Assembly: GCF_030122845.1 (NCBI RefSeq)
Contig: NZ_CP126084.1
Coordinates: forward strand, 2,790,001-2,854,000
Source of the DNA: Paenibacillus woosongensis
Lineage (GTDB): Bacteria > Bacillota > Bacilli > Paenibacillales > Paenibacillaceae
Direction of reading: 5' to 3'
DNA: 64,000 nucleotides
Shown: one piece after another, positions 1 through 64,000 of the stretch
Layout of the letters: each line of letters starts with the position of its first letter
Position numbering within the stretch: position 1 is the first letter of the stretch
Position numbers and translations under genes: made by a program
The notes under the pieces: model-generated
What the model saw: the letters and a program-made list of their open reading frames with translations, nothing else
What the model was told of the DNA's origin: nothing
The model's database searches: none

Positions 1-97
1 GAGTTACAATTCGATATATTCCTCCACGAATACGTTTTTGTGCACTTGCCTTGATTCCAAACTGTTTCACAATCTTTTTAACATTGGTAGTACTCAT
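1..97 (-). CDS. 5' end of an unidentified gene, cut by the window edge
   Basis: An open frame starts with ATG at 97 and runs off the left edge, giving 32 residues that begin MSTTNVKKIVKQFGIKAS. The start is supported by a GGGGAGG ribosome-binding site inside the 3' end of the upstream glycosyltransferase gene. That gene's stop lies one base before this ATG, so the two are probably co-transcribed and translationally coupled. The fragment is basic and too short to assign to a family. Confidence 0.6.
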   Translation of the reverse strand, partial: MSTTNVKKIVKQFGIKASAQKRIRGGIYRIVT

Positions 98-98
98 G

Positions 99-1232
99 CT
101 ATGGCCTCCCCTGCTTCAAGTCCAAAAATAATGAAAGGTATTTCCTCGCTGTTACAGTCCATTTGTACTGGGCTGCAGTAACGCGGGCATTGATTGTTCG
201 CTTTCTTGATTGTTCTGGGTTATTCCAAAATTCCTTGATGGCTCGGGCAATATGGACGCTATCAATAGAATTGATGATCTTGGCATTCTGGGGGGTTACA
301 AATTCTTTCATTCCACCAGATGTTGTCGAAATAAGCGGAACGCCGTTTGCCATCGCTTCCAGTGCGACCAAGCAGAACGATTCCCTTTGGCTAGGATTAA
401 TTACGGCTCCATATGAACCGTACATCCGTTGAACTGTTTTGTGTGGGGTTTTTTTCGCCCAACGAATTCGCTTCGCGACCCCTGCTTGTTTTGCCAAGTT
501 GCGCAGTTTATTCCTATAACTCGCTTTGCCGCTTCCGACAATTGTTAAATGAACTTTGCTATTTTCCTGGGCTAAAAGGCCAACAGCTTTAATTAAGGGC
601 TCAACTCCTTTTGATGGAATCAATCTTCCAACATAAAGCAGTTTGTGCGAAGCGCCTATTGATGAACCCTTCGGGGCAAGAGCAACGCCGTGGGGAATGA
701 TAATCATTTTCTTTCCATCAGTTCGAGGATAAAGCCCTTTTGTTACTTTAGCCTGCCAGCGGCTCGGTACGATAATTCGATTTGCAATGCTTATCAGTGT
801 TGACTGTTGTTTACCATGAAGCGAAGAAATGCCTTGTGACACCAATGAATGACAGGTGTAGACGATAGGCAGATTAAATCGGTCGCCTGCTGCCTTGGCA
901 GTATTCGCAAATTCCGTACTATGCACATGAATAATATCAGGCTTGACTCCCACCTTAGCGGATGCGCTCTTTATGATTGCTTCGGCTTTGAATGATTGCT
1001 GAGCTCGATTAAAGTACTTCGAATTTTTTGGGAATCGGAGAATGCACAAATTGCTATTAGCATTTGATATCGTTAATCGATCCGAATTCCCGGGGCACAG
1101 AACCGTTACTATTGCGCCAAATTTGCTCAACATTCTCGAGAGCTGCGTTGCGACGATCCCGAGACCTCCGACAATTTTAGGTTCAAACTCATTTGTCATG
1201 ACCCATATTTTCAATCTACTCTCGTCCCCCAT
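99..1232 (-). CDS. Glycosyltransferase family 4 protein
   Basis: The 377-residue protein has the two-domain layout of GT-B, family GT4 retaining glycosyltransferases. The N-terminal domain carries the GGLG glycine loop near residue 22, which contacts the sugar nucleotide in this fold. The C-terminal domain has LLYVGRLIPSKG near residue 200 and the donor-binding E-x7-E motif in ESFCLVALEAMANGVP near 285. There is no signal peptide, so it is probably cytosolic and adds a sugar to an unknown acceptor. Length is typical. An AAGGAGG-type site precedes ATG at 1232. The next gene begins one base after the stop. A link to spore-surface or wall glycosylation is only a guess from the family's roles in bacilli. 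Confidence 0.85.
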   Translation of the reverse strand: MGDESRLKIWVMTNEFEPKIVGGLGIVATQLSRMLSKFGAIVTVLCPGNSDRLTISNANSNLCILRFPKNSKYFNRAQQSFKAEAIIKSASAKVGVKPDIIHVHSTEFANTAKAAGDRFNLPIVYTCHSLVSQGISSLHGKQQSTLISIANRIIVPSRWQAKVTKGLYPRTDGKKMIIIPHGVALAPKGSSIGASHKLLYVGRLIPSKGVEPLIKAVGLLAQENSKVHLTIVGSGKASYRNKLRNLAKQAGVAKRIRWAKKTPHKTVQRMYGSYGAVINPSQRESFCLVALEAMANGVPLISTTSGGMKEFVTPQNAKIINSIDSVHIARAIKEFWNNPEQSRKRTINARVTAAQYKWTVTARKYLSLFLDLKQGRP

Positions 1233-1428
1233 TTTCCACCTCCTTAGTGATGAGATATAAATACATATTATGTTGCCTGATCATTTTGGTTAGTTAATAA
1301 ATGTGATTGCATAGGCCCAAGGCTGATCTGGTTACTTTATTTTTCAGACCATAATTTGCAAATAAAAGATCAGTGATCCTGCCGAAGCTAGAATCATGTG
1401 GTTTGTGATATAACTTTTTATTATTTCT

Positions 1429-1620
1429 TCAAGTGGGTTGGTCTGCAACGGGGACTACAATCAGAGTCCCACGGTTGATTGTCAACTCCTGGTTTCTCAG
1501 CTGCTTGACCAGTCGCTGAGCTGCACGAATACTACCAACTCCCATGCCGTGAAGGCCGGCCACGAATAACATCGGCCGTACCATTGATTGGATATTTTTC
1601 AGCACGAGATAGCGAATTGT
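1429..1620 (-). pseudogene. Remnant resembling the zinc-peptidase/deacylase (M14 or AstE/AspA-like) N-terminal region
   Basis: A 63-codon frame between two stops reads as convincing protein: MLFVAGLHGMGVGSIRAAQR followed by a stretch ending RGTLIVVPVAD, then TGA. The pattern G-x-H-G-x-x-x-x-G-S-x-x-A and R-G-x-L-x-V-V-P-V-A resembles the zinc-site region of carboxypeptidase-like deacylases. In those families the sequence is usually G-x-H-G-x-E, and here the metal-binding Glu position is Gly. No start codon with a ribosome-binding site and no continuation of the fold was found, so I read it as a decayed gene piece. The rest of 1233-1755 shows no gene I can support. Confidence 0.4.
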
Positions 1621-1755
1621 TTAAAACTATGTTCAATTACGGTCTTTCTTGATATTCTCTCCACAATGTAGCCATTTTTGTGTCATTAGACACTTCTTCT
1701 TTGCTTGCGCCGGTGGAATGGGTGATAGAGTTCACCAAGATCCTTAAAAAATAGA

Positions 1756-1782
1756 AAAAAACCGCGCAGAACACGGTTTTTT
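1756..1782 (-). terminator. Intrinsic terminator after the TIR-like gene
   Basis: AAAAAACCG pairs with CGGTTTTTT across a nine-base loop, immediately after the stop of the minus-strand gene ending at 1788. The A/T arms give a U-run on either strand, so it may act in both directions. Confidence 0.75.
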
Positions 1783-1787
1783 AAGAT

Positions 1788-2681
1788 TTAAACATTCAAC
1801 CTCTGTTGGAGTATTGCGGCCAGTTCTTCGGCGGTATTCCAAACAATAGGACGAATCTCTTCTATTCTTACAGGAAGCTTCCCGGCATCGCTACTCTTCA
1901 TGATCCAGATCACCGGGATCTTCAAACCGAGCGCATATCCCGCGACAAAATACACCTCAGGGGATGGAGCGGTTAAATCTGCAATAACCAGTTTGCTGCC
2001 CGCTATAAGTTCTAATGAGCACTTTTCAGAGTTCTGCGTATTCTCCTGTGTAAGCAAACGTGGCTGGTAACCGTATTGCTCGATTTTTGGCAGCAGCATT
2101 TGCAACCACTCCGCGCGCAGCTCCTCCTCATCCGAGATCAGTACGGAGCATGGGACTAATTTTTTCCCTCCGGCACTTGCGGCTGCCTCGCTCCATCCCT
2201 TTTCCGTAAGCTGAAAAGCCATTCCCTCCCTGACGAGCAAATGATCGCTTCTAAGCTTATCAATGATATATACCAGCTCTTGCAGATTAGGGGAATACGT
2301 CAGATTATAGCTGCTGGAGAGCGGATGAATGACAACCGCCTCCCCGGGGCCTTGTGAATGCCTATACAAATATTCCAGCAGACGGATCCCTTTATCTTCA
2401 ATGGTTACAGGAATATTTGGAGAATTGACGATAGCTTCTAAATCATCGGCTTGTGAATTGACCTTCTCATCACAATCCGTTTGCTGCCGGATATAAGCAG
2501 AGACTAAATGAAACATGTCGCGTTTTTTTTGGTGTGTGAACGAATAAATCGTTTCATAGCCGTCCCTTAACAGGCTATAGAACCCATCTGGCGAACAGGA
2601 ACAGCCTATATAAATATCGTAATCGCCTTCCGCCTTAGTCGGGACTATCTCATCGCAGAACAAACAGTGTTTCTTATTCAT
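1788..2681 (-). CDS. Protein with N-terminal Cys motif, winged-helix-like middle and TIR/deoxyribosyltransferase-like C-terminal domain
   Basis: This 297-residue protein was not recognised as a named family. The N-terminus has CLFC (6-9) and CSC (about 28-30), suggesting a small zinc-binding knuckle. Residues about 120-165 look like a winged helix (LVYIIDKLRSDHLLVREG). The C-terminal third has SKLVIADLTAPSPEVYFVAG followed by YALGLKIPVIWIM. That pattern of hydrophobic strand, DLT, then GYA and a further strand is typical of the nucleoside 2-deoxyribosyltransferase/TIR-like fold, which binds nucleotides or NAD. No catalytic Glu could be assigned with certainty. The gene stands alone, with a terminator behind it. 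A sensing or nucleotide-processing role is inference. Confidence 0.6.
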   Translation of the reverse strand: MNKKHCLFCDEIVPTKAEGDYDIYIGCSCSPDGFYSLLRDGYETIYSFTHQKKRDMFHLVSAYIRQQTDCDEKVNSQADDLEAIVNSPNIPVTIEDKGIRLLEYLYRHSQGPGEAVVIHPLSSSYNLTYSPNLQELVYIIDKLRSDHLLVREGMAFQLTEKGWSEAAASAGGKKLVPCSVLISDEEELRAEWLQMLLPKIEQYGYQPRLLTQENTQNSEKCSLELIAGSKLVIADLTAPSPEVYFVAGYALGLKIPVIWIMKSSDAGKLPVRIEEIRPIVWNTAEELAAILQQRLNV

Positions 2682-2803
2682 AACAACTCTTCACCTCTTA
2701 TCTATTGCTTATTCTCTACCTTACCAAGATTTTTTTGAAAAATAGACAAGGAAATTCTTCCTTGGGTCAAATTAACAATCCTTGACACGGCAGCGCTAAA
2801 AAA

Positions 2804-2837
2804 GGAGTCTCCCCAGGTCTAGCCTGAAGGAGACTCC
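2804..2837 (-). terminator. Intrinsic terminator for the VOC gene
   Basis: GGAGTCTCC (2804-2812) pairs perfectly with GGAGACTCC (2829-2837). Read on the minus strand the stem is followed by CTCCTTTTTTAGCG, a proper U-tract. It lies about 120 bases beyond the stop of the gene at 2956-3366. Confidence 0.85.
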
Positions 2838-2955
2838 CAATTTCAAATTACGTCCTAACTATATTCCTTGCAATGATAAGCATTGTCTTCTGGCTTATCG
2901 TTAATTAACACAATGAATTACATTGATTAATGTCATTAAATATATCAATTCAGCC

Positions 2956-3366
2956 TTATTCAACCGCTGCCGGATCCATATAGAAGACCTCCCATAAATG
3001 GCCATCAGGATCCTGGAAGCTCCAAGTGTACATAAACCCATGGTCCACCGGATCATTGAACGGTTGGCCTCCCGCAGCAAGAGCCCGCTCTACGATCTCA
3101 TCCACCTGCCCCCGGCTGCTTGCGGACAAAGCGACAATCACCTCTGCATTTTCCTTTGTATCCGGGATTTCCTTCTTCGTAAAGGTCTTGAAATAGGTCT
3201 CGCTCAGCAGCATGGCATAAATATGTTCGCTAATGACCAGGCAGGCTGCTTTCTCGTCCGTGAACTGGGGATTAAATTCGAATCCAACCTGTTCAAAGAA
3301 ATCCTTCGTCTTGGGCAAATCTTTTACCGGCAAATTCACAAAAATCTGATTACATTGAAGCGCCAT
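2956..3366 (-). CDS. VOC (glyoxalase/bleomycin-resistance fold) family protein
   Basis: A 136-residue protein of the vicinal oxygen chelate superfamily. It opens with the first beta-alpha module (IFVNLPVKDLPKTKDFFEQV) and closes with WSFQDPDGHLWEVFYMDP, the usual C-terminal metal-binding module ending in W-E-V. Length and arrangement match small single-module proteins that dimerise to form the active site. Members range from glyoxalases to drug-binding proteins, so the substrate cannot be named. It has its own terminator. A 28-base palindrome lies about 130 bases upstream and may be its operator. Confidence 0.88.
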   Translation of the reverse strand: MALQCNQIFVNLPVKDLPKTKDFFEQVGFEFNPQFTDEKAACLVISEHIYAMLLSETYFKTFTKKEIPDTKENAEVIVALSASSRGQVDEIVERALAAGGQPFNDPVDHGFMYTWSFQDPDGHLWEVFYMDPAAVE

Positions 3367-3494
3367 TTGGATACCACCTTATCATGGATTGGTATTACGT
3401 AAAAATGCCTGACTAAGGTGCTGGAACAAAGAAGAACCTTTGTTCGTATATCTATAATACTACAACAATCCAGAAAAAGGAATCCATTACTTTA

Positions 3495-3522
3495 AGTTAA
3501 CATAATATATATTACGTTAACT
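3495..3522. promoter_or_regulatory. 28-base near-perfect palindrome upstream of the VOC gene
   Basis: AGTTAACATAATAT followed by ATATTACGTTAACT forms an inverted repeat with one mismatched pair. GTTAAC half-sites lie at both ends. It sits between the 3' end of the LLM monooxygenase gene and the VOC gene. It has no U-tract and is AT-rich, so it looks more like a protein-binding site than a terminator. The binding protein is unknown; the nearby Rrf2 regulator is one candidate. Confidence 0.5.
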
Positions 3523-4541
3523 CAGCTCTTCATGCCGGTAATCTCGGCAACAAGCTCGTAAGAACGAACGCGCGCTTTATGATCATACATCGTCGTATTA
3601 ATAATCAGTTCATCCGCCCCTGTGTTATCTATAAACGCCTGTAGTTTCTCCCTGACTTCGTCCGGGTTGCCGATAATCGAAGCATTCAGCTGCTTCATGA
3701 CCAAGGCTTTCTCATACTCCGTCCAAATGTTCTCCATGCTCTCGACTGGCGGCGGAATTTGGCCGGGGTGGTTGCGGATCAGGCTTAGGAATTGCTGCTG
3801 GAACGAAGTCGCGAGGTACTCCGCCTCTTCCGTCGTGTCGGCCGCGAACACATTAATCCCGGCCATTGCATATGGTTTATCCAGTACATCAGAAGGCTGG
3901 AACTGGGATTTATACTGCGTTAACGCCGCAACTGTATGTTCAGGGGCGAAATGGCTAGCAAATGAAAACGGCAATCCCAGCCTTGCCGCTAGTGCGGAAC
4001 TGAAGCCGCTGGAACCGAGCAGCCAGATCGGAATGTCTTGGCCTTCACCGGGTATCGCCCTTACACGGTTATGCCGTGAATTCTCATCCAGGTAGCTTCG
4101 CAGCTGCTGCAGCTGATCCGGAAAATCATGACCGTTCGCGCGCGGATCGCGGCGAAGCGCCAGCATCGTACTCTGGTCGCTTCCCGGAGCACGGCCTAAG
4201 CCGAGATCGATCCGCCCGGGATACATGGCTTCCAGCGTGCCGAATTGCTCAGCGATGACTAGCGGCGAGTGGTTGGGCAGCATGATTCCGCCGGAACCAA
4301 CTCGTATCGTGCTTGTTCCGCCAGCGATATAACCGATAACAACCGAAGTCGCCGAGCTGCCAATCCCCGGCATATTGTGATGCTCGGCGAGCCAGTATCG
4401 CCGATATCCCCATTGCTCGACATGCTGGGCCAAATCAAGACTGTTCTTGAAAGATTGGGCTGGCGAACCTCCTTTTGTGATTGGCACAAGATCCAATACG
4501 GAATATGAAACTTCGCTTAGTTTTTTATGATGTTGGCTCAT
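3522..4541 (-). CDS. LLM-class (luciferase-like) flavin-dependent oxidoreductase
   Basis: The 339-residue protein has the bacterial luciferase-like TIM-barrel pattern of the group-1 LLM type. It contains YRRYWLAEHHNMPGIGSSAT near residues 43-62, GSGGIMLPNHSPLVIAEQFG near 80-100, and the R-x-D-L-G-L-G-R-A-P-G turn near 115. These enzymes use reduced FMN and oxygen, and substrates vary. ATG at 4541 was chosen because GGAAGGGAA lies just upstream. A longer reading from 4592 would run into the upstream regulator gene. The adjacent upstream Rrf2-type repressor is in the same orientation and may control it. Confidence 0.88.
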   Translation of the reverse strand: MSQHHKKLSEVSYSVLDLVPITKGGSPAQSFKNSLDLAQHVEQWGYRRYWLAEHHNMPGIGSSATSVVIGYIAGGTSTIRVGSGGIMLPNHSPLVIAEQFGTLEAMYPGRIDLGLGRAPGSDQSTMLALRRDPRANGHDFPDQLQQLRSYLDENSRHNRVRAIPGEGQDIPIWLLGSSGFSSALAARLGLPFSFASHFAPEHTVAALTQYKSQFQPSDVLDKPYAMAGINVFAADTTEEAEYLATSFQQQFLSLIRNHPGQIPPPVESMENIWTEYEKALVMKQLNASIIGNPDEVREKLQAFIDNTGADELIINTTMYDHKARVRSYELVAEITGMKS

Positions 4542-4584
4542 ATAATTCCCTTCCTTCGCATGTAATAAGCTTTGCCAGCTTACG

Positions 4585-5067
4585 TTATACAACCATTTTT
4601 TCCTTGATCCACGCTTGTAAACACTCCAATTTGCCTCTAAACCGCTCCTCCTGCATTTCTGCAGCCAGATCGGCGACAGTTTGGCGCTTCAGCACGGACT
4701 TCCAGGCTGTCTCCGCTTCCTCCATCAAATCGGTCAACAGACAGCATTGCTCTTCCGCAGGCAGCTCGAGCATATCGTTCAAGGTTCCACATGAGGAATA
4801 CAGTGTCTGCTGTCCCTCTATCGCGAGATACACGTCATAAATCCGGATATTCTCCAGCTTCTTTTTCAGCTTGAAGCCGCCTTTGACGCCAGGGACGGAG
4901 GTGATAAGATCAGCGCTCACCAATTTTCTCAATAATTTCTGAAAATAAGTAGCCGAGGCACCCAACTGCTGGCTGATTGCTTCCCCTGGCAGCACTGCCT
5001 TTTCAGGCAGCAGGCTGAGCAGGAGTATGGCATACACGGATTGCTCAACGCCCGTCTTCATGTGCAT
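4585..5067 (-). CDS. Rrf2 family transcriptional regulator
   Basis: A 160-residue winged-helix regulator. The N-terminal Rrf2 helix-turn-helix reads GEAISQQLGASATYFQKLLR, then a wing with PGVKGGFKL. The middle holds cysteines (SSCGTL near 97 and QCCLL near 112), which in several Rrf2 proteins bind an Fe-S cluster or sense thiols. It probably senses redox or a reactive small molecule. It sits directly upstream of the LLM monooxygenase in the same direction and is likely its autoregulated repressor; this is inference from position. Confidence 0.85.
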   Translation of the reverse strand: MHMKTGVEQSVYAILLLSLLPEKAVLPGEAISQQLGASATYFQKLLRKLVSADLITSVPGVKGGFKLKKKLENIRIYDVYLAIEGQQTLYSSCGTLNDMLELPAEEQCCLLTDLMEEAETAWKSVLKRQTVADLAAEMQEERFRGKLECLQAWIKEKMVV

Positions 5068-5312
5068 TTGTGTGTCTCACGCCTTTTTATTGATCTTATA
5101 CCTGCTAACGCGGACAAACATTATCGTCGTTAACAAGATACTTTTTACAATATACTTTATTTTTTATAGCAAGTAAACCACTATTCTCTTTGCATGCCAG
5201 TTCAGAGGTAGCTTAGAAGGTAAAGGACAAATATGTGTGGTTGTTAATGACGGAGGTGGTGTTCCGCTTCCTGGAGGTGACAAGGATATCGGTGAAAAAT
5301 TAACTCCAAAAG
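5068..5312. other. Intergenic region with a possible short coding remnant
   Basis: The left half is AT-rich and should hold the promoter of the Rrf2 gene. On the plus strand, about 5195-5310 can be read as a glycine-rich peptide (GQICVVVNDGGGVPLPGGDK) that looks protein-like. It then runs antisense into the HAD gene, so no complete gene is present. I see no convincing start or family match. Confidence 0.3.
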
Positions 5313-6001
5313 CTATGCTCCTGGCATCATTCCAAAAGATAATACAACAGCAAATAATTCCTCTAGATCATCAATTACGGCATCAGCATCAACAACCGTT
5401 TCGAACTGACGATTACGTTTCCAAACCGCTCTCATTCCAGCGTCACGACTAGCTCGTATATCGTTATCAGGATGATCTCCAACAAAGAGAGCATTTTCGG
5501 CGTTTACACCCAGTTTCGTCAAAGCACGATTGAAAATGGCTTTATCAGGTTTCCGCAGCCCTTCCCATTCCGATATTAAAACCTCATCGAATAAATATTC
5601 AATGTGTAACGCCTTGAAATTATCGTATTGGAATTGCCCAAAACCGTTGGAGACCAATGCTAATTTGAGGTTATGGTTTTTTAATTGAGTAAGCATACTC
5701 AATAAATTAGGAAAGCCGATACAATGCTTTTGGAAGTTTCTTATGTAATCGTCTAAGAGTAAAGTCCAGTCCATGTTTTAATAGAAAACTCATCCAAAAT
5801 TTGTTGATATACTTTGTCCTTCCATACGTAACCATGATGATCAAGCTCGATAAACCGTTGAACGAAAGTTTCTTTTTCAACGATTTGTAACTCGGGGCAA
5901 CGATGGTATTGGTCCCTCACAAACTTTAACAGTGATGCGTCACGGTCTAGCAGCGTTCCATCCAAATCAAAAAGAACCGCATTTATAGTCAACTGAATCA
6001 C
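5313..6001 (-). pseudogene. HAD-family hydrolase interrupted by a single frameshift
   Basis: Two overlapping frames together make one HAD phosphatase. The 5' part (ATG 6001) has motif I, LFDLDGTLL. The 3' part has VSNGF (motif II), the KPDKAIF lysine (motif III) and FVGDHPDNDI (motif IV). The frames meet at an A-run on the coding strand (5776-5779). One extra base there restores a continuous protein of about 229 residues, the usual size for this family. All catalytic motifs are intact, so this is either a very recent mutation, a phase-variable tract or a sequencing error. Base composition is more AT-rich than in the downstream iron operon. Confidence 0.85.
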
Positions 6002-6104
6002 TCCCTTTTTACATAAAATTCGTCGTTAGTAATCAATTCCCTGCTTGGGATACTTAACAGTATTAAACAACAATATGTAAGAAAAGAGCCTAACAAAACT
6101 AAAA

Positions 6105-6124
6105 ACCTCGCCAATTAGCGAGGT
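6105..6124 (-). terminator. Terminator of the iron-uptake permease operon
   Basis: ACCTCGC (6105-6111) pairs with GCGAGGT (6118-6124). On the minus strand it is followed by TTTTTAGTTTTG. It lies just past the ATPase gene ending at 6167. Confidence 0.8.
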
Positions 6125-6166
6125 CAATACCGTGCAAATACCTATAAACCGTAACAGATTCCAACC

Positions 6167-7099
6167 TTATACCGAGGCGGATGAGGCAGTAACTAACTCC
6201 TTCTTCGGCTCAGCCGTTTCTTCCTCCTCATGGTTTCCCTCTTTAGAAAATGAATCCCGAGGCGAGCTGTCAATCTTTCTTTGTTGCTGCTGCGCCTGTG
6301 CGCGGGCTGCCCGCAGCCGGCAATTATCATGCGGGATGCACAGCGGTGTGCCATATAACGGATCCGGAATGATCTCGCATTTGAGCCGGAAGACATTTTC
6401 GATGAGCTGCTCGTCTACGATTTCATTAGGCGCTCCCTGCGCTTCGATTCGTCCGTCGCGAATCGCTACGATATGGTCCGCATATCTGCAAGCAAGATTA
6501 ATGTCATGAAGTACCATGACAATCGTCCGCTTATCGCGATCATTCATCTCATAAAGTAAATCCAGAACTTCGATTTGATGCGTCAAATCGAGGTATGTCG
6601 TCGGCTCATCCAGCAGGATGATCGGCGTCTCTTGAGCCAAAGTCATGGCGATCCATGCCCGCTGCCGCTGACCGCCTGACAATGCGTCTACAGGGTGCTC
6701 AGCCAGCTCACTCATGCCTGTCGCTTCGAGCGATTGCTGAACAACTTGCTCGTCTTCTTGCGACCACTGCCTCAGCCAGCTCTGGTAGGGATATCTTCCT
6801 TGCTTGACGAGCTGCAGCACGGTCAGACCCTCGGGAGCCGTCGGGCCCTGCGGGAGGATCGCCAGCTTCTTCGCAACCTCTTTCGTTGACATGCTGGAGA
6901 TGTCGCTGCCTGCCAGGATAACCGAGCCCTGCTGCGGCTTCAGGAGTCTGGCCATGGAGCGGAGCAGCGTCGATTTGCCGCATCCGTTGCTGCCGATAAA
7001 CACGGTGATTTTCCCCTCCGGTATGGAGAGATTCAAATTCTCGAATATATAGGCGCTTCCATATGACAATCCGAGCTCTTTCGCTTCCAGCGTACCCAT
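6167..7099 (-). CDS. Iron-siderophore ABC transporter, ATP-binding protein (FecE/FhuC type)
   Basis: This protein hydrolyses ATP to drive ferric-siderophore import through the two FecCD permeases encoded upstream. Walker A is GSNGCGKST (36-44), the ABC signature is LSGGQRQR (about 140) and Walker B is [12 protein letters not shown] (about 160). Together they match the FepC/FhuC subfamily. Residues after about 250 form an unusual charged tail ([16 protein letters not shown]) not expected in the roughly 260-residue family norm, so the 310-residue protein is long. It is the last gene of the operon, 18 bases after the permease gene, and is followed by a terminator. Control is probably by Fur from the divergent promoter region. 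Confidence 0.93.
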
Positions 7100-7117
7100 A
7101 ATAGCATTCCTCCTGAA

Positions 7118-8164
7118 TTAAAAACGGTTTCGGTTGCGATATAGCAAATACATAAAAAATGGAGCCCCGATAGCAGCCGTCAACACTCCCGCAGGAATGT
7201 CATTCGGCAGAAACGCCGTCCGCGCTGCCAAATCAGCCAACAGCAGAATGATCGCTCCAAGCAGGGCGCTGACGGGCAGCACATTCCCAAAAGAGGAACC
7301 AACAAGCTTGCGCGCCATATGCGGAGCCATTAATCCGATGAATCCGATAGCTCCGGCAATTGCGATTGCAGCACCGGCGAGCGCTACACTTAATGCCAGA
7401 AGCACTATTCGGTGCCTCTGCACGTGCGCCCCGGCGCTGCTCGCCACCTCGTCCCCAAGCGCTTGAATGTTGACGTTCCTGGACTGCAGCCAGGTAAGCG
7501 GCAATAGAATCGCCACCCATGGCAGGAGCGTCAGAACATCCTTATCCCAAGACGTCCCGTATATGCTGCCGGTCATAAAAGTTAGTGAGCGCTGAGCCAA
7601 TTGCAGCGGCCCGGAAATAATCAACATATAGGAGATCGATTTGATCGCGGCGGACAGTCCGATGCCGATCAGCACCAGCCGCAGCGGATCAACGCCTTTT
7701 TTCCAGGATAGGACGTACAGCAGCCCTGTAACCAGAAAGGCTCCTGCTATAGAAGTCAGCGGCATCCAATGAATTGACACCGTGCCGCCGAACATAAAAA
7801 TAAACAAAACGGCGCCAAGCGAGGCCCCTTCCGTAATCCCGACGACATCCGGAGAAGCCAGCGGATTGCGGATAATGCTCTGCAGAACCGCACCGGCAAC
7901 AGCCAGGGATGCTCCCACTAGCACAGCAATGACAATTCGCGGCAAACGGAGCTTCATGATAATAATTTCATATGTAGGCTCCCCTTTGCCCACCAGCACT
8001 TTGATAACATCAATCGGCGAAATGAACTGGCTTCCCGATCCCGTGCTCACGATCATGACAGCGAGACAGATAATGAATAATATGAAGGAAATCCAGACAG
8101 CCTTTTTCTCAATCAACACGGAAAATTTGGCGCCCTCTGAACGTAGCGGCTTGTATTTACTCAT
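7118..8164 (-). CDS. FecCD-type iron-siderophore ABC permease
   Basis: The 348-residue integral membrane protein of the BtuC/FecCD family has about nine or ten predicted helices. Family signatures include LRLPRIVIAVLVGASLAVAG near the first coupling region and GFIGLMAPHMARKLVG, the cytoplasmic loop that contacts the ATPase. It should form a heterodimer with the permease encoded immediately upstream, since the two genes overlap by four bases (ATGA type). The N-terminus has an extra cytosolic stretch of about 25 residues before the first helix. Substrate is most likely a ferric siderophore, because of the Fur boxes upstream. Confidence 0.92.
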   Translation of the reverse strand: MSKYKPLRSEGAKFSVLIEKKAVWISFILFIICLAVMIVSTGSGSQFISPIDVIKVLVGKGEPTYEIIIMKLRLPRIVIAVLVGASLAVAGAVLQSIIRNPLASPDVVGITEGASLGAVLFIFMFGGTVSIHWMPLTSIAGAFLVTGLLYVLSWKKGVDPLRLVLIGIGLSAAIKSISYMLIISGPLQLAQRSLTFMTGSIYGTSWDKDVLTLLPWVAILLPLTWLQSRNVNIQALGDEVASSAGAHVQRHRIVLLALSVALAGAAIAIAGAIGFIGLMAPHMARKLVGSSFGNVLPVSALLGAIILLLADLAARTAFLPNDIPAGVLTAAIGAPFFMYLLYRNRNRF

Positions 8165-9186
8165 GACGTGCGTCTGCCTTTCCTAGCAATGTAAACAAAG
8201 AACGGTACGCCGATGACCGCAGTCATTACCCCGACAGGAACTTCCTTCGGCATGGCGATGTAGCGCGATCCCAAATCGGCGGCAACCAGCAAAATAGCGC
8301 CGAGAACTGCGCAATAAGGCAATATCCAGCGAAAATCCGTACCGACCAGGTAACGGACGATATGTGGAATGATAATGCCCACGAACGCAATCGGTCCGGC
8401 TACGGCGACTGAACCGCCGGCCAGCAGTATTACCGCTAGCGCGCCGAACAACTTGATGTATGCCGTGCTTTGGCCGAGTCCCTGAGCGACATCATCGCCC
8501 ATGGCCAGCACATTTAAATGCCTGGACAGCAATAGCGAAATGATCATGCCCGCTAGCATATACGGCCATACCGCCTGCAATTGGGACATTTCCCGCCCCG
8601 CTACCGACCCGACAAGCCATACGAGAATCTGATCGAACATTTTGCCGTCTGTCAGCATCAAACCCTGAGTCAGCGAAGCAAAAAATGCCGACATCGATGC
8701 CCCGGCAAGTGTGATCTTGACCGGCGACATGCCGTCCCTGCCCATGCTCCCCAGCAGAAAGACGATTCCCCCGCTAATGGCGGCTCCAATCAGCGCTACC
8801 CACGTAAAAGCGTGCATCCCGGACACCCCTAGCCATGCCGAAGCCAGCATAATGAAAAATGCAGCTCCCGAGTTAACGCCAAGCGTGCTTGGGGAAGCGA
8901 TCGGATTTCGCGTCATCACCTGCATGACCGCTCCGGCCACCGCCAGGCAGGCTCCTACCGAAGCCGCGATCAGCGCTCTGGGTATCCTCGTAGTGAGAAT
9001 CACCAAATGTTCATTGCTTCCATTAAAGTGAGTAAGCGATTCCCATACTGTGCTTAGCGGGATATCCGTTACCCCAAATGCGATGCTTGCTATCATTATC
9101 GCTCCCAGAGCGATGAGTGATGCGATCATATATACGACTCTCATCATTTTCCACGCTTCCAACTTAATCTCTGCGAAAAATCTCAC
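8161..9186 (-). CDS. FecCD-type iron-siderophore ABC permease, first gene of the operon
   Basis: The second FecCD permease (341 residues from GTG 9186) carries ILTTRIPRALIAASVGACLA and AFVGIIIPHIVRYLVG, the ATPase-contact loop. The start is uncertain. GTG at 9186 has only a weak GAG site, while an ATG pair 13 codons in (about 9147) is preceded by GGAAG and would place the start just before the first membrane helix. It is transcribed away from the substrate-binding protein gene. A Fur box centred at 9244 lies directly upstream and should repress it when iron is plentiful. Confidence 0.9.
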   Translation of the reverse strand: MRFFAEIKLEAWKMMRVVYMIASLIALGAIMIASIAFGVTDIPLSTVWESLTHFNGSNEHLVILTTRIPRALIAASVGACLAVAGAVMQVMTRNPIASPSTLGVNSGAAFFIMLASAWLGVSGMHAFTWVALIGAAISGGIVFLLGSMGRDGMSPVKITLAGASMSAFFASLTQGLMLTDGKMFDQILVWLVGSVAGREMSQLQAVWPYMLAGMIISLLLSRHLNVLAMGDDVAQGLGQSTAYIKLFGALAVILLAGGSVAVAGPIAFVGIIIPHIVRYLVGTDFRWILPYCAVLGAILLVAADLGSRYIAMPKEVPVGVMTAVIGVPFFVYIARKGRRTS

Positions 9187-9236
9187 ATGAACTCTTTATG
9201 AATTTTAGATGAAGCAGCCGGTAATGTCAATGAATA

Positions 9237-9251
9237 TGAGAATCATTCTCA
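9237..9251. promoter_or_regulatory. Fur box upstream of the permease operon
   Basis: TGAGAATCATTCTCA is a perfect 7-1-7 inverted repeat matching the Bacillus Fur consensus. It lies about 50 bases from the GTG start of the first permease gene and just outside the forward promoter. Confidence 0.88.
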
Positions 9252-9259
9252 GATTTTTA

Positions 9260-9288
9260 TTGACAGCAATTGTCCTGTCGATTATAGT
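9260..9288 (+). promoter_or_regulatory. SigA-type promoter for the siderophore-binding protein gene
   Basis: TTGACA (9260-9265), a 17-base spacer and TATAGT (9283-9288). Fur boxes lie on both sides, so Fur binding should block polymerase. The reverse strand also has a TATAAT in the same spot, suggesting overlapping divergent promoters. Confidence 0.8.
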
Positions 9289-9305
9289 TTGATAGTGTCA
9301 GTGAT

Positions 9306-9320
9306 TGATAATGATTCTCA
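9306..9320. promoter_or_regulatory. Fur box downstream of the forward promoter
   Basis: TGATAATGATTCTCA is a 7-1-7 Fur site with one imperfect pair. It lies where transcription should start for the binding-protein gene, so it would act as a roadblock operator. Confidence 0.85.
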
Positions 9321-9359
9321 GACAGAGACACTACATCATATTAGGGGGAAGCAGTATTC

Positions 9360-10388
9360 ATGTTCGTACACAAAACAAATCATAAACTGAGCCATACCTT
9401 CAAAATAACCGCGCTCCTGTTGGCACTGTTCCTGGTGCTCACCGCATGCGGCAGCAAGGATTCGGCGGGTGGAAACAACCAGCCTGCTGCGGCTAATAAC
9501 TCGCAAACTGAAAATGCTTCTACTGGCAGCAACGATCAAACTCGCGTAGTGAAGCATGCTATGGGTGAAACCGAAATCAAAGGCACGCCGCAAAAGGTGG
9601 TCATCCTGACCAATGAAGGAACCGAAGCCCTGCTCGCGCTGGGGGTCAAGCCTATAGGCGCCGTTCGATCCTGGACGGGAGATCCTTGGTATGACCACAT
9701 TAAAGACGAGATGGAAGGCGTAACTGTAGTCGGCGAGGAAAGCCAGCCGAACCTGGAGCTGATCGCCGGTCTGCAGCCCGATCTGATTATCGGAAACAAA
9801 ATGCGCCAGGAGAAAGTCTACGAGCAGTTGAAAGCGATCGCTCCGACCGTCATGGCCGAGGATCTGCGCGGCGAATGGAAAATCAACTTCAAGCTATATG
9901 CTGAAGCGCTTGGCAAATCTGCAGAAGGTGATGAACTGATGGCCGCATTCGATGCGCGAATCGAGGACTTTAAAGTGAAAGCCGGCGACAAAGTGAACGA
10001 AACCGTATCCGTTGTTCGTTTCATGGCAGGTAAAACTCGCGTCTATCATACCAATACGTTCTCCGGCATTATCTTTGACCAGATCGGTCTGGCACGCACG
10101 GAAATGACGAAGAACGCGAAGGACACCTTCGTCGATGAAATTACTAAGGAGCGTCTGCCGGAAGCCGATGCGGACCGCCTCTTCTACTTCACATATGAGA
10201 CCGGAGACGATAAAGCAAATGCAACCGAGCAGGAATGGACGAATGATCCATTGTGGAAGAGCCTTAACGCAGTGAAGAACGGACGCGCCTATAAAGTAAG
10301 CGATGCGATTTGGAACACGGCTGGCGGCATTAAAGCAGCCAACCTGATGCTCGATGAGCTTTATCAAATCTATGAGATTCAGGAGTAA
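9360..10388 (+). CDS. Iron-siderophore ABC transporter substrate-binding lipoprotein
   Basis: The lipoprotein captures ferric siderophore outside the membrane and hands it to the divergent permease pair. A basic N-terminus and hydrophobic core are followed by the lipobox LTAC, with Cys30 as the lipid-anchored residue, then a Gly/Asn/Ala-rich linker. The mature part is a class III (TroA/FepB-like) binding fold, with KVVILTNEGTEALLALGVKP and NLELIAGLQPDLIIGNKMR at the expected places. Length, 342 residues, is normal. AGGGGG precedes ATG 9360. A strong terminator follows and two Fur boxes precede it. Confidence 0.93.
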   Translation: MFVHKTNHKLSHTFKITALLLALFLVLTACGSKDSAGGNNQPAAANNSQTENASTGSNDQTRVVKHAMGETEIKGTPQKVVILTNEGTEALLALGVKPIGAVRSWTGDPWYDHIKDEMEGVTVVGEESQPNLELIAGLQPDLIIGNKMRQEKVYEQLKAIAPTVMAEDLRGEWKINFKLYAEALGKSAEGDELMAAFDARIEDFKVKAGDKVNETVSVVRFMAGKTRVYHTNTFSGIIFDQIGLARTEMTKNAKDTFVDEITKERLPEADADRLFYFTYETGDDKANATEQEWTNDPLWKSLNAVKNGRAYKVSDAIWNTAGGIKAANLMLDELYQIYEIQE

Positions 10389-10403
10389 GCGATAAACGAT
10401 ACA

Positions 10404-10431
10404 AAAAAGAGACCGGTGACGGTCTCTTTTT
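10404..10431. terminator. Bidirectional intrinsic terminator
   Basis: AAAAAGAGACCG pairs perfectly with CGGTCTCTTTTT around a four-base loop. It sits between the convergent binding-protein gene and the phosphoesterase gene and serves both strands. Confidence 0.92.
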
Positions 10432-10434
10432 GTT

Positions 10435-11538
10435 TCATTCCGTAAAAGTAACATGAATCTGTACAATTTCAGACCGGCTGCCAAGACGAATCGGCGGGCC
10501 CCAGAAGCCGAAGCCGGAAGTTACGATAGAATGCAAGCTTTCCTTCTGCAAGTAACCCCAATCGTTCTCGAATAACATGCCGGTAATGAGATGCGCCGGC
10601 GCAATCTGTCCGCGATGTGTATGACCTGACAGCATCAGGTCGATCCCCTCCTGCTGGGCGATATCGAGGTCATAAGGCTGGTGATCCAGCAGGATCAGCG
10701 GTTTGGACGCATCCAGTCCTTGGACAAGCTCGCTAAGCGGAGCACGTTCCCGGTCAATCCTGTCCTTGCGTCCGATCAGCGTAAAGCTATCATCGATTGT
10801 AACGGCCTCATCGTAAAGAATACTCATGTTCCCCTGTTCGAGGACATCGATCAAGTGCTCCATTTGCCCGCTGTAGCGGTCATGATTGCCCAAGGTGGCA
10901 TAGACGCCGTAACGGGCGGAGATGCCGCTTAGAATTTTATCGATCCCCTTCTGCTCGTATGGACGAAGATCGTCATCCACGATATCCCCCGGGAATAAGA
11001 CGATGTCTGGCTTCAGAGCGTTGATCCGCTCCACTAGCCGGATCGCATGCTGCTTTCCGGATAACACCCCGAAATGCATATCTGCCGCCATGACGATATT
11101 CAATTCCGGAGCAGCCGGACTAGCCTTCAGAATGTCCACGCGGTATTCCCGGACAACGGGACTATAGGCGTTAAAACTGCCGTAACCGATAGTAGCCAGC
11201 AGTATAATCAGCACAAGGGCTCCTGCCCCCTTCTTCGCTGTGGAACGCGGCAGTTTCGTCAGCCGGAGCAGCCACAAGCTGACATGAACGACAGGCAGTA
11301 CGAGCAGCAGTACGCAAAATACGGCCATCCAGTATGCGCCGAGAATCTGGAACAGCACGAGCCCCTCTCCGATCCTTCCTAGCAGAAAAGAAACGGCCAG
11401 CAGCACAACAACTCCTATGTAGACGTACTTGAACCAGGTGGGGGTGCCTTCCTTCAGCCAACCCCAGCAGCTTCGGCCGATATAAAAGACTAACAGGCCA
11501 TAAACAAGCAATGCAATGATGCCAAATACAACAAACAT
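10435..11538 (-). CDS. Membrane-anchored metallophosphoesterase (YkuE/YaeI-like)
   Basis: A 367-residue protein with about four N-terminal membrane helices, then a calcineurin-like phosphoesterase domain. Metal-ligand motifs are in order: ADMHFG (D-x-H, about 152), PGDIVDDD (GD-x), TLGNHDR (GNHD), LDHQP and SGHTHRGQ. This set is typical of the YkuE/YaeI/UDP-diacylglucosamine-hydrolase-like group, which act on lipid- or nucleotide-linked phosphoesters. The substrate is unknown here. It lies 48 bases after the small membrane gene of the radical SAM cassette in the same direction and may be its last member; that is inference. Confidence 0.88.
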   Translation of the reverse strand: MFVVFGIIALLVYGLLVFYIGRSCWGWLKEGTPTWFKYVYIGVVVLLAVSFLLGRIGEGLVLFQILGAYWMAVFCVLLLVLPVVHVSLWLLRLTKLPRSTAKKGAGALVLIILLATIGYGSFNAYSPVVREYRVDILKASPAAPELNIVMAADMHFGVLSGKQHAIRLVERINALKPDIVLFPGDIVDDDLRPYEQKGIDKILSGISARYGVYATLGNHDRYSGQMEHLIDVLEQGNMSILYDEAVTIDDSFTLIGRKDRIDRERAPLSELVQGLDASKPLILLDHQPYDLDIAQQEGIDLMLSGHTHRGQIAPAHLITGMLFENDWGYLQKESLHSIVTSGFGFWGPPIRLGSRSEIVQIHVTFTE

Positions 11539-11586
11539 TTTAATCTCCCTTCATTTCTATCGCTATTATAGCGTATCTGCGGGAAA

Positions 11587-11988
11587 TTAAAAATTCGCCA
11601 TGACGACGCCAAAGCAAGCCGCATTCAGCAGAAATGTAACAGCTCCGCCAATCAACAATCCCTGTCCGATGCCAACCCGTTTTTTCGCAAAAGCCACCAC
11701 CGCAGCAGGGATTAAATATACGATCTGGGCTATGCCAATAAAGAAATAGGATAGGGGTATAAAAATGAGCAAAAGATGAAGCAGCGCCAGAATTCCGATC
11801 CCTTTGAATACCTCGGTAGTATGGTTACGTTTCGGCGGTTCATGCAGCGGTTCCCTGGGTAGCTCCAGCAGCGTCTCATGAGACGGCTCCTGCATCTGTT
11901 CCTGTCTCGGGTCTTGCTCCCCCGCCGTCATCTTTTCTTGAGGTTGGACTAACTCAGGCTTCTCCCGCTCGTTTGGGCCATCGCTCAT
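11587..11988 (-). CDS. Small membrane protein of unknown function, linked to the radical SAM gene
   Basis: The 133-residue protein has two parts. Residues 1-60 are hydrophilic, rich in Pro, Glu and Gln and probably disordered. Residues 62-133 form two or three hydrophobic helices (GILALLHLLLIFIPLSYFF, then IVYLIPAAVVAFAKK, then LLIGGAVTFLLNAACFG). I do not recognise the family. Its ATG overlaps the TGA of the radical SAM gene (ATGA at 11985-11988), implying coupled translation. It could be a membrane partner or dock for the radical SAM enzyme, but no catalytic residue is visible. Confidence 0.8.
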   Translation of the reverse strand: MSDGPNEREKPELVQPQEKMTAGEQDPRQEQMQEPSHETLLELPREPLHEPPKRNHTTEVFKGIGILALLHLLLIFIPLSYFFIGIAQIVYLIPAAVVAFAKKRVGIGQGLLIGGAVTFLLNAACFGVVMANF

Positions 11989-13400
11989 CCTCTTCTTCCC
12001 TCCATTTCAGCTTTTATCTCCTTTAGGCGCTCTTCCAGGTCACCCCGGTAAAAAATGTTGTACGTATCAAAAGGAATAATTCTTCCGTCCGGATGAACGA
12101 TATGCACGCAGGACTTCTTGACGGAGCGCACGTCGAAATGATACGGATCGAGGAATTGCATAATGATGACGCGGAACACATTGTCATAGCTTATCGACTC
12201 GGGAACCTGCACAAACGGCAGGCAGCAGAGCAAGCTTTTCAATGACATGGCTGACGATTCCGGCGAATGGTTGGTGGAGAACAGCTCGAATATATGCTCC
12301 CTCAAACCTTGATCCTGCTCGAACACGATCGTATTGCGGCCGCCCTCCAGCAAAATCTGCGGATCAACCATACGAGTGAGAGGTATGACCCCGTCATTTA
12401 GTTTCAAGGCATAACCCATCGCCAGGCTGTCCGGATGGCAGGGCACTGGAATCATGTCTTCGGCCTCGAACACACCGGACTGATCGATAATCGACTGCCT
12501 GACCTCGCTTAGCGTCAGCCGATCCTTGGCGGGATCGAAATCCTCCGTCCGGCCTGCCGCCTGGATCGGCTGGAACGTAACACCGCGCACCGCCCGCTGC
12601 TTAAGGCCGTATTGGATAATATCGCCAATTTCGTGATCGTTTAGCCCTTTTTTCAACGTGACTACAAGGGTCGTGGAAATATTGAATTCATTCAAGTGCG
12701 CGATCGCCTTCTCGCGGATTTGCCGCAGATCGGCGCCACGCAGCTCCTGCAGCACCTCTCGTTCAAAGCTGTCGAATTGCAAGTACAGCTCGAAGCCCGG
12801 CAAATAGTCCGCCAATCGCTTCACGAACTCCCGATCCTGCGCGATGCGGATGCCGTTCGTATTCACCATCAAATGCTTAATCGGCTTGCGCTTGGCCATA
12901 TCGAGAATTTCGAAAAACTGCGGATGGATCGTCGGCTCACCCCCGCTGATCTGTACGATGTCCGGCTCGCCTTCATTGCGCACAACGGCGTCCAGCATTC
13001 GCTCAACTTCCTCCAGGGAGCGCCACAGCTTCTTGTCCGGAGAGGAATCGGCATAGCAGATCGGGCATTTCAAATTGCATTGATCGATGATTTCCACGAT
13101 GGACAGGCAGCTGTGCTGCTCGTGATCGGGGCATAATCCGCAATCGTATGGACAGCCATAACGAATGGGCGTATTCCAGTGCTGCGGCATCTCCGAAGGC
13201 TTGATGAACTCGCGGCAGCGTTTATAATACTCGACGTCGGTTGAGATGAGCACTTTTTCCCGCCCGTGCTCGAAGCAGTACTTCGACAGGTAGACGCAAT
13301 CGTTTTCAATAATGACCTTCGCTTCCACCTTCTTCAGGCATTTCGAGCAGATGCTGTTCGTGAGCTCGTAGAATAAATACGGTCGATTTTTCGTCGTCAT
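11985..13400 (-). CDS. Radical SAM enzyme of the MJ0619/Tes-like subfamily
   Basis: The 471-residue protein has the radical SAM cluster motif C108-x3-C112-x2-C115 (CNLKCPIC), followed by SGGEP (153-157). Before it is a characteristic Cys-rich head: SICSKC (18-21), C35, C42, then GCPYDCGLCPDHEQHSC (82-98). This head with CGLC-x-x-H is the signature of the subfamily containing archaeal MJ0619 (pterin methylation) and tetraether lipid synthase Tes. The C-terminal half has further cysteines (LLCCLP) that could bind extra Fe-S clusters. Both neighbours overlap it by four bases, and the upstream partner is an Lgt paralogue, so a lipid-directed radical reaction is plausible but unproven. Confidence 0.9.
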   Translation of the reverse strand: MTTKNRPYLFYELTNSICSKCLKKVEAKVIIENDCVYLSKYCFEHGREKVLISTDVEYYKRCREFIKPSEMPQHWNTPIRYGCPYDCGLCPDHEQHSCLSIVEIIDQCNLKCPICYADSSPDKKLWRSLEEVERMLDAVVRNEGEPDIVQISGGEPTIHPQFFEILDMAKRKPIKHLMVNTNGIRIAQDREFVKRLADYLPGFELYLQFDSFEREVLQELRGADLRQIREKAIAHLNEFNISTTLVVTLKKGLNDHEIGDIIQYGLKQRAVRGVTFQPIQAAGRTEDFDPAKDRLTLSEVRQSIIDQSGVFEAEDMIPVPCHPDSLAMGYALKLNDGVIPLTRMVDPQILLEGGRNTIVFEQDQGLREHIFELFSTNHSPESSAMSLKSLLCCLPFVQVPESISYDNVFRVIIMQFLDPYHFDVRSVKKSCVHIVHPDGRIIPFDTYNIFYRGDLEERLKEIKAEMEGRRG

Positions 13401-14176
13401 GAGGCATGGCTCCCTTTCAGAATATTCGCATTACGGCTAACCGCGAACATGCGATACGCAAAATACATCATACCGAGCACACAGGCGAGCTGGATATTAT
13501 TCAGTCCGAAATAAGGATGCGGTGTCGGCTTAATAAAGTCAATGGCGAAGCGGAACGTTAAATACCCGAACATGAACCATATGTAGATCAGACCATTGGG
13601 CAGCTCTTGCCTGCGCGCAGCGCTTGTCTTCTTCGCCCCAAACAGCGCAAAGGCCAGAATAAGCAGAAATCCGATTTCATACAATTGTGTCGGATGCCTC
13701 AATACTCCGTCCCCGTAGTCGAAACCCGTAATCCAGGTCGTTGGCGTGCCATGCGTATGATCATCCAGCCCGGTCAAGAAACAGCCGATCCGCCCGATCG
13801 CCATCGCGATGATCAGGGGAAATGCAAACTCGTCCCCGGTCGAACGCGTAATGCCTACCAGTTTCTTGGTCAGCTCGACACCAATCAATCCACCCAGCAG
13901 TCCGCCGACGATCGTCTTGCCTCCGAACAGCTCTCTCCAGTGTTCCGAAATGGACAGCAGCCATGCCGGATTCTCCAGCCAAAAGAGCAGCTTGGAGCCC
14001 AGGGAAGCGCCGAGCGCCGCGCCGACGATCAGCCAGAACATGTTGACCGTTGAGATGTCGCTTTTTTTGCGCCGCCAAACGTAGATCCGGAAGCCGATGA
14101 AATAGGCGAGCGATTCAAACAAGAAATGAGGGTGAATCCGCAATCCGCCGATATGTATGTAGACGGGAAACTCCAA
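13397..14176 (-). CDS. Divergent paralogue of prolipoprotein diacylglyceryl transferase (Lgt fold)
   Basis: A 259-residue polytopic membrane protein with the Lgt layout, including GRIG (128-131) and HPTQLYE (161-167). It departs from Lgt where activity resides. The usual H-G-G-L motif (His103 in E. coli) reads IVGGLL, and the usual G-R-x-G-N-F-x-N-G-E reads GRIGCFLTGLDD, losing the Asn-Gly-Glu. It probably binds phosphatidylglycerol-like lipid but may not act on lipoproteins. TTG at 14176 was chosen because AGGAGGT lies six bases upstream; an in-frame ATG at 14212 lacks such a site. Its stop overlaps the radical SAM start. Confidence 0.85.
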   Translation of the reverse strand: MEFPVYIHIGGLRIHPHFLFESLAYFIGFRIYVWRRKKSDISTVNMFWLIVGAALGASLGSKLLFWLENPAWLLSISEHWRELFGGKTIVGGLLGGLIGVELTKKLVGITRSTGDEFAFPLIIAMAIGRIGCFLTGLDDHTHGTPTTWITGFDYGDGVLRHPTQLYEIGFLLILAFALFGAKKTSAARRQELPNGLIYIWFMFGYLTFRFAIDFIKPTPHPYFGLNNIQLACVLGMMYFAYRMFAVSRNANILKGSHAS

Positions 14177-14288
14177 TAGTCCACCTCCTGCTCCTCGAAA
14201 GATATGAACCAATCTAGTGAATGGATATTTTTAGGAGCTGCTTCTATTATACACATCTTACCAAACCGGGAGAAAAATAAAAAAGAAA

Positions 14289-14307
14289 AACCGCTGAATT
14301 AGCGGTT
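14289..14307 (-). terminator. Terminator of the rha-lut operon
   Basis: AACCGCT (14289-14295) pairs with AGCGGTT (14301-14307). Read on the minus strand it runs into TTTTTCTTTTTTATTTTTC. It lies about 105 bases after lutC. Confidence 0.85.
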
Positions 14308-14413
14308 CTATGACAGTCGTTTTCTAGTTATTCTCTATTAAAATTTTCAAATCTCGTATTCTGCTAATTCTCCTCGGCTTCGCTGCGATATTCCATATTT
14401 CTCTGCGCGGTGC

Positions 14414-15151
14414 TCACCCAATAATCAAGGCATACACGATTCCCGTGCCATGCACGCCAATCGTCAGATCATTCTCGATATCCGAAGAACGGCTCGGCCC
14501 TGAAATGAAATGAATACCGGCGGGCAGCCGACCTTGGCCTAGCTCATCGAACTCAGGCAGGATCTCTCCCAGTCTCGTCTTTAACCGTTCAGCGGGAATG
14601 AGGATCATAAGCACCGTTGGCAGCAGGCTTACGGAACGCCCTTTATGCGGAGAGGACAAAACGGCCACAGAGCCCGTGTAAGCGACAGCGTAATCGGCCA
14701 TGACAACTCCGATGTCGGCTTCGGCGGCACGCGCTTTCCAGAAGTCAGGCCCGGAACCATCGGAATTCCAAGCGGATACCTGCGCTTGCGCGAGCTTCGC
14801 TTCTAGGCCGAGCTGCTCCAATGCGGATTCCTGCTGCCTGACGATGGTTTTTGCGTCGAGCTCGCGGGCTTTGGCCGCGATAAAGTCGCTGGCCTCCTCC
14901 ATCGAATCCAACCGCTCGACATGCCCGCCGACACTCAGGAAATTTTGCGTGAACCGCTCGATGCGTTCCTGCTCGTTCCATTCGAACGTACGCCAGAAGT
15001 CCGGTGCCCCACGGAAGGGCTGCGCTGGCCTCTCCGTCATTCGCGGCCGGTTGAGCCGCTGGGCGATGCGGTTCATGAATTGCTCCTGCTTTGCTCTTGA
15101 CTGTGCTTCCATCCTGACAAGCCATTCATCCTGCGTGTGCGAACTGCTCAA
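14414..15151 (-). CDS. lutC: LutC, LUD-domain subunit of L-lactate oxidation complex
   Basis: The 245-residue protein is the LUD-domain subunit of the LutABC system, which oxidises L-lactate to pyruvate in bacilli. The LUD pattern is visible in VGVVMADYAVAYTGSVAVLS-like sequence near 150-170 and in the ending IHFISGPSRSSDIENDLTIG followed by VHGTGIVYALI. LutC has no Fe-S motif of its own. Its start overlaps the lutB stop by four bases, the typical tight lut order A-B-C. Here it closes an operon that begins with rhamnose catabolism, so its lactate may come from lactaldehyde. Confidence 0.95.
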   Translation of the reverse strand: MSSSHTQDEWLVRMEAQSRAKQEQFMNRIAQRLNRPRMTERPAQPFRGAPDFWRTFEWNEQERIERFTQNFLSVGGHVERLDSMEEASDFIAAKARELDAKTIVRQQESALEQLGLEAKLAQAQVSAWNSDGSGPDFWKARAAEADIGVVMADYAVAYTGSVAVLSSPHKGRSVSLLPTVLMILIPAERLKTRLGEILPEFDELGQGRLPAGIHFISGPSRSSDIENDLTIGVHGTGIVYALIIG

Positions 15152-16746
15152 TTCTGATCCCCTCCCTGCTGCCGCTGCCGGATGATGCGCTCCATCCGCT
15201 CACGGATCGCCGAATCCACCGAACGGGCGGCTGCGCTATCCGCGGCTGTTCTCAAGCCGTCACCTTCAGCCTCTTTCTGCCCATGATCCGCTGGGTGGGG
15301 GTCACTCCATCCGCCCATTTCCTGCAGCTCATGCTCCAATTCAGCCCAGCGCTGCCGGAAGGTCCGCTTGGCGACAGATGGTGCGATACGATAGCTGTTC
15401 CAGCCCTTTAACGGCCCAAGCTTTAGCGGAATGCCGCCATCACGGACGATCGCCTTTTGGCCGATTTGTGCCGCCCTGACGGCGGCGGCAAACCGTTTGG
15501 AATTGGCGGCAACCGCGGCGAAGCCCTTCATACCAGCCGTCTCCAGTTTATTCCCCTGCCCCTGCTCCACCTTGCGCCGCCGCAAGGAGACCAGCATGTC
15601 ATGCAGCGGTATTTTCACCGGACAAGCCTCGTAACAGGCCCCGCACAGACTCGATGCGCTGGCGATATCATTCCACTCGCTGACGTTACCGTTCAAGGCT
15701 GGGGTCAGCACGGCGCCGATCGGGCCGCTGTACGTGCCGCCGTATGCATGGCCGCCGATGTGGCGGTAGACGGGACAGGCGTTCAGGCAGGCGCCGCAGC
15801 GGATGCAGTTCAGCAGCTCCTGGAACTCCGGATCTCCAAGCTGCAAGGAACGCCCGTTATCGACGATAATGATATGCATTTCATCCGGGCCGTCCGCATC
15901 CTGCGTCCGCCGCGGACCGGAAATGCATGACATGTACATCGTCAGCTTCTGTCCCGTCGCCGAACGCGGCAGCAGCGTCGCCATCACTTCCAAATCCGCA
16001 AAGGACGGAATAATCCGCTCCATGCCCATAAACGTAATTTGCGTCTTGGGAACCGTAGACACCATACGCGCGTTGCCTTCGTTTTCGAAGAGCACCATCG
16101 AGCCCGTCTCCGCGATGGCAAAGTTGCAGCCGGTAATGCCTAGATCGGCTTCCAGGAACTTCTCGCGCAGCTTTTTGCGAACGAATCCGGCCAGCACGGT
16201 CGTATCGGCAGCCAGCGGCTCGCCAGCCTCCTTCGAGAGGAGCTCGGCAATTTGGTACCGGTTTTTATGAATCGCAGGAATAACGATATGGGAAGGCCCT
16301 TCTCCAGCCAGCTGGATAATATATTCGCCCAAATCCGTCTCGATCGCGTCGATGCCTTCTCCGGCCAGCGCCTCGTTCAAATGCAGCTCTTCGGTAACCA
16401 TAGACTTTGATTTCACTACGCTTTTCGCCTGCTTTTGCCTGGCGATCTCCAAAGAGATCTGCACAGCCTCTGCGGAGTTATCCGCAAAATGAATATGCAC
16501 CCCGTTACTGCGGGCGTTATCCACGAACAAGTTCAAATAATAGTCCAGGTGAGCGATCGTATGCAGCCGGATCTCACGGCCTCTTTCGCGCCACGCTTCC
16601 CAATTGCTGAGCTCTTCGGCGGCGCTTAGCTTGCCGTTTTTGAGCCGCTCCGTCGTAAAACGAACCGCTTTGCGCAGAAAATCATCGTTCAACGCCAGTT
16701 CGGCTCTCTTCTTCACGTCGACCGCCATCGGATTCGTCGTAGTCAT
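15148..16746 (-). CDS. lutB: LutB, iron-sulfur LUD subunit of L-lactate oxidation complex
   Basis: This 532-residue protein has an N-terminal LUD domain (ETGSMVLFENEGNARMVS near 215) and a C-terminal ferredoxin-like domain with two 4Fe-4S motifs, CIRCGACLNACPVYRHIGG near 317 and CGACYEACPVKIP near 369. It carries electrons during L-lactate to pyruvate oxidation with LutA and LutC. The last 60 residues are rich in Ala, Asp and Arg and less conserved. ATG at 16746 overlaps the lutA stop by four bases. This is the usual arrangement; what is unusual is the linkage to rhamnose genes upstream. Confidence 0.95.
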   Translation of the reverse strand: MTTTNPMAVDVKKRAELALNDDFLRKAVRFTTERLKNGKLSAAEELSNWEAWRERGREIRLHTIAHLDYYLNLFVDNARSNGVHIHFADNSAEAVQISLEIARQKQAKSVVKSKSMVTEELHLNEALAGEGIDAIETDLGEYIIQLAGEGPSHIVIPAIHKNRYQIAELLSKEAGEPLAADTTVLAGFVRKKLREKFLEADLGITGCNFAIAETGSMVLFENEGNARMVSTVPKTQITFMGMERIIPSFADLEVMATLLPRSATGQKLTMYMSCISGPRRTQDADGPDEMHIIIVDNGRSLQLGDPEFQELLNCIRCGACLNACPVYRHIGGHAYGGTYSGPIGAVLTPALNGNVSEWNDIASASSLCGACYEACPVKIPLHDMLVSLRRRKVEQGQGNKLETAGMKGFAAVAANSKRFAAAVRAAQIGQKAIVRDGGIPLKLGPLKGWNSYRIAPSVAKRTFRQRWAELEHELQEMGGWSDPHPADHGQKEAEGDGLRTAADSAAARSVDSAIRERMERIIRQRQQGGDQN

Positions 16747-17471
16747 GTTACCCGCATCCCTTCATAGAGCAGCTCCGCGAGGTGCATCACCCGCACCGGT
16801 TCATTGCGGTAGCGCAAATGGCCCGCGATGTTCATAAGACAGGCCATGTCCAGCCCGACGAGCACCTCAGCTTCGCTCTCCTTCACATGCTCCGCCTTCT
16901 CGGTGACCATGGCGCCGGAGATATCGGGCATTTTGATCGCGAACGTGCCTCCGAACCCGCAGCAGTCCTCGGCATACGGCAGCGGCACGAATTGCAGATC
17001 CTTCACATTGCTGAGAAGCTGCATCGGCTCCTCCTTCACCCCAAGCAGCCTGCTGCCGTGGCAGGAAGGATGATAGGTGACCTTATGCGGAAACCTTGCG
17101 CCGACATCGGTAATGCCCAGCACCTGCACGAGGAACTGCGTGAACTCGTAGGTTTTCTCCTGCAGGCGCTTCGCTTTGTCCAGCCATTCAGGCTCGTCTT
17201 TGAACAGCTCGCTGTAATGATGGATCATATAAGTGCATGAGCCCGAAGGCGATACGACAAAATCACTGTCATCAAAAGCCTGCAGCAGCGTTCGGGCAGC
17301 GGTTCGCGTCTCCTCCCAGTATCCACTGTTATAAGAAGGCTGCCCGCAGCAGGTCTGGGTTTCAGGGAAGTCCACCTGAACGCCGTACTGGGCAAGGATG
17401 CGCACGATCGCTTCGCCGACTTGCGGATATATGACGTCGCTAAGGCAAGTGATAAATAAGGATACTTTCAT
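16743..17471 (-). CDS. lutA: LutA, cysteine-rich subunit of L-lactate oxidation complex
   Basis: The 242-residue protein has the two CCG domains that define LutA/GlpC-C/heterodisulfide-reductase-like subunits: QTCCGQPSYNSGYW near 41 and EDCCGFGGTFAIK near 167, each with an upstream partner Cys (FITCLSD; YHPSCHGSRLL). These domains bind special Fe-S clusters. It works with LutB and LutC to oxidise L-lactate. It lies 47 bases after the DeoR regulator gene with no terminator between, so it should be read through from the rhamnose genes. Confidence 0.95.
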   Translation of the reverse strand: MKVSLFITCLSDVIYPQVGEAIVRILAQYGVQVDFPETQTCCGQPSYNSGYWEETRTAARTLLQAFDDSDFVVSPSGSCTYMIHHYSELFKDEPEWLDKAKRLQEKTYEFTQFLVQVLGITDVGARFPHKVTYHPSCHGSRLLGVKEEPMQLLSNVKDLQFVPLPYAEDCCGFGGTFAIKMPDISGAMVTEKAEHVKESEAEVLVGLDMACLMNIAGHLRYRNEPVRVMHLAELLYEGMRVT

Positions 17472-17518
17472 GGCAAACCTCTCTTCCTGGAGCCGTCTGA
17501 AACTTCAGCTTCCGCCCA

Positions 17519-18283
17519 TTACACGACTGTTACGGATATCGACCGGTCGGTTAGAGCGACCAGCGTCTCCTCCGCAATACCCTCGTCCGTAATAATCGCG
17601 CTCACCTGCTCGAGGTTCATGACATGGGTAAAGCCCTGCTGCCCGAATTTGCTGGCATCGGCCAGCAGAATCACCTGATCGGCGATGGCCACCATCTTTT
17701 GCTTGATGCGGGCCTGCAGCTCGTTGGATTCGCTGATCCCGCGATCAAGATGAACCCCTTTGCAGGAGAGGAACATTTTATCTACATAATAGGATTCAAG
17801 CGAGCGCTCGGCGAGCGGGCCGACGAACGACATGGAGCGGCTCGCCAGCAGCCCGCCCGTGGAGATCACTTCGATTTTCTCTTTGCCGCTAAGCTCGGTA
17901 GCGACGCGAATCGAGTTGGTCAGCACGGTAAGCGGGATATCCGGAAGCTTGGATGCCATATACCAAGCGGTCGTACTCGCATCCAGCAGGATGCGTTCAT
18001 TCGGTTGAATCCGTTTGACCGCCTCATCCGCGATCCGCATTTTCTGCTCGGCGTGCGTAATTTCGCGTTCTGCATAGGGGATCTCCGGCACATCTCCCTT
18101 TGGCTTGACGCTCACGGCTCCACCATGGGAGCGCCGAAGCCGCCCGGCCTGCTCCAAGCGGTCGAGATCGCGCCGAATCGTCTCCTCGGTAACGCCGCAA
18201 AGCTCGCTAAGCTCCGAGACCCGCATGCTTCCCTTCTCATTGATCATCTGTATGATATATTCATAGCGTTCAGCTACCAGCAT
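17519..18283 (-). CDS. DeoR/GlpR-family regulator of the rhamnose-lactate operon
   Basis: A 254-residue DeoR repressor. The N-terminal helix-turn-helix reads MRVSELSELCGVTEETIRRD and is followed by RLRRSHGGAV, the family hallmark. The C-terminal domain (RILLDASTTAWYMA, then TVLTNSIRVATEL) is the sugar-phosphate-sensing fold. Its place between rhaI and lutA suggests it controls the whole operon and senses a rhamnose pathway phosphate such as rhamnulose 1-phosphate. This follows the usual DeoR mechanism and is not shown by sequence alone. Likely targets are the A/T-rich repeats upstream of rhaB. Confidence 0.9.
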   Translation of the reverse strand: MLVAERYEYIIQMINEKGSMRVSELSELCGVTEETIRRDLDRLEQAGRLRRSHGGAVSVKPKGDVPEIPYAEREITHAEQKMRIADEAVKRIQPNERILLDASTTAWYMASKLPDIPLTVLTNSIRVATELSGKEKIEVISTGGLLASRSMSFVGPLAERSLESYYVDKMFLSCKGVHLDRGISESNELQARIKQKMVAIADQVILLADASKFGQQGFTHVMNLEQVSAIITDEGIAEETLVALTDRSISVTVV

Positions 18284-18336
18284 TCCTACTTCACTCCATA
18301 TCTTTCTTCATTAGAATGGCAGAACGGGCTTGCCAG

Positions 18337-19557
18337 CTACCAGCTTGCTCCGCCCTTGCCTCTGGCCATGATCCCCGCTCCGTAGCCGGAAGCATGATAT
18401 GCCTTCATCGGATCGACCGGCAGCCCGGCTTCCTCGCGCACTGCATGCAGCAGGGGTGTGACATCGAATTCGAACGCACGGCGCACCGCGTCCTCCGCAC
18501 CGAGCACATCACCCCGCTCAGCCGCTTCCGCGACCTCTTCGTGATTGATGAGCAGCGCCTTGGCATACTGTGTCTGCACATTCAGCACGGAGCGGATCAT
18601 GGCCGGTATTTTCTGCTCTATGTTGTGGGACTGATCGATCATAAATGCGATTTTCTCCACCGTTCCCCGCACTTCCTCATCCGCATCATTGGCGGCAAGC
18701 ACGATTTGGTAGAAAATCAGGAACAATTCATAGGGATTCATCGAACCGACGATCAAATCGTCGTCCGCATATTTATAACTGTTAAAATGGAATCCGCCCA
18801 GCCGCTTTTCGTCAATCAGATAAGCCACGATATGCTCGATGTTGGCTCCTGGCAAATGATGCCCGGTGTCAACCAGAACTTCGGCCTGCGGCCCCAGCTT
18901 GAGGGCATAGTTGTAAGCCATGCCCCAATCGGCGATATCTGTATGGTAAAAAGCCGGCTCAAACGCTTTATATTCGATCAGCATGCGCATATCGGGCGTC
19001 AGCGCGCTGTACATTTCCGCCAATGCTTCAAGCATCCAATGCTTGCGCTTGCGGAGATCGCCTTGGCCCGGGTAATTTGTTCCGTCCGCAAACCACAGGC
19101 TCAGATCCTTCGAGCCTGTCTCCTTGGCAATATCCACGCATTCCAGCAAATGATTTGCCGCTTTGCGGCGAATGGCCGGATCGTTGTTCGTGACGCTGCC
19201 CAGCATATAATCGTCGTCCTGAAACAGATTCGGGTTAACAGCCCCGATCGAGAGTCCAAGTCCCTCGGCATGGCTTCTTAGCTTCCCGTAATCATCGACG
19301 TGATCCCACGGAATATGGATCGCCACAGAAGGACATAGCCCCGTGAGGCGGTGCACGATGGCGGCATCTTCCAATTTCTCGAATGGATTTCGCGGTACGC
19401 CAACCTTCTGGAACACTTTAAAACGCGTTCCGGAATCCCCGTAACCCCAAGATGGCGTTTCGATTTTTAGCTTCTTAAGACTGGTCTTTACCTGCTCCAG
19501 ATCGATCCCCCGCAGCTTCTGCTGCTCTTCAAATAACATATACGCTTTATCCGACAT
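18337..19557 (-). CDS. rhaI: L-rhamnose isomerase (RhaI type)
   Basis: The enzyme isomerises L-rhamnose to L-rhamnulose, the first step of the pathway. The 406-residue protein is of the Pseudomonas-type RhaI class within the xylose-isomerase-like TIM barrel. Likely metal ligands lie in MLIEYKAFEPAFYHTDIADW (Glu), EVLVDTGHHLPGANIE (Asp, His) and LGGFHFNSYKYADDDLIVG. ATG 19557 was chosen because GAGGAGG lies eight bases upstream; a longer reading adds 16 residues without support. It sits about 100 bases after the aldolase gene and is followed by the DeoR gene. Confidence 0.93.
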   Translation of the reverse strand: MSDKAYMLFEEQQKLRGIDLEQVKTSLKKLKIETPSWGYGDSGTRFKVFQKVGVPRNPFEKLEDAAIVHRLTGLCPSVAIHIPWDHVDDYGKLRSHAEGLGLSIGAVNPNLFQDDDYMLGSVTNNDPAIRRKAANHLLECVDIAKETGSKDLSLWFADGTNYPGQGDLRKRKHWMLEALAEMYSALTPDMRMLIEYKAFEPAFYHTDIADWGMAYNYALKLGPQAEVLVDTGHHLPGANIEHIVAYLIDEKRLGGFHFNSYKYADDDLIVGSMNPYELFLIFYQIVLAANDADEEVRGTVEKIAFMIDQSHNIEQKIPAMIRSVLNVQTQYAKALLINHEEVAEAAERGDVLGAEDAVRRAFEFDVTPLLHAVREEAGLPVDPMKAYHASGYGAGIMARGKGGASW

Positions 19558-19659
19558 CGACAAGTCCTCCTCTTCATCCCATGAGAAATCAATTCTACGA
19601 ATCACTTATGAAAAAATAGGCGATGTTTCCCTAATATTAAGATGTTGCACCATGTACCC

Positions 19660-21729
19660 TCAACGCGTAAATGCTGCCGGTACTCCCCCATCGATCGTCA
19701 GCATGCAGCCCGTAGTCTTATCCGCCTTGGAGGAGGCGAAAAAGGCAATCCCTTCGGCTACGTCCTGCGGGTAAATATTGACTAACAGCGTTGTGCGCTT
19801 GCGGTAATGCTCCTCTAACTGATCCGGCTCAATCCCGTAAGCCGCGGCCCGCTCATTGCGCCAATTCGAGTTCCAAATGGCCGAACCCTGCAGGATCGCA
19901 TCCGGGAGAATCGAGTTCACGCGGATGCCGTATTCTCCCCCCTCTGCGGCGATGCAGCGGGCCAGGTGAGCTTCCAGCGCCTTCACCGAGCTGTAGGCTG
20001 AGGCGTTTTTCCCGGCATAGATCGAATTTTTGGAGCCTACAAACACCATGCTGCCGCCAAGTGCCTGTTCCTTCATCAGCTTGAAGGCTTCTCTCGCCAC
20101 GAGAAAATAACCGGTTCCCAGCACGTTCATGTTCAGATTCCATTCCTGCAGCGAGGTCTCGTCAAAAGGACTCGAAGTCGCCAGTCCCGCGTTGTTGACG
20201 ATGATGTCAACGCCTCCATAATGCAGAGCGGCTTGCTCGTATGCGGCGCGCACCATGTCCTCATTGGTGACATCCATTTTTACGGCCAAAGCGACGTTAT
20301 CGCCGAACTTCCCGTTTATTTCCACGGCCACCTGCTGCGCGCCTTCCAAGTTCAGATCCGCCAGCACCACATGCGCTCCTTCGCTAACGAGGCGCCGTGC
20401 CGTCGCGCTGCCGATGCCGCCTGCTCCGCCCGTAATGAATGCTACCTTACGGGAGAATTCCGCCTCGGCCGGGGCCAGGGACAGCTTATACAGCTCAAGC
20501 GGCCAATATTCTACGTTATATGACTCGTTCTCGCTGAGCGAGACGAACTTGCCGAGCGTCGTCGCACCGCGCATAACTGCGATCGCGCGATGGTATAAGG
20601 CCGCGCTGACTCGGGAATTGGCCCAGCTCTTGCCGGTGTTGATCATTCCAAGTCCCGGTATGAGAATAACCCGCGGAGCCGCTTCGAACATGACATCGCC
20701 CTCATTCTTGTTCCGCTCGAAATAGGCCTTGTACTGCTGCTTGTAGTCAGCGATACCTTCAATCAGCTTCCTGCGCAGCCCTTCGACATCGCTTGCATCC
20801 GGCGTCCAGTTGATAAAGAGCGGAACAACCTTCGTGTGCACGAGATGATCCGGGCAGGCCGCCCCTACCTGGGACAGCTGGGCCGAATCCCTGCTGCCGA
20901 CAAAGGCAAGCACATCCTCTTCATCGTCGAAGGTCAGGATCATTTTCTTGCCGTCGCTGACCGCGCCGCGAATCGAGGGCATAAGCTTTGCGACGATGCT
21001 CTTGCGTTCTTCGCTTGGCAGCGGCTGATGAACCAAGCCGCCGAACAAAGTGGCCTCATTAACGCGGGACTCGATGTAGCGCTCGGCTTCATTGATGATT
21101 TCGATCGTCTTGGCATAGCAGGCTTCAGAGGTATCGCCCCAGGTTACCAGCCCATGCTTCTCCATTAATACAAGCTCGGCCTTAGGGTTATCAAGAACGC
21201 CCTGGGCAATCATTTTCGACAGCGTGAATCCCGGTCGGATGTAAGGGACCCAAACGAAGCGGTCTCCGAAAATTTCCTTCGCAAGCTCTTTGCCGTTATC
21301 TGCGCAGCACAGGCTGATAATCGCGTCCGGATGCGTATGGTCTACATGATTGAACGGCAGAAAAGCATGCAGCAGTGTTTCGATGGAAGCGCGCGGATGT
21401 TTGGAATCGATCATGCAATTTGCCAGGTAGGCGACCATGTCTTCATCAGACATTTCCTCGCGCTCGAATAACGGCTGGATGTCTTCCATACGCAGGCCGG
21501 TGAAATTTCCCTGCTTCACCGTCGCAAGATCCGAACCGCTCCCCTTGACGTACATCACTTCAACGTCACGGCCTCTAAAATCCTTGATTACGGTCTTGCT
21601 TGAAGTATTTCCGCCGCCCCAGTTGCACACCCGGCGGTCCGAGCCGATGAGATTGGAGCGGTAAACGAGTTGGTCAAGTCCTCCCAGCAGTGCGGATGCT
21701 TTAGAAGAGTCCCATAAATTTTGTACCAT
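19660..21729 (-). CDS. rhaEW: Bifunctional rhamnulose-1-phosphate aldolase/L-lactaldehyde dehydrogenase (RhaEW)
   Basis: This 689-residue fusion joins two activities. The N-terminal class II aldolase domain (to about 400) has the zinc-binding stretch FNHVDHTHPDAIISL and NWGGGNTSSK. It splits rhamnulose 1-phosphate into DHAP and L-lactaldehyde. The C-terminal SDR domain has the dinucleotide motif ITGGAGGIGSATARRL, NNAG, and catalytic YSSVK near 585. It oxidises lactaldehyde to L-lactate with NAD+. Making lactate rather than propanediol fits the lutABC genes downstream in the same operon. The size is typical of the fused form found in bacilli. Confidence 0.94.
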   Translation of the reverse strand: MVQNLWDSSKASALLGGLDQLVYRSNLIGSDRRVCNWGGGNTSSKTVIKDFRGRDVEVMYVKGSGSDLATVKQGNFTGLRMEDIQPLFEREEMSDEDMVAYLANCMIDSKHPRASIETLLHAFLPFNHVDHTHPDAIISLCCADNGKELAKEIFGDRFVWVPYIRPGFTLSKMIAQGVLDNPKAELVLMEKHGLVTWGDTSEACYAKTIEIINEAERYIESRVNEATLFGGLVHQPLPSEERKSIVAKLMPSIRGAVSDGKKMILTFDDEEDVLAFVGSRDSAQLSQVGAACPDHLVHTKVVPLFINWTPDASDVEGLRRKLIEGIADYKQQYKAYFERNKNEGDVMFEAAPRVILIPGLGMINTGKSWANSRVSAALYHRAIAVMRGATTLGKFVSLSENESYNVEYWPLELYKLSLAPAEAEFSRKVAFITGGAGGIGSATARRLVSEGAHVVLADLNLEGAQQVAVEINGKFGDNVALAVKMDVTNEDMVRAAYEQAALHYGGVDIIVNNAGLATSSPFDETSLQEWNLNMNVLGTGYFLVAREAFKLMKEQALGGSMVFVGSKNSIYAGKNASAYSSVKALEAHLARCIAAEGGEYGIRVNSILPDAILQGSAIWNSNWRNERAAAYGIEPDQLEEHYRKRTTLLVNIYPQDVAEGIAFFASSKADKTTGCMLTIDGGVPAAFTR

Positions 21730-21781
21730 GTGATAACCTCCGATTGTTTAAGATAATAGCGATTATAGTATTGATATATTT

Positions 21782-23275
21782 TCAGCGGGGCTGAACCAAT
21801 CTCGCTTTGATTTGTTCCCAGCGCGCGCCGGCAACGTCCATTCCTTCCACACCTTCCAAGTCATGAATAGGCCGTGGCTCGTATCTCTTTAACGGAACAG
21901 AATTACCGATGATCCCCCGGGCTTCTTCCAGTCCCTGCAATTGTCCCAAGCTGAGCATCTGGACGGCGATGTTACCTAGAGCGGTCGCCTCCGATGGACC
22001 GGCTATGACCTCGATTTGCGCCATATCTGCGGTTAACTGGCAGAGCAGCTCGTTATTCGCTCCGCCGCCGACAATATGCAGCGTATCGATGCGCTGATCC
22101 GTCAGTCTCTGCAGCTCCTGGATGCTATCTTTGTAGGTCAGTGCCAGGCTGTCGAAGATGCAGCGCGCCAGCTTGCCGGTCGTATCCGGCTCGGGCTGCC
22201 CCGTCTCCCGGCAGCAAGCCCGGATTTCCTCTGTCATGCTGCGGGGGTTTAAGAATCGCTGGTCATTGCAAGGTACCAAGTGCTGAAACGGCTGTTCCCG
22301 CATCGCCAGCTCCGCCAGCGCGGCAAAGCTGTAAGCATTCTGCGTCTCGCGGCGCACCTCCTGGATCATCCAGAGTCCCATAATATTTTTGAGAAAACGA
22401 TACGTGCCGTAAACGCCCCACTCATTCGTATAATTGGCGTTCATTGCCTCGGCCGTGTTCAGCGGAGTGCTGCGCTCCACACCCAGCAAAGACCATGTCC
22501 CGCTGCTGATATATGCCCAGGACGTATGCGGCTGAGCCGGGACCCCCGCAACGGCCGAGGCCGTATCATGGGTCGGAGCAACGATGAGCTCGCAATCGGG
22601 CAAATCGTACTGCCGCTGCAGCTCAGGTGAGATTCTTCCCAGCTTCACGCCCGGCTCCGTAAGCTTCGCGAATTGATCGCGGCGCAGTCCCAATAGCCCG
22701 AGCAGTTTACTGTCAAAATCTCTTTCCGCCAAATTCAGAAGCTGCATGGTCGAGGCGTTCGTCACTTCGTTTATGAGCTTGCCGGTTAAGCGGTAATATA
22801 GATAGTCCGGTACCATTACGATTTTGGCGGCTTGGGAGAGCTGATCGTCTTCATGAACATAGAGCTGGTACAATGTGTTGAACGGCAGCTCTTGAATTCC
22901 TGTCCTGCTGTACACCTCGGCTCTGCTAATCTTTCGGTGCAGACGATCCGGGGCGTCCTTTGTCCTGCCGTCCCGATAAGCGTACACCTCATGAATGCGC
23001 TTTCCATTATCGTCAAGAAGTACATAATCGACAGCCCACGTATCGATCCCAAGCGTACAGGCTTCTATCCCCTCCTTCTTGGCTTGCTGCAATCCCTTGA
23101 CAATTTCCGCAAATAAGTAATCGATGTCCCAATAATCATGCCCTTCTGTTTCGGTAAAAGAATTGCTGAAGCGATGAATTTCCTGCAGTTCGATCCTCCG
23201 CTCCTGCTGATGAAGGGTTCCCCTCACCAGGCGTCCGCTCGAGGCGCCGATATCTACGGCAATGTAGTTCTTCAT
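21782..23275 (-). CDS. rhaB: Rhamnulokinase
   Basis: A 497-residue FGGY-family sugar kinase that phosphorylates L-rhamnulose at C1. The N-terminus has the phosphate-binding strand AVDIGASSGRLVRG typical of rhamnulokinases, where other FGGY kinases have D-x-G-T-x-S. Further motifs are LGIDTWAVDYVLLDDNG, APTHDTASAVAGVPA and IVGGGANNELLCQLTAD, the adenine-binding segment. It is the first gene of the operon, preceded by AAGGAG and a SigA promoter. No rhamnose transporter or mutarotase is present in the window. Confidence 0.95.
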   Translation of the reverse strand: MKNYIAVDIGASSGRLVRGTLHQQERRIELQEIHRFSNSFTETEGHDYWDIDYLFAEIVKGLQQAKKEGIEACTLGIDTWAVDYVLLDDNGKRIHEVYAYRDGRTKDAPDRLHRKISRAEVYSRTGIQELPFNTLYQLYVHEDDQLSQAAKIVMVPDYLYYRLTGKLINEVTNASTMQLLNLAERDFDSKLLGLLGLRRDQFAKLTEPGVKLGRISPELQRQYDLPDCELIVAPTHDTASAVAGVPAQPHTSWAYISSGTWSLLGVERSTPLNTAEAMNANYTNEWGVYGTYRFLKNIMGLWMIQEVRRETQNAYSFAALAELAMREQPFQHLVPCNDQRFLNPRSMTEEIRACCRETGQPEPDTTGKLARCIFDSLALTYKDSIQELQRLTDQRIDTLHIVGGGANNELLCQLTADMAQIEVIAGPSEATALGNIAVQMLSLGQLQGLEEARGIIGNSVPLKRYEPRPIHDLEGVEGMDVAGARWEQIKARLVQPR

Positions 23276-23313
23276 TCCATACCCATCTCCTTAATAAAAT
23301 AAGGTATGACATC

Positions 23314-23343
23314 ATCCTAATCCCAAAATACCATAAAAGTCAA
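23314..23343 (-). promoter_or_regulatory. Promoter of the rhamnose-lactate operon
   Basis: On the minus strand TTGACT (23343-23338), an 18-base spacer and TAGGAT (23319-23314) form a fair SigA promoter about 40 bases from the rhaB start. Upstream (plus coordinates above 23343) the DNA is very A/T-rich, with repeated TGTTTTTGTTTA and TTGTTTTTGTGTTT blocks, suitable as DeoR operator or UP element. Confidence 0.6.
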
Positions 23344-23606
23344 CATAAATACATATTTATTTCTTTTTTTATATCTGTTTTTGTTTATTTCGTAATTGGT
23401 TTTATTTTGTTTTTGTGTTTCAGCTTGGCTTGTCTGTATTTTTGCTTGATTTTATAGGGAAACAAAATAAACCCGATTCATCGTAGAATCAGGTTTGGAC
23501 GTTATTTATTGCGGCAGCTTGAAATGATCGGCTATATTAAAGGGGAGGAATTTTATGGAATATACATTTGTATGGCGCATTTTATTGTTTGGACGGAGGA
23601 GGGTCA
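23344..23606. other. Intergenic region between divergent rhaB and the dehydratase gene, with an orphan hairpin
   Basis: The left part is the A/T-rich operator region of the rha operon. At 23469-23496 an 11-bp stem with one C-A mismatch (AAACCCGATTC / GAATCAGGTTT, loop ATCGTA) is followed on the minus strand by TTTATTTTGTTT, so it looks like a terminator pointing toward rhaB. No gene lies upstream of it on that strand. It may insulate the operon from antisense transcripts or be a leftover of a lost gene. No clear plus-strand promoter stands out for the dehydratase gene. Confidence 0.5.
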
Positions 23607-24635
23607 ATGATGCATCAATGGCAGCTAACTTCAGCACCGCCACAGCGTACAATCATTACCAAGGAACGAATCGGCGCGTTTTTGCAGGGCTTTCCCGCAG
23701 TCTTTCGTTCGAGTGTTTCCAGCGTTCCTGTGACGTATCCAATTACGCTGTGGCAGGACGTAGAGCTTCCCTGGCTGCCAGGCGATCAGTGCGGCAAAAC
23801 TATCATTCACGGCCAGCAGGCACTGCAGTATTTTCGGGTTCTACCCTATAATGAGGAGATCATCTGGCAAATTCAGCTGGCAAGCATACGGGAAACGAAA
23901 GGCTCCCAAGGGCCAATGCAATTGCTGGACTGCGTGATGGATGTCAGGAATGCGCATGAGGAACTCATATTACAGGCGAATACCACCCTTCTTCTGGTGG
24001 ATCAGCCGAAACCCCAGCGGCAGCTCCAATCGCATACCAACCCAGCTACCCCTAGGCTTGCCCGACGTACTTTACCTTCCGCGCTGTACGGCCTATGGGA
24101 TAAGGAAAGCTCTCTCGTTCCGGGAGCCGTGCTGATCGATGCCTGCCTCGGCACGATAACCGGGGACATGCTTGTCGCTTATGCCGCAGCTTCCGGCGAT
24201 TACAATGCCATCCATTTGGATGCGCAGAAGGCAGTGGAATTCGGACTGCCCGGCCGGGTGGCTCATGGCATGCTCGTATTAGGCATGGTCGGAAATCTGC
24301 TGCAGGAGCTGCAAACCGCGCATATGAAGCTCAGGAATCTGGAATGCCGCTTTCGCATACCTATTGTGGAAGGGGACACCGTGTTCGCCAAGGTTATTGT
24401 TCAGTCCGTAGTCCCTTCTCAGCCTGCGGACAAAGGGACTTTCATCGACGGTGATGTCCTCAATGAAGCAGAAGCCCAAAATAATCCGGTTATCCATTGC
24501 CTCCTGGAGGTGTTTATCGTTCGGCCTGAGCCTGATTCTTCGTGTTTTGAATCAAATGCAGCTGCTCCTTATACGCGTGGCCAATCGCAGCGCATATTGG
24601 CATACAGCGGTTCGGCCGTTTATGTACTCGTCTAA
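23607..24635 (+). CDS. Double-hotdog MaoC-type (R)-3-hydroxyacyl dehydratase
   Basis: The 342-residue protein joins two hotdog domains. The N-terminal domain (1-140) resembles the FAS1-type dehydratase half, without clear catalytic residues. The C-terminal domain has YAAASGDYNAIHLD near 195 and the turn GRVAHGML, the MaoC/R-hydratase motif with catalytic Asp and His. It would dehydrate or hydrate 3-hydroxyacyl-CoA/ACP. ATG 23607 is favoured by GGAGGAGG a few bases upstream. Its stop overlaps the 3' end of the convergent acyl-CoA dehydrogenase gene by four bases. It probably supplies the dehydration step missing from that convergent gene set. Confidence 0.82.
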   Translation: MMHQWQLTSAPPQRTIITKERIGAFLQGFPAVFRSSVSSVPVTYPITLWQDVELPWLPGDQCGKTIIHGQQALQYFRVLPYNEEIIWQIQLASIRETKGSQGPMQLLDCVMDVRNAHEELILQANTTLLLVDQPKPQRQLQSHTNPATPRLARRTLPSALYGLWDKESSLVPGAVLIDACLGTITGDMLVAYAAASGDYNAIHLDAQKAVEFGLPGRVAHGMLVLGMVGNLLQELQTAHMKLRNLECRFRIPIVEGDTVFAKVIVQSVVPSQPADKGTFIDGDVLNEAEAQNNPVIHCLLEVFIVRPEPDSSCFESNAAAPYTRGQSQRILAYSGSAVYVLV

Positions 24636-25801
24636 TCCCAATGACCGATCTCCACATTTCCTTTCAGCAGATTTCGCGCAATAATGAGCCGCTGAATTTC
24701 ATCCGTGCCCTCATAGATGCGCCATACTCTCATCTCCCGGTACCAGCGCTCGATCGGCAGATCTTTGGAATAGCCCATGCCGCCGTAAATTTGCAGCACC
24801 CTGTCAACGACTTGGTTGGCGACGCCCGCACCGTACAACTTCGACATGGAGGCATGATGACGCGCATCAAGCTGTTTTTCCACCCGCCATGCCGTATGCA
24901 GGACAAGCCATTTCAGCGCCTCGACCTCAACGGCGGAATCGGCAATCATCCATTGAATACTCTGCCTGGAAGCCAGTGTTTCGCCAAAGGTCACCCTTTC
25001 GTTCGCATAATCGATCGCCATCTGCAGCAGCCTCTCCGACGCCCCGACCGCAATGGCCGGGACGACCCAGCGTCCTCTGCTGATCCACTGCATTGCCATC
25101 GTGAGCCCGTGGTCCACTTCGCCGAGCACATTTTCATCGGGAACGAGCACATGGTCAAACGTCAGCAAGGAGGGGCTTTTATCTCCGCCCATCGTCAGAA
25201 TCGGTTCCGACGTCCAGCCCATTTCCCGGTCGACAAGAAAACAGGTAATGCCTTTGTTCTTGCCGGTTAATGGATTGGTCACGGCAAAGACAATGGCGAA
25301 ATCCGCCTCGTTTCCATTCGTAATAAAAGCCTTCTCGCCATTCAAAATCCATCCGCCAACCGTCCGCTTGGCCGACATTTGGATATTGCTTGCATCCGAC
25401 CCGGCTGCCCGTTCGGTAAGCGCAAAGCAGGACTGTCTTTCCCCGGCAATGACCGGGTACAGATACCGTTCCATCTGCTTCTCATTGCACATGAACAGGA
25501 TGTTATCCGCCTCCCCGCCCAGTACAAAAGGAACGCAGGTGCGGCCCAGCTCCATTTTTACGATGGCGCTTGTGATCGTTCCCAGATTGGCTCCTCCATA
25601 TCTTATCGGCGTTTCGATGCCCCAAAGCCCGAGACCTCTAGCTTTGTTCTGAAGCGCCCTAAGCTGCTCCCGGCTGATGCCCTCCTTCCCCTCCCGCTCG
25701 TTGAGAAGCAGCTGGCGCTCCAAAGGAATGAGCTCATCAGCAACAAATTGGCGTACGGTGCGTTGAATATGCTTTTGCTCTTCGGTCAGTTCAAAATTCA
25801 T
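24632..25801 (-). CDS. Acyl-CoA dehydrogenase
   Basis: This 389-residue flavoprotein has the full acyl-CoA dehydrogenase layout: N-terminal helices, the FAD-binding CFALTERAAGSDASNIQ near 135, and C-terminal IYGGMGYSKDLPIERWYREM followed by RIYEGTDEIQRLIIARNLL. The Glu in YEGT is at the position of the catalytic base in medium-chain enzymes. It interconverts acyl-CoA and trans-2-enoyl-CoA, giving electrons to ETF. It is the last gene of the minus-strand lipid/glycosyltransferase cluster, 62 bases after the GT2 gene, and converges on the MaoC gene. The chain length it uses cannot be judged. Confidence 0.93.
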   Translation of the reverse strand: MNFELTEEQKHIQRTVRQFVADELIPLERQLLLNEREGKEGISREQLRALQNKARGLGLWGIETPIRYGGANLGTITSAIVKMELGRTCVPFVLGGEADNILFMCNEKQMERYLYPVIAGERQSCFALTERAAGSDASNIQMSAKRTVGGWILNGEKAFITNGNEADFAIVFAVTNPLTGKNKGITCFLVDREMGWTSEPILTMGGDKSPSLLTFDHVLVPDENVLGEVDHGLTMAMQWISRGRWVVPAIAVGASERLLQMAIDYANERVTFGETLASRQSIQWMIADSAVEVEALKWLVLHTAWRVEKQLDARHHASMSKLYGAGVANQVVDRVLQIYGGMGYSKDLPIERWYREMRVWRIYEGTDEIQRLIIARNLLKGNVEIGHWD

Positions 25802-25863
25802 GCTTCTTTTCAGCTCCTTATGAATATGGTCCGATTATGATCCGATATTAAAGCGATCCCAAC

Positions 25864-27000
25864 TCAATCGAACACCTGCTGCCTCCAAATTCCTCTTGCT
25901 GCAAATATGCGGTACAGCTCGACAAGCTGCCTCTCGGTAGGGTGTTTATAGTAGAGCACATCGTAAGCTTGCCTGATCGACTGGCAGATAAGGTCGAGAT
26001 CGGATAATGCGGTTTGATCGATCACGGCGACTTCCCTGCCTGCTGCCTCGGAAGTAATCGCATTGACCGCTTCGGTGCTATGCTTATAAACCACGATAAT
26101 GCTGACGGGATAACGGCCCCCCTCATACCCTTGATAGGCCCGGACGACATTTTCGAACCTTACGTAGCAGTCCCACCAGGAAATTCTGATTTGCGGGTTG
26201 AAAAATTCCGCCAGGATTTTTTGCGCTTCTACTTCAAAGGACGGGTGGCGGGAGAAGAAATGCTGCAAATTCGCCAGCCAGCCAGCGTAACGGGCCTCAT
26301 TGAATTCGGAAGGATGATGCACATGATAGGCAAGCGCGTTTTTGTTGAAAATAAATGAACCGCCTCCCTGCTCCAGCCTGTAGCCGAGCTCGCTGTCCTC
26401 CAGTCCCCAGCCCACGAAACCGTCATTAAACATGCCGGCTTCGATCAGCCTCTCCCTTCTGACCGATATATTGCAGCTGAAGAACAGATGCCAGGCCGTT
26501 CGGAGCGATCCGGCATTCTCGGAAAACCGCTCCATCAGCCAAAACCGTTCATCTTCCTCGAAGGGCGGCAAGCTGCCTGCTTCAAAAAGCGCTTTTCCTC
26601 GCCCCCCAGCGATCGCTCCTTGCTCCAAATACCTTCTAAAGCCGATGACAAGCTTGTCCTCCGCAAATTTATGAACGCGCAAATGCTCGGCGACGAATCC
26701 CGGGCCGGGAATTTGATCCCCATCCAGAAAAATAACGATATCACCGCTTGCGCTTACAATGCCCTGATTACGGGATGCAGCTCTGCTCGATTCCGCCGTC
26801 TCAGGAATGTATTTATAAGTCAGCGGGTAATTTACCGCCAATTGATGAATCATTTCCCCTGTGCCATCCGTTGACCCGTTATCGACGAGTATGACCTCGA
26901 AGCCGTCCCCCTCCTGCAGGTATTGGCGGGATAGGGAAGTCAGGCAAGCTTCGATAATTTCTTGCTGATTATAGGCCAGTATGACAATGCTAGCCTTCAT
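25864..27000 (-). CDS. Glycosyltransferase family 2 protein
   Basis: The 378-residue protein has a GT-A fold. VILAYNQQEIIEACLTSL opens the domain, VDNGSTDGTGEM is the nucleotide loop, and IFLDGDQIPGPGF holds the D-x-D metal-binding motif near 94. A galactosyltransferase-like segment follows: GWGLEDSELGYRLEQGGGSF with the E-D-x-E-L-x-x-R pattern of GT2/GT7C-type enzymes. It transfers a sugar from a nucleotide donor to an unknown acceptor. ATG 27000 has AAAGGAGA upstream. It sits between a GT1 enzyme and an acyl-CoA dehydrogenase, so a glycolipid or glycosylated acyl product is plausible. Confidence 0.9.
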   Translation of the reverse strand: MKASIVILAYNQQEIIEACLTSLSRQYLQEGDGFEVILVDNGSTDGTGEMIHQLAVNYPLTYKYIPETAESSRAASRNQGIVSASGDIVIFLDGDQIPGPGFVAEHLRVHKFAEDKLVIGFRRYLEQGAIAGGRGKALFEAGSLPPFEEDERFWLMERFSENAGSLRTAWHLFFSCNISVRRERLIEAGMFNDGFVGWGLEDSELGYRLEQGGGSFIFNKNALAYHVHHPSEFNEARYAGWLANLQHFFSRHPSFEVEAQKILAEFFNPQIRISWWDCYVRFENVVRAYQGYEGGRYPVSIIVVYKHSTEAVNAITSEAAGREVAVIDQTALSDLDLICQSIRQAYDVLYYKHPTERQLVELYRIFAARGIWRQQVFD

Positions 27001-27111
27001 AGAATTCTCCTTTCTCGGCTCGCAGCCCGGGAACATGCATTGCCTCGTGGCCGAAAATTATAGGGCAAAGCTGATAACTCCTTTTTATTAAGGTCAATCT
27101 ATGCGCAATGC

Positions 27112-28338
27112 CTATAGCAGTCCGTTAATTAAGGCGGCAGCGCGTTCTGCGCCTCCGTAATGACGGGAAGCAATGCTGTCCCGTAATGTTTGCGCCTGCT
27201 CCAAAGCACCCCCGCTGAGCATCGTATCCACGGTTTCCGCCAGCCGCTGACCCGTCATCTCGTTAGGGCGGATCATACAGCCGCCGCCAATATGCTGCAG
27301 CTGCCTAGCGTTGAACTCCCTTTCCGCCCAGGTAGGAATCATCAATGAAGGTGTGCCTGTCAATAGCGTCGTCATGCAGCTCCCGTGCCCGCCGTGGTGT
27401 ATCATAATATCGCTTCGCTCTGCCGCCATCACCCCGGATACGTAAGTCGCAAAGCTCACATTCGGAGGAATTTTCTCCTGATCCCCTTCCAGCGGATTAA
27501 AGCCCGTAGCGATCAATATTTCCGTAGAAGTATGACCCAGCGCATGGACCACTTCCCTGAAAATATGTCCGCCGCTCTCAACTCCCCATTCCACGAGCCT
27601 GCTCGTATACACGAATACGCGTCTTTTCCCGGCTATGCTCCGCTCCTCGGCCAGCCAGGACGGCGGCAGACCTGCCACGCTGTCATCCCTCCAGACGATC
27701 GGACCGACATATTCCAGGGGGATTGAGAGGGCCCTTGGATCTACGGGATCAAATTCTGGGATGCTTGGCACAATTGCTAAATCGCCGGCCAAGAAGGTCA
27801 AGACATTGTCGCTCTGTTCCAGTCCGTGCAAAGCAAGCGTTTCGTTTAGCGCCACAGTGACAGCATTACCGGCGCCGTTCTCTATCGGTCTTGCCGCTGC
27901 CTCTGGGTTAAATGGCACGCCTCCGGGAAGGGAGCAGGACTGGTGGATGGAAACGAGCGGAATTCCAAGCTTGCGGGCAATGAAAGCGGCCGACAAACTG
28001 GAATCTGTGAGCACGAGATCCGGCTTGAAGGCTGACGTTGCACCCAGCCTGGATTCAAGCTCGTTCTTCATATATACCGGGTCGGCATAACCCATCATCG
28101 CCAGAAATTGATGGAAATCCGCAAAATCGGGATCGAATGTCTGGCCCTTCGGCTCCGGAATAGGTGGAATCGGGATAGCTTCAAAGCCGAGCTTCTCCAT
28201 GGCTGCACCCGCATTTCCCCAAATCGTAAAAGCGACCTCATGCCCCATGTCCCGAAGCTTGAGTGCGATGGGCAAGCAGCGGTTGACCCTGCCCATTCCG
28301 GCCATCATGCCGATAAATATTCTTTTTTTCTTCAACAA
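27112..28338 (-). CDS. MGT-type glycosyltransferase (GT1, UDP-sugar dependent)
   Basis: This protein of about 408 residues has the GT1 GT-B fold of macrolide/flavonoid-type UGTs. The acceptor domain starts RIFIGMMAGMGRVNRCLPIA. The donor motif is SDIMIHHGGHGSCMTTLLTG followed by PTWAEREFNARQL. Such enzymes glycosylate small hydrophobic acceptors. TTG at 28338 was chosen because GGGGGA lies six bases upstream and the first beta-strand follows directly; an upstream in-frame start would overlap the SDR gene. It is 20 bases after the SDR gene. With the acyl-CoA enzymes around it, a hydroxy-fatty-acid acceptor is possible, as in glycolipid biosynthesis. Confidence 0.88.
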   Translation of the reverse strand: MLKKKRIFIGMMAGMGRVNRCLPIALKLRDMGHEVAFTIWGNAGAAMEKLGFEAIPIPPIPEPKGQTFDPDFADFHQFLAMMGYADPVYMKNELESRLGATSAFKPDLVLTDSSLSAAFIARKLGIPLVSIHQSCSLPGGVPFNPEAAARPIENGAGNAVTVALNETLALHGLEQSDNVLTFLAGDLAIVPSIPEFDPVDPRALSIPLEYVGPIVWRDDSVAGLPPSWLAEERSIAGKRRVFVYTSRLVEWGVESGGHIFREVVHALGHTSTEILIATGFNPLEGDQEKIPPNVSFATYVSGVMAAERSDIMIHHGGHGSCMTTLLTGTPSLMIPTWAEREFNARQLQHIGGGCMIRPNEMTGQRLAETVDTMLSGGALEQAQTLRDSIASRHYGGAERAAALINGLL

Positions 28339-28358
28339 GGCATTCCCCCATAGCTCGA

Positions 28359-29207
28359 TCAATTCAACGATTCGGTCAATAATTCGGCGGCAATTTCGCT
28401 GGCCTTCCAATGTCCCGATGTACGCGAGGTCAGCAATTCATGCTTGGGTCGTGCCCATAATCCGATATCGCCGCCGTTAACGGAGAATATTTCACCGCTA
28501 ATTCCCCGGGTTTGCGGGAGGCTTAGCGCCACCGCCAGCTCGGCCGCCTCTTCGGGCGTTCCGACCCGCCAATAATCGGGGAGGTTTTGGCCCGCAGCCT
28601 CAGCATCCCGCCTCGCCCGCTCGATATACGGAGCCGTCATGTCCGTCAAGGCCGCCGGAGCGATGGCATTGACGCTGATTCCGTAATGCCGGAGCTCCAG
28701 TGCCAGCGTCCACGTCATGCCAAGCAAGCCGGCTTTAGCCGCGCTGTAGTTGAGCTGCCCCGCTGTTCCGGTTAAGCCCGCTGTTGAGGTCATATTGATG
28801 ATGCAGCCCTGTCTTCTCTCCCTCATGCCCGGCAGCGCGGCCCGAATGCAGGAGAAGGCTCCTTTCAAATGAATGCTGATCACAGCGTCCCAATCCTCTT
28901 CGCCAAGCTTGTGCGCCATTTGATCGCGGATAATTCCAGCGTTGTTCACCAGAATATCCACCTGGCCGAACTCCGCCGTCGCCGCGGAGATGATCCGAGC
29001 TCCGCCCTCCATCGTATGGACCGGTTCGGCGATGCCGATGGCGACGCCGCCGTTTTGGCGAATTTCCTCAACAACTGCGTTAACACGGCTAGCATCGGTA
29101 CCATTAACGACCACCCGGGCACCTTCTTGTGCCATTCTAAGGGCGATCGCCCGGCCGATACCGCGGCTGGAGCCGGTTATCACTGCAGTTTGCTGGTTAA
29201 GGTGCAT
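28359..29207 (-). CDS. SDR family oxidoreductase (FabG-like 3-ketoacyl reductase)
   Basis: A 282-residue classical short-chain dehydrogenase: ITGSSRGIGRAIALRM is the NADP-binding glycine motif, NNAG lies near 90, and catalytic Ser and Y-x-x-x-K appear in MTSTAGLTGTAGQLNYSAAK. The C-terminus is about 30 residues longer than FabG, with an extra tail after FSVNGGDIGLW. In this cluster it most likely reduces a 3-ketoacyl-CoA made by the adjacent thiolase, or oxidises the 3-hydroxyacyl-CoA. It lies 15 bases after the thiolase gene. Confidence 0.9.
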   Translation of the reverse strand: MHLNQQTAVITGSSRGIGRAIALRMAQEGARVVVNGTDASRVNAVVEEIRQNGGVAIGIAEPVHTMEGGARIISAATAEFGQVDILVNNAGIIRDQMAHKLGEEDWDAVISIHLKGAFSCIRAALPGMRERRQGCIINMTSTAGLTGTAGQLNYSAAKAGLLGMTWTLALELRHYGISVNAIAPAALTDMTAPYIERARRDAEAAGQNLPDYWRVGTPEEAAELAVALSLPQTRGISGEIFSVNGGDIGLWARPKHELLTSRTSGHWKASEIAAELLTESLN

Positions 29208-29222
29208 GCAGCTGCCTCCTTT

Positions 29223-30392
29223 TTATACACATTTCTCCCATAACGTCGCGAGCCCCAGTCCGCCGCCGATACCGAGCGTCGTCATGCCCCTTGCAGCGTC
29301 CATGCTCCGCATTTCGCTGAACAGGCGTGTGACGAGAATGGCACCGGAGGCTCCGTAAGGATGGCCCAGCGCGATAGCTCCGCCGCCGACATTGACGATT
29401 TCCTCCGGTATGCTCAGCTGCTGCAGAGAGGCCAGCACCTGCGAGGCAAAAGCTTCATTGAATTCCACGATATCGAGATCACTTACCGTCAGGCTGTTTC
29501 TTGCGAGCAGCTTGCTTACCGCGGGTACCGGACCGATCCCTAAATAATTCGGATCGACACCGGCTGCGGCCGAATCGACGAACTGCATGACAGGCTGCAA
29601 GCCTAATGAGCGGGCCATCTTGAGTGACATCAACAGGACGATCGCTGCACCGTCATTGACCGGGCAAGCGTTCCCCGCCGTTACCGTGCCATCGGCATCG
29701 AATGCGGGCGGCAGAGCCGCGAGCTTCTCGAGCGTTGTGCCCGGGCGCGGACATTCATCCGTATCGATGATGATTGCTTCACGCTCTGCCGTAATGGAGA
29801 CCGGCACGATTTCGCCCTGAAAGCGCCCGCTGCGGATCGAGTCCACGGCCTTGTTTTGGCTATGAAGTGCAAATAAATCCTGCTGCTCCCTGGTGATCCC
29901 ATATTTGTTAGCAACATTGTTCGCGGCCTTGCCCATATCCGGATCACCGATACAATCAGGCGAGAACCTTGCGCGGCCCATAATCGCAGGAAATCCTCTG
30001 CCATATAATGAAAGAGGTTTCTCGATCTTCCACGGCGCTCGGCTTGTGCTCTCTACACCGCCCGCCAAATAGATCTCGCCCGCTCCAGCCTGAATCAGCC
30101 GCGCCGCCAGATGAATCGCTTCTAGACCCGAACCGCATTGACGGTCGACCGTAACTCCTGGAACCTCCACCGGAAGTCCGGCGGTCAAAGCGGACAATCT
30201 GGCGATATTGCCGCCCGGGCCAACTGCATTGCCGAGGATTACGTCATCGATATCCCCAGGGTTCACGGATGTTTCGCCCAGAATAGCTCGAATCACCTCT
30301 GCGGCGAGCACCTCGGGCGGAATCTCCCTGAACATTCCTCCATATTTGCCGATGGCCGTTCGTTTGGCAGCTACAATCACGGGAATGGACAT
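29223..30392 (-). CDS. Thiolase family protein with altered active site
   Basis: The 389-residue protein is of the acetyl-CoA acetyltransferase/3-ketoacyl-CoA thiolase family. The nucleophile Cys lies in DRQCGSGLEAIHLAA near 88 and the catalytic His in GGGAIALGHPYGASGA near 345. The second catalytic Cys, normally in C-x-G-G-G-x-G near the C-terminus, is Gly here: the sequence reads TTLGIGGGLGLATLW (codon GGT instead of TGT). Thiolysis or Claisen condensation may therefore be impaired or changed. ATG 30392, preceded by GGAAGGGGGG, is two bases after the ligase stop. Upstream in-frame residues belong to the ligase overlap. Confidence 0.9.
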   Translation of the reverse strand: MSIPVIVAAKRTAIGKYGGMFREIPPEVLAAEVIRAILGETSVNPGDIDDVILGNAVGPGGNIARLSALTAGLPVEVPGVTVDRQCGSGLEAIHLAARLIQAGAGEIYLAGGVESTSRAPWKIEKPLSLYGRGFPAIMGRARFSPDCIGDPDMGKAANNVANKYGITREQQDLFALHSQNKAVDSIRSGRFQGEIVPVSITAEREAIIIDTDECPRPGTTLEKLAALPPAFDADGTVTAGNACPVNDGAAIVLLMSLKMARSLGLQPVMQFVDSAAAGVDPNYLGIGPVPAVSKLLARNSLTVSDLDIVEFNEAFASQVLASLQQLSIPEEIVNVGGGAIALGHPYGASGAILVTRLFSEMRSMDAARGMTTLGIGGGLGLATLWEKCV

Positions 30393-30394
30393 GC

Positions 30395-31948
30395 TCACAC
30401 CCCCCTTCCGGCCAGCCAACCATGGATGGACGCGCGCGATATTTTGCCGCTGTTCGTGTAAGGGAAAGATTCGACCCGCAAAATTTTCTTCGGGCATTTA
30501 TAGCTGGCCAGCCGCTTGCGGCAGTGTGCCATAATATCCTGGTCGCTGATCACCGCGTCTTGTTTTGCTTTCACGAGAGCCACGACCTTTTGCCCCCAGT
30601 AGGCGTCAGGCAGTCCAGCTACAATGGCCTCCTCGATTTCCTCCAACGACAGCAAAATTTTCTCGATCTCTTCGGGGTAAATGTTAAGCCCTCCGCTGAT
30701 GATCATATTGTTGCTTCTGCCCACCATATAGAGGAAGCCTTCTGAGTCCCTCATCGCCAGATCTCCTACCGTTGCCCACTCTCCATGGATAACCTGCTTC
30801 GTTTCGTCTGCATTATTGAAGTAGCCGGAGAAAATCATGCCGCTTCTGATATAAATCTGTCCCACTTCGCCTGCCCCCGCTTCTGTACCGTCAGGCTTGC
30901 GCAAGGACACCTTCACTCCGTTAAACGGCTTGCCGATCGAGTCCGGTCTAGCTTTGTTGCCTGCTGGATCCAGCACCGTGACGAAGCTGAGCTCGGACGC
31001 GCCATAGAATTCGTAAATGCCTGCCTGAGGAAAGGCCTCCCCTGCCTTCCGCTTCGATTCCGGTGTCCACTTGTCTCCCGTCGTAATTAATGATTTTACT
31101 TGCGGCGCAGTAAAAACAGGAGTTTGCGAGATCGCTTCATGGTACAGCGCTTCGAATATCGTTGGAACGAGATAAATATGGGTAATGGGACAGGCCCCCA
31201 GCATAGCCAGCGCCGTCGCGGCCTTGAATTTTCGCGGGAGATAGAAGGTTCCGCCAAGATACAAGGTTTGAATCGCCGCATAAATCGTCAAAGAGTGTAC
31301 GAGCGGCCCGGTACCGAGAACATGGTCGGCTTCGCTTAAGCCAAATGCCTCCTTGGCCTGAGCGAAGCTCTCCATCCATGAATGCTGAGCACGGAGGAAG
31401 CCTTTCGGCATTCCGGTGGTTCCTGAAGTAAACCCCATATAGAATATGCTGTCCGGGGTTGAATTGCGGGAAAATCGGTGCCCGGCTGAACCAGCACTGG
31501 CGGCAGCCGCATTGCCTTCGCGACTATGGTCCCTAATTTCCTCCTGCACTGCGGAATCGCTGTCGATGACGATCAGCTTCGTCGTATCAGGAACACTGGC
31601 CAAGCGAGGCAGCAAATCGATGCCAACAACCAAAATAGCCGGCCTGCACTCCCCTAAAATCGCATCGATATTTGCATCGGCCCATTTCGGATCGAATAGC
31701 GCTGAGCATAACCCGAGCTTTGCCGCAGCCAAAAAATATTGCACGAACTCCACACTGTTATGCAGCAAGAAACCGATGAGCGTATGCCCAGCTTGATTAA
31801 AGCTATTCTCAAAGGCCATAAGTTCGCAAGCCGCCTCGTTGATGGCCTTATCAAGCTCCTGATATGTCAACCGGCGGTGATCGACGACGAGCGCGGTTTT
31901 CTCCGGTTTTTCGGCGGCGTGTGCTAGAACGGCCTCCGTAATCAGCAT
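30395..31948 (-). CDS. AMP-forming acyl-CoA ligase
   Basis: A member of the ANL superfamily of about 517 residues that activates a carboxylic acid with ATP and CoA. It has the P-loop FTSGTTGMPKGF near 170, YEFYGASELS near 310, GDLAMRDSEGFLYMVGRSNN (the hinge Asp and Arg) and the C-terminal catalytic Lys in NSGKISR near 505. The substrate pocket suggests no clear acid; fatty or aromatic acids are both possible. ATG 31948 has AGAAGG upstream. It heads the thiolase-SDR-GT1-GT2-dehydrogenase run and follows yerA by only 38 bases. Confidence 0.9.
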   Translation of the reverse strand: MLITEAVLAHAAEKPEKTALVVDHRRLTYQELDKAINEAACELMAFENSFNQAGHTLIGFLLHNSVEFVQYFLAAAKLGLCSALFDPKWADANIDAILGECRPAILVVGIDLLPRLASVPDTTKLIVIDSDSAVQEEIRDHSREGNAAAASAGSAGHRFSRNSTPDSIFYMGFTSGTTGMPKGFLRAQHSWMESFAQAKEAFGLSEADHVLGTGPLVHSLTIYAAIQTLYLGGTFYLPRKFKAATALAMLGACPITHIYLVPTIFEALYHEAISQTPVFTAPQVKSLITTGDKWTPESKRKAGEAFPQAGIYEFYGASELSFVTVLDPAGNKARPDSIGKPFNGVKVSLRKPDGTEAGAGEVGQIYIRSGMIFSGYFNNADETKQVIHGEWATVGDLAMRDSEGFLYMVGRSNNMIISGGLNIYPEEIEKILLSLEEIEEAIVAGLPDAYWGQKVVALVKAKQDAVISDQDIMAHCRKRLASYKCPKKILRVESFPYTNSGKISRASIHGWLAGRGV

Positions 31949-31986
31949 AAGGATCACCTTCTCTGGAGAATGTTTGGTAAAGATAT

Positions 31987-33708
31987 CTAACGAGTATCCA
32001 GTCGAACAGGACTGGCAAGCACATGTCCGTTCTTAACCAGATACAGTCCCTTCGCAGACATGCGTATGTTAGGCAGATGGGAAGCGGTCAGAAAAAGCAG
32101 CGTATAGGCGGGATCGCGAAACCGATAGCCGTGTTCCTTCATCCGAAGCGCAAAAAGACCAAGAGATTCGCTGATCTCTTCCATGTTCCCGGCGCTCATT
32201 GTGCCGCCTAACGGAAGGGGGATATGCAGCTTATCCCCGTTGATGAAAGAAGCCAGTATCCCGTCGCCACGCTCGTTCAGCTCCTGCAATATGTCGCATA
32301 TCCCCTTTTCACTCCTGCCGATCAGCAAAGTATCTCCTGAGGCGCTATAAGTGCTGGCCAGCGCCGTAACCCCAGAAGCAAAGCCTTTTATACGGGTATG
32401 AAGCGTCCACTTCCCTTTAGAGTCAAGCAGCGTAATGAAGCTCTCCTCGTCCCCTAGCCGTTCACCAGCAATAAATTCGTAAGGCTTCGTAATGACATCG
32501 TTGACAAGCTCAATACCTGTGCTGCCTTGTCCACGGATCTGTTCCGGGACCAGCTCGGCAGGCACTCTTCGGGCCGGGAAATAGGATTGTAGCCAGCTTG
32601 TGACAGCAGCTTCATCGGCCGGCTGCATGTCTTCCCGGTTCCAGATGCGCCATGTCCCCTGCTGCATAACATGGAGCGGAGCCGGCTCGTTCAGCGAGTC
32701 CAGAACGTTGAAGCTGGCAAGCCTGCCGGGGGCAATGCCGCCCAGATCTTCATCGAGCCCATAGTACGTCGCCGGATTCAGGGTAGCCAGCCTGTAAGCT
32801 TCTACGGCGGATAAGCCGGCTTCCATGCACAGCTTGATCATGCCGGGAATGCTGTGCTCCTCCGTAAAATGCGGCGAAGGTCCGTCGCTCGTAAGCATAA
32901 CGCGGTTCAAATTAAAACGCGGATCGCCGGCCAGGCCAGCCAAAATATCCGGCAGATCCGGGCGTATAGAAGAGTATCTGAGGCTGGCGTACAGTCCGAG
33001 CTTCAATCTCTTTAGCACATCCTCGGCATTTAGAGACTCGTGATCCGCTCCGATACCCGCCGCCGCGATCCCGCTGATTTTTTCATAGGAGACGCCTGGC
33101 AGATGACCTTCTACTCGCAAACGCGCGCTCTTTAACAGATGCAGCCGTTCCAGCAGCTCCTCATCGCCCTGAAGAAGCTGAAACCATTCCGTAAATTCAC
33201 CGCCTTGAATGACAAGCGGATGAGCAAGCCACGTTTTGAGCAAATACCGGTCGCCAGCCTGCACTTGATCAAAATTGCACCACCACAAAGACATATGGCT
33301 GCTGATCCGGTCTAATTCCTCAATAAACGAGATCGCCCGCTCGCCAAGGAGCATAAGCAGGGACAAGTTATCGTTAACCGATAACACGGACCCTTGACGG
33401 AGCTGGCTGACGCCCCAAGTGAACGGGTTGTACATTTGACAGGGATGCGCATGAGGCTCAATATAACCGGGAACGACGATTTGCCTCTGCTCCAGTTCAA
33501 TGATTTGCGTATTCGGCGTTACTGGAAATTCCTTGTCTCCGACGTAGGCGATCCGGTTGCCGGAAACGTAAATATGCCCCCTTTCGACTTGTCCCGTGTA
33601 TACGTTGAGATAGGCTGCATTCTTCAACCAAACATCCGGAGGTTTGCGGCCAAGGGATACGGCAATAAGGTCGCGGTATTCTTCAAGAGTGCATGGATAT
33701 ATTCGCAT
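31987..33708 (-). CDS. YerA-like adenine deaminase family amidohydrolase
   Basis: The 573-residue protein belongs to the adenine-deaminase branch of amidohydrolases and resembles Bacillus YerA, a putative adenine deaminase. Metal ligands are visible: PGYIEPHAHP (H-x-H, near 85), VEGHLPG, GADHES and the Asp in TSDGPSPHF, where true Ade proteins usually differ slightly. A C-terminal Ade domain follows (LPLGGTMSAGNMEEI). Its natural substrate is uncertain. GAGGAGG precedes ATG 33708. It lies nine bases after ecfT, suggesting cotranscription with an ECF transporter module. Confidence 0.82.
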   Translation of the reverse strand: MRIYPCTLEEYRDLIAVSLGRKPPDVWLKNAAYLNVYTGQVERGHIYVSGNRIAYVGDKEFPVTPNTQIIELEQRQIVVPGYIEPHAHPCQMYNPFTWGVSQLRQGSVLSVNDNLSLLMLLGERAISFIEELDRISSHMSLWWCNFDQVQAGDRYLLKTWLAHPLVIQGGEFTEWFQLLQGDEELLERLHLLKSARLRVEGHLPGVSYEKISGIAAAGIGADHESLNAEDVLKRLKLGLYASLRYSSIRPDLPDILAGLAGDPRFNLNRVMLTSDGPSPHFTEEHSIPGMIKLCMEAGLSAVEAYRLATLNPATYYGLDEDLGGIAPGRLASFNVLDSLNEPAPLHVMQQGTWRIWNREDMQPADEAAVTSWLQSYFPARRVPAELVPEQIRGQGSTGIELVNDVITKPYEFIAGERLGDEESFITLLDSKGKWTLHTRIKGFASGVTALASTYSASGDTLLIGRSEKGICDILQELNERGDGILASFINGDKLHIPLPLGGTMSAGNMEEISESLGLFALRMKEHGYRFRDPAYTLLFLTASHLPNIRMSAKGLYLVKNGHVLASPVRLDTR

Positions 33709-33717
33709 CGTTCCTCC

Positions 33718-34521
33718 TCACATTCTGAGTGCGATCAGCACGGACATGAATAGTCCCGACACGAGCAGCGTTTTGAAGTCGATGGCTTGCAAAGCAAGCG
33801 TTCTTAGCTGTGTGCGCTGCATTCCTGGCTGGTAACCCCGGGCTTCAATCGCCTGGGAGGCACTTTCGGCTTTCTGGAACGCCAGCATCAGGACGGGTAC
33901 AATAATCGGGATAAAGTTCAGCAATCTTTTGACTATGTTGCCGGAGGCGAAATCAACGCCCCTGGCTCTTTGGGCTTTCATAATTTTGTCGGTTTCCTGC
34001 AGGAGAATCGGAATAAAGCGAATCGTTAACGTCATCATCATGGCGATTTCCTGTGTCGGCACCCCTATTCTGCGGAGCGGTGACAACAGTGTTTCAATGG
34101 CGCTGGTCAAATCGCTCAGCTTCGTCGTTAAGGTCAGCAAGGTGGCCATGGCTAACAGTAAAATGATGCGTACAGCAATCGCAATCGCCTTAAGCACGCC
34201 TTGCTCATAGATGGACACAGAGCCAAGTTGAATCAGCACCTCTCCGCCCTGCGTCAAGAAAATATGAAAGACCGACGTAATGATCACAATCAGCCATACC
34301 GGCTTTAATCCTCTGATGATGTAGGTGAGCGGTATTTTGGAAATGGCAATGGCGGCCGCGACCATAAGCGCCAGCAGAACGTAAGAGACAAGCGTCGTGA
34401 GGAGCAGCGCCGAAATCATGAAGGCCATGACGATCAACAGCTTCGTTCGCGGATCGAGCTCATGGACCAGCGATTTCTTATCAATGTACTGCCCAAATAT
34501 CAGATGCTGGGTCAAGGCCAT
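33718..34521 (-). CDS. ecfT: EcfT, transmembrane coupling subunit of ECF transporter
   Basis: The 267-residue membrane protein couples ATP hydrolysis by EcfA1/EcfA2 to vitamin capture by an S component. Hydrophobic helices are followed by the two cytosolic ARG motifs that contact the ATPases (KAQRARGVD near 170 and QAIEARGYQ near 210). An N-terminal signature HELDPRTKLL is also typical. Its ATG is three bases from the ecfA2 stop. Housekeeping ecf modules in bacilli usually sit beside ribosomal protein genes; this one instead lies beside bioY and yerA, so it may be a dedicated biotin-uptake module. Confidence 0.93.
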   Translation of the reverse strand: MALTQHLIFGQYIDKKSLVHELDPRTKLLIVMAFMISALLLTTLVSYVLLALMVAAAIAISKIPLTYIIRGLKPVWLIVIITSVFHIFLTQGGEVLIQLGSVSIYEQGVLKAIAIAVRIILLLAMATLLTLTTKLSDLTSAIETLLSPLRRIGVPTQEIAMMMTLTIRFIPILLQETDKIMKAQRARGVDFASGNIVKRLLNFIPIIVPVLMLAFQKAESASQAIEARGYQPGMQRTQLRTLALQAIDFKTLLVSGLFMSVLIALRM

Positions 34522-34524
34522 GCT

Positions 34525-35400
34525 TCAGACCCCTCCTTTTCCGCTGGCGATGAGGAAATGATCGGCGAGCTGCGCCAGAATCGCTTCCTTCTTCACGGAC
34601 TCAACCGTTATAGGGGTGTACAGCTTGGCGTTTAATTGCTCGACGAGGGACAGCGCCAGCGGGAGCTTTAGTCCTAACGACTCGATTTCCTGCCGATAAT
34701 ACGTAAAGAGCGTAAGCGGATCTGTTTTGAGTTTGACTTTACCACTTTCGAAAACGATGACGTCTTCAGCGTACTCGGCCAATAGGTCCATATCATGGGT
34801 TACAATGACCAGCGTGCGCTGCTTCTCCTTGCGCCAGCTGAGAAACAGCTCCATAAGCGACTGTTTGCCCTCGGTATCCAAACCTACCGTAGGCTCGTCC
34901 AGAATAAGCACGGAAGGCTCCATCACCAGCACTCCGGCAATCGCAGCTCTCCTCTTCTCCCCGCCGCTTAGCTCAAATGGCGACCGATCTCCGAAAGATT
35001 CGTCCAGACCGACCAGCCTAAGCGCCTCCAGCGCCTTGGCTCGGATCAGATCCTGCGGCCAGCCTAACTGGTTGGGACCAAAGGAAATATCCTTTAGAAC
35101 GGTCTCCTCAAATAGCTGGTGCTCCGGCATTTGAAATACGATGCCCACTTTGTCAAAGAGAACGGGCTTCCTTTTGCTGCCGCTCCTGATGATGGTGTCG
35201 CCAACATGGATGCTTCCCCGCGTCGGGTACAGCAGTCCATTAAGATGTTGGACGAAGGTAGATTTGCCAGAGCCCGTCCTTCCTACGACAGCGGTAATTT
35301 TATTGCTGTCCAGCTTCAAATTGAGTCCGCGCAGCACTTCGTTCTCGAGCGGCGTTCCAGCGTTATAGGAGTAAAATACGTCATTTAATGTAATTTCCAT
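34525..35400 (-). CDS. ecfA2: EcfA2, energy-coupling ATPase
   Basis: The 291-residue ABC ATPase has Walker A GRTGSGKST near 39, signature LSGGEKRRAAIAG and Walker B VLILDEPTVGLD. The downstream residues are typical of EcfA2. ATG 35400 was chosen because it begins the conserved MEITLNDVFYSYNAGTP; a longer frame from 35565 reads through the ecfA1 end and lacks a ribosome-binding site. The start overlaps the ecfA1 stop by 16 bases. With EcfA1 it forms the heterodimeric motor that binds the EcfT ARG motifs. Confidence 0.93.
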   Translation of the reverse strand: MEITLNDVFYSYNAGTPLENEVLRGLNLKLDSNKITAVVGRTGSGKSTFVQHLNGLLYPTRGSIHVGDTIIRSGSKRKPVLFDKVGIVFQMPEHQLFEETVLKDISFGPNQLGWPQDLIRAKALEALRLVGLDESFGDRSPFELSGGEKRRAAIAGVLVMEPSVLILDEPTVGLDTEGKQSLMELFLSWRKEKQRTLVIVTHDMDLLAEYAEDVIVFESGKVKLKTDPLTLFTYYRQEIESLGLKLPLALSLVEQLNAKLYTPITVESVKKEAILAQLADHFLIASGKGGV

Positions 35401-36197
35401 AATCCATCCACCAAATCTTCCATACAAAATAGGTTGCGCGGGAGCGGAATCCCTTTGCTTCGCAAAGCGTCCCTTACGTTTACAGCGAAAGGAGCCGCCA
35501 AGCCGGGAATCGAGAGATAGCCCTCCTCGAACAGCTTGCCCGGCGGACCGTCGTACCGAATACATCCATGATCCAGAACGATCAGTCTAGACGCCTCGGC
35601 CAGTTCCTCCATATCATGGGTGATTGAAATGATTGTGATCCCCTTCCGATTCAGTTCCCTGATCAGGCCCAGCACCTGCTGTCTGCCTTCCGGATCAAGC
35701 ATCGAAGTCGACTCGTCGAATATAATTACATCCGGCTCTACTGCCAGAATGCCGGCAATCGCAATTCTCTGTTTCTGACCGCCCGATAAGGAATCGACAT
35801 CAGCGTGGATGTAATCCAGCATGCCTACGCGTTCCAATACGAGCCTCACTTTCGTGGCAATCTCTTCTGGGGACAAGCAGAGATTCTGCAGGCCAAAAGC
35901 AACATCTTCATACACGGTAGAAGCAACGATTTGATTTTCGGGATTCTGAAAGACCATCCCGATTTTTTGTCGTATCGTTCCCAGCTCCCGTTCATTGCTG
36001 GTCCGGTAATCCTTATATCGTACCTCGCCCTCCGTAGGCAGCAGCAGCCCGTTGATCAGCTTGGCTGCCGTGGATTTCCCAGTGCCGTTTGTTCCTGCGA
36101 TAATCACATATTCACCGGGTGAAATCGTAAAGGATATATCGCTGAGAACGCAGTCCTGCTGGGGATACTGGAATGAGACGCCCGAAAAATGAATCAT
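35385..36197 (-). CDS. ecfA1: EcfA1, energy-coupling ATPase
   Basis: The 270-residue ABC ATPase has Walker A GTNGTGKST near 38, the Q-loop VFQNPENQIVASTVYEDVAFG that is typical of ECF ATPases, signature LSGGQKQRIAIAG and Walker B VIIFDESTSMLD. In this protein the Walker B ending reads DES rather than DEP, as in many EcfA1 proteins. It pairs with EcfA2. A good terminator separates it from bioY upstream, so it either has its own promoter in 36198-36255 or depends on readthrough. Confidence 0.93.
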   Translation of the reverse strand: MIHFSGVSFQYPQQDCVLSDISFTISPGEYVIIAGTNGTGKSTAAKLINGLLLPTEGEVRYKDYRTSNERELGTIRQKIGMVFQNPENQIVASTVYEDVAFGLQNLCLSPEEIATKVRLVLERVGMLDYIHADVDSLSGGQKQRIAIAGILAVEPDVIIFDESTSMLDPEGRQQVLGLIRELNRKGITIISITHDMEELAEASRLIVLDHGCIRYDGPPGKLFEEGYLSIPGLAAPFAVNVRDALRSKGIPLPRNLFCMEDLVDGLWKLH

Positions 36198-36255
36198 GGC
36201 ATGACCTCCAAATGATGTTAGTAGTGCAGCAGCAACGGAAATGTTTGGTTGAAAA

Positions 36256-36282
36256 AAGGTTTGCCAATTGGAGGCAAACCTT
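36256..36282 (-). terminator. Terminator between bioY and ecfA1
   Basis: AAGGTTTGCC pairs perfectly with GGCAAACCTT around a seven-base loop. On the minus strand it ends in CCTTTTTTCAACC. It should end bioY transcripts or leave partial readthrough into ecfA1. Confidence 0.85.
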
Positions 36283-36305
36283 ACGTATTCGCAATGGTAG
36301 GATAT

Positions 36306-36875
36306 TTAAGCTTTGTGTGAGCGGCTGTTCGCCTGGCGGAGCATAACTGGACTTACCTTCAGCATTCTGATCGCAATCAGTGAAGATACAACGACCTTGA
36401 GCAGATCGCCAGGGATAAAGGCGATGTTGCCAATAATGGCTTTCCCAAGCGGTACATCCGTCATAAAGGACATGTAAGGGATGCCGACGGCATAAATGAT
36501 CAGGATTCCGCCAACCACATTAATCAATATCAATTTCCAGAGATTGATGCGTGCGCCCATGCGCTGCACCATGTATCCGATCAAAAATGCAGCGATCGGC
36601 CAGCTTAAGAAGTAACCTCCGGTTGGACTGGCCAGGACGGACAAGCCTCCTCTTCCACCGGACAATAGAGGCGCTCCTGCGAGGACGATGATTGCGAAGA
36701 TAAGCAGACTTAAACCTCCTAATCTAGCGCCTAGAATACTGCCGGCCAACATGACTCCCAACGTTTGAACTGTAATCGGCACAGGGATGAACGGGAGCGG
36801 AATAGGAGGCAATAAACCTAAAACAGCCATGATTGCGGCAAATAAAGCCACATACATCATATCTTTGATTTTCAT
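36306..36875 (-). CDS. bioY: BioY, biotin-binding S component of ECF transporter
   Basis: The 189-residue protein of six membrane helices captures biotin. BioY signatures include MYVALFAAIMAVLGLLPP at the start, TVQTLGVMLAGSILGARLGG near 47-66 and SPTGGYFLSWPIAAFLIGY near 88. ATG 36875 was chosen because TAGGGGG lies upstream at a normal distance; a longer reading adds 17 unconserved residues. It lies just upstream of a full ECF motor (ecfA1, ecfA2, ecfT), though a terminator separates them. An inverted repeat in the promoter region may be its operator. Confidence 0.92.
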   Translation of the reverse strand: MKIKDMMYVALFAAIMAVLGLLPPIPLPFIPVPITVQTLGVMLAGSILGARLGGLSLLIFAIIVLAGAPLLSGGRGGLSVLASPTGGYFLSWPIAAFLIGYMVQRMGARINLWKLILINVVGGILIIYAVGIPYMSFMTDVPLGKAIIGNIAFIPGDLLKVVVSSLIAIRMLKVSPVMLRQANSRSHKA

Positions 36876-36918
36876 AAATCGGCCCCCTAGTATTCGATTT
36901 TCATTTGATAGATTCAAT

Positions 36919-36957
36919 ATTGACACAATAATGACATAATATTTTTTTCATGTCAAT
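36919..36957 (-). promoter_or_regulatory. Promoter and inverted repeat upstream of bioY
   Basis: On the minus strand TTGACA (36956-36951) and CATTAT 17 bases later form a promoter. The same DNA holds ATTGACA (36919-36925) inverted to TGTCAAT (36951-36957), with an ATGACAT motif between. It does not match the Bacillus BirA site TTGTTAAC, so the regulator is unknown. Confidence 0.5.
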
Positions 36958-36985
36958 AATTAACTTTTAAAGACAAAAAAAACAA

Positions 36986-37015
36986 ATAGCGTCTCACTTG
37001 GCAGTGAGACGCTAT
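36986..37015 (-). terminator. Terminator of the cysJI operon
   Basis: ATAGCGTCTCAC pairs perfectly with GTGAGACGCTAT (12 bp, six-base loop). On the minus strand it is followed by TTGTTTTTTTTGTCT. It lies just past cysI. Confidence 0.93.
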
Positions 37016-37032
37016 GCTTGACTCGGCAATAT

Positions 37033-38754
37033 TTAAGCGTGGAAATTCTGGCCGTCGGTGACTTCCTGAACGTAACCGGCACGAATGACGAAATCGCCGA
37101 AATGCTCGCCTTCTTGGCGATCTTTGGAGTAATGAGTAATGATCGGCTGCAAGGATTCCAGAATTTCAGCCTCGCCGATATTTTCTTTGTACAATTTATT
37201 CAAGCGGTTCCCAGAGAACCCCCCGCCAAGATACATATTGTACTTGCCTGGCGCTTTGCCGATAAAGGCAATTTCAGCAAGCATCGGTCTGGCACAGCCG
37301 TTCGGGCAGCCTGTCATCCGAATGACGATATCTTCCTCCTGCAGACCGGATTCCTCCAGCATTGGCTCGATCTTGTCGAGCAATGTCGGCAAATAACGCT
37401 CTGACTCAGCCATGGCGAGGCCGCAGGTCGGGAACGCCACGCAGGCCATGGAGTTTCTACGTAGCGCAGAATAATGCAGGCCGTCGGTAAGTCCATACTG
37501 CTGAATCAAACCTTCGATTTTTTTCTTCTTCTGGCTGCTGACGTTTGCGATGATCAGGTTCTGGTTCGGCGTAAGCCGGAAATCCCCGGTATGGACCTTG
37601 GCGATTTCCCGCAGGCCCGTCATCAGCTTGTAATCCGCTTCATCCTTGATTCTTCCGTTCTGAATAAAAAGCGTAAAATGCCATTTGTTGTTACTGCCCT
37701 TCACCCATCCGTAACGATCGCCGTTATGCTCAAAGTGAAAAGGCTTTGCTTCCTGCAGGCTCCATCCCAGGCGATTTGTCAGCTCCTGAACGAACCAATC
37801 GATACCCCGGTCATCAATCGTATATTTGAAACGCGCATGCTTCCGGACGGAACGGTCTCCATAGTCTCGCTGTATCGTGACGGTCTTCTCCGCCACATCG
37901 ATGATTTGCTCCGGCAAGCAGAAGCCGATTACTTTGGATACCTGCGGATAAGTTTTTACATCACCGTGGGTCATTCCCATACCGCCGCCCACCGTAACAT
38001 TGAAGCCTTTTAGCTGTCCGTTCTCAACTATTGCAATGAAGCCCAAATCCTGCGAGAAAACATCGACATCATTCGAAGGCGGGACGGCTAGGCCGATTTT
38101 GAACTTCCGCGGCAAATAGACGCGTCCATAGATAGGCTCCTGCTCGGCTTGATCATTGCTATCGATAACCTTCTCGCCGTCCAGCCAAATCTCATGGTAC
38201 GCCTTCGTTTGCGGATCAAGGTGGTCGCTTACTTTGCTGGCCCAATGATATACCTCGGAATGGATTTCCGATTGGTACGGATTCGGGTTGCACATCACGT
38301 TACGGTTCACATCACCGCAAGCGGCCAAAGTGCTCAGCATGGCTTCATTTACTTCCTGAATGGTCTTCTTCAAGTTCCACTTGATGACCCCATGAAGCTG
38401 GAACGATTGCCGCGTCGTCAACCGAATCGTTCCGTTTGCATACTTCTGCGATACGCTGTCCATCATGAGCCATTGCTCTGGCGTTACGACGCCGCCTGCT
38501 GCACGCACCCGCAGCATGAATTGATAAGCCGGCTCCAGCTTCTGCTTTTGACGTTCGTTCCGCAAATCCCGGTCGTCCTGCATATAGCTGCCATGGAATT
38601 TCATCAGCCGGTTATCGTCCTCCGGTATGGACCCGGTTATCGGATCTTGAAGCGTCTCTTCCAGGCTTCCGCGCAAATAATTACTTCTTATCTTAATATC
38701 TTCAACGTCGCTATGCGGCGCGCTGTTCGGCGACATTAAATTGTTGTCTGACAT
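37033..38754 (-). CDS. cysI: Sulfite reductase [NADPH] hemoprotein beta subunit
   Basis: The 573-residue siroheme enzyme reduces sulfite to sulfide with six electrons supplied by CysJ. The coupled 4Fe-4S/siroheme ligands are visible as C-x5-C in [14 protein letters not shown] near 434 and C-x3-C in [13 protein letters not shown] near 480. The N-terminal sulfite-binding region includes [19 protein letters not shown]. The size fits CysI. It lies 40 bases after cysJ, and the terminator that follows closes the operon. Confidence 0.96.
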
Positions 38755-38793
38755 ATTGGCAATTCTCCTCTCGTAATCTCCAGGATTCCCCGC

Positions 38794-40617
38794 TTAATAT
38801 ACATCCCGTTGATAACGTTTCTCCTGCTGCATCCGCGTCAAATACTCTGCAGCTTCCTCCGGGCTAAGACCGCCCTCTTGTTCAAGAATAGCAGCCAAGG
38901 CGGCATGCACGTCATGGGCCATCTTCTTCTCGTCCCCGCATACATACACTACCGCGCCTTCCTGCAGCCACTTGTAGAGCTCTTTGCTCTTCTCGAGCAT
39001 CCGGTGCTGAACGTAGACCTTCTTGTCGGTATCCCGGGAGAACGCAACATCCATGCGGGTCAGCACGCCGTCTTTAAGCCAGCGCTGCCACTCCACCTGA
39101 TACAGGAAGTCCGTTGAAAAATGCTGATCTCCATAGAACAGCCACGACTTTCCTTGCGCCCCCGTCTCTTCCCGTTCGCCTAGAAAAGCCCGGAAAGGCG
39201 CAACTCCCGTTCCCGGACCGATCATAATGATCGGAGTATCAGGATTCTCCGGCAGCTTAAAGCTTGGGTTATGCTGAACGAATACCGGCAAGGTATCCCC
39301 CGGCTCTACCCGTTCTGCAAGCTGAACTGAACATACCCCGTAACGGTTGCGGCCATACGCTTCATAACGGACGGTGCGGACGGTGAGATGCACCTCGTCC
39401 GGATATGCTTTGGGACTGCTGGCAATGGAGTACAGGCGCGCAGGAATTTTCCGCAGAATCGACACGAACTGGCTGGCGCTTACCCCCGCAAAAGAGTAAT
39501 CCGTAACCAGATCGAGCAGATCGCGTTCAGCCAGATAGGCCCGCAGCTCCTGTTCGCGCCCGGCTTCAAACAGCTGCTTCAGCTCTCCGTTCGTGCTTAG
39601 CTGCGCAGCTTGCTCCAGCAGGGGTTTAGTCAATACCGTAATTTCATAATAGCGACGCAGGGCATCCCGAAGGGTCCGCTGTTCTCCGTTCTTATTTACG
39701 GTGATCGTTTCCTCGCCGTTCCAGCCCATAGCCGCGATCAGATCCTCGACCAGCTGCGGATGATTCTCCGGATAAATGCCCAGGCTGTCTCCTGGTTCAT
39801 ACTGAAGGTTCGAGCCTTCCAGCGATAGCTCGATATGGCGGGTCTCCCGATCCGAGCCGCGGCCGTTCAGATTCAGGTTCTCCAGCACTTCCGCGGAGAA
39901 CGGGTTGCTTCTCGAATATTCGGACTCCGTGCCGCTGACTGCGGCCGCAGAAGCTGTGCTGCTGACCGAAGCACCGGATGCCGATAGCTTGCCGAGCGCT
40001 TCGAGGACATTCCCCATCCATTCTGCGGCGGATTCATCGAAATCAACATCGCAATCCACACGCGGAGATATCCGTTCGCCGCCAAGCTCCTCCAGACGTT
40101 TATCGAAATCTTTCCCTGTCTGGCAGAAGAACTCATAGGAGGTATCTCCAAGCGCAAGGACGGAATAACGCAGTCCTTCGAGCTTCGGGGCACGCTTGCT
40201 ATGAAGGAATTCATAGAAGGCGATAGCGCTGTCCGGCGGTTCTCCCTCGCCATGTGTACTTACGACAATAAACAGGTTCTCAATTTTCTTCAGTGTATTT
40301 GGCTTGAAATCGCTCATCGACGCCAAAGAGACCTGGAAGCTCTGTTCTTCCAGCTTCTTCGACAGCTTTCCAGCCAGATTATGACTGTTCCCCGTCTGCG
40401 AGCCGTAGAGCACGGTCACTTCCTTGGAAATGGCCGGTTCTGCGGCCGCAACTGCCTGAACGAGATTAGCTGCAGCGGTTGGCGCACCGGCTCCCTGCAA
40501 TGCGACCAAATATCCGCTTAGCCAAATACGCTGATGATCGTTTAGCGTAGGAAGAAGGCGATTGAGCAGCTCCGCCTGCTCTTGACTAAATGGGCTGTTA
40601 CTCACTTGTAGTTCCAA
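38794..40617 (-). CDS. cysJ: Sulfite reductase [NADPH] flavoprotein alpha subunit
   Basis: The roughly 607-residue diflavin reductase passes electrons from NADPH through FAD and FMN to CysI. The N-terminal flavodoxin domain has LYGSQTGNSHNLAGKL near 70. A connecting FAD domain follows (RLYSIASSPKAYPDEVHLTV). The C-terminal NADP domain has MIGPGTGVAPFRAFLGERE and ends KRYQRDVY, the typical C-terminal aromatic. TTG 40617 was chosen because GAGGTGG lies upstream and the resulting start LELQVSNSPFSQEQ lines up with the Bacillus protein start. GTG 40632 is the alternative. Confidence 0.94.
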   Translation of the reverse strand: MELQVSNSPFSQEQAELLNRLLPTLNDHQRIWLSGYLVALQGAGAPTAAANLVQAVAAAEPAISKEVTVLYGSQTGNSHNLAGKLSKKLEEQSFQVSLASMSDFKPNTLKKIENLFIVVSTHGEGEPPDSAIAFYEFLHSKRAPKLEGLRYSVLALGDTSYEFFCQTGKDFDKRLEELGGERISPRVDCDVDFDESAAEWMGNVLEALGKLSASGASVSSTASAAAVSGTESEYSRSNPFSAEVLENLNLNGRGSDRETRHIELSLEGSNLQYEPGDSLGIYPENHPQLVEDLIAAMGWNGEETITVNKNGEQRTLRDALRRYYEITVLTKPLLEQAAQLSTNGELKQLFEAGREQELRAYLAERDLLDLVTDYSFAGVSASQFVSILRKIPARLYSIASSPKAYPDEVHLTVRTVRYEAYGRNRYGVCSVQLAERVEPGDTLPVFVQHNPSFKLPENPDTPIIMIGPGTGVAPFRAFLGEREETGAQGKSWLFYGDQHFSTDFLYQVEWQRWLKDGVLTRMDVAFSRDTDKKVYVQHRMLEKSKELYKWLQEGAVVYVCGDEKKMAHDVHAALAAILEQEGGLSPEEAAEYLTRMQQEKRYQRDVY

Positions 40618-40787
40618 CAATATCCACCTCACGCAGCATACATAGAATTTAAATTAATTCCTAGTATTACTATCTATTTATCATTTAATAAAATTTATCA
40701 TAGCGTGTGCTGGTGGTCAATTAGAATGATCTTATATCTTTGATTAGGAAAACTAATAATTGCAAACCCGTTGCCCGTTGAAGCAAA

Positions 40788-40818
40788 AAAGACCCCGCGC
40801 CAAGGGCGCAGAGTCTTT
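40788..40818 (-). terminator. Terminator of the MerR-type regulator unit
   Basis: AAAGACCCCGCGCC pairs with GGGCGCAGAGTCTTT with small internal bulges. On the minus strand it is followed by TTTTTTGC. It ends transcripts from the genes at 40899-41854. Confidence 0.75.
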
Positions 40819-40852
40819 AAACGTGGGAAGCGGTAGCTTCAAGTGATATTCA

Positions 40853-40911
40853 ATTTATGGCGCAGCCCATCATGGAGCTCCCCCTAGGGGGTTACCATTT
40901 ATGGCGCAGCC
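40853..40911. repeat. 15-base direct repeat flanking a GC palindrome
   Basis: ATTTATGGCGCAGCC occurs at 40853-40867 and again at 40897-40911, 44 bases apart. Between them CCCCCTAGGGGG (40880-40891) is a perfect palindrome. The second copy overlaps the stop of the small gene at 40899, so one copy may be a tandem duplication of that 3' end. Function unknown. Confidence 0.6.
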
Positions 40912-41069
40912 GCCTTCCAATAGCTAGGGTGCCTTGCCAGAGAACAATCGACGCAATATCGATTTTCTCTTCCTTTTGAGAGAGTACATGGTAAATCAAC
41001 TACCTTTCGGAATACAGGATTCTGCCGTTCCGTCTGTTCATTGATTATGGCCACTTCCCACTTGTTCAT
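40899..41069 (-). CDS. Possible small protein downstream of the MerR-type regulator
   Basis: A 56-codon frame begins at ATG 41069, with GGGGAGCGGG just upstream, 27 bases after the regulator stop. It encodes MNKWEVAIINEQTERQNPVF and ends in a basic Cys-containing segment (YCVDCSLARHPSYW) then KAAAP. I do not recognise it. The good ribosome-binding site and operon position support it; the short length and repeat-derived C-terminus argue caution. Confidence 0.4.
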   Translation of the reverse strand: MNKWEVAIINEQTERQNPVFRKVVDLPCTLSKGRENRYCVDCSLARHPSYWKAAAP

Positions 41070-41095
41070 TATTACCCGCTCCCCGCAGGGATGAA

Positions 41096-41854
41096 TCAAT
41101 TTCCCGTATAAATGAGAATTGCATCGCGAAGGAACTGTGCCGTACCTGATTGTTCTGCATCATAATAAGCGGTGAACCGCTCATCGTCCACGTACATCTG
41201 CGCCAGCCCGGCATGAGCTTCTGCGTTGTATTCGTTCCAAGTATAGCACAGCCACTGCTTGTGCAGATCCGCCGCCCGCTGGGCGATTTCGCTAGCTGGA
41301 TCGCCGGTTCGATATGCTTCGGCCAACGTCCGCTTAAGCTCTTCCTCTAATTGCGTCATTTTTTCATATTGCTCCTCCGTCATCCCGCGCAATTTCAAGT
41401 TGGACTGGTCAACCTTTTCATTCCCGTATTTTTCGCGGATTTCCCTGCCGTATTTCTGCTCGTTATCGTCGATCAATTGCTGTTTGAACCCTTCAAACTT
41501 CTCTTTATCCGTCATGCTTATTCTCCCTTCATGCATAGCAATCGTCTTATCCACATTTCCAATCAGGACATCCAATTGCCTTCTTCTGTCAAGGAGCTGT
41601 TCCCGGTGCTGCTTAAGCGCCAAAACGCTGTTGAAACTGGGCGAGGTGATGATCGCTTTGATCTGCTCCAGTGAAATGCCCAGCTCGCGGTAGAACAAAA
41701 TTTGCTGCAGCAGATCTACTTCTGCTTGGCCGTAGATGCGGTACCCGGACGAGTTGATTCTTGCCGGCTTAAGAATATCAATCTCGTCATAATAGCGAAG
41801 CGTTCTCGTGCTGACTCCGGCTAGCCGGGCCAGCTTCTGTATGGTATATTCCAT
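41096..41854 (-). CDS. MerR-family regulator with TipAS drug-binding domain
   Basis: The 252-residue regulator has an N-terminal MerR winged helix (YTIQKLARLAGVSTRTLRYY, then ILKPARINSSGYRIYG), a long coiled-coil dimerisation helix (about 80-125) and a C-terminal TipAS-type domain (from about 140, including KQWLCYTWNEYNAEAHAGLA and YVDDERFTAYYD). TipA-like proteins are activated by binding antibiotics and bend the promoter. ATG 41854 has AGGAGG upstream. It probably autoregulates; no drug transporter is adjacent, only a small frame. Confidence 0.92.
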   Translation of the reverse strand: MEYTIQKLARLAGVSTRTLRYYDEIDILKPARINSSGYRIYGQAEVDLLQQILFYRELGISLEQIKAIITSPSFNSVLALKQHREQLLDRRRQLDVLIGNVDKTIAMHEGRISMTDKEKFEGFKQQLIDDNEQKYGREIREKYGNEKVDQSNLKLRGMTEEQYEKMTQLEEELKRTLAEAYRTGDPASEIAQRAADLHKQWLCYTWNEYNAEAHAGLAQMYVDDERFTAYYDAEQSGTAQFLRDAILIYTGN

Positions 41855-41968
41855 GGGATCACCTCCTGACAACATCACTGTACACCTTTACGTAACGAGA
41901 AGGTCAACCCTAATATTTTTAAAATATATGGCTATGTTAAATTCTAATGTTGATATTTGACCAAAAGA

Positions 41969-41995
41969 AAACCGCCTTCGTAGAATAGACGGTTT
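41969..41995 (-). terminator. Weak terminator after the kinase-like ATPase gene
   Basis: AAACCG (41969-41974) pairs with CGGTTT (41990-41995), followed on the minus strand by TTTTCTTTTGG. The stem is short but well placed after the gene at 42028. Confidence 0.6.
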
Positions 41996-42027
41996 ATTGC
42001 TATCCGTTAGTACAACAATAAAAATCA

Positions 42028-42585
42028 CTATAAAGCGAATCTGTTCTTAATGATTTCAGCAACCTCACAAGCACTTAAATTCGAGTTGTTAATTCTGATG
42101 TAATTTTCTCTTTTAATTTCTCCCTCGAAGGAGTTTAATCGATGTTGCTCCATTGTCTGTAATAGATCCTGTTCAGAACGAGTAACATTCCTTTTTGTTG
42201 GTTTGTGTTCAAGTCTGTGAGGAGTCTTGTTACGCTCAATTCTTTTCTCAAGATCGGCTTCAAGCTCAACAAAATACACTTCGCCATCTTTATCTTCGAT
42301 TGTTTTGCAAATTTTATCAACGTAGTCCCAATCCTCTTGCAAATCGAATCCCCATACATAAGTGAAAATCATTCCATACATATCACTATCAGCGGCGGCT
42401 TCAAATATGTCTTGACGAAATTTATTTACTAATCTCCACATTTCACGATTAAAACCGAATAGGGGAGCTAACATTTCAATTGTTACGTGATTGTGGAACA
42501 ACTTTAGTTCAGTTACCTTCTCCAATTGATGTCCTACTGTCATTTTTCCTACCGCCTGCGGCCCAAATATTATAACAAATTTCAT
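42028..42585 (-). CDS. P-loop ATPase/kinase-like protein
   Basis: The 185-residue protein opens with VIIFGPQAVGKMTVGHQL, a Walker A motif in which the usual Ser/Thr pair is MT. It resembles small shikimate-kinase-like or AAA-type nucleotide kinases. The middle holds EVYFVELEADLEKRIERN, which looks like the LID-proximal strand and helix of the P-loop kinase fold. The substrate is unknown. The gene is AT-rich compared with its neighbours and stands alone next to a dead transposase, so horizontal acquisition is possible. GGGGAT lies upstream of ATG 42585. Confidence 0.75.
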   Translation of the reverse strand: MKFVIIFGPQAVGKMTVGHQLEKVTELKLFHNHVTIEMLAPLFGFNREMWRLVNKFRQDIFEAAADSDMYGMIFTYVWGFDLQEDWDYVDKICKTIEDKDGEVYFVELEADLEKRIERNKTPHRLEHKPTKRNVTRSEQDLLQTMEQHRLNSFEGEIKRENYIRINNSNLSACEVAEIIKNRFAL

Positions 42586-42653
42586 TAAATCATCCCCTTG
42601 GAAGATATTTCAATAATACTATCACTATTTGAACAAGATTCGTAGCAGTTTTA

Positions 42654-43104
42654 TTAAATTAGACTGCCCGTTAGCTTAACAAGAATAAGCAGAAAGCATT
42701 CCTTGCTGTCTAAGTAACGAAACCAAGCCAAATAATGATGCAAATATTTAGTTGCAACACCGTTAAATCGATCCAACCATTTTTTCAAACGGCTGTGATA
42801 GCTGTTGACGTTTTATGTCTCCAGTGCGTGTTTTAACAGCGTACTTACCAAATCGCACAACAGAATGGTTTTTGCAATGTGGACAAACAAGCCCATCTTT
42901 ATGTTTCTGCTATTGAATCTCATCAATCGCTCGAACTGGAACCGCAACTCCCTTCGTTCGTGACTGCAAAAAGTAGATAAGCTCTCGCTTACCAGTATCG
43001 TCCAACATATCAGCATGCTTTTTAAGTTCCTTTAGATCCATAGATAAATCATCTACGAACAATGATATTAGCCTTGTTATAGAACATTTGTTCGCGATTA
43101 TCAA
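42654..43104 (-). pseudogene. Decayed IS1595/ISXO2-family transposase
   Basis: Three fragments of one transposase lie in order. The N-terminal piece (43104-42910) ends at an in-frame TAG. The frame then continues with a zinc ribbon half (GLVCPHCKNHSVVRFGKY). After an internal deletion that removed the DDE catalytic domain, another frame (42812-42654) gives NSYHSRLKKWLDRFNGVATK and YLHHYLAWFRYLDS, the conserved C-terminus of IS1595-type transposases. Stops, frameshift and deletion make it non-functional. Terminal inverted repeats were not found. It shows past insertion between the kinase-like and pectate lyase genes. Confidence 0.8.
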
Positions 43105-43145
43105 TTATCAACAACGAGATTTAACAAAGCCAAATATATAAAAGA

Positions 43146-43180
43146 CCTGCGAATGACAACACGTGCATGTCATTCGCAGG
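43146..43180 (-). terminator. Terminator of the pectate lyase gene
   Basis: CCTGCGAATGACA pairs perfectly with TGTCATTCGCAGG (13 bp). On the minus strand TCTTTTATATATTTGG follows. It lies 19 bases past the stop. Confidence 0.9.
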
Positions 43181-43198
43181 CCGTAACAGGCTAAACTA

Positions 43199-43867
43199 TT
43201 AATATTGCGTATTTCCGGACTGGCTTGTGTTGCCGGATGCAAAGCCTTTAAATAAGGTAGGAACACTAGAATATCTCGTATTCGTGATTTTCCCGGTTGA
43301 TGTACTACTGTCTGTACGCAGAATCGAATCTTTTACCTTGGAAATGTCGCAGTTGTCTACGTTCATCACAACTTTGAAAGTGGTACCGCCATTTTGCCGC
43401 ACAAGCTTGCCGATGTCATTCGCTTTGAAATTCTTTATGTTGATCGTTCCTGCTGCATTGATTTGAAATACTTTGTCGTACGCCTTGTAAGCGCCTCCAC
43501 CATTAATGTTAACGGTTCCAGAAGATTTGAGGGTAAGTGCATCTTCACCTACATCCGCCCATGTTACGTTGTTGATGTTGCAGTTTCCATAACAGTGAAC
43601 TCCGTCAGCGCCCGGCGCCCCGATAATGACATTCTTCAGCGTGGCGTTCGCCTCCAGGCGAAAAATCGGTTTCTGGTTCTCAGCCTGGCTGCCGTCGCCT
43701 AAAGTATTCGGGTTGGCAACATAAGTTTGGCCTTTGCCGTCAAACGTTGTTCCTGCCTTAACGATAATTGTAGAGTCTACCGTAATGGACGCCGCGGATG
43801 CATGGAGCGCACCGAATAGTGTCATCACTAACGATAGGGCGAGAAAAAAACTAACTTTCTTCTTCAT
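43199..43867 (-). CDS. Secreted pectate lyase, polysaccharide lyase family 3
   Basis: The 222-residue protein starts with a signal peptide ([20 protein letters not shown], cleavage likely after ALHASA) and then forms a small right-handed beta-helix of the PL3 type. Family features include [36 protein letters not shown] and [10 protein letters not shown], with conserved Asp, Cys and Lys residues used for calcium and catalysis. It cleaves polygalacturonate by beta-elimination outside the cell. ATG 43867 has GGGAGG nine bases upstream. It is transcribed alone. With the rhamnose operon this suggests growth on plant pectin (rhamnogalacturonan). Confidence 0.92.
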
Positions 43868-44098
43868 ACAAATCATCCTCCCGATATGGTGTGGAGAGTT
43901 TATGCACACGTCTGCAATTTTTAACAAATTTGTGAACATTTTCTCTCAATCACAGATTAGTGGAGGATGATTCGCAAATCAATAGGACTTTTGTATCATA
44001 TTTACATCTATGTTAAATTATAGAAAACTTATTTTAGGTTTTCCTATACCATTTTAACATACTTTCTTGCGGTGCAAAGCCTGGCAGGCTCAAAAATT

Positions 44099-44650
44099 TC
44101 AAAGAACCTCATATATGGCTCCTGCCTGTTTTACATGGTCCTCTTCCAGTTCGATTAAACGCGCCTTCATGTCCAGCCCGCCGCGATATCCCGTAAGGGC
44201 TCCATTTCTGCCTATGACACGGTGGCATGGAATGACGATCAATAACGGATTTGCCCCGATCGCGGCCCCGACGGCCCGTACGGCGGACGGTTTAGAGATT
44301 TTGCGGGCAATACCTGTATAAGATTCCGTACAGCCATAAGGGATTTCGGCGAGCGCTTGCCAGACCATCCGTTGAAACTCAGTCCCGGGAGCGTCCAATG
44401 GAAGGTTGAAGCATTCGAGCTCTCCTCGCAAATATCGACTCAATTCCTCCGCATAGGGACGCATTCTCGCTTCGTCCTCCCTCAAGCCGCAGCCGGGGAA
44501 TCTCCGGTTTGCCCAAGCCGACAGCTCCGCATACGGCTGGTCATGAGAACCGACATAGCACAGTCCCCGGGTTGTTGCGGCAATATGAATGCTCCAATGA
44601 TCCATCTGCAGCAATGACCAGTATAATGGGGATTCCGTTAACACTGTCAT
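44099..44650 (-). CDS. adaB: Methylated-DNA-[protein]-cysteine S-methyltransferase
   Basis: The 183-residue suicide enzyme removes methyl groups from O6-methylguanine onto its own Cys. The active-site motif PCHRVIG is near 140, preceded by VGAAIGANPLLIVI and followed by GALTGYRGGLDMK, the standard signature. The N-terminal ribonuclease-like domain is present. Its ATG overlaps the adaA stop by four bases, so the pair forms an adaptive-response operon with adaA as activator, hence the adaB name rather than ogt. Confidence 0.92.
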   Translation of the reverse strand: MTVLTESPLYWSLLQMDHWSIHIAATTRGLCYVGSHDQPYAELSAWANRRFPGCGLREDEARMRPYAEELSRYLRGELECFNLPLDAPGTEFQRMVWQALAEIPYGCTESYTGIARKISKPSAVRAVGAAIGANPLLIVIPCHRVIGRNGALTGYRGGLDMKARLIELEEDHVKQAGAIYEVL

Positions 44651-45228
44651 AATAATGTACCTCCTGTTCTATTCACGCATTCGCGGTATTCTGACGGGGT
44701 CTGTCCCGTCGCTTTTTTAAAAAGGGTGATAAAATAAGAAGTGCTGCCGATACCAACAGACTCGGCGATTTCAGCTATCGCTTTGTCGGTTGTGCGCAAA
44801 TATTTTGTCGCCGTGTTCAATCTCCTTTGCTGCAGATACAGAGCTGGCGTCACCCCTTTAATTCGCTTAAAGGTGCGATGCAGATGATATGGGCTACCAT
44901 GGCACATTTCAGCCAAAATATCCAGGGTGAGCTTCTCCCGGTAGTGGGCATCCATATACCCCGCAATCTGCTCCACCCATTCAGCGTCTGGAAGCCGGCC
45001 ATGAGCAGGCTTGCATCTTTTGCAGGGGCGAAAATTCGCGGATAAAGCCTCCTCCGCATTGGCAAATATTCGGACATGCTCCCTCTTCGGCGGGCGGGAT
45101 TTGCAGGAAGGCCGGCAGAAAATCCCCGTCGATTGCACAGCGTAAATAAATCGCTTGTCGTAAATCGCATTATTCCCTACGATCGCTTGCCATAATTCTT
45201 CGGTTAACGGCTGGCCTTGTTTTCTCAT
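44647..45228 (-). CDS. adaA: AdaA, methyl-phosphotriester-sensing transcriptional activator
   Basis: The 193-residue protein joins the Ada zinc domain to an AraC helix-turn-helix. Zinc-binding cysteines are in GIFCRPSCKSRPPKREHV and FRPCKRCKPAHG; one accepts a methyl group from DNA phosphotriesters and switches the protein to an activator. The AraC part reads LDILAEMCHGSPYHLHRTFK and IAEIAESVGIGSTSYFITLF. ATG 45228 has GGAGG 11 bases upstream; an in-frame TTG eight codons earlier is possible. It is transcribed divergently from alkA, which it probably also activates. Confidence 0.92.
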   Translation of the reverse strand: MRKQGQPLTEELWQAIVGNNAIYDKRFIYAVQSTGIFCRPSCKSRPPKREHVRIFANAEEALSANFRPCKRCKPAHGRLPDAEWVEQIAGYMDAHYREKLTLDILAEMCHGSPYHLHRTFKRIKGVTPALYLQQRRLNTATKYLRTTDKAIAEIAESVGIGSTSYFITLFKKATGQTPSEYRECVNRTGGTLL

Positions 45229-45377
45229 AGCTTGCTTCGCCTCCATAAACAAGTATAACTCCAGATTCGCCGAATTGAACGTATTTCCGAATGTAAAAGC
45301 AAGATATCGAAACTGCTAAACCAGCTTTCATGTTACAACTAGAATGAGCTCTAATCAGCTGGAATGGAGGAATAACT

Positions 45378-46289
45378 ATGGATGCAAGCACAGAGATGAA
45401 CCTGATGATAGACGTTCCCGAGCCATTTAGCTTTGCGCAAAATTTGGCTTACTTATTAAGATCGCCCAATGAATGCCTATATCAGATCCGGGACGGACAG
45501 GTTAGCAGGGCAATCACCATTAAGGAACACTTATCGATCATAGAAATCAGCGCTCATGAGGACAATTCGCTAAAAGTAACTATTAAAGGCGGCACTGCGC
45601 CCATCAGCCCATCGCTGCAATCGGAAGTCGCGAAATACGTCAGAGAATGGTTCGACATGGATCGAGATCTTCTTCCCTTTTATGAGATGGCCAGGGAGGA
45701 TCGGCTGCTGACGCAAGCGGTCTCTTCTTTTTATGGATTGCGGGTGATCGGCATCCCCGATTTGTTCGAAGCGGTAAGCTGGGGTATTCTCGGACAGCAA
45801 ATCAGTCTGGGTTATGCCTACACGTTGAAAAGACGGCTTGTTGAGCGTTTTGGCAAACAAGTAAGTGTTGATAGAGAGCAGTATTGGCTCTTCCCTTCCG
45901 CAGCCGACATAGCCGGGTTAACGGTCGAAGATTTCAGCGGGCTGCGAATGACCGTCAAAAAATGCGAGTACCTTATCGGTGCAGCCCGGCTAATTGCCGA
46001 AGGGGAATTGACGAAAGACAAGCTGCTGAATGCCGGCAGTTTGAAGGCGGCGGAGCAGATGCTTGTTTCCATTCGCGGCATCGGGCCGTGGACCGCTAAT
46101 TATGTAATGATGCGTTGTCTGCGGATGCCCTCGGCTTTTCCAATCGATGATGTCGGACTGCATAACGCAATTAAACATTTAACGGGCAGCGACCGCAAGC
46201 CGACAAAGCAGGAAATCCGCACACTGGCCGCGGCGTGGACCAATTGGGAGGCATATGCGACGTTCTACTTATGGAGATTCCTGTACTGA
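45378..46289 (+). CDS. alkA: DNA-3-methyladenine glycosylase II (AlkA type)
   Basis: The 303-residue HhH-GPD glycosylase removes alkylated purines from DNA. The helix-hairpin-helix and Gly-Pro-Asp region reads MLVSIRGIGPWTANYVMMRC, and the catalytic Asp is in FPIDDVGLHNAIKH. The N-terminal domain is shared with AlkA. GGAGG lies nine bases upstream of ATG 45378. Divergence from adaAB with a 149-base spacer suggests joint control by AdaA, as in Bacillus. No terminator is visible before the next gene on the same strand. Confidence 0.92.
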   Translation: MDASTEMNLMIDVPEPFSFAQNLAYLLRSPNECLYQIRDGQVSRAITIKEHLSIIEISAHEDNSLKVTIKGGTAPISPSLQSEVAKYVREWFDMDRDLLPFYEMAREDRLLTQAVSSFYGLRVIGIPDLFEAVSWGILGQQISLGYAYTLKRRLVERFGKQVSVDREQYWLFPSAADIAGLTVEDFSGLRMTVKKCEYLIGAARLIAEGELTKDKLLNAGSLKAAEQMLVSIRGIGPWTANYVMMRCLRMPSAFPIDDVGLHNAIKHLTGSDRKPTKQEIRTLAAAWTNWEAYATFYLWRFLY

Positions 46290-46358
46290 GCATGCCGCTA
46301 ATTGGAGCAAAACATGATAAAATAGAGTGGAATAAAAAAATAAAGGCGGAGAAAATAT

Positions 46359-47144
46359 ATGGTGCATTCGTTTCTGATCGAACCGGATACGTATACGGCC
46401 TTCTCGGACGAAGCAGAGCTCATCGATAAGTGCAAGGAATGGGGCCTGCTATCCGACAAAGCGGCTAAAATCAAAACTTTCTACTATAAAGGCCATGGAT
46501 TAAATGAAGCATGCAGCATTATCGGATATGTCGATCATATTACGGCTGTCATCGAATTAGCGAACCATCAGAAGCATTGTATCCACCCTTCCTACCTGAA
46601 GGAAATGCAGGCCGCCAGCTATGGCGTCAAAGCCGGAGACGCGGCGGAAGCGCCGGACGATAAGGGCAATGAAACAGTCTCGTCTAAAGCAGCCGATGCG
46701 GAAGCGGAACACGAAGCTAAAAATGAAGCTGCCGCCGCTCCAGCGCAGGAGAAAGCGATCCCAGCCGACAATACGAACGACAAATTGCCGGCTGCGGCTG
46801 AAGAGGCCCCTAAAACCAGCAGTAAAAAAGCTAAAAAAACCAAGCTTGAGCTTCCGGAGGGCAAAGTGAAAATGGTGGCTACCGTCAAGGAGTTTACGAC
46901 CATCCCCAATCACTTCTCCGATAACGACGACGAGGTCGTCATCTATGAGAATACGGCTGTCGTCGAGCCTGAAATCGAAATCGGGGACGCTTGGTCAAGC
47001 CATAGCGCAACCATGAAAAAGACCGGACTAGACATTGGAGATACCATTACCTTCGAGGCTAAAATCGTGGCCAAAAAACTGGCCAAGTATCCTGTACGGC
47101 ACAAGCTCAACAACGTCGCCAAAATCGAAAAGCAGGAAGCTTAA
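46359..47144 (+). CDS. Hypothetical protein with low-complexity linker
   Basis: The 261-residue protein has three parts. Residues 1-85 form a globular domain (SFLIEPDTYTAFSDEAELID). Residues 90-165 are Ala, Glu and Lys rich and probably disordered. Residues 168-261 form a beta-rich domain (KMVATVKEFTTIPNHFSDND, then VAKKLAKYPVRHKLNNVAKI), perhaps an OB-like fold; the fold guess is weak. I do not recognise the family. GGCGGAG precedes ATG 46359 and a terminator follows. It could be co-expressed with alkA, being 69 bases downstream. Confidence 0.75.
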   Translation: MVHSFLIEPDTYTAFSDEAELIDKCKEWGLLSDKAAKIKTFYYKGHGLNEACSIIGYVDHITAVIELANHQKHCIHPSYLKEMQAASYGVKAGDAAEAPDDKGNETVSSKAADAEAEHEAKNEAAAAPAQEKAIPADNTNDKLPAAAEEAPKTSSKKAKKTKLELPEGKVKMVATVKEFTTIPNHFSDNDDEVVIYENTAVVEPEIEIGDAWSSHSATMKKTGLDIGDTITFEAKIVAKKLAKYPVRHKLNNVAKIEKQEA

Positions 47145-47162
47145 GCCAATGCCTGCCCGATC

Positions 47163-47200
47163 AAAAAGCCGACTCACTCTTACGAGGGAATCGGCTTTTT
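47163..47200. terminator. Intrinsic terminator between convergent genes
   Basis: AAAAAGCCGA (47163-47172) pairs with TCGGCTTTTT (47191-47200) around an 18-base partly paired loop. It ends the plus-strand gene at 47144 and may also serve the Rrf2 gene from the other side. Confidence 0.85.
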
Positions 47201-47257
47201 GAGCTTCTTTTATCCGTATTGCTACCGTTTCTATGAACTCAGGGCATCACAAGGCGG

Positions 47258-47683
47258 TTATGGCTTGCTTTCCAAATCGCGCACGATATCCAGCAATGTA
47301 ACCTGCTGAAGGGTGCTCTCCATCGCCTTCTGAGCTTCAGCAAAAACAGGTTCGATCGTCGACTGAATGTTGCGTCCTACCGGACAATTATCGTTCGTCT
47401 TGTCATGAACCGCGAACAGGCCATTCTCATCCACAGCATGGACAGCCTGGTAAATGTCCAGCAGCGTAATATCGGTTGCTTCCTTTGCCAGCTTCGAGCC
47501 GGCAACGCCCGGCCTTGCTTCTACGAGGCCTGCTTTGCTTAGCATCCCTGTAATGCGCCGAATTACCACCGGGTTGGTGTTCACGCTGTCCGAAATATAC
47601 TCGGACGTATTCACGCCTCCCCGGTTCGTTTCCAGCACGGTCAATATATGAATAGCGACGGCGAATCGTGAACTGATCGTCAT
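47258..47683 (-). CDS. Rrf2 family transcriptional regulator (YwnA-like)
   Basis: The 141-residue regulator has an Rrf2 winged helix: ISSRFAVAIHILTVLETNRG, TSEYISDSVNTNPVVIRRI and the wing GLVEARPGVAGSKLAK. It resembles Bacillus YwnA. Only one Cys is visible (DNCPVGRNIQ), so an Fe-S cluster is unlikely; YwnA-like members act as thiol or small-molecule sensors. It is transcribed alone, with no clear target gene adjacent. GGGAGG precedes ATG 47683. Confidence 0.9.
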   Translation of the reverse strand: MTISSRFAVAIHILTVLETNRGGVNTSEYISDSVNTNPVVIRRITGMLSKAGLVEARPGVAGSKLAKEATDITLLDIYQAVHAVDENGLFAVHDKTNDNCPVGRNIQSTIEPVFAEAQKAMESTLQQVTLLDIVRDLESKP

Positions 47684-47765
47684 AGATATCCCTCCCGCCT
47701 ATACTGTAACAAGTGTAGTTACACTAGTGCCGGATTGTCAATAGGAGGCCGGAGGCTAATTTGCT

Positions 47766-48551
47766 TTATCTTCCTTCAAACAAATTGCCCAGACCGCCTA
47801 AAATACTGCCTTCATCCTTTCGTCCCGAGTAGCGGGCCGCCGAGAGCACGCGATCGGCCATACGGCTGAACGGCAAGGACTGCACCCACACTTTGCCCGG
47901 TCCGCGCAGCGTGGCAAAGAATAGCCCTTCCCCGCCAAACAAGGCTGACTTAACTCCCTTCACGAATTCGATGTTATAATCGACTCCGGCCGTCATCGCA
48001 ACCAGACAGCCCGTATCGAGGCGCAGCACTTCGCCCGGCGCGAGGTTTTTCTCCAGGACGAGACCGCCGGAGTGGACGAACGCCAGCCCGTCTCCCTCAA
48101 TTTTCTGCATAATAAAGCCCTCGCCCCCGAAGAAGCCAGTACCGAGCCGGCGCTGAAACTCAATACCTACCGATACGCCCTTGGCTGCACAGAGGAAGGA
48201 ATCCTTTTGGCAAATAATTCTCCCGCCGAGCATCTGAAGATCCAGCGGAATAATTTTGCCCGGATAGGGAGATGCGAAGGTGACGCTTTGTCTGTTATAG
48301 CCCTCGTTCGTAAAGACGGTCATGAACAAGCCTTCCCCGGTTAGAAGCCGTTTGCCCGCTCCCATCAGCTTGCCGACCAGCCCGCCGCCATTGTCGCTGC
48401 CATCGCCAAAAATCGTGTCCATCCGAATGTCCTGATCCATCATCATAAAGCTTCCTGCTTCGGCGACTACGCTCTCCCCCTGATCCAGCTGAATTTCGAC
48501 GCACTGCATTTCGTTGCCGTAAATTTCAAAATCGATTTCATGTGCATTCAT
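47766..48551 (-). CDS. TIGR00266/AIM24 family protein
   Basis: The 261-residue beta-rich protein is of the AIM24 superfamily. Recognisable features are [20 protein letters not shown] near the start, [40 protein letters not shown] and the ending [13 protein letters not shown]. Family members form trimeric double-psi-like barrels; their biochemical role is unknown. Residues 45-75 are Gly rich ([13 protein letters not shown]). It has no signal peptide. GGAGG precedes ATG 48551 and it stands alone. Confidence 0.9.
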
Positions 48552-48671
48552 ACGCAGTCCTCCAATAAATTAACATAATTATAGTTATGTAAATCAAAGA
48601 TAGCTAAAGCGAAAATCCATTCCGTTTTGCTTATTTCATTATACACCGTGATCACCGCAAAAATAAAAAAG

Positions 48672-48700
48672 ACATCCATTTCTCCGGTAGGAAAAGGATG
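48672..48700 (-). terminator. Terminator of the AbrB-like gene
   Basis: ACATCC pairs with GGATG(C) with a nested TTTC/GAAA inner stem. On the minus strand TCTTTTTTATTTTTGC follows. It lies about 40 bases past the gene at 48742. Confidence 0.7.
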
Positions 48701-48741
48701 CCCCGCAGGGGAACCGCATATCATAAATACCCATTCACCTG

Positions 48742-49209
48742 CTACTTGTATTCTAAAATATCTTGCATCTGCTTGGCCAATTCGATATAAGGACCTTCCG
48801 ACAGAATATTAAAGGCCAAATGGGTCGCGCGCATGCTAAGCAGCTTATCGCCAGGCTGCAAACCGAACTGCTGCCATGTCCGGAGAGGAAGCTTGATATA
48901 GCGGTCCTTGCTCAACAGCACCCAGCAGAACATGCGCTCCTTAAAGGTAACGGCCTGCCCTTCGGGAAGGGAGTGGTTCTGCAGCTCAGGCAAGCTCCCA
49001 AAAATCGCCGCAAGCGGCGAATTTGGGATCAATTCTTTACAGACGACACTGAAACCCTTCGCCGTATTCCGGCCCGTCATCAAGATAATTTTGGAGTTCA
49101 ACGTGATATTGTATTCCTGCAGGGCCTGATCCGGCAGGCAAAAAGATCCGTCAGGAAGTATTGTACTCCATGCGTAAAAGTACTTCCCGCCTTTAGCGGT
49201 TACTGCCAT
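48742..49209 (-). CDS. Hypothetical protein with AbrB-like repeats
   Basis: The 155-residue protein has two similar beta-rich segments with the AbrB/SpoVT-like pattern: GSFCLPDQALQEYNITLNSK with IILMTG, and RYIKLPLRTWQQFGLQPGDK with LLSMRA. Each reads like polar-strand, L-P, helix, then x-x-G-D/N-x-K-hydrophobic. That suggests a swapped-hairpin fold made within one chain, which may or may not bind DNA. ATG 49209 was chosen because GGGGGA lies nine bases upstream; longer readings overlap the AI-2E gene. Function unknown. Confidence 0.7.
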   Translation of the reverse strand: MAVTAKGGKYFYAWSTILPDGSFCLPDQALQEYNITLNSKIILMTGRNTAKGFSVVCKELIPNSPLAAIFGSLPELQNHSLPEGQAVTFKERMFCWVLLSKDRYIKLPLRTWQQFGLQPGDKLLSMRATHLAFNILSEGPYIELAKQMQDILEYK

Positions 49210-49310
49210 ACTTATCATCCCCCGAGAATTAATGATAGCCTGTAGCATCATCATCTCCCAAGGGGATGGGATGGAGATATGACTTTGATCACCATGATCA
49301 GGAAATGAGC

Positions 49311-50456
49311 CTAGCGATGCACATCCTCCGAGGCTGGGACGGCCGCCTGCAGTGACGCGTCCTCCGGTGCAGCGTCGTCCTCCTCGTCCCCCTTCCTGCT
49401 GTCCAAATACAATTGATACATGCGCACGATAATGATTTTCGCCATCATATATACGGGAATTGCCAGAATCATGCCCAGAATGCCCGCGAAGTCGCCGGCG
49501 ATCAGTAACAGAATAATTGTAGTCAGCGGATGAATGTTGATCGTCTTCCCATAAATATACGGGGAGATCAAATTGCCTTCGATCTGCTGGGAAACCACGA
49601 CGATCACGATGACCCAAATCACCATCGATGTAGATTCGGTAAATGCCACGATTACACAGGGAACAGCTCCCAGAAACGGACCAAAGTAAGGGATGAAATT
49701 GAACAGCGCCCCGACGATGGCCAGCAGCAGAGGATAAGGCAAACCGATCAGCCAGAAGCCGATAAAACCCATGACAGCCAGCAGTACAGCGCTGATCATT
49801 CGCCCGGCAATAAAACCTTTGAGCCCGTTATCGATTTCGTGGATGACCTGCTCGCCGTCGCGCCGATAACGCTTCGGGAGCATCCGGGTCAAGGTTGGGG
49901 TGACCCGGTCATCCTGCTTCAGCATGTAGTATAGGAGGATCGGCGCCGTTCCCACGACGATGAAGAAATCGTTCAGAAAAGTGACGACATGGGAAATCGA
50001 TTTGGTGGCCGCCTCGATCACGGAGTTGATAGACTCCGTCAGCTTGTTCGATATTTGCGCGTTCTGTTCGCTGAACATGGAGAACAGCCGGGATTGCCGA
50101 ATTTCGTTGAACTGGGCTTGCAGCTCGCGAAGCAGCAGCGGTACATTATTCACAAAATCGGTCACCTGCTTCTGCAGCGGAGGCCATACGACGATCAGAA
50201 AGACCGTAACCACGCCAGCAAAAAGCAGGTAGATGGCCAGAATGGACAGCATCCGGTTCCAGCCCTTCCGTTCCAGAAACTGCACAATCGGCCGGAGCAA
50301 ATAATACAAAAATCCCGACAGCATAACCGGCACAATCAGAATATTAATTAAAGTAACGAGCGGAATAAAAATAAAGCTAACCTTGGACAATAATAAAATG
50401 ATCGTCAGGACCATAATGATGCCAAGGCAAATACGGTAAAACGGCTTTTGCAGCAA
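49311..50456 (-). CDS. AI-2E family transporter
   Basis: The 381-residue membrane protein has the UPF0118/AI-2E layout: hydrophobic helices, a long soluble segment (about 90-165) and a C-terminal pore domain with GLPYPLLLAIVGALFNFIPY followed by FGPFLGAVPCVIVAF. The last 25 residues are acidic and soluble. Family members export autoinducer-2 or act as Na+/H+ antiporters, so the substrate is open. It lies about 50 bases downstream of a small gene on the same strand and about 100 upstream of the AbrB-like gene. Confidence 0.92.
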   Translation of the reverse strand: MLQKPFYRICLGIIMVLTIILLLSKVSFIFIPLVTLINILIVPVMLSGFLYYLLRPIVQFLERKGWNRMLSILAIYLLFAGVVTVFLIVVWPPLQKQVTDFVNNVPLLLRELQAQFNEIRQSRLFSMFSEQNAQISNKLTESINSVIEAATKSISHVVTFLNDFFIVVGTAPILLYYMLKQDDRVTPTLTRMLPKRYRRDGEQVIHEIDNGLKGFIAGRMISAVLLAVMGFIGFWLIGLPYPLLLAIVGALFNFIPYFGPFLGAVPCVIVAFTESTSMVIWVIVIVVVSQQIEGNLISPYIYGKTINIHPLTTIILLLIAGDFAGILGMILAIPVYMMAKIIIVRMYQLYLDSRKGDEEDDAAPEDASLQAAVPASEDVHR

Positions 50457-50507
50457 GCCATCTCCTCCCCTTCGGACAGTGTAACATCGCCGCTTGTCGC
50501 CTCCTCC

Positions 50508-50777
50508 TTATTCGGCTGGCAGCGTATCCCATGCCGCATCCAGCAGGCGGTCAAACATTTCGTCATCCTCTTCGATCCTTGCATCGACGAGCAGGAATTG
50601 CTCCTCAATCCCGGGTTCATCCGCATAATGCAGACTGTAGTCCCAATCGTCCCCCTTCTTGCTGAAGAAGGTAATTTCGTAATTGGCTTTATGCGATGCA
50701 ACTTTAAAAATCGTTTTGCCTATGTAAGTGCCATCCTCCTGCCGTTGCATTTGTGCTTCAACGATGTGCAGCTCCAT
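50508..50777 (-). CDS. Small hypothetical protein
   Basis: The 89-residue acidic protein has beta-strand-like repeats (ELHIVEAQMQRQEDGTYIGK, then NYEITFFSKKGDDWDYSLHY) and a C-terminal helix (DEMFDRLLDAAWDTL). I do not recognise a family. GAGGAG upstream of ATG 50777 and the operon-like position before the AI-2E gene support it as real. Confidence 0.75.
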   Translation of the reverse strand: MELHIVEAQMQRQEDGTYIGKTIFKVASHKANYEITFFSKKGDDWDYSLHYADEPGIEEQFLLVDARIEEDDEMFDRLLDAAWDTLPAE

Positions 50778-50959
50778 TTAGACGTCTCTCCTCTGCTCTA
50801 TTAATTTTGTTGCGAAGAACGGTGTGAATTTTGTTAAAATTGCTCTATAATCGGTATACCTGCGCTAACGGTCGGCCAAGCCAGAGGCTTGCTCAGCTTT
50901 ATTTATCGTAACATGTTTTGTTTCAATTTCAAGAAGTCTATATTGAGGTGCATACCAAA

Positions 50960-52315
50960 GTGCTTAAGCGCAAAAAAAAGCAAGATTCACTATCCCCTGC
51001 TAAAGTATTAACTTTTGGATTTACCCTTATTATCGTCATCGGCACGTTTCTGCTGTCCCTCGGGCCTGCCTCGGCGAGCGGGCAGAAGCTCGGTCTGGTG
51101 GACGCATTCTTTATGGCGACATCGGCCGTCTGCGTAACCGGGTTGGTTGTGGTCGATCCGGCAACGCAATTTTCGCTATTCGGCGAACTCACGTTAATCA
51201 TTCTTACCCAAATCGGCGGCTTGGGATTTATGACGATGGGAACCTTGATCGCTCTCGCCTTCAACCGGCGCATTTCCCTGCGCGACCGCCTGGTGCTTCA
51301 GGAGGCGATGAAGCAGAACACGCTGGAAGGACTCGTCTCACTGATTCGGCGGGTGGCGGTTTACTCCTTTGTCATCGAATCGGCTGGAGCTCTGCTGCTA
51401 ACCATAAGATGGTCTTTCGATATGCCTCTGAGTCAGGCGCTCTATTATGGAGTATTTCACAGTATTTCAATTTTTAATAACGCAGGGTTTGACTTGTTCG
51501 GAGCAGTACATGGTCCTTATAGCGGACTTTCCGCTTACGTCAGCGATCCTTTTGTCAATATTGTGGTCATCGTCCTGATCGTGCTTGGCGGCATCGGTTT
51601 TATCGTACTGGCGGATTTGCTGTCGTTCCGCACAACCCGCAGGCTGTCCTTGCATTCCAAAGTCGTGCTCACCGTATCAGGGATTCTTATCGTCGCCGGT
51701 TCGCTGCTTATTTTTGTGATGGAGGTATTCAAATCTCCCGCATTTCAGGAGCTGTCGCTGACGGATCAGATTTTTGCAGCGGTATTCCACTCCGTGAGTG
51801 CACGTTCCGGCGGAGTGTCGACCCTAAGCGTATCGGACATGCAGCAATCGACCCAGTTCCTGCTTCTGCTGCTGATGTTCATCGGGGCCGCGCCAGGCTC
51901 TACAGGAGGCGGAATCAAAGTAACCGTATTTGCCATCCTCATCGGCGCAATGTATGCCATGCTGCGTGGCAAAGAAGATATTGTATTCTTTCGCAAACGC
52001 CTGTCCAAAGAGTCCATTCTGCGGGCGATCACGCAGACTTGGCTGGCTCTGTTTCTTGTGATCCTTACTGCCATGATCTTATCCGCCGTGGAAGACCGGG
52101 CCTTTCTCGCGCTCCTATTTGAGACAACCTCGGCATTCGCGACCTCCGGTCTGAGCCTGGACGTGACGACGAAGCTGACAGATTTCAGCAAAGTGGTGCT
52201 CGGTCTCGTGATGTTCCTCGGCCGGATTGGACCGCTGACTCTAGTATACGCTTTGACTCCTAAGTCCAAAAAGGAGCTGTTTCGTTATCCAGAAGGCGAT
52301 TTCATCATCGGATAA
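50960..52315 (+). CDS. TrkH/KtrB-family potassium transporter subunit
   Basis: The 451-residue channel-like subunit moves K+ (often with Na+). Four pore loops with the conserved Gly are visible: SAVCVTGLVVVD, NNAGFDLFG, HSVSARSGGVSTL and SAFATSGLSLD, matching the four M1-P-M2 units of KtrB. GTG 50960 is favoured because GAGGTG lies nine bases upstream; ATG 50918 is the alternative. The regulatory KtrA-type RCK partner is not adjacent, so this is a KtrD-like orphan or pairs with a partner elsewhere. No ydaO-type c-di-AMP riboswitch could be recognised upstream. Confidence 0.92.
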   Translation: MLKRKKKQDSLSPAKVLTFGFTLIIVIGTFLLSLGPASASGQKLGLVDAFFMATSAVCVTGLVVVDPATQFSLFGELTLIILTQIGGLGFMTMGTLIALAFNRRISLRDRLVLQEAMKQNTLEGLVSLIRRVAVYSFVIESAGALLLTIRWSFDMPLSQALYYGVFHSISIFNNAGFDLFGAVHGPYSGLSAYVSDPFVNIVVIVLIVLGGIGFIVLADLLSFRTTRRLSLHSKVVLTVSGILIVAGSLLIFVMEVFKSPAFQELSLTDQIFAAVFHSVSARSGGVSTLSVSDMQQSTQFLLLLLMFIGAAPGSTGGGIKVTVFAILIGAMYAMLRGKEDIVFFRKRLSKESILRAITQTWLALFLVILTAMILSAVEDRAFLALLFETTSAFATSGLSLDVTTKLTDFSKVVLGLVMFLGRIGPLTLVYALTPKSKKELFRYPEGDFIIG

Positions 52316-52344
52316 AGAATCATGCCTAGGACTGACCCGCTCGC

Positions 52345-52374
52345 TTGGATACACTTTCCGTTTCGTAGTACAAT
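52345..52374 (+). promoter_or_regulatory. SigA-type promoter for the aminopeptidase gene
   Basis: TTGGAT (52345-52350), an 18-base spacer and TACAAT (52369-52374), 47 bases before the ATG. Confidence 0.6.
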
Positions 52375-52420
52375 ATAAGGTAGCTAGAATTATCTATGTC
52401 ACTATGGAGGAGTTACAAAT

Positions 52421-53653
52421 ATGACTGATTTCGATCTGAAATTGCAAAAATATGCGGAGCTAGCCGTCAAGATTGGCGTTCAAATCCAGAAAGGGCAGAA
52501 TCTGATCATTAATGCGACAATTGATTCCGCTGAATTGGTGCGTTTGATCGTGAAGGAGGCTTACAACGAAGGAGCCCGTTTTGTGAAGGTCAATTGGAGT
52601 GACGATACGGTTACCCGCCTGCGCTATGATATGGCTGCGGACGAATCCTTCCTCGACGAGCCAAAATGGTATGCCGGAGAAATGCTGGAATACGTGGAGA
52701 ATAATGCAGCTGTGCTGCATGTCATCTCCTCGGATCCGGATTTGTTGAACGGAGTATCGACGGAGCGCCTGACCAATCACCAGAAAACCTATTCCAAAGC
52801 AATGACTAAATATCGCCAGCTCCAAATGGCTAACTTCTTCACCTGGTCAATCGTTGCCGTCCCTTCCAAAGCATGGGCTGCCAAAGTATTCCCGAATCTG
52901 CCGGAAGACCAGCAGGTCCCTGCGCTATGGGAAGCAATCTTCCGCACCGTACGCGTAGACCAGCCCGATCCGGTCGCGGCTTGGAAGGAGCATATCGCGA
53001 ACTTGAGCCAGAAAGCGGATTACCTCAATCGGAAGAAATTCCAGAAGCTGCATTATGTCGCTCCAGGAACGGATTTGACGATCGAGCTTCCGGCTGACCA
53101 CTTATGGGTAGCTGCAGAGAGCGATAACGATAAAGGCGTCAGCTTCCTGGCGAATTTGCCTACCGAGGAAGTCTTCACCGCCCCGCTGAAAACCGGTGTC
53201 AACGGCACGGTATCCAGCACGAAACCGCTGAGCTACAGCGGCAATATCATCGATAAGTTTTCCTTGACCTTCGAGAATGGTAAAATCGTCGACTACAAGG
53301 CCGAGCAAGGTGAAGCGACCCTGAAGCAGCTTGTAGAGATGGATGAGGGCGCAAGCTACCTCGGTGAGGTAGCTTTGGTACCGCACGGGTCGCCAATTTC
53401 CCAATCCGGCCTCCTGTTCTACAATACCTTATTCGACGAGAATGCCTCTAACCATTTGGCCATCGGTGCAGGGTATGCCTTTACGCTGAACGGCGGCACG
53501 ACCATGTCGCAGGAGCAGCTGCAGGAAGCAGGCCTGAACCAAAGCCTGGTTCATGTGGACTTCATGATCGGCTCCGGAGAAATGGACATTTACGGCATTT
53601 CAGCAGACGGCGAAAAGGAGCAAATTTTCACCAAAGGCAATTGGGCGATCTAA
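52421..53653 (+). CDS. M29 family aminopeptidase (AmpS type)
   Basis: The 410-residue metallo-aminopeptidase removes N-terminal residues from peptides in the cytosol. M29 signatures include GEVALVPHGSPISQSG near 310, SNHLAIGAGYAF near 345 and LVHVDFMIGSGEMDIYG near 380, containing the Glu, His, Tyr and Asp ligands of the two-metal site. GGAGGAG lies before ATG 52421. It has its own promoter and a strong terminator. Confidence 0.94.
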   Translation: MTDFDLKLQKYAELAVKIGVQIQKGQNLIINATIDSAELVRLIVKEAYNEGARFVKVNWSDDTVTRLRYDMAADESFLDEPKWYAGEMLEYVENNAAVLHVISSDPDLLNGVSTERLTNHQKTYSKAMTKYRQLQMANFFTWSIVAVPSKAWAAKVFPNLPEDQQVPALWEAIFRTVRVDQPDPVAAWKEHIANLSQKADYLNRKKFQKLHYVAPGTDLTIELPADHLWVAAESDNDKGVSFLANLPTEEVFTAPLKTGVNGTVSSTKPLSYSGNIIDKFSLTFENGKIVDYKAEQGEATLKQLVEMDEGASYLGEVALVPHGSPISQSGLLFYNTLFDENASNHLAIGAGYAFTLNGGTTMSQEQLQEAGLNQSLVHVDFMIGSGEMDIYGISADGEKEQIFTKGNWAI

Positions 53654-53675
53654 TCTTTCGCCATTTGAACGGAAA

Positions 53676-53715
53676 AAGAGCCAAGCTGGCGCATTTATGC
53701 GCTTGCTTGGCTCTT
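53676..53715. terminator. Branched bidirectional terminator
   Basis: AAGAGCCAAGC pairs with GCTTGGCTCTT, and an inner GCGCA/TGCGC stem sits inside. The minus strand ends in CTCTTTTTCCG, serving the small membrane gene at 53740; on the plus strand it follows the aminopeptidase. Confidence 0.88.
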
Positions 53716-53739
53716 CGCTTCTTGGCAATGATTCGCTTA

Positions 53740-53940
53740 TCAATCGAGAATCATTACGACCAATACGGAAATGACAATAACGGAAGCGGCGTACATCACC
53801 GTAAGCCCTACGATATTTTTCGTCGTCCGCTTATCATAATTGGGGTTGCCTGTCCGGTTCTGTTTAGATGCCCCCACCCATAGCGTCCCTATTCCTGCGA
53901 TTATGACCAGAATGATAATAACAGCATACATCCAGCTCAC
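53740..53940 (-). CDS. Small two-helix membrane protein
   Basis: The 66-residue protein has two hydrophobic helices (MYAVIIILVIIAGIGTLWVG and VMYAASVIVISVLVVMILD) joined by a basic hydrophilic loop (SKQNRTGNPNYDKRTTKN). The start is GTG 53940 with AGGAGGT upstream. Function unknown. It is 34 bases downstream of the MFS gene on the same strand. Confidence 0.8.
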   Translation of the reverse strand: MSWMYAVIIILVIIAGIGTLWVGASKQNRTGNPNYDKRTTKNIVGLTVMYAASVIVISVLVVMILD

Positions 53941-53974
53941 GATTGGTTACCTCCTCTGCAGCATCCTGCATTGA

Positions 53975-55180
53975 TTATGACAAATGTCTCAGGCTTCGGG
54001 CAATACGTTTTGCACGAAATCGTTCGATAAAGATAGCCGAAATGCTAAGAATCAAGAGCAGGGCGACGAACGCGGACAGCAGCCAGGCGGATGTATCCGC
54101 TCCGACGACGTCCATGCTTTTGCCCATAGCGAGCGGCAAAGCCGCCCCTCCTGTCCCCCCTGCAGCGATAAGGATGCTAGGTGTAGACTCCTCGGCCCCA
54201 GGCAGCAGCTTGCTGGCGAATACAAGGGCGATCGAGAACAGCCCGGACATGAACAGTCCGAACAGCAAAATAAGAACGAACACGACGGACAACTGCCCGA
54301 TAATGGCAAATAGCGATATGAGCACCAGGCTAGCAGCACAGCTCCACAACACATAGCGGCCGTAGGAAATGCGCTCTGCAATGACCCCACAGAATACGCG
54401 GCCTAGCGTCATGGCCATCCAGAACAAGGTAACGCTGAGCGCAGCAGTCGATTTGTCAGTTCCGAGCTTCTCAATTAGCAGGGAAGGCAGGAAGTTCACA
54501 AAGCTCATTTCCGTACCGACGTACAGGAAGAAGAAGAGCGTAAAGACGGCAAGCAGCAGCCCGCGAACTCCCTGATACTGTGAAAACAGCGCCCCTTTCT
54601 TCTCCCGTTTGACTTCCTTCGCGTTCAGCAAATCGTTTAATTCTCCAAAGTTGCTCTTCATCCAGGCCAGCAGCATCAGCAAAGCCGACAAAGCGATAAA
54701 AAGAAAGGAAAAACGCCACATTTCCGTCCGGATCAGCCAGCCGGCGATCAGCGGCATGACCAAAGCTCCGACCCCGAAAAATACCTCGAGCTTGCTCATC
54801 GCAACGGCCGTGCCTTCTTTTACCGCTACGATAATCAGCGTGCCGATAACGGCTTCGATCATACCAAATCCGAATCCGGCGACCGTCCCGACCACATACA
54901 TCCATTCCCACGGAAGCAGCATCGTGTAGCAAACTTCAGCGATGCAGAGCATCCCTGTCGCGATGATCAGCCCTGTTCTTTTACCAAAATTGGATATAAG
55001 CAGCGGTGAAACAAGCACCCCTACCAGAAAACCGGCAAACTGCGCAAAAATCAGACTTCCGCCGGCCGTGTACTCCTTGCCGTAATGCTCAAGCAGGTTA
55101 GGCATAATCGACCCGACGACGACGTGCGCTAGACCGATTAGCAAATACGCCCAACAACCCATCCAAATTAAGCGTTTCAT
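53975..55180 (-). CDS. MFS transporter resembling glucose/mannose:H+ symporter GlcP
   Basis: The 401-residue transporter has 12 predicted helices. It resembles Bacillus GlcP along its length: FAGFLVGVLVSPLLISNFGK near 45, AMSKLEVFFGVGALVMPLIA near 125, FFFLYVGTEMSFVNFLPSL near 215 and SVTLFWMAMTLGRVFCGVIA. It probably imports a hexose with protons. ATG 55180 has AGAGGAG ten bases upstream; a start nine codons earlier has no such site. Substrate assignment rests on resemblance only. Confidence 0.85.
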   Translation of the reverse strand: MKRLIWMGCWAYLLIGLAHVVVGSIMPNLLEHYGKEYTAGGSLIFAQFAGFLVGVLVSPLLISNFGKRTGLIIATGMLCIAEVCYTMLLPWEWMYVVGTVAGFGFGMIEAVIGTLIIVAVKEGTAVAMSKLEVFFGVGALVMPLIAGWLIRTEMWRFSFLFIALSALLMLLAWMKSNFGELNDLLNAKEVKREKKGALFSQYQGVRGLLLAVFTLFFFLYVGTEMSFVNFLPSLLIEKLGTDKSTAALSVTLFWMAMTLGRVFCGVIAERISYGRYVLWSCAASLVLISLFAIIGQLSVVFVLILLFGLFMSGLFSIALVFASKLLPGAEESTPSILIAAGGTGGAALPLAMGKSMDVVGADTSAWLLSAFVALLLILSISAIFIERFRAKRIARSLRHLS

Positions 55181-55412
55181 GTGTGCTAAGCTCCTCTCCC
55201 GATGCACCTATTTAATATGTATGACATCCAACTACTCTATTGTAGATTAAAGTAACAGGCGCGTCACCACTCTGCTGATGAACAACTGAAAGATTCACAA
55301 TTCAGTGTAAGTTTTCATGTAGAGGGAAAAGATTCCTCTTCCGCCAAAAATCATGTAGAATGCATATAGATGAATATGAAAAACCGTTAGGGGAACCGGA
55401 GAGGAGAAAATC

Positions 55413-56027
55413 ATGTCGGAACGCCTGAAATGGTTGCTCGTCGCTGATTTTTACGACTTAGCCGAGAGCGTTCAGGAAGAAATTTATTATGCTTTCTACG
55501 ATCTTGTCTATGGATCCGTTTATTATATGATCAAAGATCATCAAACCAGCGAAGATATTATACAGGAAGCTTTCCTTAAAGTCGTTGCGAGCAAGCCTGC
55601 CTTCGACAGTGAGGTCGGGATGAAATCCTGGCTGAAAGTCGTTACGCGGAATACGGCCATCAATTTTTTAAGAAAAAGCAAAAAGTACCGTAACCATTTG
55701 GATGCGGATAGTGTTTATATAGAAATAGATCCATTCATCAACCCCACCGGCTCCGTTGAGCAAATCGTGGAAACGAAACTAATGGAAGAAGCCATCATCG
55801 ATTACTTACATAAACTTAAGCCGGAATACCGATTACTGATGGAATACCGCTGGAAGCTGGGGCTGAGCTACAAGGAAATCGCCGAAAGGCTCCATATTAG
55901 CGAAGATGTTGTCAGACAGCGATTGCACCGTACGCGAGAAGGAATCAAAATAATGCTGTATAAAGAGTGGGGTGACCATATTGAAACGAAGCAGTCCCCG
56001 CGAAGCCGTATATCCCGCGGAGTTTAA
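55413..56027 (+). CDS. ECF-type RNA polymerase sigma factor
   Basis: The 204-residue sigma-70 family protein has region 2 (VYGSVYYMIKDHQTSEDIIQ with EAFLKVV) and region 4 (LSYKEIAERLHISEDVVRQR with LHRTREGIK), separated by a short linker, and lacks regions 1 and 3. It directs polymerase to a stress regulon that probably includes itself. AGAGGAG precedes ATG 55413. The next gene overlaps its 3' end by 56 bases and encodes a membrane protein likely to be its anti-sigma factor. Confidence 0.9.
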   Translation: MSERLKWLLVADFYDLAESVQEEIYYAFYDLVYGSVYYMIKDHQTSEDIIQEAFLKVVASKPAFDSEVGMKSWLKVVTRNTAINFLRKSKKYRNHLDADSVYIEIDPFINPTGSVEQIVETKLMEEAIIDYLHKLKPEYRLLMEYRWKLGLSYKEIAERLHISEDVVRQRLHRTREGIKIMLYKEWGDHIETKQSPRSRISRGV

Positions 56028-56826
56028 CATACTGTTTGATGAAGCCTTCGACGAGGCAACCAAGCAGCTTCCTCCCTATACCGACGCTTATAAGCAACAA
56101 TCCTGGAATGCAATACAGCCGAAGCTCATGAGGCAGGCTAGACGCCGCAAACGCTGGAAATGGCTGCGCCGTTACGAGGTCATTGCTTTGGTTGCGGCAT
56201 TTATGCTGTTTAGCGCAATTCTGTTCACGCCGCCAATCGTGACGGAAGCAGTCTCCCCCATCTATCAGGAATTGAGGAGCTGGGGCAACGGCATGAGCCA
56301 GATCATTTTTGGCAAAGGGCGGCATCCGGACCAAAGCGGCGTAACATATGCGCTGAATGCTTCCTATGACGAGGCAGACGTCAGCCAGCCGCCATGTCCG
56401 AAAGTATTTCCGTTGTCCATGAAGACGCAGCTGAACGATTTAAGGGAGAGCCTCCCTTTTTCGCTTCCTAAGATCACCTATATGCCTAGAGGATATATAT
56501 TTAATTCGGCAGAACCGATTACCGCAAAGGGCTCTGCCCTTGAACCCGCGGAGAGCGGACAGATCGAAGGCGTATATTTGCTGTTCGAAACGCGGCACAA
56601 CCAGCAATTGACCATGATGTTCAAGACACTGAAGGAAGACGAGATCATCCGCATGCCCTATGAAGAGAACATCGAGACGGTGACCTTGAACAATGGCACC
56701 ATCGCTTATTTTACTCCGGGGAAAACGCAACAAATTACCTTCATGATCGGCGATATCTACTTCATGGCTGCAGGCGGTTTGGATAAGGAAGATCTTCTGA
56801 AAATCGCAAATGGCTTAGATATATAA
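55972..56826 (+). CDS. Membrane protein with DUF4367-like domain, probable anti-sigma factor
   Basis: The 284-residue protein has a cytosolic N-terminus (about 1-70), a single membrane helix (YEVIALVAAFMLFSAILFTP) and an extracytoplasmic domain ending SGQIEGVYLLFETRHNQQLT with YFTPGKTQQITFMIG, typical of DUF4367. That layout, and the 56-base overlap with the sigma gene, suggest a membrane anti-sigma factor. The cytosolic part has no zinc motif of the ZAS type. GTG 55972 and TTG 55981 are both possible starts. A strong terminator follows. Confidence 0.8.
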   Translation: MTILKRSSPREAVYPAEFNILFDEAFDEATKQLPPYTDAYKQQSWNAIQPKLMRQARRRKRWKWLRRYEVIALVAAFMLFSAILFTPPIVTEAVSPIYQELRSWGNGMSQIIFGKGRHPDQSGVTYALNASYDEADVSQPPCPKVFPLSMKTQLNDLRESLPFSLPKITYMPRGYIFNSAEPITAKGSALEPAESGQIEGVYLLFETRHNQQLTMMFKTLKEDEIIRMPYEENIETVTLNNGTIAYFTPGKTQQITFMIGDIYFMAAGGLDKEDLLKIANGLDI

Positions 56827-56828
56827 GA

Positions 56829-56852
56829 AAGGGTGCCCTTTCGGGCACCCTT
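56829..56852. terminator. Bidirectional terminator between convergent genes
   Basis: AAGGGTGCCC pairs perfectly with GGGCACCCTT around TTTC. It ends the sigma/anti-sigma operon and the CorC-like gene from the other side. Confidence 0.92.
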
Positions 56853-56872
56853 CTTCTCTGTTGTTATCTATG

Positions 56873-58282
56873 TTACGCGCCGGCTCCCTCTAGCGGAATC
56901 AACTCCTGCTTCACGAGCTTCACGCGCGATATTCTCTTGTTGTCGGTTTGTTCTACTACGTAAATATAGCCATCATTCTCGACAGATTGCCCGACCTGTG
57001 GCGGCAACACCTGGATTCTCGAATATAACCAGCCGCCGATCGTATCGTAATCATCCGAATCCAACTCCAGGCCGAACCGGTCGTTTACCGCTTCAATCAG
57101 CATAAGCCCGTCGATAGAATAGGTATCCTCGCCAATTTGCTCGATCCCGGGACGTTCCTCGTCAAATTCATCCTGGATTTCACCGACGATTTCCTCGACG
57201 ATATCCTCCAGCGTGACAAGTCCGGACGTACCGCCGTATTCGTCAATCAATATCGCAATTTGCGTCTTGTTCCGCTGCATGCGCTTCATCAAGTCGCTGA
57301 TGTGGGTGGATTCGGGCACAGCCATAATTGGACGAAGCAGGTCTAAATAATTCGCCGAGTTCGAACGTATCAAATCTTTTATATGAATAAAGCCGATCAC
57401 GTGATCCTTGTCGTTGGCACATACCGGATAACGTGTACGCGTTCCCTCTAAAGCGATTTCCAAATTTTCATGCAAGGTGTTCTGGGTATACAGACAGATC
57501 ATTTCGGTACGAGGTATCATGATTTCTCTTGCCGTTGTATCCGCAAATTCAAAAATGTTATCCACGAGGGACATCTCGGTACTATCGATCAGGCCGCTCT
57601 CGCTGCTCTCCTTCATCATCACCCTGATTTCTTCCTCAGTATGCGCTGAATCATGCTGCTCCTTAAGCGGCTCGATGCCGAATATTTTCAGCAGGCCGGA
57701 TGACAAGCCGTTCAGTACCCAAATCATCGGAAACATCAATCGGTAGAACACTTGCATGGGGCGTGCCGACAGCAGGGTTACCTTCTCCGCATTGCGGACG
57801 GCCACCGTCTTCGGCGCCAGCTCCCCAAGAACGATATGCAGCACGGCGATAAGCAAAAATGCCGTCGCCAGCGAAATGGTGTATGCGGCCTTGCTCCCTA
57901 TCCCCGTGAACTGAAAAATCGGATTCAGCAGACGCGCCACAACCGGCTCACCAAGCCATCCTAGACCAAGAGAGCTAAGCGTAATGCCCAGCTGGCATGC
58001 GGACAAATAACCGTCCAGACGGCTCATGAGTCCTTTTGCCGTGATGGCGCTCTTCTTCCCCTCCTCAATCAAGGCATCGATTCGGCCTGCGCGAACTTTC
58101 ACAATCGCAAATTCAGCCGAGACGAAAAATCCGTTAAGCAGAACTAATATAATCATAAGTCCCACGTGGTAAATACTCGGTAAAGGGTCAGTCAATACGA
58201 TTCCTATTCCCGCTGTACAAAAAGCGGAGAACAGGTGCACCTCCTTCGCGGTTTGAATTAATTTGACTGTGAACAGGTTCAT
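56873..58282 (-). CDS. Hemolysin-family CNNM/CBS/CorC transporter-like protein
   Basis: The 469-residue protein has the usual three parts: a CNNM membrane domain (VGLMIILVLLNGFFVSAEFA from about 40 to 200), two CBS domains (ITDTAREIMIPRTEM-like sequence near 240 and HISDLMKRMQRNKTQIAILI near 320) and the C-terminal CorC_HlyC domain (YDTIGGWLYSRIQVLPPQVG). Members move Mg2+ or Co2+ or resist them. The first 35 residues are unusual; a TTG near 58192 preceded by GGAATAGGA, or a site at AAGGAGGTG further up, may be the real start. Function by homology only. Confidence 0.9.
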   Translation of the reverse strand: MNLFTVKLIQTAKEVHLFSAFCTAGIGIVLTDPLPSIYHVGLMIILVLLNGFFVSAEFAIVKVRAGRIDALIEEGKKSAITAKGLMSRLDGYLSACQLGITLSSLGLGWLGEPVVARLLNPIFQFTGIGSKAAYTISLATAFLLIAVLHIVLGELAPKTVAVRNAEKVTLLSARPMQVFYRLMFPMIWVLNGLSSGLLKIFGIEPLKEQHDSAHTEEEIRVMMKESSESGLIDSTEMSLVDNIFEFADTTAREIMIPRTEMICLYTQNTLHENLEIALEGTRTRYPVCANDKDHVIGFIHIKDLIRSNSANYLDLLRPIMAVPESTHISDLMKRMQRNKTQIAILIDEYGGTSGLVTLEDIVEEIVGEIQDEFDEERPGIEQIGEDTYSIDGLMLIEAVNDRFGLELDSDDYDTIGGWLYSRIQVLPPQVGQSVENDGYIYVVEQTDNKRISRVKLVKQELIPLEGAGA

Positions 58283-58481
58283 GACCTTTTACATCTAATT
58301 ATATTATTATACACTACACAGTCAAACGGCACGGTATGACAACAGACAAGAGTAAAGGGCTAATTTATTTTGTTTTCCACCTAAAGTTGCGGTTGGTACA
58401 TCGATACCTAGCTTTTGCTGGCTTTTCCTATCGATTTGATGCTAATTCCCATATGAATGAACACAAATAGATCACAGAATG

Positions 58482-58513
58482 AAACAAGGCTGCCCGATCG
58501 GGCAACCTTGTTT
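58482..58513 (-). terminator. Terminator of the gerQ transcript
   Basis: AAACAAGGcTGCC pairs with GGCAaCCTTGTTT (one mismatch) around CGATCG. It lies about 35 bases after gerQ. The U-tract is short (TTGTTTC). Confidence 0.7.
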
Positions 58514-58546
58514 TGCGTATCGCTGGCGATCGGATATGAAAGCCCG

Positions 58547-59026
58547 CTATCTTGACGTCTGCGGATTTCCGATCGTTCCCGGATATTGATAATACAGCGG
58601 TTCAGCAAAAGTAGCGTAGTCCAGATTCACCATGAGCAGAACTGTACGTACTCCCGTTGCTGGATCGCTGATAATGATATGGTCGCGGCCCGCCGCTTCG
58701 AGGACGCCTTTGAATATTTTCGCGTTCCATTCGGAGTTGTTCTCATAAGTCATGTAAAATGTGCCCACCTTGCCCAGGTTCAAGCGAAAAATGTTCTCGA
58801 TATAGGATTGCTCGAATTGTGGAGTTGCCGTTGGTACGACCGTACCCGTCGGCGTCATCGGACTGCCGCTTGGCACCTGCGGCGGATACGGCAGCTGCAT
58901 TCCCCCTCCCCCTTGCATTTGCATCGGCACTTGCTGTTGGGGAGAATAAGTGCTTCCCCCGGCGAAAGCTCCGGACGGGCTGTTGCCGATCTTATAGGTG
59001 ACCGGCCGGTAATTTGGATTGAACAT
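58547..59026 (-). CDS. gerQ: Spore coat protein GerQ
   Basis: The 159-residue coat protein has a Gln/Gly/Pro-rich N-terminus (YSPQQQVPMQMQGGGGMQLP, Lys- and Gln-containing and suited to Tgl cross-linking) and the conserved C-terminal GerQ domain (FEQSYIENIFRLNLGKVGTF, then YMTYENNSEWNAKIFKGVLE and DHIIISDPATGVR). GerQ anchors CwlJ in the coat and is needed for its action in dipicolinate-triggered germination. It lies 48 bases after cwlJ on the same strand, the same pairing as in Bacillus though in reversed order within the operon. Confidence 0.95.
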   Translation of the reverse strand: MFNPNYRPVTYKIGNSPSGAFAGGSTYSPQQQVPMQMQGGGGMQLPYPPQVPSGSPMTPTGTVVPTATPQFEQSYIENIFRLNLGKVGTFYMTYENNSEWNAKIFKGVLEAAGRDHIIISDPATGVRTVLLMVNLDYATFAEPLYYQYPGTIGNPQTSR

Positions 59027-59074
59027 GGAAATATACCTCCTTTATTTCTTGTTTGTGAAGGGAGACAGCTCCCG

Positions 59075-59497
59075 TTAAAATACAGAAGGACAATTCTCAA
59101 AGGTTGGGGAGAAGAAGCAATGAGCCTTGAATCGCCCAGTGTTCTGCTGGTTGTACCAGGTACCCGGGCATTCGCCTTCCGGTCTGAAGAACCATAAAGC
59201 ATTGCTCGCTGGCCATGTGCGCTCGCCGTTAATCACCCTTCTGGCCAGGCGGATGTCGGAATCGCGGGCTCTTTGATAGAAGTAGCCTTTTTGAGTGGCC
59301 TCGAACCCTCCGGGCGACTGAAATACCATTTGGTTCATGGTTCTTATATCCCTGAAATCAAGGCAATTGCCGAGTATACGGTTAACGCCGACGTTGCCGA
59401 CCATCAACATGCCTAGTTCGCCTTCCCCTTCTGCTTCCGCACGCATCAGACGGGCCAGCATTCTGACATCCTCGGAGTTTGCTTTTATGACAGCCAA
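59075..59497 (-). CDS. cwlJ: Cell wall hydrolase CwlJ (spore cortex lysis)
   Basis: The 140-residue hydrolase breaks down spore cortex in germination. It is of the SleB/CwlJ catalytic domain family: LMRAEAEGEGELGMLMVGNV (catalytic Glu region), GYFYQRARDSDIRLARRVIN and NALWFFRPEGECPGTWYNQQ. TTG 59497 was chosen because AAGGAGG lies eight bases upstream and the start then matches the Bacillus CwlJ N-terminus; ATG 59515 would include the ribosome-binding site in the protein. gerQ follows at 48 bases. A sporulation-type promoter is visible upstream. Confidence 0.95.
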   Translation of the reverse strand: MAVIKANSEDVRMLARLMRAEAEGEGELGMLMVGNVGVNRILGNCLDFRDIRTMNQMVFQSPGGFEATQKGYFYQRARDSDIRLARRVINGERTWPASNALWFFRPEGECPGTWYNQQNTGRFKAHCFFSPTFENCPSVF

Positions 59498-59531
59498 GTG
59501 GCTTTCCTCCTTCAATCTCTAATGAACGATA

Positions 59532-59559
59532 TATCCTATGTGCATCCGCCCATATTTGT
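59532..59559 (-). promoter_or_regulatory. SigK/SigE-like promoter for cwlJ-gerQ
   Basis: On the minus strand CATAGGATA (59540-59532) fits the mother-cell -10 consensus CATAnnnTA, with AC 17 bases upstream. It lies 35 bases before the TTG start. The -35 match is weak. Confidence 0.5.
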
Positions 59560-59658
59560 GCCTATTTTTTTGTTGTTTGTTGCCATGTCAATCCGGTATG
59601 GCCAAGGTTTGCGATGAATGCGATTTCATTTTTGAACAAATCGTGTCTATTTCTATGG

Positions 59659-59685
59659 ACGCGCTTACATGAATAGCATATACTA
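59659..59685 (+). promoter_or_regulatory. SigK-like promoter for the FAD oxidoreductase gene
   Basis: GGAC (ending 59660), a 16-base spacer and CATATACTA (59677-59685) match the SigK pattern AC-N16-CATAnnnTA closely. It lies about 95 bases before ATG 59781. Confidence 0.6.
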
Positions 59686-59780
59686 ATAATGAATCCATGC
59701 TTCGAACATATGGAGTCGGAGCAGAATGTTGCGAGAAGCGCTTAAGCTGTGCTTCACAAAACGAATGGGAGGTACGACTA

Positions 59781-61109
59781 ATGAGAATCGCGATTGTTGG
59801 CGGTGGACTTTCAGGGTTAACGGCCGCTGCTTATCTGTCCGACAGTCCGGGTATACAGGGAACAGTGTTCGAGCGTAGCCCACAGTTGGGCGGTAGAGCC
59901 TTTACTTATGAGAAATCAGGTTTCACGCTGAATTATGGAGCACATGCGGTTTACGGCATCGACAGACATACGCTGCTGAATATGGAGAACGAGCTTAACC
60001 TCCGTTTTAACAGCAAGCAGGTAGACAAACGGAATGTTGTATATGCCAAGCATGGACAACTCACTCCCGCTCCGCTTGATTTCGTAAATATTATGAAGAC
60101 TGGCGTACTTACGACGATGGAGAAAATTCGTTTCGTTGCAGAAGTCGCTGCGGTCATCACTAATATTCATCAATTGAAGAATTATCCGACGTTAGGCGAA
60201 TATTTGAATAAGTCTAACGCTTCTCCTGATGTCAAAGAGCTGTGGGAGCATCTAGTCAGCTCCAATTTCTTCATCACCCCGGAAGAAGCGAGACGCGTAT
60301 CCGGCGAAGTGATTGCCGAATACTACCATAACCTGTTCCTCTCGCACAAGCCGGTAAACTACATCCTCGGCAGCTGGTCAACGATTACGAATCAGCTGGT
60401 GGATAAGATTTCCCAGAACAAGGATTGGGAAATTGCCGTTAAGGAGCCGGTTGAATCGATTACGATGGAAAATGACAAATTCATACTGAACACCAAAACT
60501 CGCGAATCATTAGTTTTTGATCAGGTCATTTTCGCTATGCCAGTACAGCAGGTCGCTAAATTGCTGGAATCGACACCTTGGGGCCAGTCCCTTGAACCTT
60601 ACAAAAACAATACATCAACAGAAGTGCTGGTATACGATGTCGGATTCTCCAAGATCATCAATCGTCCCTTCCACTATATCAGCGATATGAACAACAAGCT
60701 GTTCATCAGCGACGTCTCGGCGACGGATCATACCGTTGCTCCCGAAGGCGGCCAGCTGCTGCAGGGCATCGCCTACTTGAATGATGACTTTGCGGATGAA
60801 GAACAGAAGAAGCAATATCTGGAGAGCAAGACCTTGCAGATGGAAGCGCTCTTTGATACTTACTACCCGGGCTGGCGCGACAATACGGCGGTTAAGCGCG
60901 TATCGAAGAAGGCAATGGTCGCCAGCGTCAAGAACATCCATTCAAATAAGCTGCTGCCCAATAGGCTGGATCAGGTTCCCTTCTATTTCTGCGGGGATGG
61001 CTGCGAAGGCAAGGGAGAGCTGGCTGAACGCGCCTTCTCAAGCGGGCGCAAGGTGGCCCAGGATATTCTGGCCAACACGGCCAACGTTAAAGCGCTATCT
61101 TATTCATGA
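59781..61109 (+). CDS. FAD-dependent amine-oxidase/phytoene-desaturase-like oxidoreductase
   Basis: The 442-residue flavoprotein starts with the dinucleotide motif RIAIVGGGLSGLTAAAYLSD and the GGRAFTY loop that holds FAD, as in protoporphyrinogen oxidase, amine oxidase and carotenoid desaturases. It ends with FYFCGDGCEGKGELAERAFS, the second FAD-contact motif of this superfamily. Substrate cannot be named. ATG 59781 has GGGAGG upstream. With a SigK-like promoter and cwlJ/gerQ across the intergenic region, a sporulation or spore-pigment role is suggested. Confidence 0.85.
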   Translation: MRIAIVGGGLSGLTAAAYLSDSPGIQGTVFERSPQLGGRAFTYEKSGFTLNYGAHAVYGIDRHTLLNMENELNLRFNSKQVDKRNVVYAKHGQLTPAPLDFVNIMKTGVLTTMEKIRFVAEVAAVITNIHQLKNYPTLGEYLNKSNASPDVKELWEHLVSSNFFITPEEARRVSGEVIAEYYHNLFLSHKPVNYILGSWSTITNQLVDKISQNKDWEIAVKEPVESITMENDKFILNTKTRESLVFDQVIFAMPVQQVAKLLESTPWGQSLEPYKNNTSTEVLVYDVGFSKIINRPFHYISDMNNKLFISDVSATDHTVAPEGGQLLQGIAYLNDDFADEEQKKQYLESKTLQMEALFDTYYPGWRDNTAVKRVSKKAMVASVKNIHSNKLLPNRLDQVPFYFCGDGCEGKGELAERAFSSGRKVAQDILANTANVKALSYS

Positions 61110-61124
61110 CAATCAAATGGCAAA

Positions 61125-61149
61125 AGAGCTGCCCGGCCTGGACAGCTCT
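61125..61149 (+). terminator. Terminator of the FAD oxidoreductase gene
   Basis: AGAGCTG (61125-61131) pairs with CAGCTCT (61143-61149) with an inner CCC/GGA pairing, followed by CTTGTTGTTATTTG. Confidence 0.8.
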
Positions 61150-61197
61150 CTTGTTGTTATTTGTAAGGCTCCTCAGCGGCAGCCTGCTTGGAACAAT

Positions 61198-61617
61198 TCA
61201 ATAATTTCTCCTCAAGTCACGATACCCATCATCCATATTCCGGGACGATCTGCCTAAACGTTCGAATCCCAGGTAGCGATTTCCTTGAAAAGACAGCTTA
61301 CCTTGATCCCCTTCCGCACATTGTCCATACTCCAGTCCACTTACTGGAAATTCCAGCCGGTCTCCACTTTCTACCTCAAAAGTGATGAAGTACTTGCTAT
61401 CCATCTGGCTTACTGCCGTATCCGTGTTATGGCGATGAGAAACCTCCGTACGTTTGCCCACGATAATTGTTGGGACAATGAGCAGCGGCTGCTTGGAGTT
61501 AATCGCGTACCTTAGTATTCCCCGGCCAACAGAAATGAGAATGATCCCTAGGATGATAATGAAGAAAATAGGAAGCGCAGTGTTCATAACGCCGAACATT
61601 TCCACCCAAGATTGCAT
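61198..61617 (-). CDS. DUF2500 family membrane protein
   Basis: The 139-residue protein has one N-terminal membrane helix (ALPIFFIIILGIILISVGRG) and then the DUF2500 domain: VPTIIVGKRTEVSHRHN, YFITFEVESGDRLEFPVSGL and EGDQGKLSFQGNRYLGFER. Function of the family is unknown. ATG 61617 was chosen because GGAGGGAG precedes it; a frame open further upstream lacks support. It lies alone. Confidence 0.88.
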   Translation of the reverse strand: MQSWVEMFGVMNTALPIFFIIILGIILISVGRGILRYAINSKQPLLIVPTIIVGKRTEVSHRHNTDTAVSQMDSKYFITFEVESGDRLEFPVSGLEYGQCAEGDQGKLSFQGNRYLGFERLGRSSRNMDDGYRDLRRNY

Positions 61618-61761
61618 CCTTCTCCCTCCTCGCATTAATGCCGGTAGTAGAACAATGTTAATGGTTCTTTGGTCGTCCCTGTACTTCTCTTCTATGTATA
61701 TGCCTTGGGCAGTGAAACTTGTCATAGGCCCCGTGATAAATTCCTGGGTCTAAAACAACAA

Positions 61762-61794
61762 AACCTCCGGTTCCTGAGCCTTGAACCGAAGGTT
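61762..61794 (-). terminator. Terminator of the small Cys-rich gene
   Basis: AACCTcCGGTTC pairs with GAACCGaAGGTT (one mismatch). On the minus strand TTGTTGTTTTAG follows. It lies 33 bases past the gene at 61827. Confidence 0.85.
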
Positions 61795-61826
61795 ATGCTG
61801 ATCGTGCCCTTACTATAGAGTGGAAA

Positions 61827-62015
61827 CTATGCATAATAGAATTGCAGCAATTGACGAGTTTCTTCCGCTCCGGCCGCTTCTGCTTCCGGCTCATACCATC
61901 CATTTTCGGCCCAGCAGGCTTTGCAGGCTTCTTCTGTCGTACACAAATGCGCATCCTCACAATGGTAGCAAAATTGCAGCAGGTTGCGGGTTACTTGATC
62001 TTTGTCCGTTTTCAT
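61827..62015 (-). CDS. Small cysteine-rich protein
   Basis: The 62-residue protein starts at ATG 62015 with AGGAGG upstream. It carries LLQFCYHCEDAHLCTTEEAC and KACW, that is C-x2-C, then C and C-x2-C, a likely zinc site, and ends in an acidic Ala/Glu tail followed by LLQFYYA. I do not recognise it. The terminator after it supports a real transcript. Confidence 0.75.
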   Translation of the reverse strand: MKTDKDQVTRNLLQFCYHCEDAHLCTTEEACKACWAENGWYEPEAEAAGAEETRQLLQFYYA

Positions 62016-62151
62016 CTTAATCCTCCTATTATTTAAGCTGTCAAGCATTGTTCTTCCTGAGTTAAATATATCACACACCTCCCCTCTGACAATGTGATTA
62101 ATTTCACAATTATATGAACAATTATTTTTTCTTTTGTATCTATAAAAATAA

Positions 62152-62187
62152 AGCCACTTATTCCCGCTGATACAGGAATAAATGGCT
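62152..62187 (-). terminator. Terminator of the beta-propeller lipoprotein gene
   Basis: AGCCA-ct-TATTCC pairs with GGAATA-aa-TGGCT (two internal mismatched pairs), followed on the minus strand by TTATTTTTATA. It lies just after the gene at 62198. Confidence 0.82.
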
Positions 62188-62197
62188 GCTGATTAAG

Positions 62198-63487
62198 CTA
62201 TAATACACGCCAGCTGACGCCGCCGTCGAGGGTTTGAAGCAATAATGACCGTTTCTGATTGCTTTGCGCTACGAGCAGCCAACCGACTTCAGCTGTCGAG
62301 AATCTCAGTTTGACAATCTCCGGATAATCCGTCAGGATCTTCGTCAATACTTTGCTTTCCGGCAGCAGCGTCCAGGTCTTGCCCTGATCCAGAGTGTGAT
62401 ACACCTGGGAGTCCCGCAGCAGCCACCCTTCCTCGCTGCTTATAAAAGCAGGGGCTAAAGACTCGTTTAATCCGTCCTGCCAAAACGAATTAAATGGAGC
62501 CAAATTCCACGTATCCCCATTGTCTGCCGTGAAATAGCCGTTGAATTTCGTACTCTTCTCTTTCACACAGCCGATCGGTATCCAGCCGTTTAACGTTTCT
62601 GAAGAGAAAAATGGTTCTGTAGAAAAGAATTGCAGCTCCCCTGCCACAAATTTCTCACAGGATTTGTATTTAGCTGTAGAGAAGAAATCCTTGACCTCGG
62701 ACCAGCTGATTCCGCCGTTATCCGTCGTGTACAGCTTGGGAATGCCTGAGCTGATCATACTAACATAGCCATGCATCCGGTCCCGGAACACCATGGAAAG
62801 CTCGGTTCCGGAGCTCGGAAGCAGATGTTCGAGAGCGGCATCCGAAGAAGAGAGGCTGCCCATGATTTTGGACCATGTCGCTCCCCCGTCTTCCGTTTGG
62901 TACAGCGTCTTTTCTTCCTTTTCCGGATAAGATTTCGCCGCTAATATCCAGCCATGTGAATCGTCCGTGAAATAAATCGCAGCAACCTGCTCCGATCCCG
63001 GAAGAGCAGCGATTTTCCAGGTAGCTCCGCCGTCACGGGTACGCAGCACAATCGCATCGCTTGAGCCGACAGAATTGCGAACAATCCAGCCATATGTTTC
63101 GTTATAAAAGAAAATATCACGATTGTATTTAGGATGATACGGAAATTGCACGGAAGCGGCCGGTGATATGCTTGTCCAGGTTTTGCCGCTATTCTGCGTA
63201 AGATACAGGCGCAGCTCACTGCGAGTCGACCCCCAGGCAATGCCCGCATTCTCGCTAAGCAGATGGAAGTCAGTCAGCCTCGTCTGAATTTGATACTGCT
63301 TCCCGTCTTCTGTATTGGCGGCTGTCTGCTCCGTTAGTACCTGTGGATTCTCAATCGTAATGACTTGCCCTTCCTCAACGGGTTCATCCTGAACCGGACT
63401 TACTGTCTCGCCTTGCTGGGAGGAACATGCTGTCAAGAGCAGGCAAGAAATCAGCAGCGCTCCGGTTAATTTATACCATAAACTCAA
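62198..63487 (-). CDS. Lipoprotein with YCF48/BNR-like beta-propeller repeats
   Basis: The 429-residue protein has a lipoprotein signal ending LLISCLLLTACSSQ, then repeats of the photosystem-assembly YCF48/BNR type, each with an Asp box-like turn: TQNSGKTWTSI, RDGGATWKIAAL, EDGGATWSKIM, DNGGISWSEVK, ADNGDTWNLAPF, LDQGKTWTLLP and LDGGVSWRVL. Such propellers sit outside the membrane and often help assembly or sense damage; no enzyme residues are visible. TTG 63487 has GAGGTG seven bases upstream. Confidence 0.88.
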   Translation of the reverse strand: MSLWYKLTGALLISCLLLTACSSQQGETVSPVQDEPVEEGQVITIENPQVLTEQTAANTEDGKQYQIQTRLTDFHLLSENAGIAWGSTRSELRLYLTQNSGKTWTSISPAASVQFPYHPKYNRDIFFYNETYGWIVRNSVGSSDAIVLRTRDGGATWKIAALPGSEQVAAIYFTDDSHGWILAAKSYPEKEEKTLYQTEDGGATWSKIMGSLSSSDAALEHLLPSSGTELSMVFRDRMHGYVSMISSGIPKLYTTDNGGISWSEVKDFFSTAKYKSCEKFVAGELQFFSTEPFFSSETLNGWIPIGCVKEKSTKFNGYFTADNGDTWNLAPFNSFWQDGLNESLAPAFISSEEGWLLRDSQVYHTLDQGKTWTLLPESKVLTKILTDYPEIVKLRFSTAEVGWLLVAQSNQKRSLLLQTLDGGVSWRVL

Positions 63488-63576
63488 CTATCTGCACCTC
63501 GCTTACCAGGTTCAAGCTGCATTTCATATTATATCATAAGATAGAAATCATAGATTAATAGCTTCCAGTAAGGAAA

Positions 63577-64000
63577 TTACAAGCGGGAATCCCCAGCAAA
63601 ATTGACGGAGAAATGCTGCTCCGGCTTATAAACGGCAAAAGCATAACCCTTATCCGTTAAATATTGAATGATTTGCGGCAAGGTTTCGACCGTCTGCTCT
63701 TTCTCATGCATCAAAATAACCTCTACGTCCCGATGCGCCTGGCGTTTGACTTCTTGCATGATTTTATCCGGCTTCCCCGTGTATTTCCAATCCTTGGAGT
63801 CTATCGTCCAATCCCACATTTTAAAACCTGCCTTCACGATATCGTTGCGGAACTCCTTGCCAATCTGCGGTTTGCTGCCGTAGGGCGCGCGTATGAGCCA
63901 AGGAGCAGTTCCAGTTATATTCTCAACCATTCCCTGTACCTTCTTAAATTCCCTCAGGAAATTAGCGGAGCTGCCGCTGTTGTACAATATCTTTTTATTA
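63577..64000 (-). CDS. Polysaccharide deacetylase (NodB-like), cut by the window edge
   Basis: The visible 141 residues are the C-terminal part of a carbohydrate esterase family 4 domain: WLIRAPYGSKPQIGKEFRND (motif R-x-P-Y-G), WDWTIDSKDWKY (motif D-W) and VILMHEKEQTVETLPQIIQY (motif L-x-H). The open frame continues past 64000, where the metal-binding D-D and H-x3-H motifs should be. It probably deacetylates peptidoglycan or another wall glycan. A signal peptide, if any, lies outside. Confidence 0.85.
   Translation of the reverse strand, partial: NKKILYNSGSSANFLREFKKVQGMVENITGTAPWLIRAPYGSKPQIGKEFRNDIVKAGFKMWDWTIDSKDWKYTGKPDKIMQEVKRQAHRDVEVILMHEKEQTVETLPQIIQYLTDKGYAFAVYKPEQHFSVNFAGDSRL

Follow-up and report, generated by a model that had tools for sequence, protein, structure and literature searches.

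Archaeal tetraether synthase (Tes, also GDGT-MAS; MJ0619) is a radical SAM enzyme that couples archaeal membrane lipids through their tails. It has four metal sites, among them a rubredoxin motif of the form C9X2C12X20C33X2H36. Phosphatidic acid was observed in its active site, and the sulfur of its C-terminal cluster, at which Met439 is labile, holds the lipid radical (PMC9433317). The same study rejects the view of MJ0619 as a pterin-methylation enzyme, which the first-pass annotation of the locus described here had still invoked. Bacterial Tes homologues have been named as candidate makers of branched tetraethers—lipids used as climate proxies—and stand untested (Zeng et al., PMC8941075; Halamka et al., PMC10087280); a search of the openly licensed literature returned no bacterial Tes relative with a demonstrated function.

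Three further systems provide points of comparison. TrsS (NF045646) is a family of radical SAM (seleno)proteins. Mss, the bacterial membrane-spanning lipid synthase, has a reported Tes architecture (PMC13274423); by description, it resembles the scheme considered below in the reaction proposed for it, the joining of tails, and in using substrates with phosphatidylglycerol (PG) headgroups. For the prolipoprotein diacylglyceryl transferase Lgt of Escherichia coli, six residues are reported to be absolutely required (Y26, H103, R143, N146, G154, and R239), although some Lgt have Y, W, or F at H103 and N146C is seen in distant Lgt (PMC13251419). Papers on an association between Lgt and tetraether enzymes were likewise not found in the openly licensed literature.

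Here we describe a three-gene cassette in which a Tes-like radical SAM enzyme is partnered with an Lgt-fold protein and a small membrane protein. It looks like an undescribed lipid-modifying system. Judged from alignments, what is new is the altered C-terminal cysteine set of the enzyme clade and the lone conserved cysteine of the small protein. The clade thus offers a built-in clue to its function: a PG-handling partner together with a candidate acceptor cysteine.

Layout and distribution of the cassette

The window analyzed is a 64,000-nucleotide stretch of the Paenibacillus woosongensis chromosome (NZ_CP126084.1, positions 2,790,001 to 2,854,000). Inspection of its open reading frames confirms three minus-strand genes, each joined to the next by an ATGA overlap (13397-13400 and 11985-11988), as the first-pass annotation had described. 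The first gene (13397-14176) encodes an Lgt-fold paralogue of 259 aa and starts at a TTG (14176) preceded by a good ribosome-binding site, AGGAGGT. The second (11985-13400) encodes the 471-aa radical SAM enzyme of the Tes/TrsS superfamily, and the third (11587-11988) a 133-aa small membrane protein. In the gap between a lutC-like gene and the cassette lies a minus-strand stem-loop resembling an intrinsic terminator (14287-14309; a consensus match only), which suggests that the cassette may form a transcription unit apart from the upstream lactate-utilization genes. The radical SAM protein of locus L032, from P. woosongensis, is 99% identical to this one.

A membrane-anchored metallophosphoesterase of the YaeI/LpxG-like type (10435-11538) does follow the cassette, as first noted, but it adjoins the three genes only in the nearest species and was dropped as a candidate fourth member.

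The linkage of the first two genes was counted over 95 distinct clade loci from Bacilli, Acidobacteriota, and Bacteroidota. At 90 of them the paralogue lies on the same strand as the radical SAM gene, 89 times upstream and once as a fusion; of the upstream paralogues, 85 are within 400 bases and 32 abut without a gap. The fusion, an in-frame 728-aa product from Neobacillus pocheonensis (L071:5224-7410), is seen in one draft genome only. Among 150 Paenibacillaceae genomes drawn evenly, the radical SAM gene occurs in 24 and the paralogue in exactly those 24; the genomes sampled are related, so we attach no probability to this co-occurrence. Elsewhere the cassette is patchy, with strong matches in 14 of the 247 genomes from Acidobacteriota and in 22 of the 296 from Bacteroidota.

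The Lgt and radical SAM trees share a branching order: the clade itself, then the loci L143, L144, L150, and L107, then L149. (A few spurious L081 and L082 reading frames carried into the Lgt tree were disregarded; a TGA in L149 that had been flagged as possible selenocysteine appears to be the terminal stop.) The pairing of a radical SAM enzyme with an Lgt fold is conserved and ancient, and the three-gene set is far from chance. A neighborhood survey for a wider operon detected no other gene family recurring near the cassette between genera; the trio alone is shared. The conserved linkage therefore upholds the gene association first proposed. Its tie to spore formers did not survive: The cassette is also present in Acidobacteriota and Bacteroidota, and a link to sporulation was rejected on that account.

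A radical SAM clade with a changed C-terminal cysteine set

In the middle protein, Pfam recognizes a radical SAM domain and, at the N terminus, the zinc ribbon typical of MJ0619 relatives. Its best NCBIfam score is to TrsS (327.6 bits, cut-off 490), and it reaches 288.8 bits with the Tes model (NF045702, cut-off 450); under these curated cut-offs it would be classed as neither. In the Protein Data Bank, the sole full-length relative is Methanocaldococcus jannaschii Tes (E 8.9e-68; 32% identity), and the profile alignment with it runs end to end. Superposing the AlphaFold model (pLDDT 78.7) on Tes (7tom) matches 408 residues at Z 41.5. MoaA, the second-best structural family, follows at Z 19.8, and SPASM enzymes among the structural matches listed fall below Z 20; similarity to the sactipeptide maturase SkfB is weak (E 2.6e-4) and confined to the core domain. 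By sequence and predicted fold, the enzyme is a Tes/MJ0619 relative, as the first reading of the sequence had it, and its closest characterized homologues are not RiPP or cofactor maturases. A superfamily tree of 100 members places it in a clade of its own, comprising Bacilli, Acidobacteriota, and Bacteroidota (support 0.96), apart from Tes proper and from TrsS; we regard this clade as new within the Tes/TrsS superfamily. PADLOC returned merely a generic viperin-like radical SAM match, and an antiphage system was rejected.

Three of the four Tes metal sites are invariant in the clade and keep the Tes spacing. These are the rubredoxin-type site C18-x2-C21-x20-C42-x2-H45 (13266-13349, minus strand), whose spacing is identical to that of Tes (PMC9433317); the [Fe4S4]N motif C83xxxC87xxC90xxH93 (13122-13154, minus strand; CPYDCGLCPDH, residues 83-93); and the radical SAM motif C108xxxC112xxC115 (13056-13079, minus strand). 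The CxxxCxxC at residues 108-115 and the cysteine-rich head with CGLC-x-x-H are thus as the first-pass annotation had read them.

The fourth site is different. We take Cys338, Cys455, and Cys470 as the [Fe4S4]C ligands of Tes because they are the only other cysteines in the C-terminal part that are invariant across Tes and TrsS. In an alignment of 41 clade members, these putative ligand positions are occupied by S/A/C325, S/T430, and D/E445: Cys persists at position 325 in 15 of the 41 and never occurs at 430 or 445. Four other cysteines (321, 392, 393, and 431), at positions that differ from the Tes ligands, are invariant or nearly so, and the counterpart of Tes Met439 is kept in nearly all members. 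The model has pLDDT under 50 at residues 375-400, exactly where C392 and C393 sit. With its cysteine ligands replaced, storage of a lipid radical in the manner of Tes may be lost or changed, and these altered ligands are the strongest reason against naming the enzyme a tetraether synthase.

Other features divide between the two families. The P(I/L)TRx(I/V)D segment of the C-terminal part is common to the clade and Tes and absent from TrsS, whereas an extra cysteine at position 98 is shared with TrsS. TrsS in turn keeps the Tes-type C-terminal cysteine ligands, and the sequences flanking the TrsS genes examined showed no Lgt.

An Lgt-fold paralogue and a small protein with one invariant cysteine

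The Lgt-fold identity given to the first gene holds: Its product matches PF01790 at 91.5 bits, above the Pfam cut-off, and its model (pLDDT 92.8) aligns with the E. coli Lgt–PG complex (5azb) at Z 15.3. It misses the NCBIfam Lgt cut-offs by far, and two further Lgt matches in the same genome both score better. All 38 paralogues aligned retain the equivalents of E. coli R143, R239, Y235, G142, G145, and G154, so that the PG-phosphate arginines R143 and R239 (here R129 and R209) and the signature-motif glycines are shared with Lgt. In the same 38, Y26, H103, and N146 have become H, V/M/A, and C (here H17, V90, and C132), and the periplasmic head region, the part of Lgt that contacts the protein substrate, is shortened, with about 20 residues ahead of HPTQLYE compared with about 45 in E. 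coli; the paralogue also differs from Lgt in having dedicated neighbor genes. With the arginines kept and the head shortened, the paralogue should still bind PG, and ordinary prolipoproteins are unlikely substrates. The loss of Y26, H103, and N146 may mean that PG is bound without transfer.

The third gene product is, as first described, a small membrane protein with a disordered head, which is acidic, and about three predicted transmembrane helices. It is highly divergent, and the initial Met, L121, C125, and G127 are the only residues invariant in 18 aligned members. Cys125 (codon at 11614-11616, minus strand) stands in LLNAAC-FG, at the last helix's outer end. A cysteine in the C-terminal region is present in 71 of the 71 sequences counted (the L025 reading frame being left out as spurious), nearly always 1 to 14 residues from the end; in almost all of them, a loop of positive charge and a run of hydrophobic residues precede it. 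The positional counterparts in Bacteroidota, missed by the profile, have two or three helices, the last with a single cysteine.

The full pattern of cysteine, hydrophobic stretch, and positive loop occurs in 60 of 64 small proteins and in 3 of 68 multi-helix reading frames from the flanks; restricted to small multi-helix frames, the control is thin (3 of 17). Because many of the 64 sequences are close relatives, the independent support lies in recurrence across three phyla and in a sister cassette. By positive-inside reasoning, the invariant cysteine is predicted to sit at the outer face of the membrane, on the same side as the Lgt active site. The last helix looks as if built like a lipoprotein signal peptide, with the cysteine placed like a lipid-attachment site. 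The likeness is partial: Cysteine, helix, and positive loop are present, but the –1 residue is often bulky, and there is no strict lipobox.

In one Paenibacillaceae genus (g8), which accounts for 11 of the 24 positive genomes, no small protein was found, either next to the two genes or at any other place in these genomes. The g8 loci (L014-L022, L024, and L025) and two similar ones (L064 and L065) carry the paralogue and the radical SAM gene, with no small cysteine protein detected.

The sister cassette belongs to a clade from Clostridia, Bacteroidota, and Acidobacteriota (L183, L184, L188, L186, and L179), in which a Tes-like radical SAM gene accompanies a GCCYG-type Lgt paralogue. A similar small cysteine protein occurs in three of the five (FGAC, FGSC, and LGTC), and some add an ICMT/PEMT-type membrane methyltransferase and DUF4395.

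Candidate chemistries

The reading that we favor, at a probability of about 0.38 and thus tentatively, is that diacylglycerol taken from PG ends up on the small protein or close to it and that a radical reaction alters its tails. This reading draws on finding, in one cassette, a relative of the lipid enzyme Tes, a fold that handles PG, and a small protein whose cysteine resembles a lipid-attachment site. The cassette would then be a dedicated membrane-lipid modification system. The Lgt paralogue would bind outer-leaflet PG and either move its diacylglyceryl group onto the small-protein cysteine or dock the small protein. The radical SAM enzyme, on the cytoplasmic side, would generate a 5'-deoxyadenosyl radical that abstracts hydrogen from the tail end of the same or a neighboring lipid, the tail probably being a branched fatty acid attacked at its iso-methyl end; archaeal and iso-branched tails share an isopropyl terminus (PMC8941075). 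The tail radical might be held on the C-terminal cluster, with ligands rearranged relative to Tes, before the tail is joined or otherwise functionalized. Such a pathway would yield a lipid with ester linkages whose tails are crosslinked or modified and which may be anchored on the small protein.

The substrate, the transfer to cysteine, and the tail coupling are steps that we infer from sequence, fold, linkage, and residue conservation, and four observations count against them: the replaced Tes cluster ligands, the residues lost from Lgt, the bulky –1 residue, and the genus without a detected small protein. No lipid data for cassette-bearing species were found in the openly licensed literature. 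Of the lipid-modifying system that the first-pass annotation envisaged, the conserved pairing of a Tes-like enzyme with an Lgt fold stands, and a lipid substrate is the simplest assumption; spore formers and the metallophosphoesterase no longer belong to it. An elaboration that we hold to be a long shot is a new type of protein lipidation: The Lgt-fold transferase would attach diacylglycerol to the C-terminal cysteine, and the Tes-like enzyme would weld its tails to a lipid in the opposite leaflet, so that a covalently spanning lipid staples the protein to the membrane.

The main rival, which we consider possible though doubtful, is tail coupling between free phospholipids to give membrane-spanning lipids with ester linkages, the reaction put forward for Mss from other Bacillota (PMC13274423). 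The radical SAM enzyme would join the iso-branched tails of two phospholipids as Tes and Mss do, yielding tetraesters of the iso-diabolic-acid type, with the paralogue presenting or orienting PG and the small protein in a structural role. The Tes fold and three Tes metal sites fit this scheme, as do the PG-headed iso-diabolic lipids of other Bacillota (PMC13274423) and the presence of the cassette in Acidobacteriota, some of which make such lipids (PMC10087280). Yet archaeal Tes works in vitro without a partner (PMC9433317), and the C-terminal cluster ligands are altered here. Acidobacteriota have separate Tes equivalogs that score above the cut-off, and the openly licensed literature contained no report that we could find connecting Paenibacillus with iso-diabolic acid. 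The P. woosongensis genome was also searched for DUF2229, a marker that we take to be the domain of the ester-to-ether enzyme PlsA/Ger; it is absent, which makes ether forms unlikely, and tetraethers are not expected there.

One invariant cysteine in an otherwise divergent co-encoded protein, together with the weak likeness to SkfB, could instead indicate that the small protein is itself the substrate of the radical SAM enzyme. A RiPP-like modification, for example a C–S bond from the conserved cysteine to a lipid tail or glycerol, would then take place with the paralogue as a membrane platform. We judge this unlikely: The predicted topology sets the cysteine on the outer face and the enzyme in the cytoplasm, SPASM relatives lie far behind the Tes match, and genus g8 has no detected small protein.

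Radical SAM enzymes are versatile, and the sister cassette also encodes membrane proteins of the ICMT/PEMT type and with DUF4395; the trio might accordingly make or use a small hydrophobic cofactor or a quinone-like molecule, with the Lgt fold as a generic binder. The lack of recurring biosynthetic genes nearby, only the trio being common between genera, and the fact that the Tes and Lgt folds both handle glycerolipids make this quite improbable. A last alternative takes the first gene for a normal lgt that neighbors an unrelated radical SAM gene, as its above-cut-off PF01790 match might imply. It is highly improbable: The genome has two better Lgt matches, Y26, H103, and N146 are replaced in all 38 paralogues, the head region is short, and the linkage extends across three phyla.

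If the favored reading, lipid modification on or near the small protein, is right, the cassette would broaden the known roles of radical SAM enzymes and of Lgt folds. Its hosts include the culturable genera Paenibacillus, Brevibacillus, Neobacillus, and Mucilaginibacter, so that what one bacterial clade of Tes-like enzymes does can be tested directly. A Tes-like gene that turns up in a survey does not necessarily signal tetraether synthesis.

Other Tes-like genes came to light alongside the clade. An Acidobacteriota clade without Lgt (L177, L178, L190, and L191) lies near genes for a class I methyltransferase, a pyridine-nucleotide-disulfide oxidoreductase, and an MFS transporter. Many of the Acidobacteriota genomes sampled encode one or two proteins of about 630 to 860 residues with a Tes-like core (L091 and L092), which are candidates for making iso-diabolic acid in that phylum. 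A deeper Tes-like radical SAM gene from Bacteroidota (L185:6589-9288) adjoins another Lgt-like gene.

Follow-up and report, generated by a model that had tools for sequence, protein, structure and literature searches.

A probable BioY-linked operon of acyl-CoA and glycosyltransferase genes in Paenibacillus woosongensis and its relation to the bioY-yhfT-yhfS unit

What joins a compact set of acyl-CoA enzymes to two glycosyltransferases (GTs) in the genome of Paenibacillus woosongensis, and does the set build a product or break one down? A sequence-only reading of the window, by which we mean the whole 64-kb stretch analysed here, had described seven genes as a cluster with a full cycle of acyl-CoA steps, which might make a glycosylated hydroxy-acyl compound by reverse beta-oxidation or else degrade an unusual acid. 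The features of the locus, including those that lie upstream of the seven genes, are as follows.

36986..37015, minus strand: intrinsic terminator-like stem at the upstream boundary, after a sulfite reductase gene (13-pair stem, then a T run)
36919..36957, minus strand: putative promoter/operator element of 39 bp, ATTGACATGAAAAAAATATTATGTCATTATTGTGTCAAT (TTGACA-17-(TG)CATTAT with TGACA/TGTCA half-sites)
36306..36875, minus strand: bioY, S component of an ECF biotin transporter (PF02632; L. lactis BioY structure 4dve, E 1e-33)
35385..36197, minus strand: ecfA1, ECF ATPase (Pfam)
34525..35400, minus strand: ecfA2, ECF ATPase (Pfam/NCBIfam ECF_ATPase_2)
33718..34521, minus strand: ecfT, CbiQ family (PF02361, E 1e-43)
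31987..33708, minus strand: YerA-like amidohydrolase, adenine deaminase family (metal-ligand motifs EPHAHP, EGHLPG, ADHE and TSDG retained)
30395..31948, minus strand: AMP-ligase, an acyl-AMP/acyl-CoA ligase, YhfT-like (PF00501; motifs TSGTTGMPKG, YGASE, SGKI)
29223..30392, minus strand: thiolase-like protein, YhfS-like (Pfam/NCBIfam; Cys, Asn and His present, Cys378 replaced by Gly in GIGGG)
28359..29207, minus strand: FabG-like SDR reductase (Pfam/NCBIfam; motifs GSSRGIG, NNAG, YSAAK)
27112..28338, minus strand: GT1, macrolide-type GT-B glycosyltransferase (HHGGHGS)
27001..27111, minus strand: remnant of a lost MFS transporter gene (aligned against G126, a genome in which the MFS gene is intact)
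25864..27000, minus strand: GT2, GT-A type glycosyltransferase with a DGD motif and a C-terminal extension
24632..25801, minus strand: acyl-CoA dehydrogenase, ACAD (catalytic-Glu motif YEGT present)
23607..24635, plus strand: double-hotdog MaoC dehydratase/hydratase (GDYNAIHLD motif)
23469..23496, minus strand: intrinsic terminator-like stem at the minus-strand downstream boundary

Pfam and NCBIfam models recover all seven genes with the families that the sequence-only reading had given them, its gaps of 2, 15, 20, 111 and 62 bases are exact, and the hotdog gene does converge on the ACAD gene with a four-base overlap (24632-24635). The picture of a stand-alone cluster is not borne out: the set is instead the latter part of a probable operon headed by BioY and ECF genes. 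The bioY start at 36875 is 5 kb upstream of the seven-gene set, and the transcription unit probably starts there; the ECF biotin-type transporter and the amidohydrolase would therefore belong to it, and, as in ECF group I, the genes for S, T, A1 and A2 stand together. The 39-bp element ahead of bioY is the best promoter match of the region, occurs once in the genome, and recurs in G005, P. ihumii and G126, where no more than one position differs. Terminator-like stems stand at both ends, and no strong minus-strand terminator-like site was found inside the operon span, nor any Rfam match in the 64-kb window. We consider it probable from the sequence that an 11-gene operon, bioY-ecfA1-ecfA2-ecfT-amidohydrolase-ligase-thiolase-SDR-GT1-GT2-ACAD, runs from 36875 to 24632 on the minus strand, with the genes from bioY to ACAD presumably co-transcribed.

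The arrangement bioY-ecfA1-ecfA2-ecfT-amidohydrolase-ligase-thiolase-SDR-GT1-ACAD, together with the convergent hotdog gene, is found in 8 genomes of the family, the named ones being Paenibacillus. We refer to these loci with GTs as long (n = 8) and to sister loci that lack the GTs as short (n = 21). The identity of long-locus proteins to those of the window starts at about 97% and, according to the gene, falls as low as about 40-78% (77-98% across the other long loci for ACAD), ecfA1 is kept in all long loci, and every gene tested is under purifying selection, with pairwise dN/dS values of 0.04-0.37 overall, 0.08-0.17 for GT1 and 0.06-0.07 for GT2. Because the order recurs in 8 genomes and the genes are under purifying selection, the seven-gene arrangement is not a matter of chance. 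A chance neighbourhood of transporter, acyl genes and GTs as separate units could draw on the 111- and 62-base gaps, which might house promoters, and on the opposite orientation of the hotdog gene, but we regard it as highly improbable given that the order is identical in genomes of two genus-level groups whose flanking genes differ.

The larger of these gaps also has another explanation, which weighs further against separate units. An MFS gene (by Pfam) lies between GT1 and GT2 in half of the long loci (4/8), and the 111-base gap in the window exists because this gene was deleted, leaving as its scar a start region with a ribosome-binding-site-like sequence and about 25 last codons. With MFS missing from 4/8 long loci and GT2 from 1/8, neither GT2 glycosylation nor export can be indispensable. 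The GTs nonetheless stay with the acyl-CoA genes (GT1 in 8/8 long loci, GT2 in 7/8), and thus the separation of the two among relatives, which the sequence-only reading had named as fatal to its proposal, is not seen. Its glycosylated acyl product is supported in part, in that GT1 is of a type that acts on small molecules and an MFS gene was its ancestral neighbour, both of which suit a small product bearing sugar. GT1 scores above the cut-off for EryCIII-like_C, and its best structural matches are macrolide- and calicheamicin-type natural-product GTs, including CalG1, with a predicted model of modest quality (pLDDT only 65; GT1 alone was modelled); among plasmids only distant macrolide GTs (22-25%) match it. 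A GT2 paralogue (46%) is encoded at genome positions 359117-360268 within a second locus (L016, 356-367 kb), which shares GT2 and MFS (36% to the G126 MFS) with the long locus but differs in having AMP-ligase, two ACAD, BtrH-like, HAD and methyltransferase genes and in lacking BioY and thiolase. This type of locus recurs in P. woosongensis (L018) and partly in G012 (L019), and we count its pairing of GT2 and MFS homologues with acyl genes in favour of synthesis. Against synthesis stands the lack of any recognisable sugar-nucleotide or ACP gene at the locus; the ORFs scanned yielded neither an ACP (among ORFs of at least 100 aa) nor a KS.

The full cycle, with its condensation or cleavage step, fares less well. 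Ligase, thiolase, reductase, dehydratase and dehydrogenase are all present and their motifs are intact except at one position of the thiolase, which has the classical residues Cys89, Asn316 and His348 (in CGSG, NEAF and GHPYGASG) and Gly in place of Cys378 of the CxG motif. Cys378 acts as the base in thiolase (PMC3406046), in Claisen condensation and thiolysis alike, and its replacement makes a plain reverse beta-oxidation cycle doubtful and predicts a reaction unlike that of the annotated 'acetyl-CoA acetyltransferase'. The substitution is not peculiar to the window: Gly378 (as GIGGG or GVGGG) is present in 24/24 aligned thiolases of long and short loci as well as in Azospirillum and R. etli, whereas three outgroup thiolases retain Cys378. 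The Cys-His-Asn set that is left is similar to the one in decarboxylating ketosynthases.

A BirA-controlled bioY/yhfT-yhfS unit is described in Bacillus and Staphylococcus (PMC6391492, PMC7235819, PMC11089781), and in B. subtilis YhfT converts fatty acids to acyl-AMP that is handed to ACP for surfactin (PMC10988940). The long locus shares BioY with this unit and, to judge from family models and from a clade with BioY-locus thiolases, appears to share a ligase like YhfT and a thiolase like YhfS; the best NCBIfam model for the ligase is PRK07638 (448 bits, under the cut-off of 518), and PRK06690 is second-best for the thiolase, also under its curated cut-off. Paenibacillus short loci additionally share the paired hotdogs, of which two adjacent single-hotdog genes are the counterparts of the double-hotdog halves, along with the SDR and the ECF module. 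The long locus differs in lacking a BirA operator, in its extra amidohydrolase, GT1, MFS, GT2 and ACAD genes, and in a ligase and thiolase that form their own clade nearer to Azospirillum and Rhizobium. The BioY, ligase and thiolase trees each split long from short loci, with Azospirillum (and R. etli) beside the long lineage, and indicate that the core (BioY, ligase, thiolase, SDR and paired hotdogs) is a diverged sister lineage of the bioY-yhfT-yhfS unit. An Azospirillum plasmid locus, EcfA-EcfT-BioY-ligase-thiolase-MFS (NC_013857), has adjoining BioY, ligase and GIGGG thiolase genes and is sister in the three trees, although it lacks GTs, amidohydrolase and ACAD, and its MFS has no detectable homology to that of the long loci. 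The trees, in which the long locus stands beside Azospirillum and R. etli (thiolase 91/79, moderate), do not support its origin by local expansion from the short locus of Paenibacillus. The site of the G023 short locus is only roughly like that of the long locus, both lying near rha-lut genes at opposite ends.

The long locus could share the job of the BirA-controlled units, such as salvaging or remodelling acyl groups under biotin shortage, with later GTs decorating envelope lipids only. The core genes are of the same kinds as in short loci, both with a KS/KR/DH-like set, and the BioY of the locus is the only one found in the genome of the window, where bioB is the only biotin-pathway gene found; biotin prototrophy was rejected, there being no bioA, bioF or bioD match. 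We nevertheless think a shared job decidedly unlikely. A BirA box (0-1 mismatches in 16) is carried by 17/21 short loci and by none of the 8 long loci, where the best candidates have 5-6 mismatches, as in shuffles, although the genome of the window does have BirA boxes elsewhere, at bioB and a YkoE-type ECF locus; the long ligase and thiolase are separate clades; and none of the short loci seen has ADE, GT1 or ACAD.

Catabolism is a rival to be taken seriously, if on balance an unlikely one. ECF-BioY would import a biotin-like or N-containing carboxylic acid, possibly biotin, whose side chain the ligase, ACAD, MaoC, SDR and thiolase-like protein would shorten in an MFE2-style (R-specific) beta-oxidation while the amidohydrolase opened a ureido or amide ring, the GTs being add-ons or serving to detoxify an intermediate. 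There is one enzyme for each beta-oxidation step together with an importer and a cyclic-amide-type hydrolase, and a missing BirA box is expected if the role is other than biotin supply; BioY, amidohydrolase and ACAD suit a catabolic route equally well, which is a point against synthesis. A homologous ligase-thiolase-amidohydrolase-ADE-MaoC-PaaI-SDR set on Thermus plasmids (T. thermophilus, NZ_AP024272; thiolase 46%, amidohydrolase 34%, SDR 38%, MaoC 34%, with the ligase and second hotdog gene also shared) sits among a branched-chain-type ABC transporter and aromatic or phenylacetate-catabolism-like genes. That this catabolic-looking set lacks GTs is also counted against synthesis. It lacks BioY as well, however, and its thiolase has Cys378, so the parallel is incomplete; in the locus thiolase and all close relatives aligned, the residue required for thiolysis is Gly, and GT1, kept in 8/8 genomes under purifying selection, has no obvious catabolic place. 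We found no bacterial literature on biotin catabolism genes.

We tentatively favour, at somewhat short of an even chance, a re-wired BioY-linked pathway that makes, and once exported, a glycosylated acyl product. The ECF-BioY complex would bring in a small carboxylic acid, biotin-like or otherwise, which the ligase, judging from its family, would convert to an acyl-AMP or thioester. The thiolase-like protein, given its residues, may then transfer or extend the acyl chain without classical thiolysis, with the SDR, double hotdog and ACAD tuning the beta-position and saturation and the amidohydrolase perhaps opening or trimming a C-N ring or amide. GT1, followed by GT2 where present, would attach sugars, and the MFS protein may have exported the product in species that retain it. 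A more specific proposal, which we consider very improbable, is that the operon imports biotin or a close analogue (such as dethiobiotin), activates it, remodels its valerate chain with the SDR/hotdog/ACAD enzymes and a thiolase-like 'GIGGG' protein of decarboxylating type, and glycosylates and exports it as a vitamin-derived antimetabolite or signal, with a scavenged cofactor as its source.

Judging from gene content and trees, a few Paenibacillus species carry in this locus an elaborated relative of a biotin-controlled gene set that is itself widespread. The locus draws attention to a thiolase group that is tied to BioY-type loci in Firmicutes and Alphaproteobacteria and is without the catalytic base Cys378. 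The bioY-yhfT-yhfS set is biotin-controlled and without established function, and the long locus offers a natural experiment in which its core has been freed from BirA and joined to GTs and a hydrolase. A detectable product, glycosylated and possibly secreted, could let the chemistry of this core be read back.

The sequence-only reading had listed seven genes, with ligase, thiolase, SDR, GT1, GT2 and acyl-CoA dehydrogenase on the minus strand and a convergent double-hotdog gene, and we find these genes and their order exactly as given, including the gaps of 2, 15, 20, 111 and 62 bases and the overlap of four bases between the converging genes. The extent is what has to be revised, because the unit is larger and continues upstream on the same strand through a YerA-like amidohydrolase gene, ecfT, ecfA2 and ecfA1 to bioY, with gaps of at most 108 bases. 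The window spans bases 2790001-2854000 of a genome that is complete (5.29 Mb). The features that delimit the unit are:

36306-36875, minus strand: bioY, in the upstream part of the unit
37015-36986, minus strand: strong terminator-like stem that precedes bioY
36956-36928, minus strand: promoter match TTGACA-17-CATTAT, the region's best, just behind the stem at 37015-36986
23496-23469, minus strand: terminator-like stem of 11 pairs, at the downstream end

Promoter-like and terminator-like matches in total do not exceed the shuffled expectation, and therefore their positions alone are informative. No stems of more than eight pairs were found inside the unit on the minus strand, and this, together with the short upstream gaps, the flanking stems and the promoter match before bioY, makes it likely that bioY through the acyl-CoA dehydrogenase gene form a single operon.

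This long arrangement occurs in eight genomes, those of the window, P. woosongensis 12CR55 (G005, with a locus about 97% identical), P. ihumii (G012), Paenibacillus sp. PCH8, and comparison genomes G270, G126, G080 and G089 (labelled P. polymyxa ISL-58). All eight carry the amidohydrolase, ligase, thiolase, SDR, GT1, acyl-CoA dehydrogenase and hotdog genes, and only P. ihumii lacks GT2; PCH8 has a split GT2 and a shortened dehydrogenase frame, through sequencing error or decay. Pfam places an MFS transporter gene between GT1 and GT2 in G126, G080, G089 and PCH8. Alignment matches the 111-base gap of the window, P. woosongensis and G270 to both the start region and the 3' end of this gene, which marks the gap as the remnant of a deleted MFS gene. 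Searches for GT1 at E <= 1e-60 gave 4 positive genomes out of 246 for the order and 4 out of 398 for the class, and every one belongs to this family. Every gene tested is under purifying selection, weakest on the hotdog gene.

A thiolase search revealed a second, short locus type, bioY-ligase-thiolase-hotdog-hotdog-SDR-ecfA1-ecfA2-ecfT, without glycosyltransferases, amidohydrolase or acyl-CoA dehydrogenase; in a few short loci one part or another (bioY, hotdogs or ECF genes) is not recognisable. Each single hotdog matches one half, N- or C-terminal, of the double-hotdog protein in the window, so the two locus types have equivalent enzyme sets. The BirA operator TTGTNAACC-N13-16-GGTTNACAA, scored over 16 fixed positions, is present with 0-1 mismatches in 17 of 21 short loci and was equalled in none of 100 shuffles. 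None of the eight long loci has it (best 5-6 mismatches, the same as shuffles); the window, P. woosongensis, P. ihumii and G126 instead have in common a 39-bp element with TGACA/TGTCA half-sites. As for neighbouring genes, the window has rhamnose catabolism (rhaB, rhaD-ADH, rhaI, DeoR) and next in order LutABC-like genes for lactate oxidation (14414-23275, minus strand), and the short locus of G023 likewise adjoins such a block. At 11985-14212 (minus strand), a radical SAM protein resembling TrsS/tetraether-lipid synthase adjoins an Lgt-like diacylglyceryl transferase, neither of which reaches its curated cut-off, and GC falls locally at 42001-44000 (0.40 versus about 0.51).

For thiolase, ligase and BioY alike, the midpoint-rooted tree splits long from short loci, with support for the long group of 99/98, 100/100 and 97/97 respectively. 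Azospirillum BioY-locus homologues lie beside the long lineage in all three (91/79, 98/99 and 93/89), as do R. etli homologues in the trees that include them. This agreement suggests that the core genes moved as one set, and the long locus probably did not arise by recent local expansion of the short locus.

The long-locus BioY is the only BioY found in the window's genome, yet it has no BirA box. Two perfect boxes lie elsewhere in that genome. One precedes bioB, which stands alone with an SDR gene downstream (genome C1:2290962-2292062, L081). In this genome, G005 and G126, bioB is the only ring-forming biotin gene found, with no match to bioA, bioF or bioD above the noise of other aminotransferases, so dethiobiotin dependence of the window's genome is possible. 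The other box (genome C1:894620-894652, L102:4621, outside the window; the same in G126 and near-identical in G005) lies in front of the gene for a YkoE-type (PF09819) ECF S component and a fused EcfA gene, which suggests a BirA-regulated, non-BioY transporter of biotin or a vitamer in genomes keeping only bioB.

Motif checks find intact signatures in the SDR, acyl-CoA dehydrogenase, ligase, amidohydrolase, GT1, GT2 and hotdog (GDYNAIHLD) proteins. The thiolase keeps its nucleophile and Asn/His pair, and has Gly at Cys378 (GIGGG versus CIGGG), the proton-abstracting base (PMC3406046). The substitution occurs in all 24 aligned thiolases from long and short loci and in those of Azospirillum and R. 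etli, whereas three outgroup thiolases keep the Cys; such an enzyme may act in acyl transfer or in decarboxylating condensation. The Gly-for-Cys378 group (L118, L119 and all long and short loci) is annotated as ordinary thiolase and is mostly BioY-linked, in Firmicutes and Azospirillum.

An importer, an amidohydrolase and one enzyme per beta-oxidation step could together serve catabolism of an imported acid, and on a Thermus thermophilus plasmid, homologues of the thiolase, amidohydrolase, MaoC and SDR form a cluster beside aromatic-catabolism genes; we rate catabolism as the less likely reading, but as a serious rival. That cluster (pHB5018c, L120/L121) comprises ligase, thiolase, two amidohydrolases (one YerA/ADE-like), MaoC, PaaI and SDR, adjoins an ABC importer, and possibly catabolises an N-containing acid. 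We tentatively favor the reading in which an imported acid is built into a glycosylated acyl product, because of the Cys378 change, because the conserved GT1 has natural-product-type structural relatives, and because GT2 and MFS homologues recur as a pair at a second locus that also has ligase and acyl-CoA dehydrogenase genes. This second locus (L016, genome C1:356-368 kb), with a ligase, two acyl-CoA dehydrogenases, and haem-oxygenase-like, BtrH-like, HAD and methyltransferase genes, has the look of a small-molecule cluster in its own right.

BirA controls bioY and yhfT-yhfS in Bacillus and Staphylococcus, where the latter are described as a putative ligase and acetyltransferase, for which these papers establish no role (PMC6391492, PMC7235819, PMC11089781). 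The window's ligase and thiolase are likely YhfT and YhfS orthologues; YhfT/YhfS-related models score below their curated cut-offs on them. During surfactin synthesis, B. subtilis YhfT forms acyl adenylates and passes their acyl moiety on to ACP (PMC10988940), so by analogy the window ligase may make no CoA ester at all. The literature searched yielded no published description of the long variant. We regard the architecture as firm and offer the chemistry of the long locus as a hypothesis; the locus itself is real and conserved, an apparently undescribed variant of a BioY-linked unit that is known yet unexplained.
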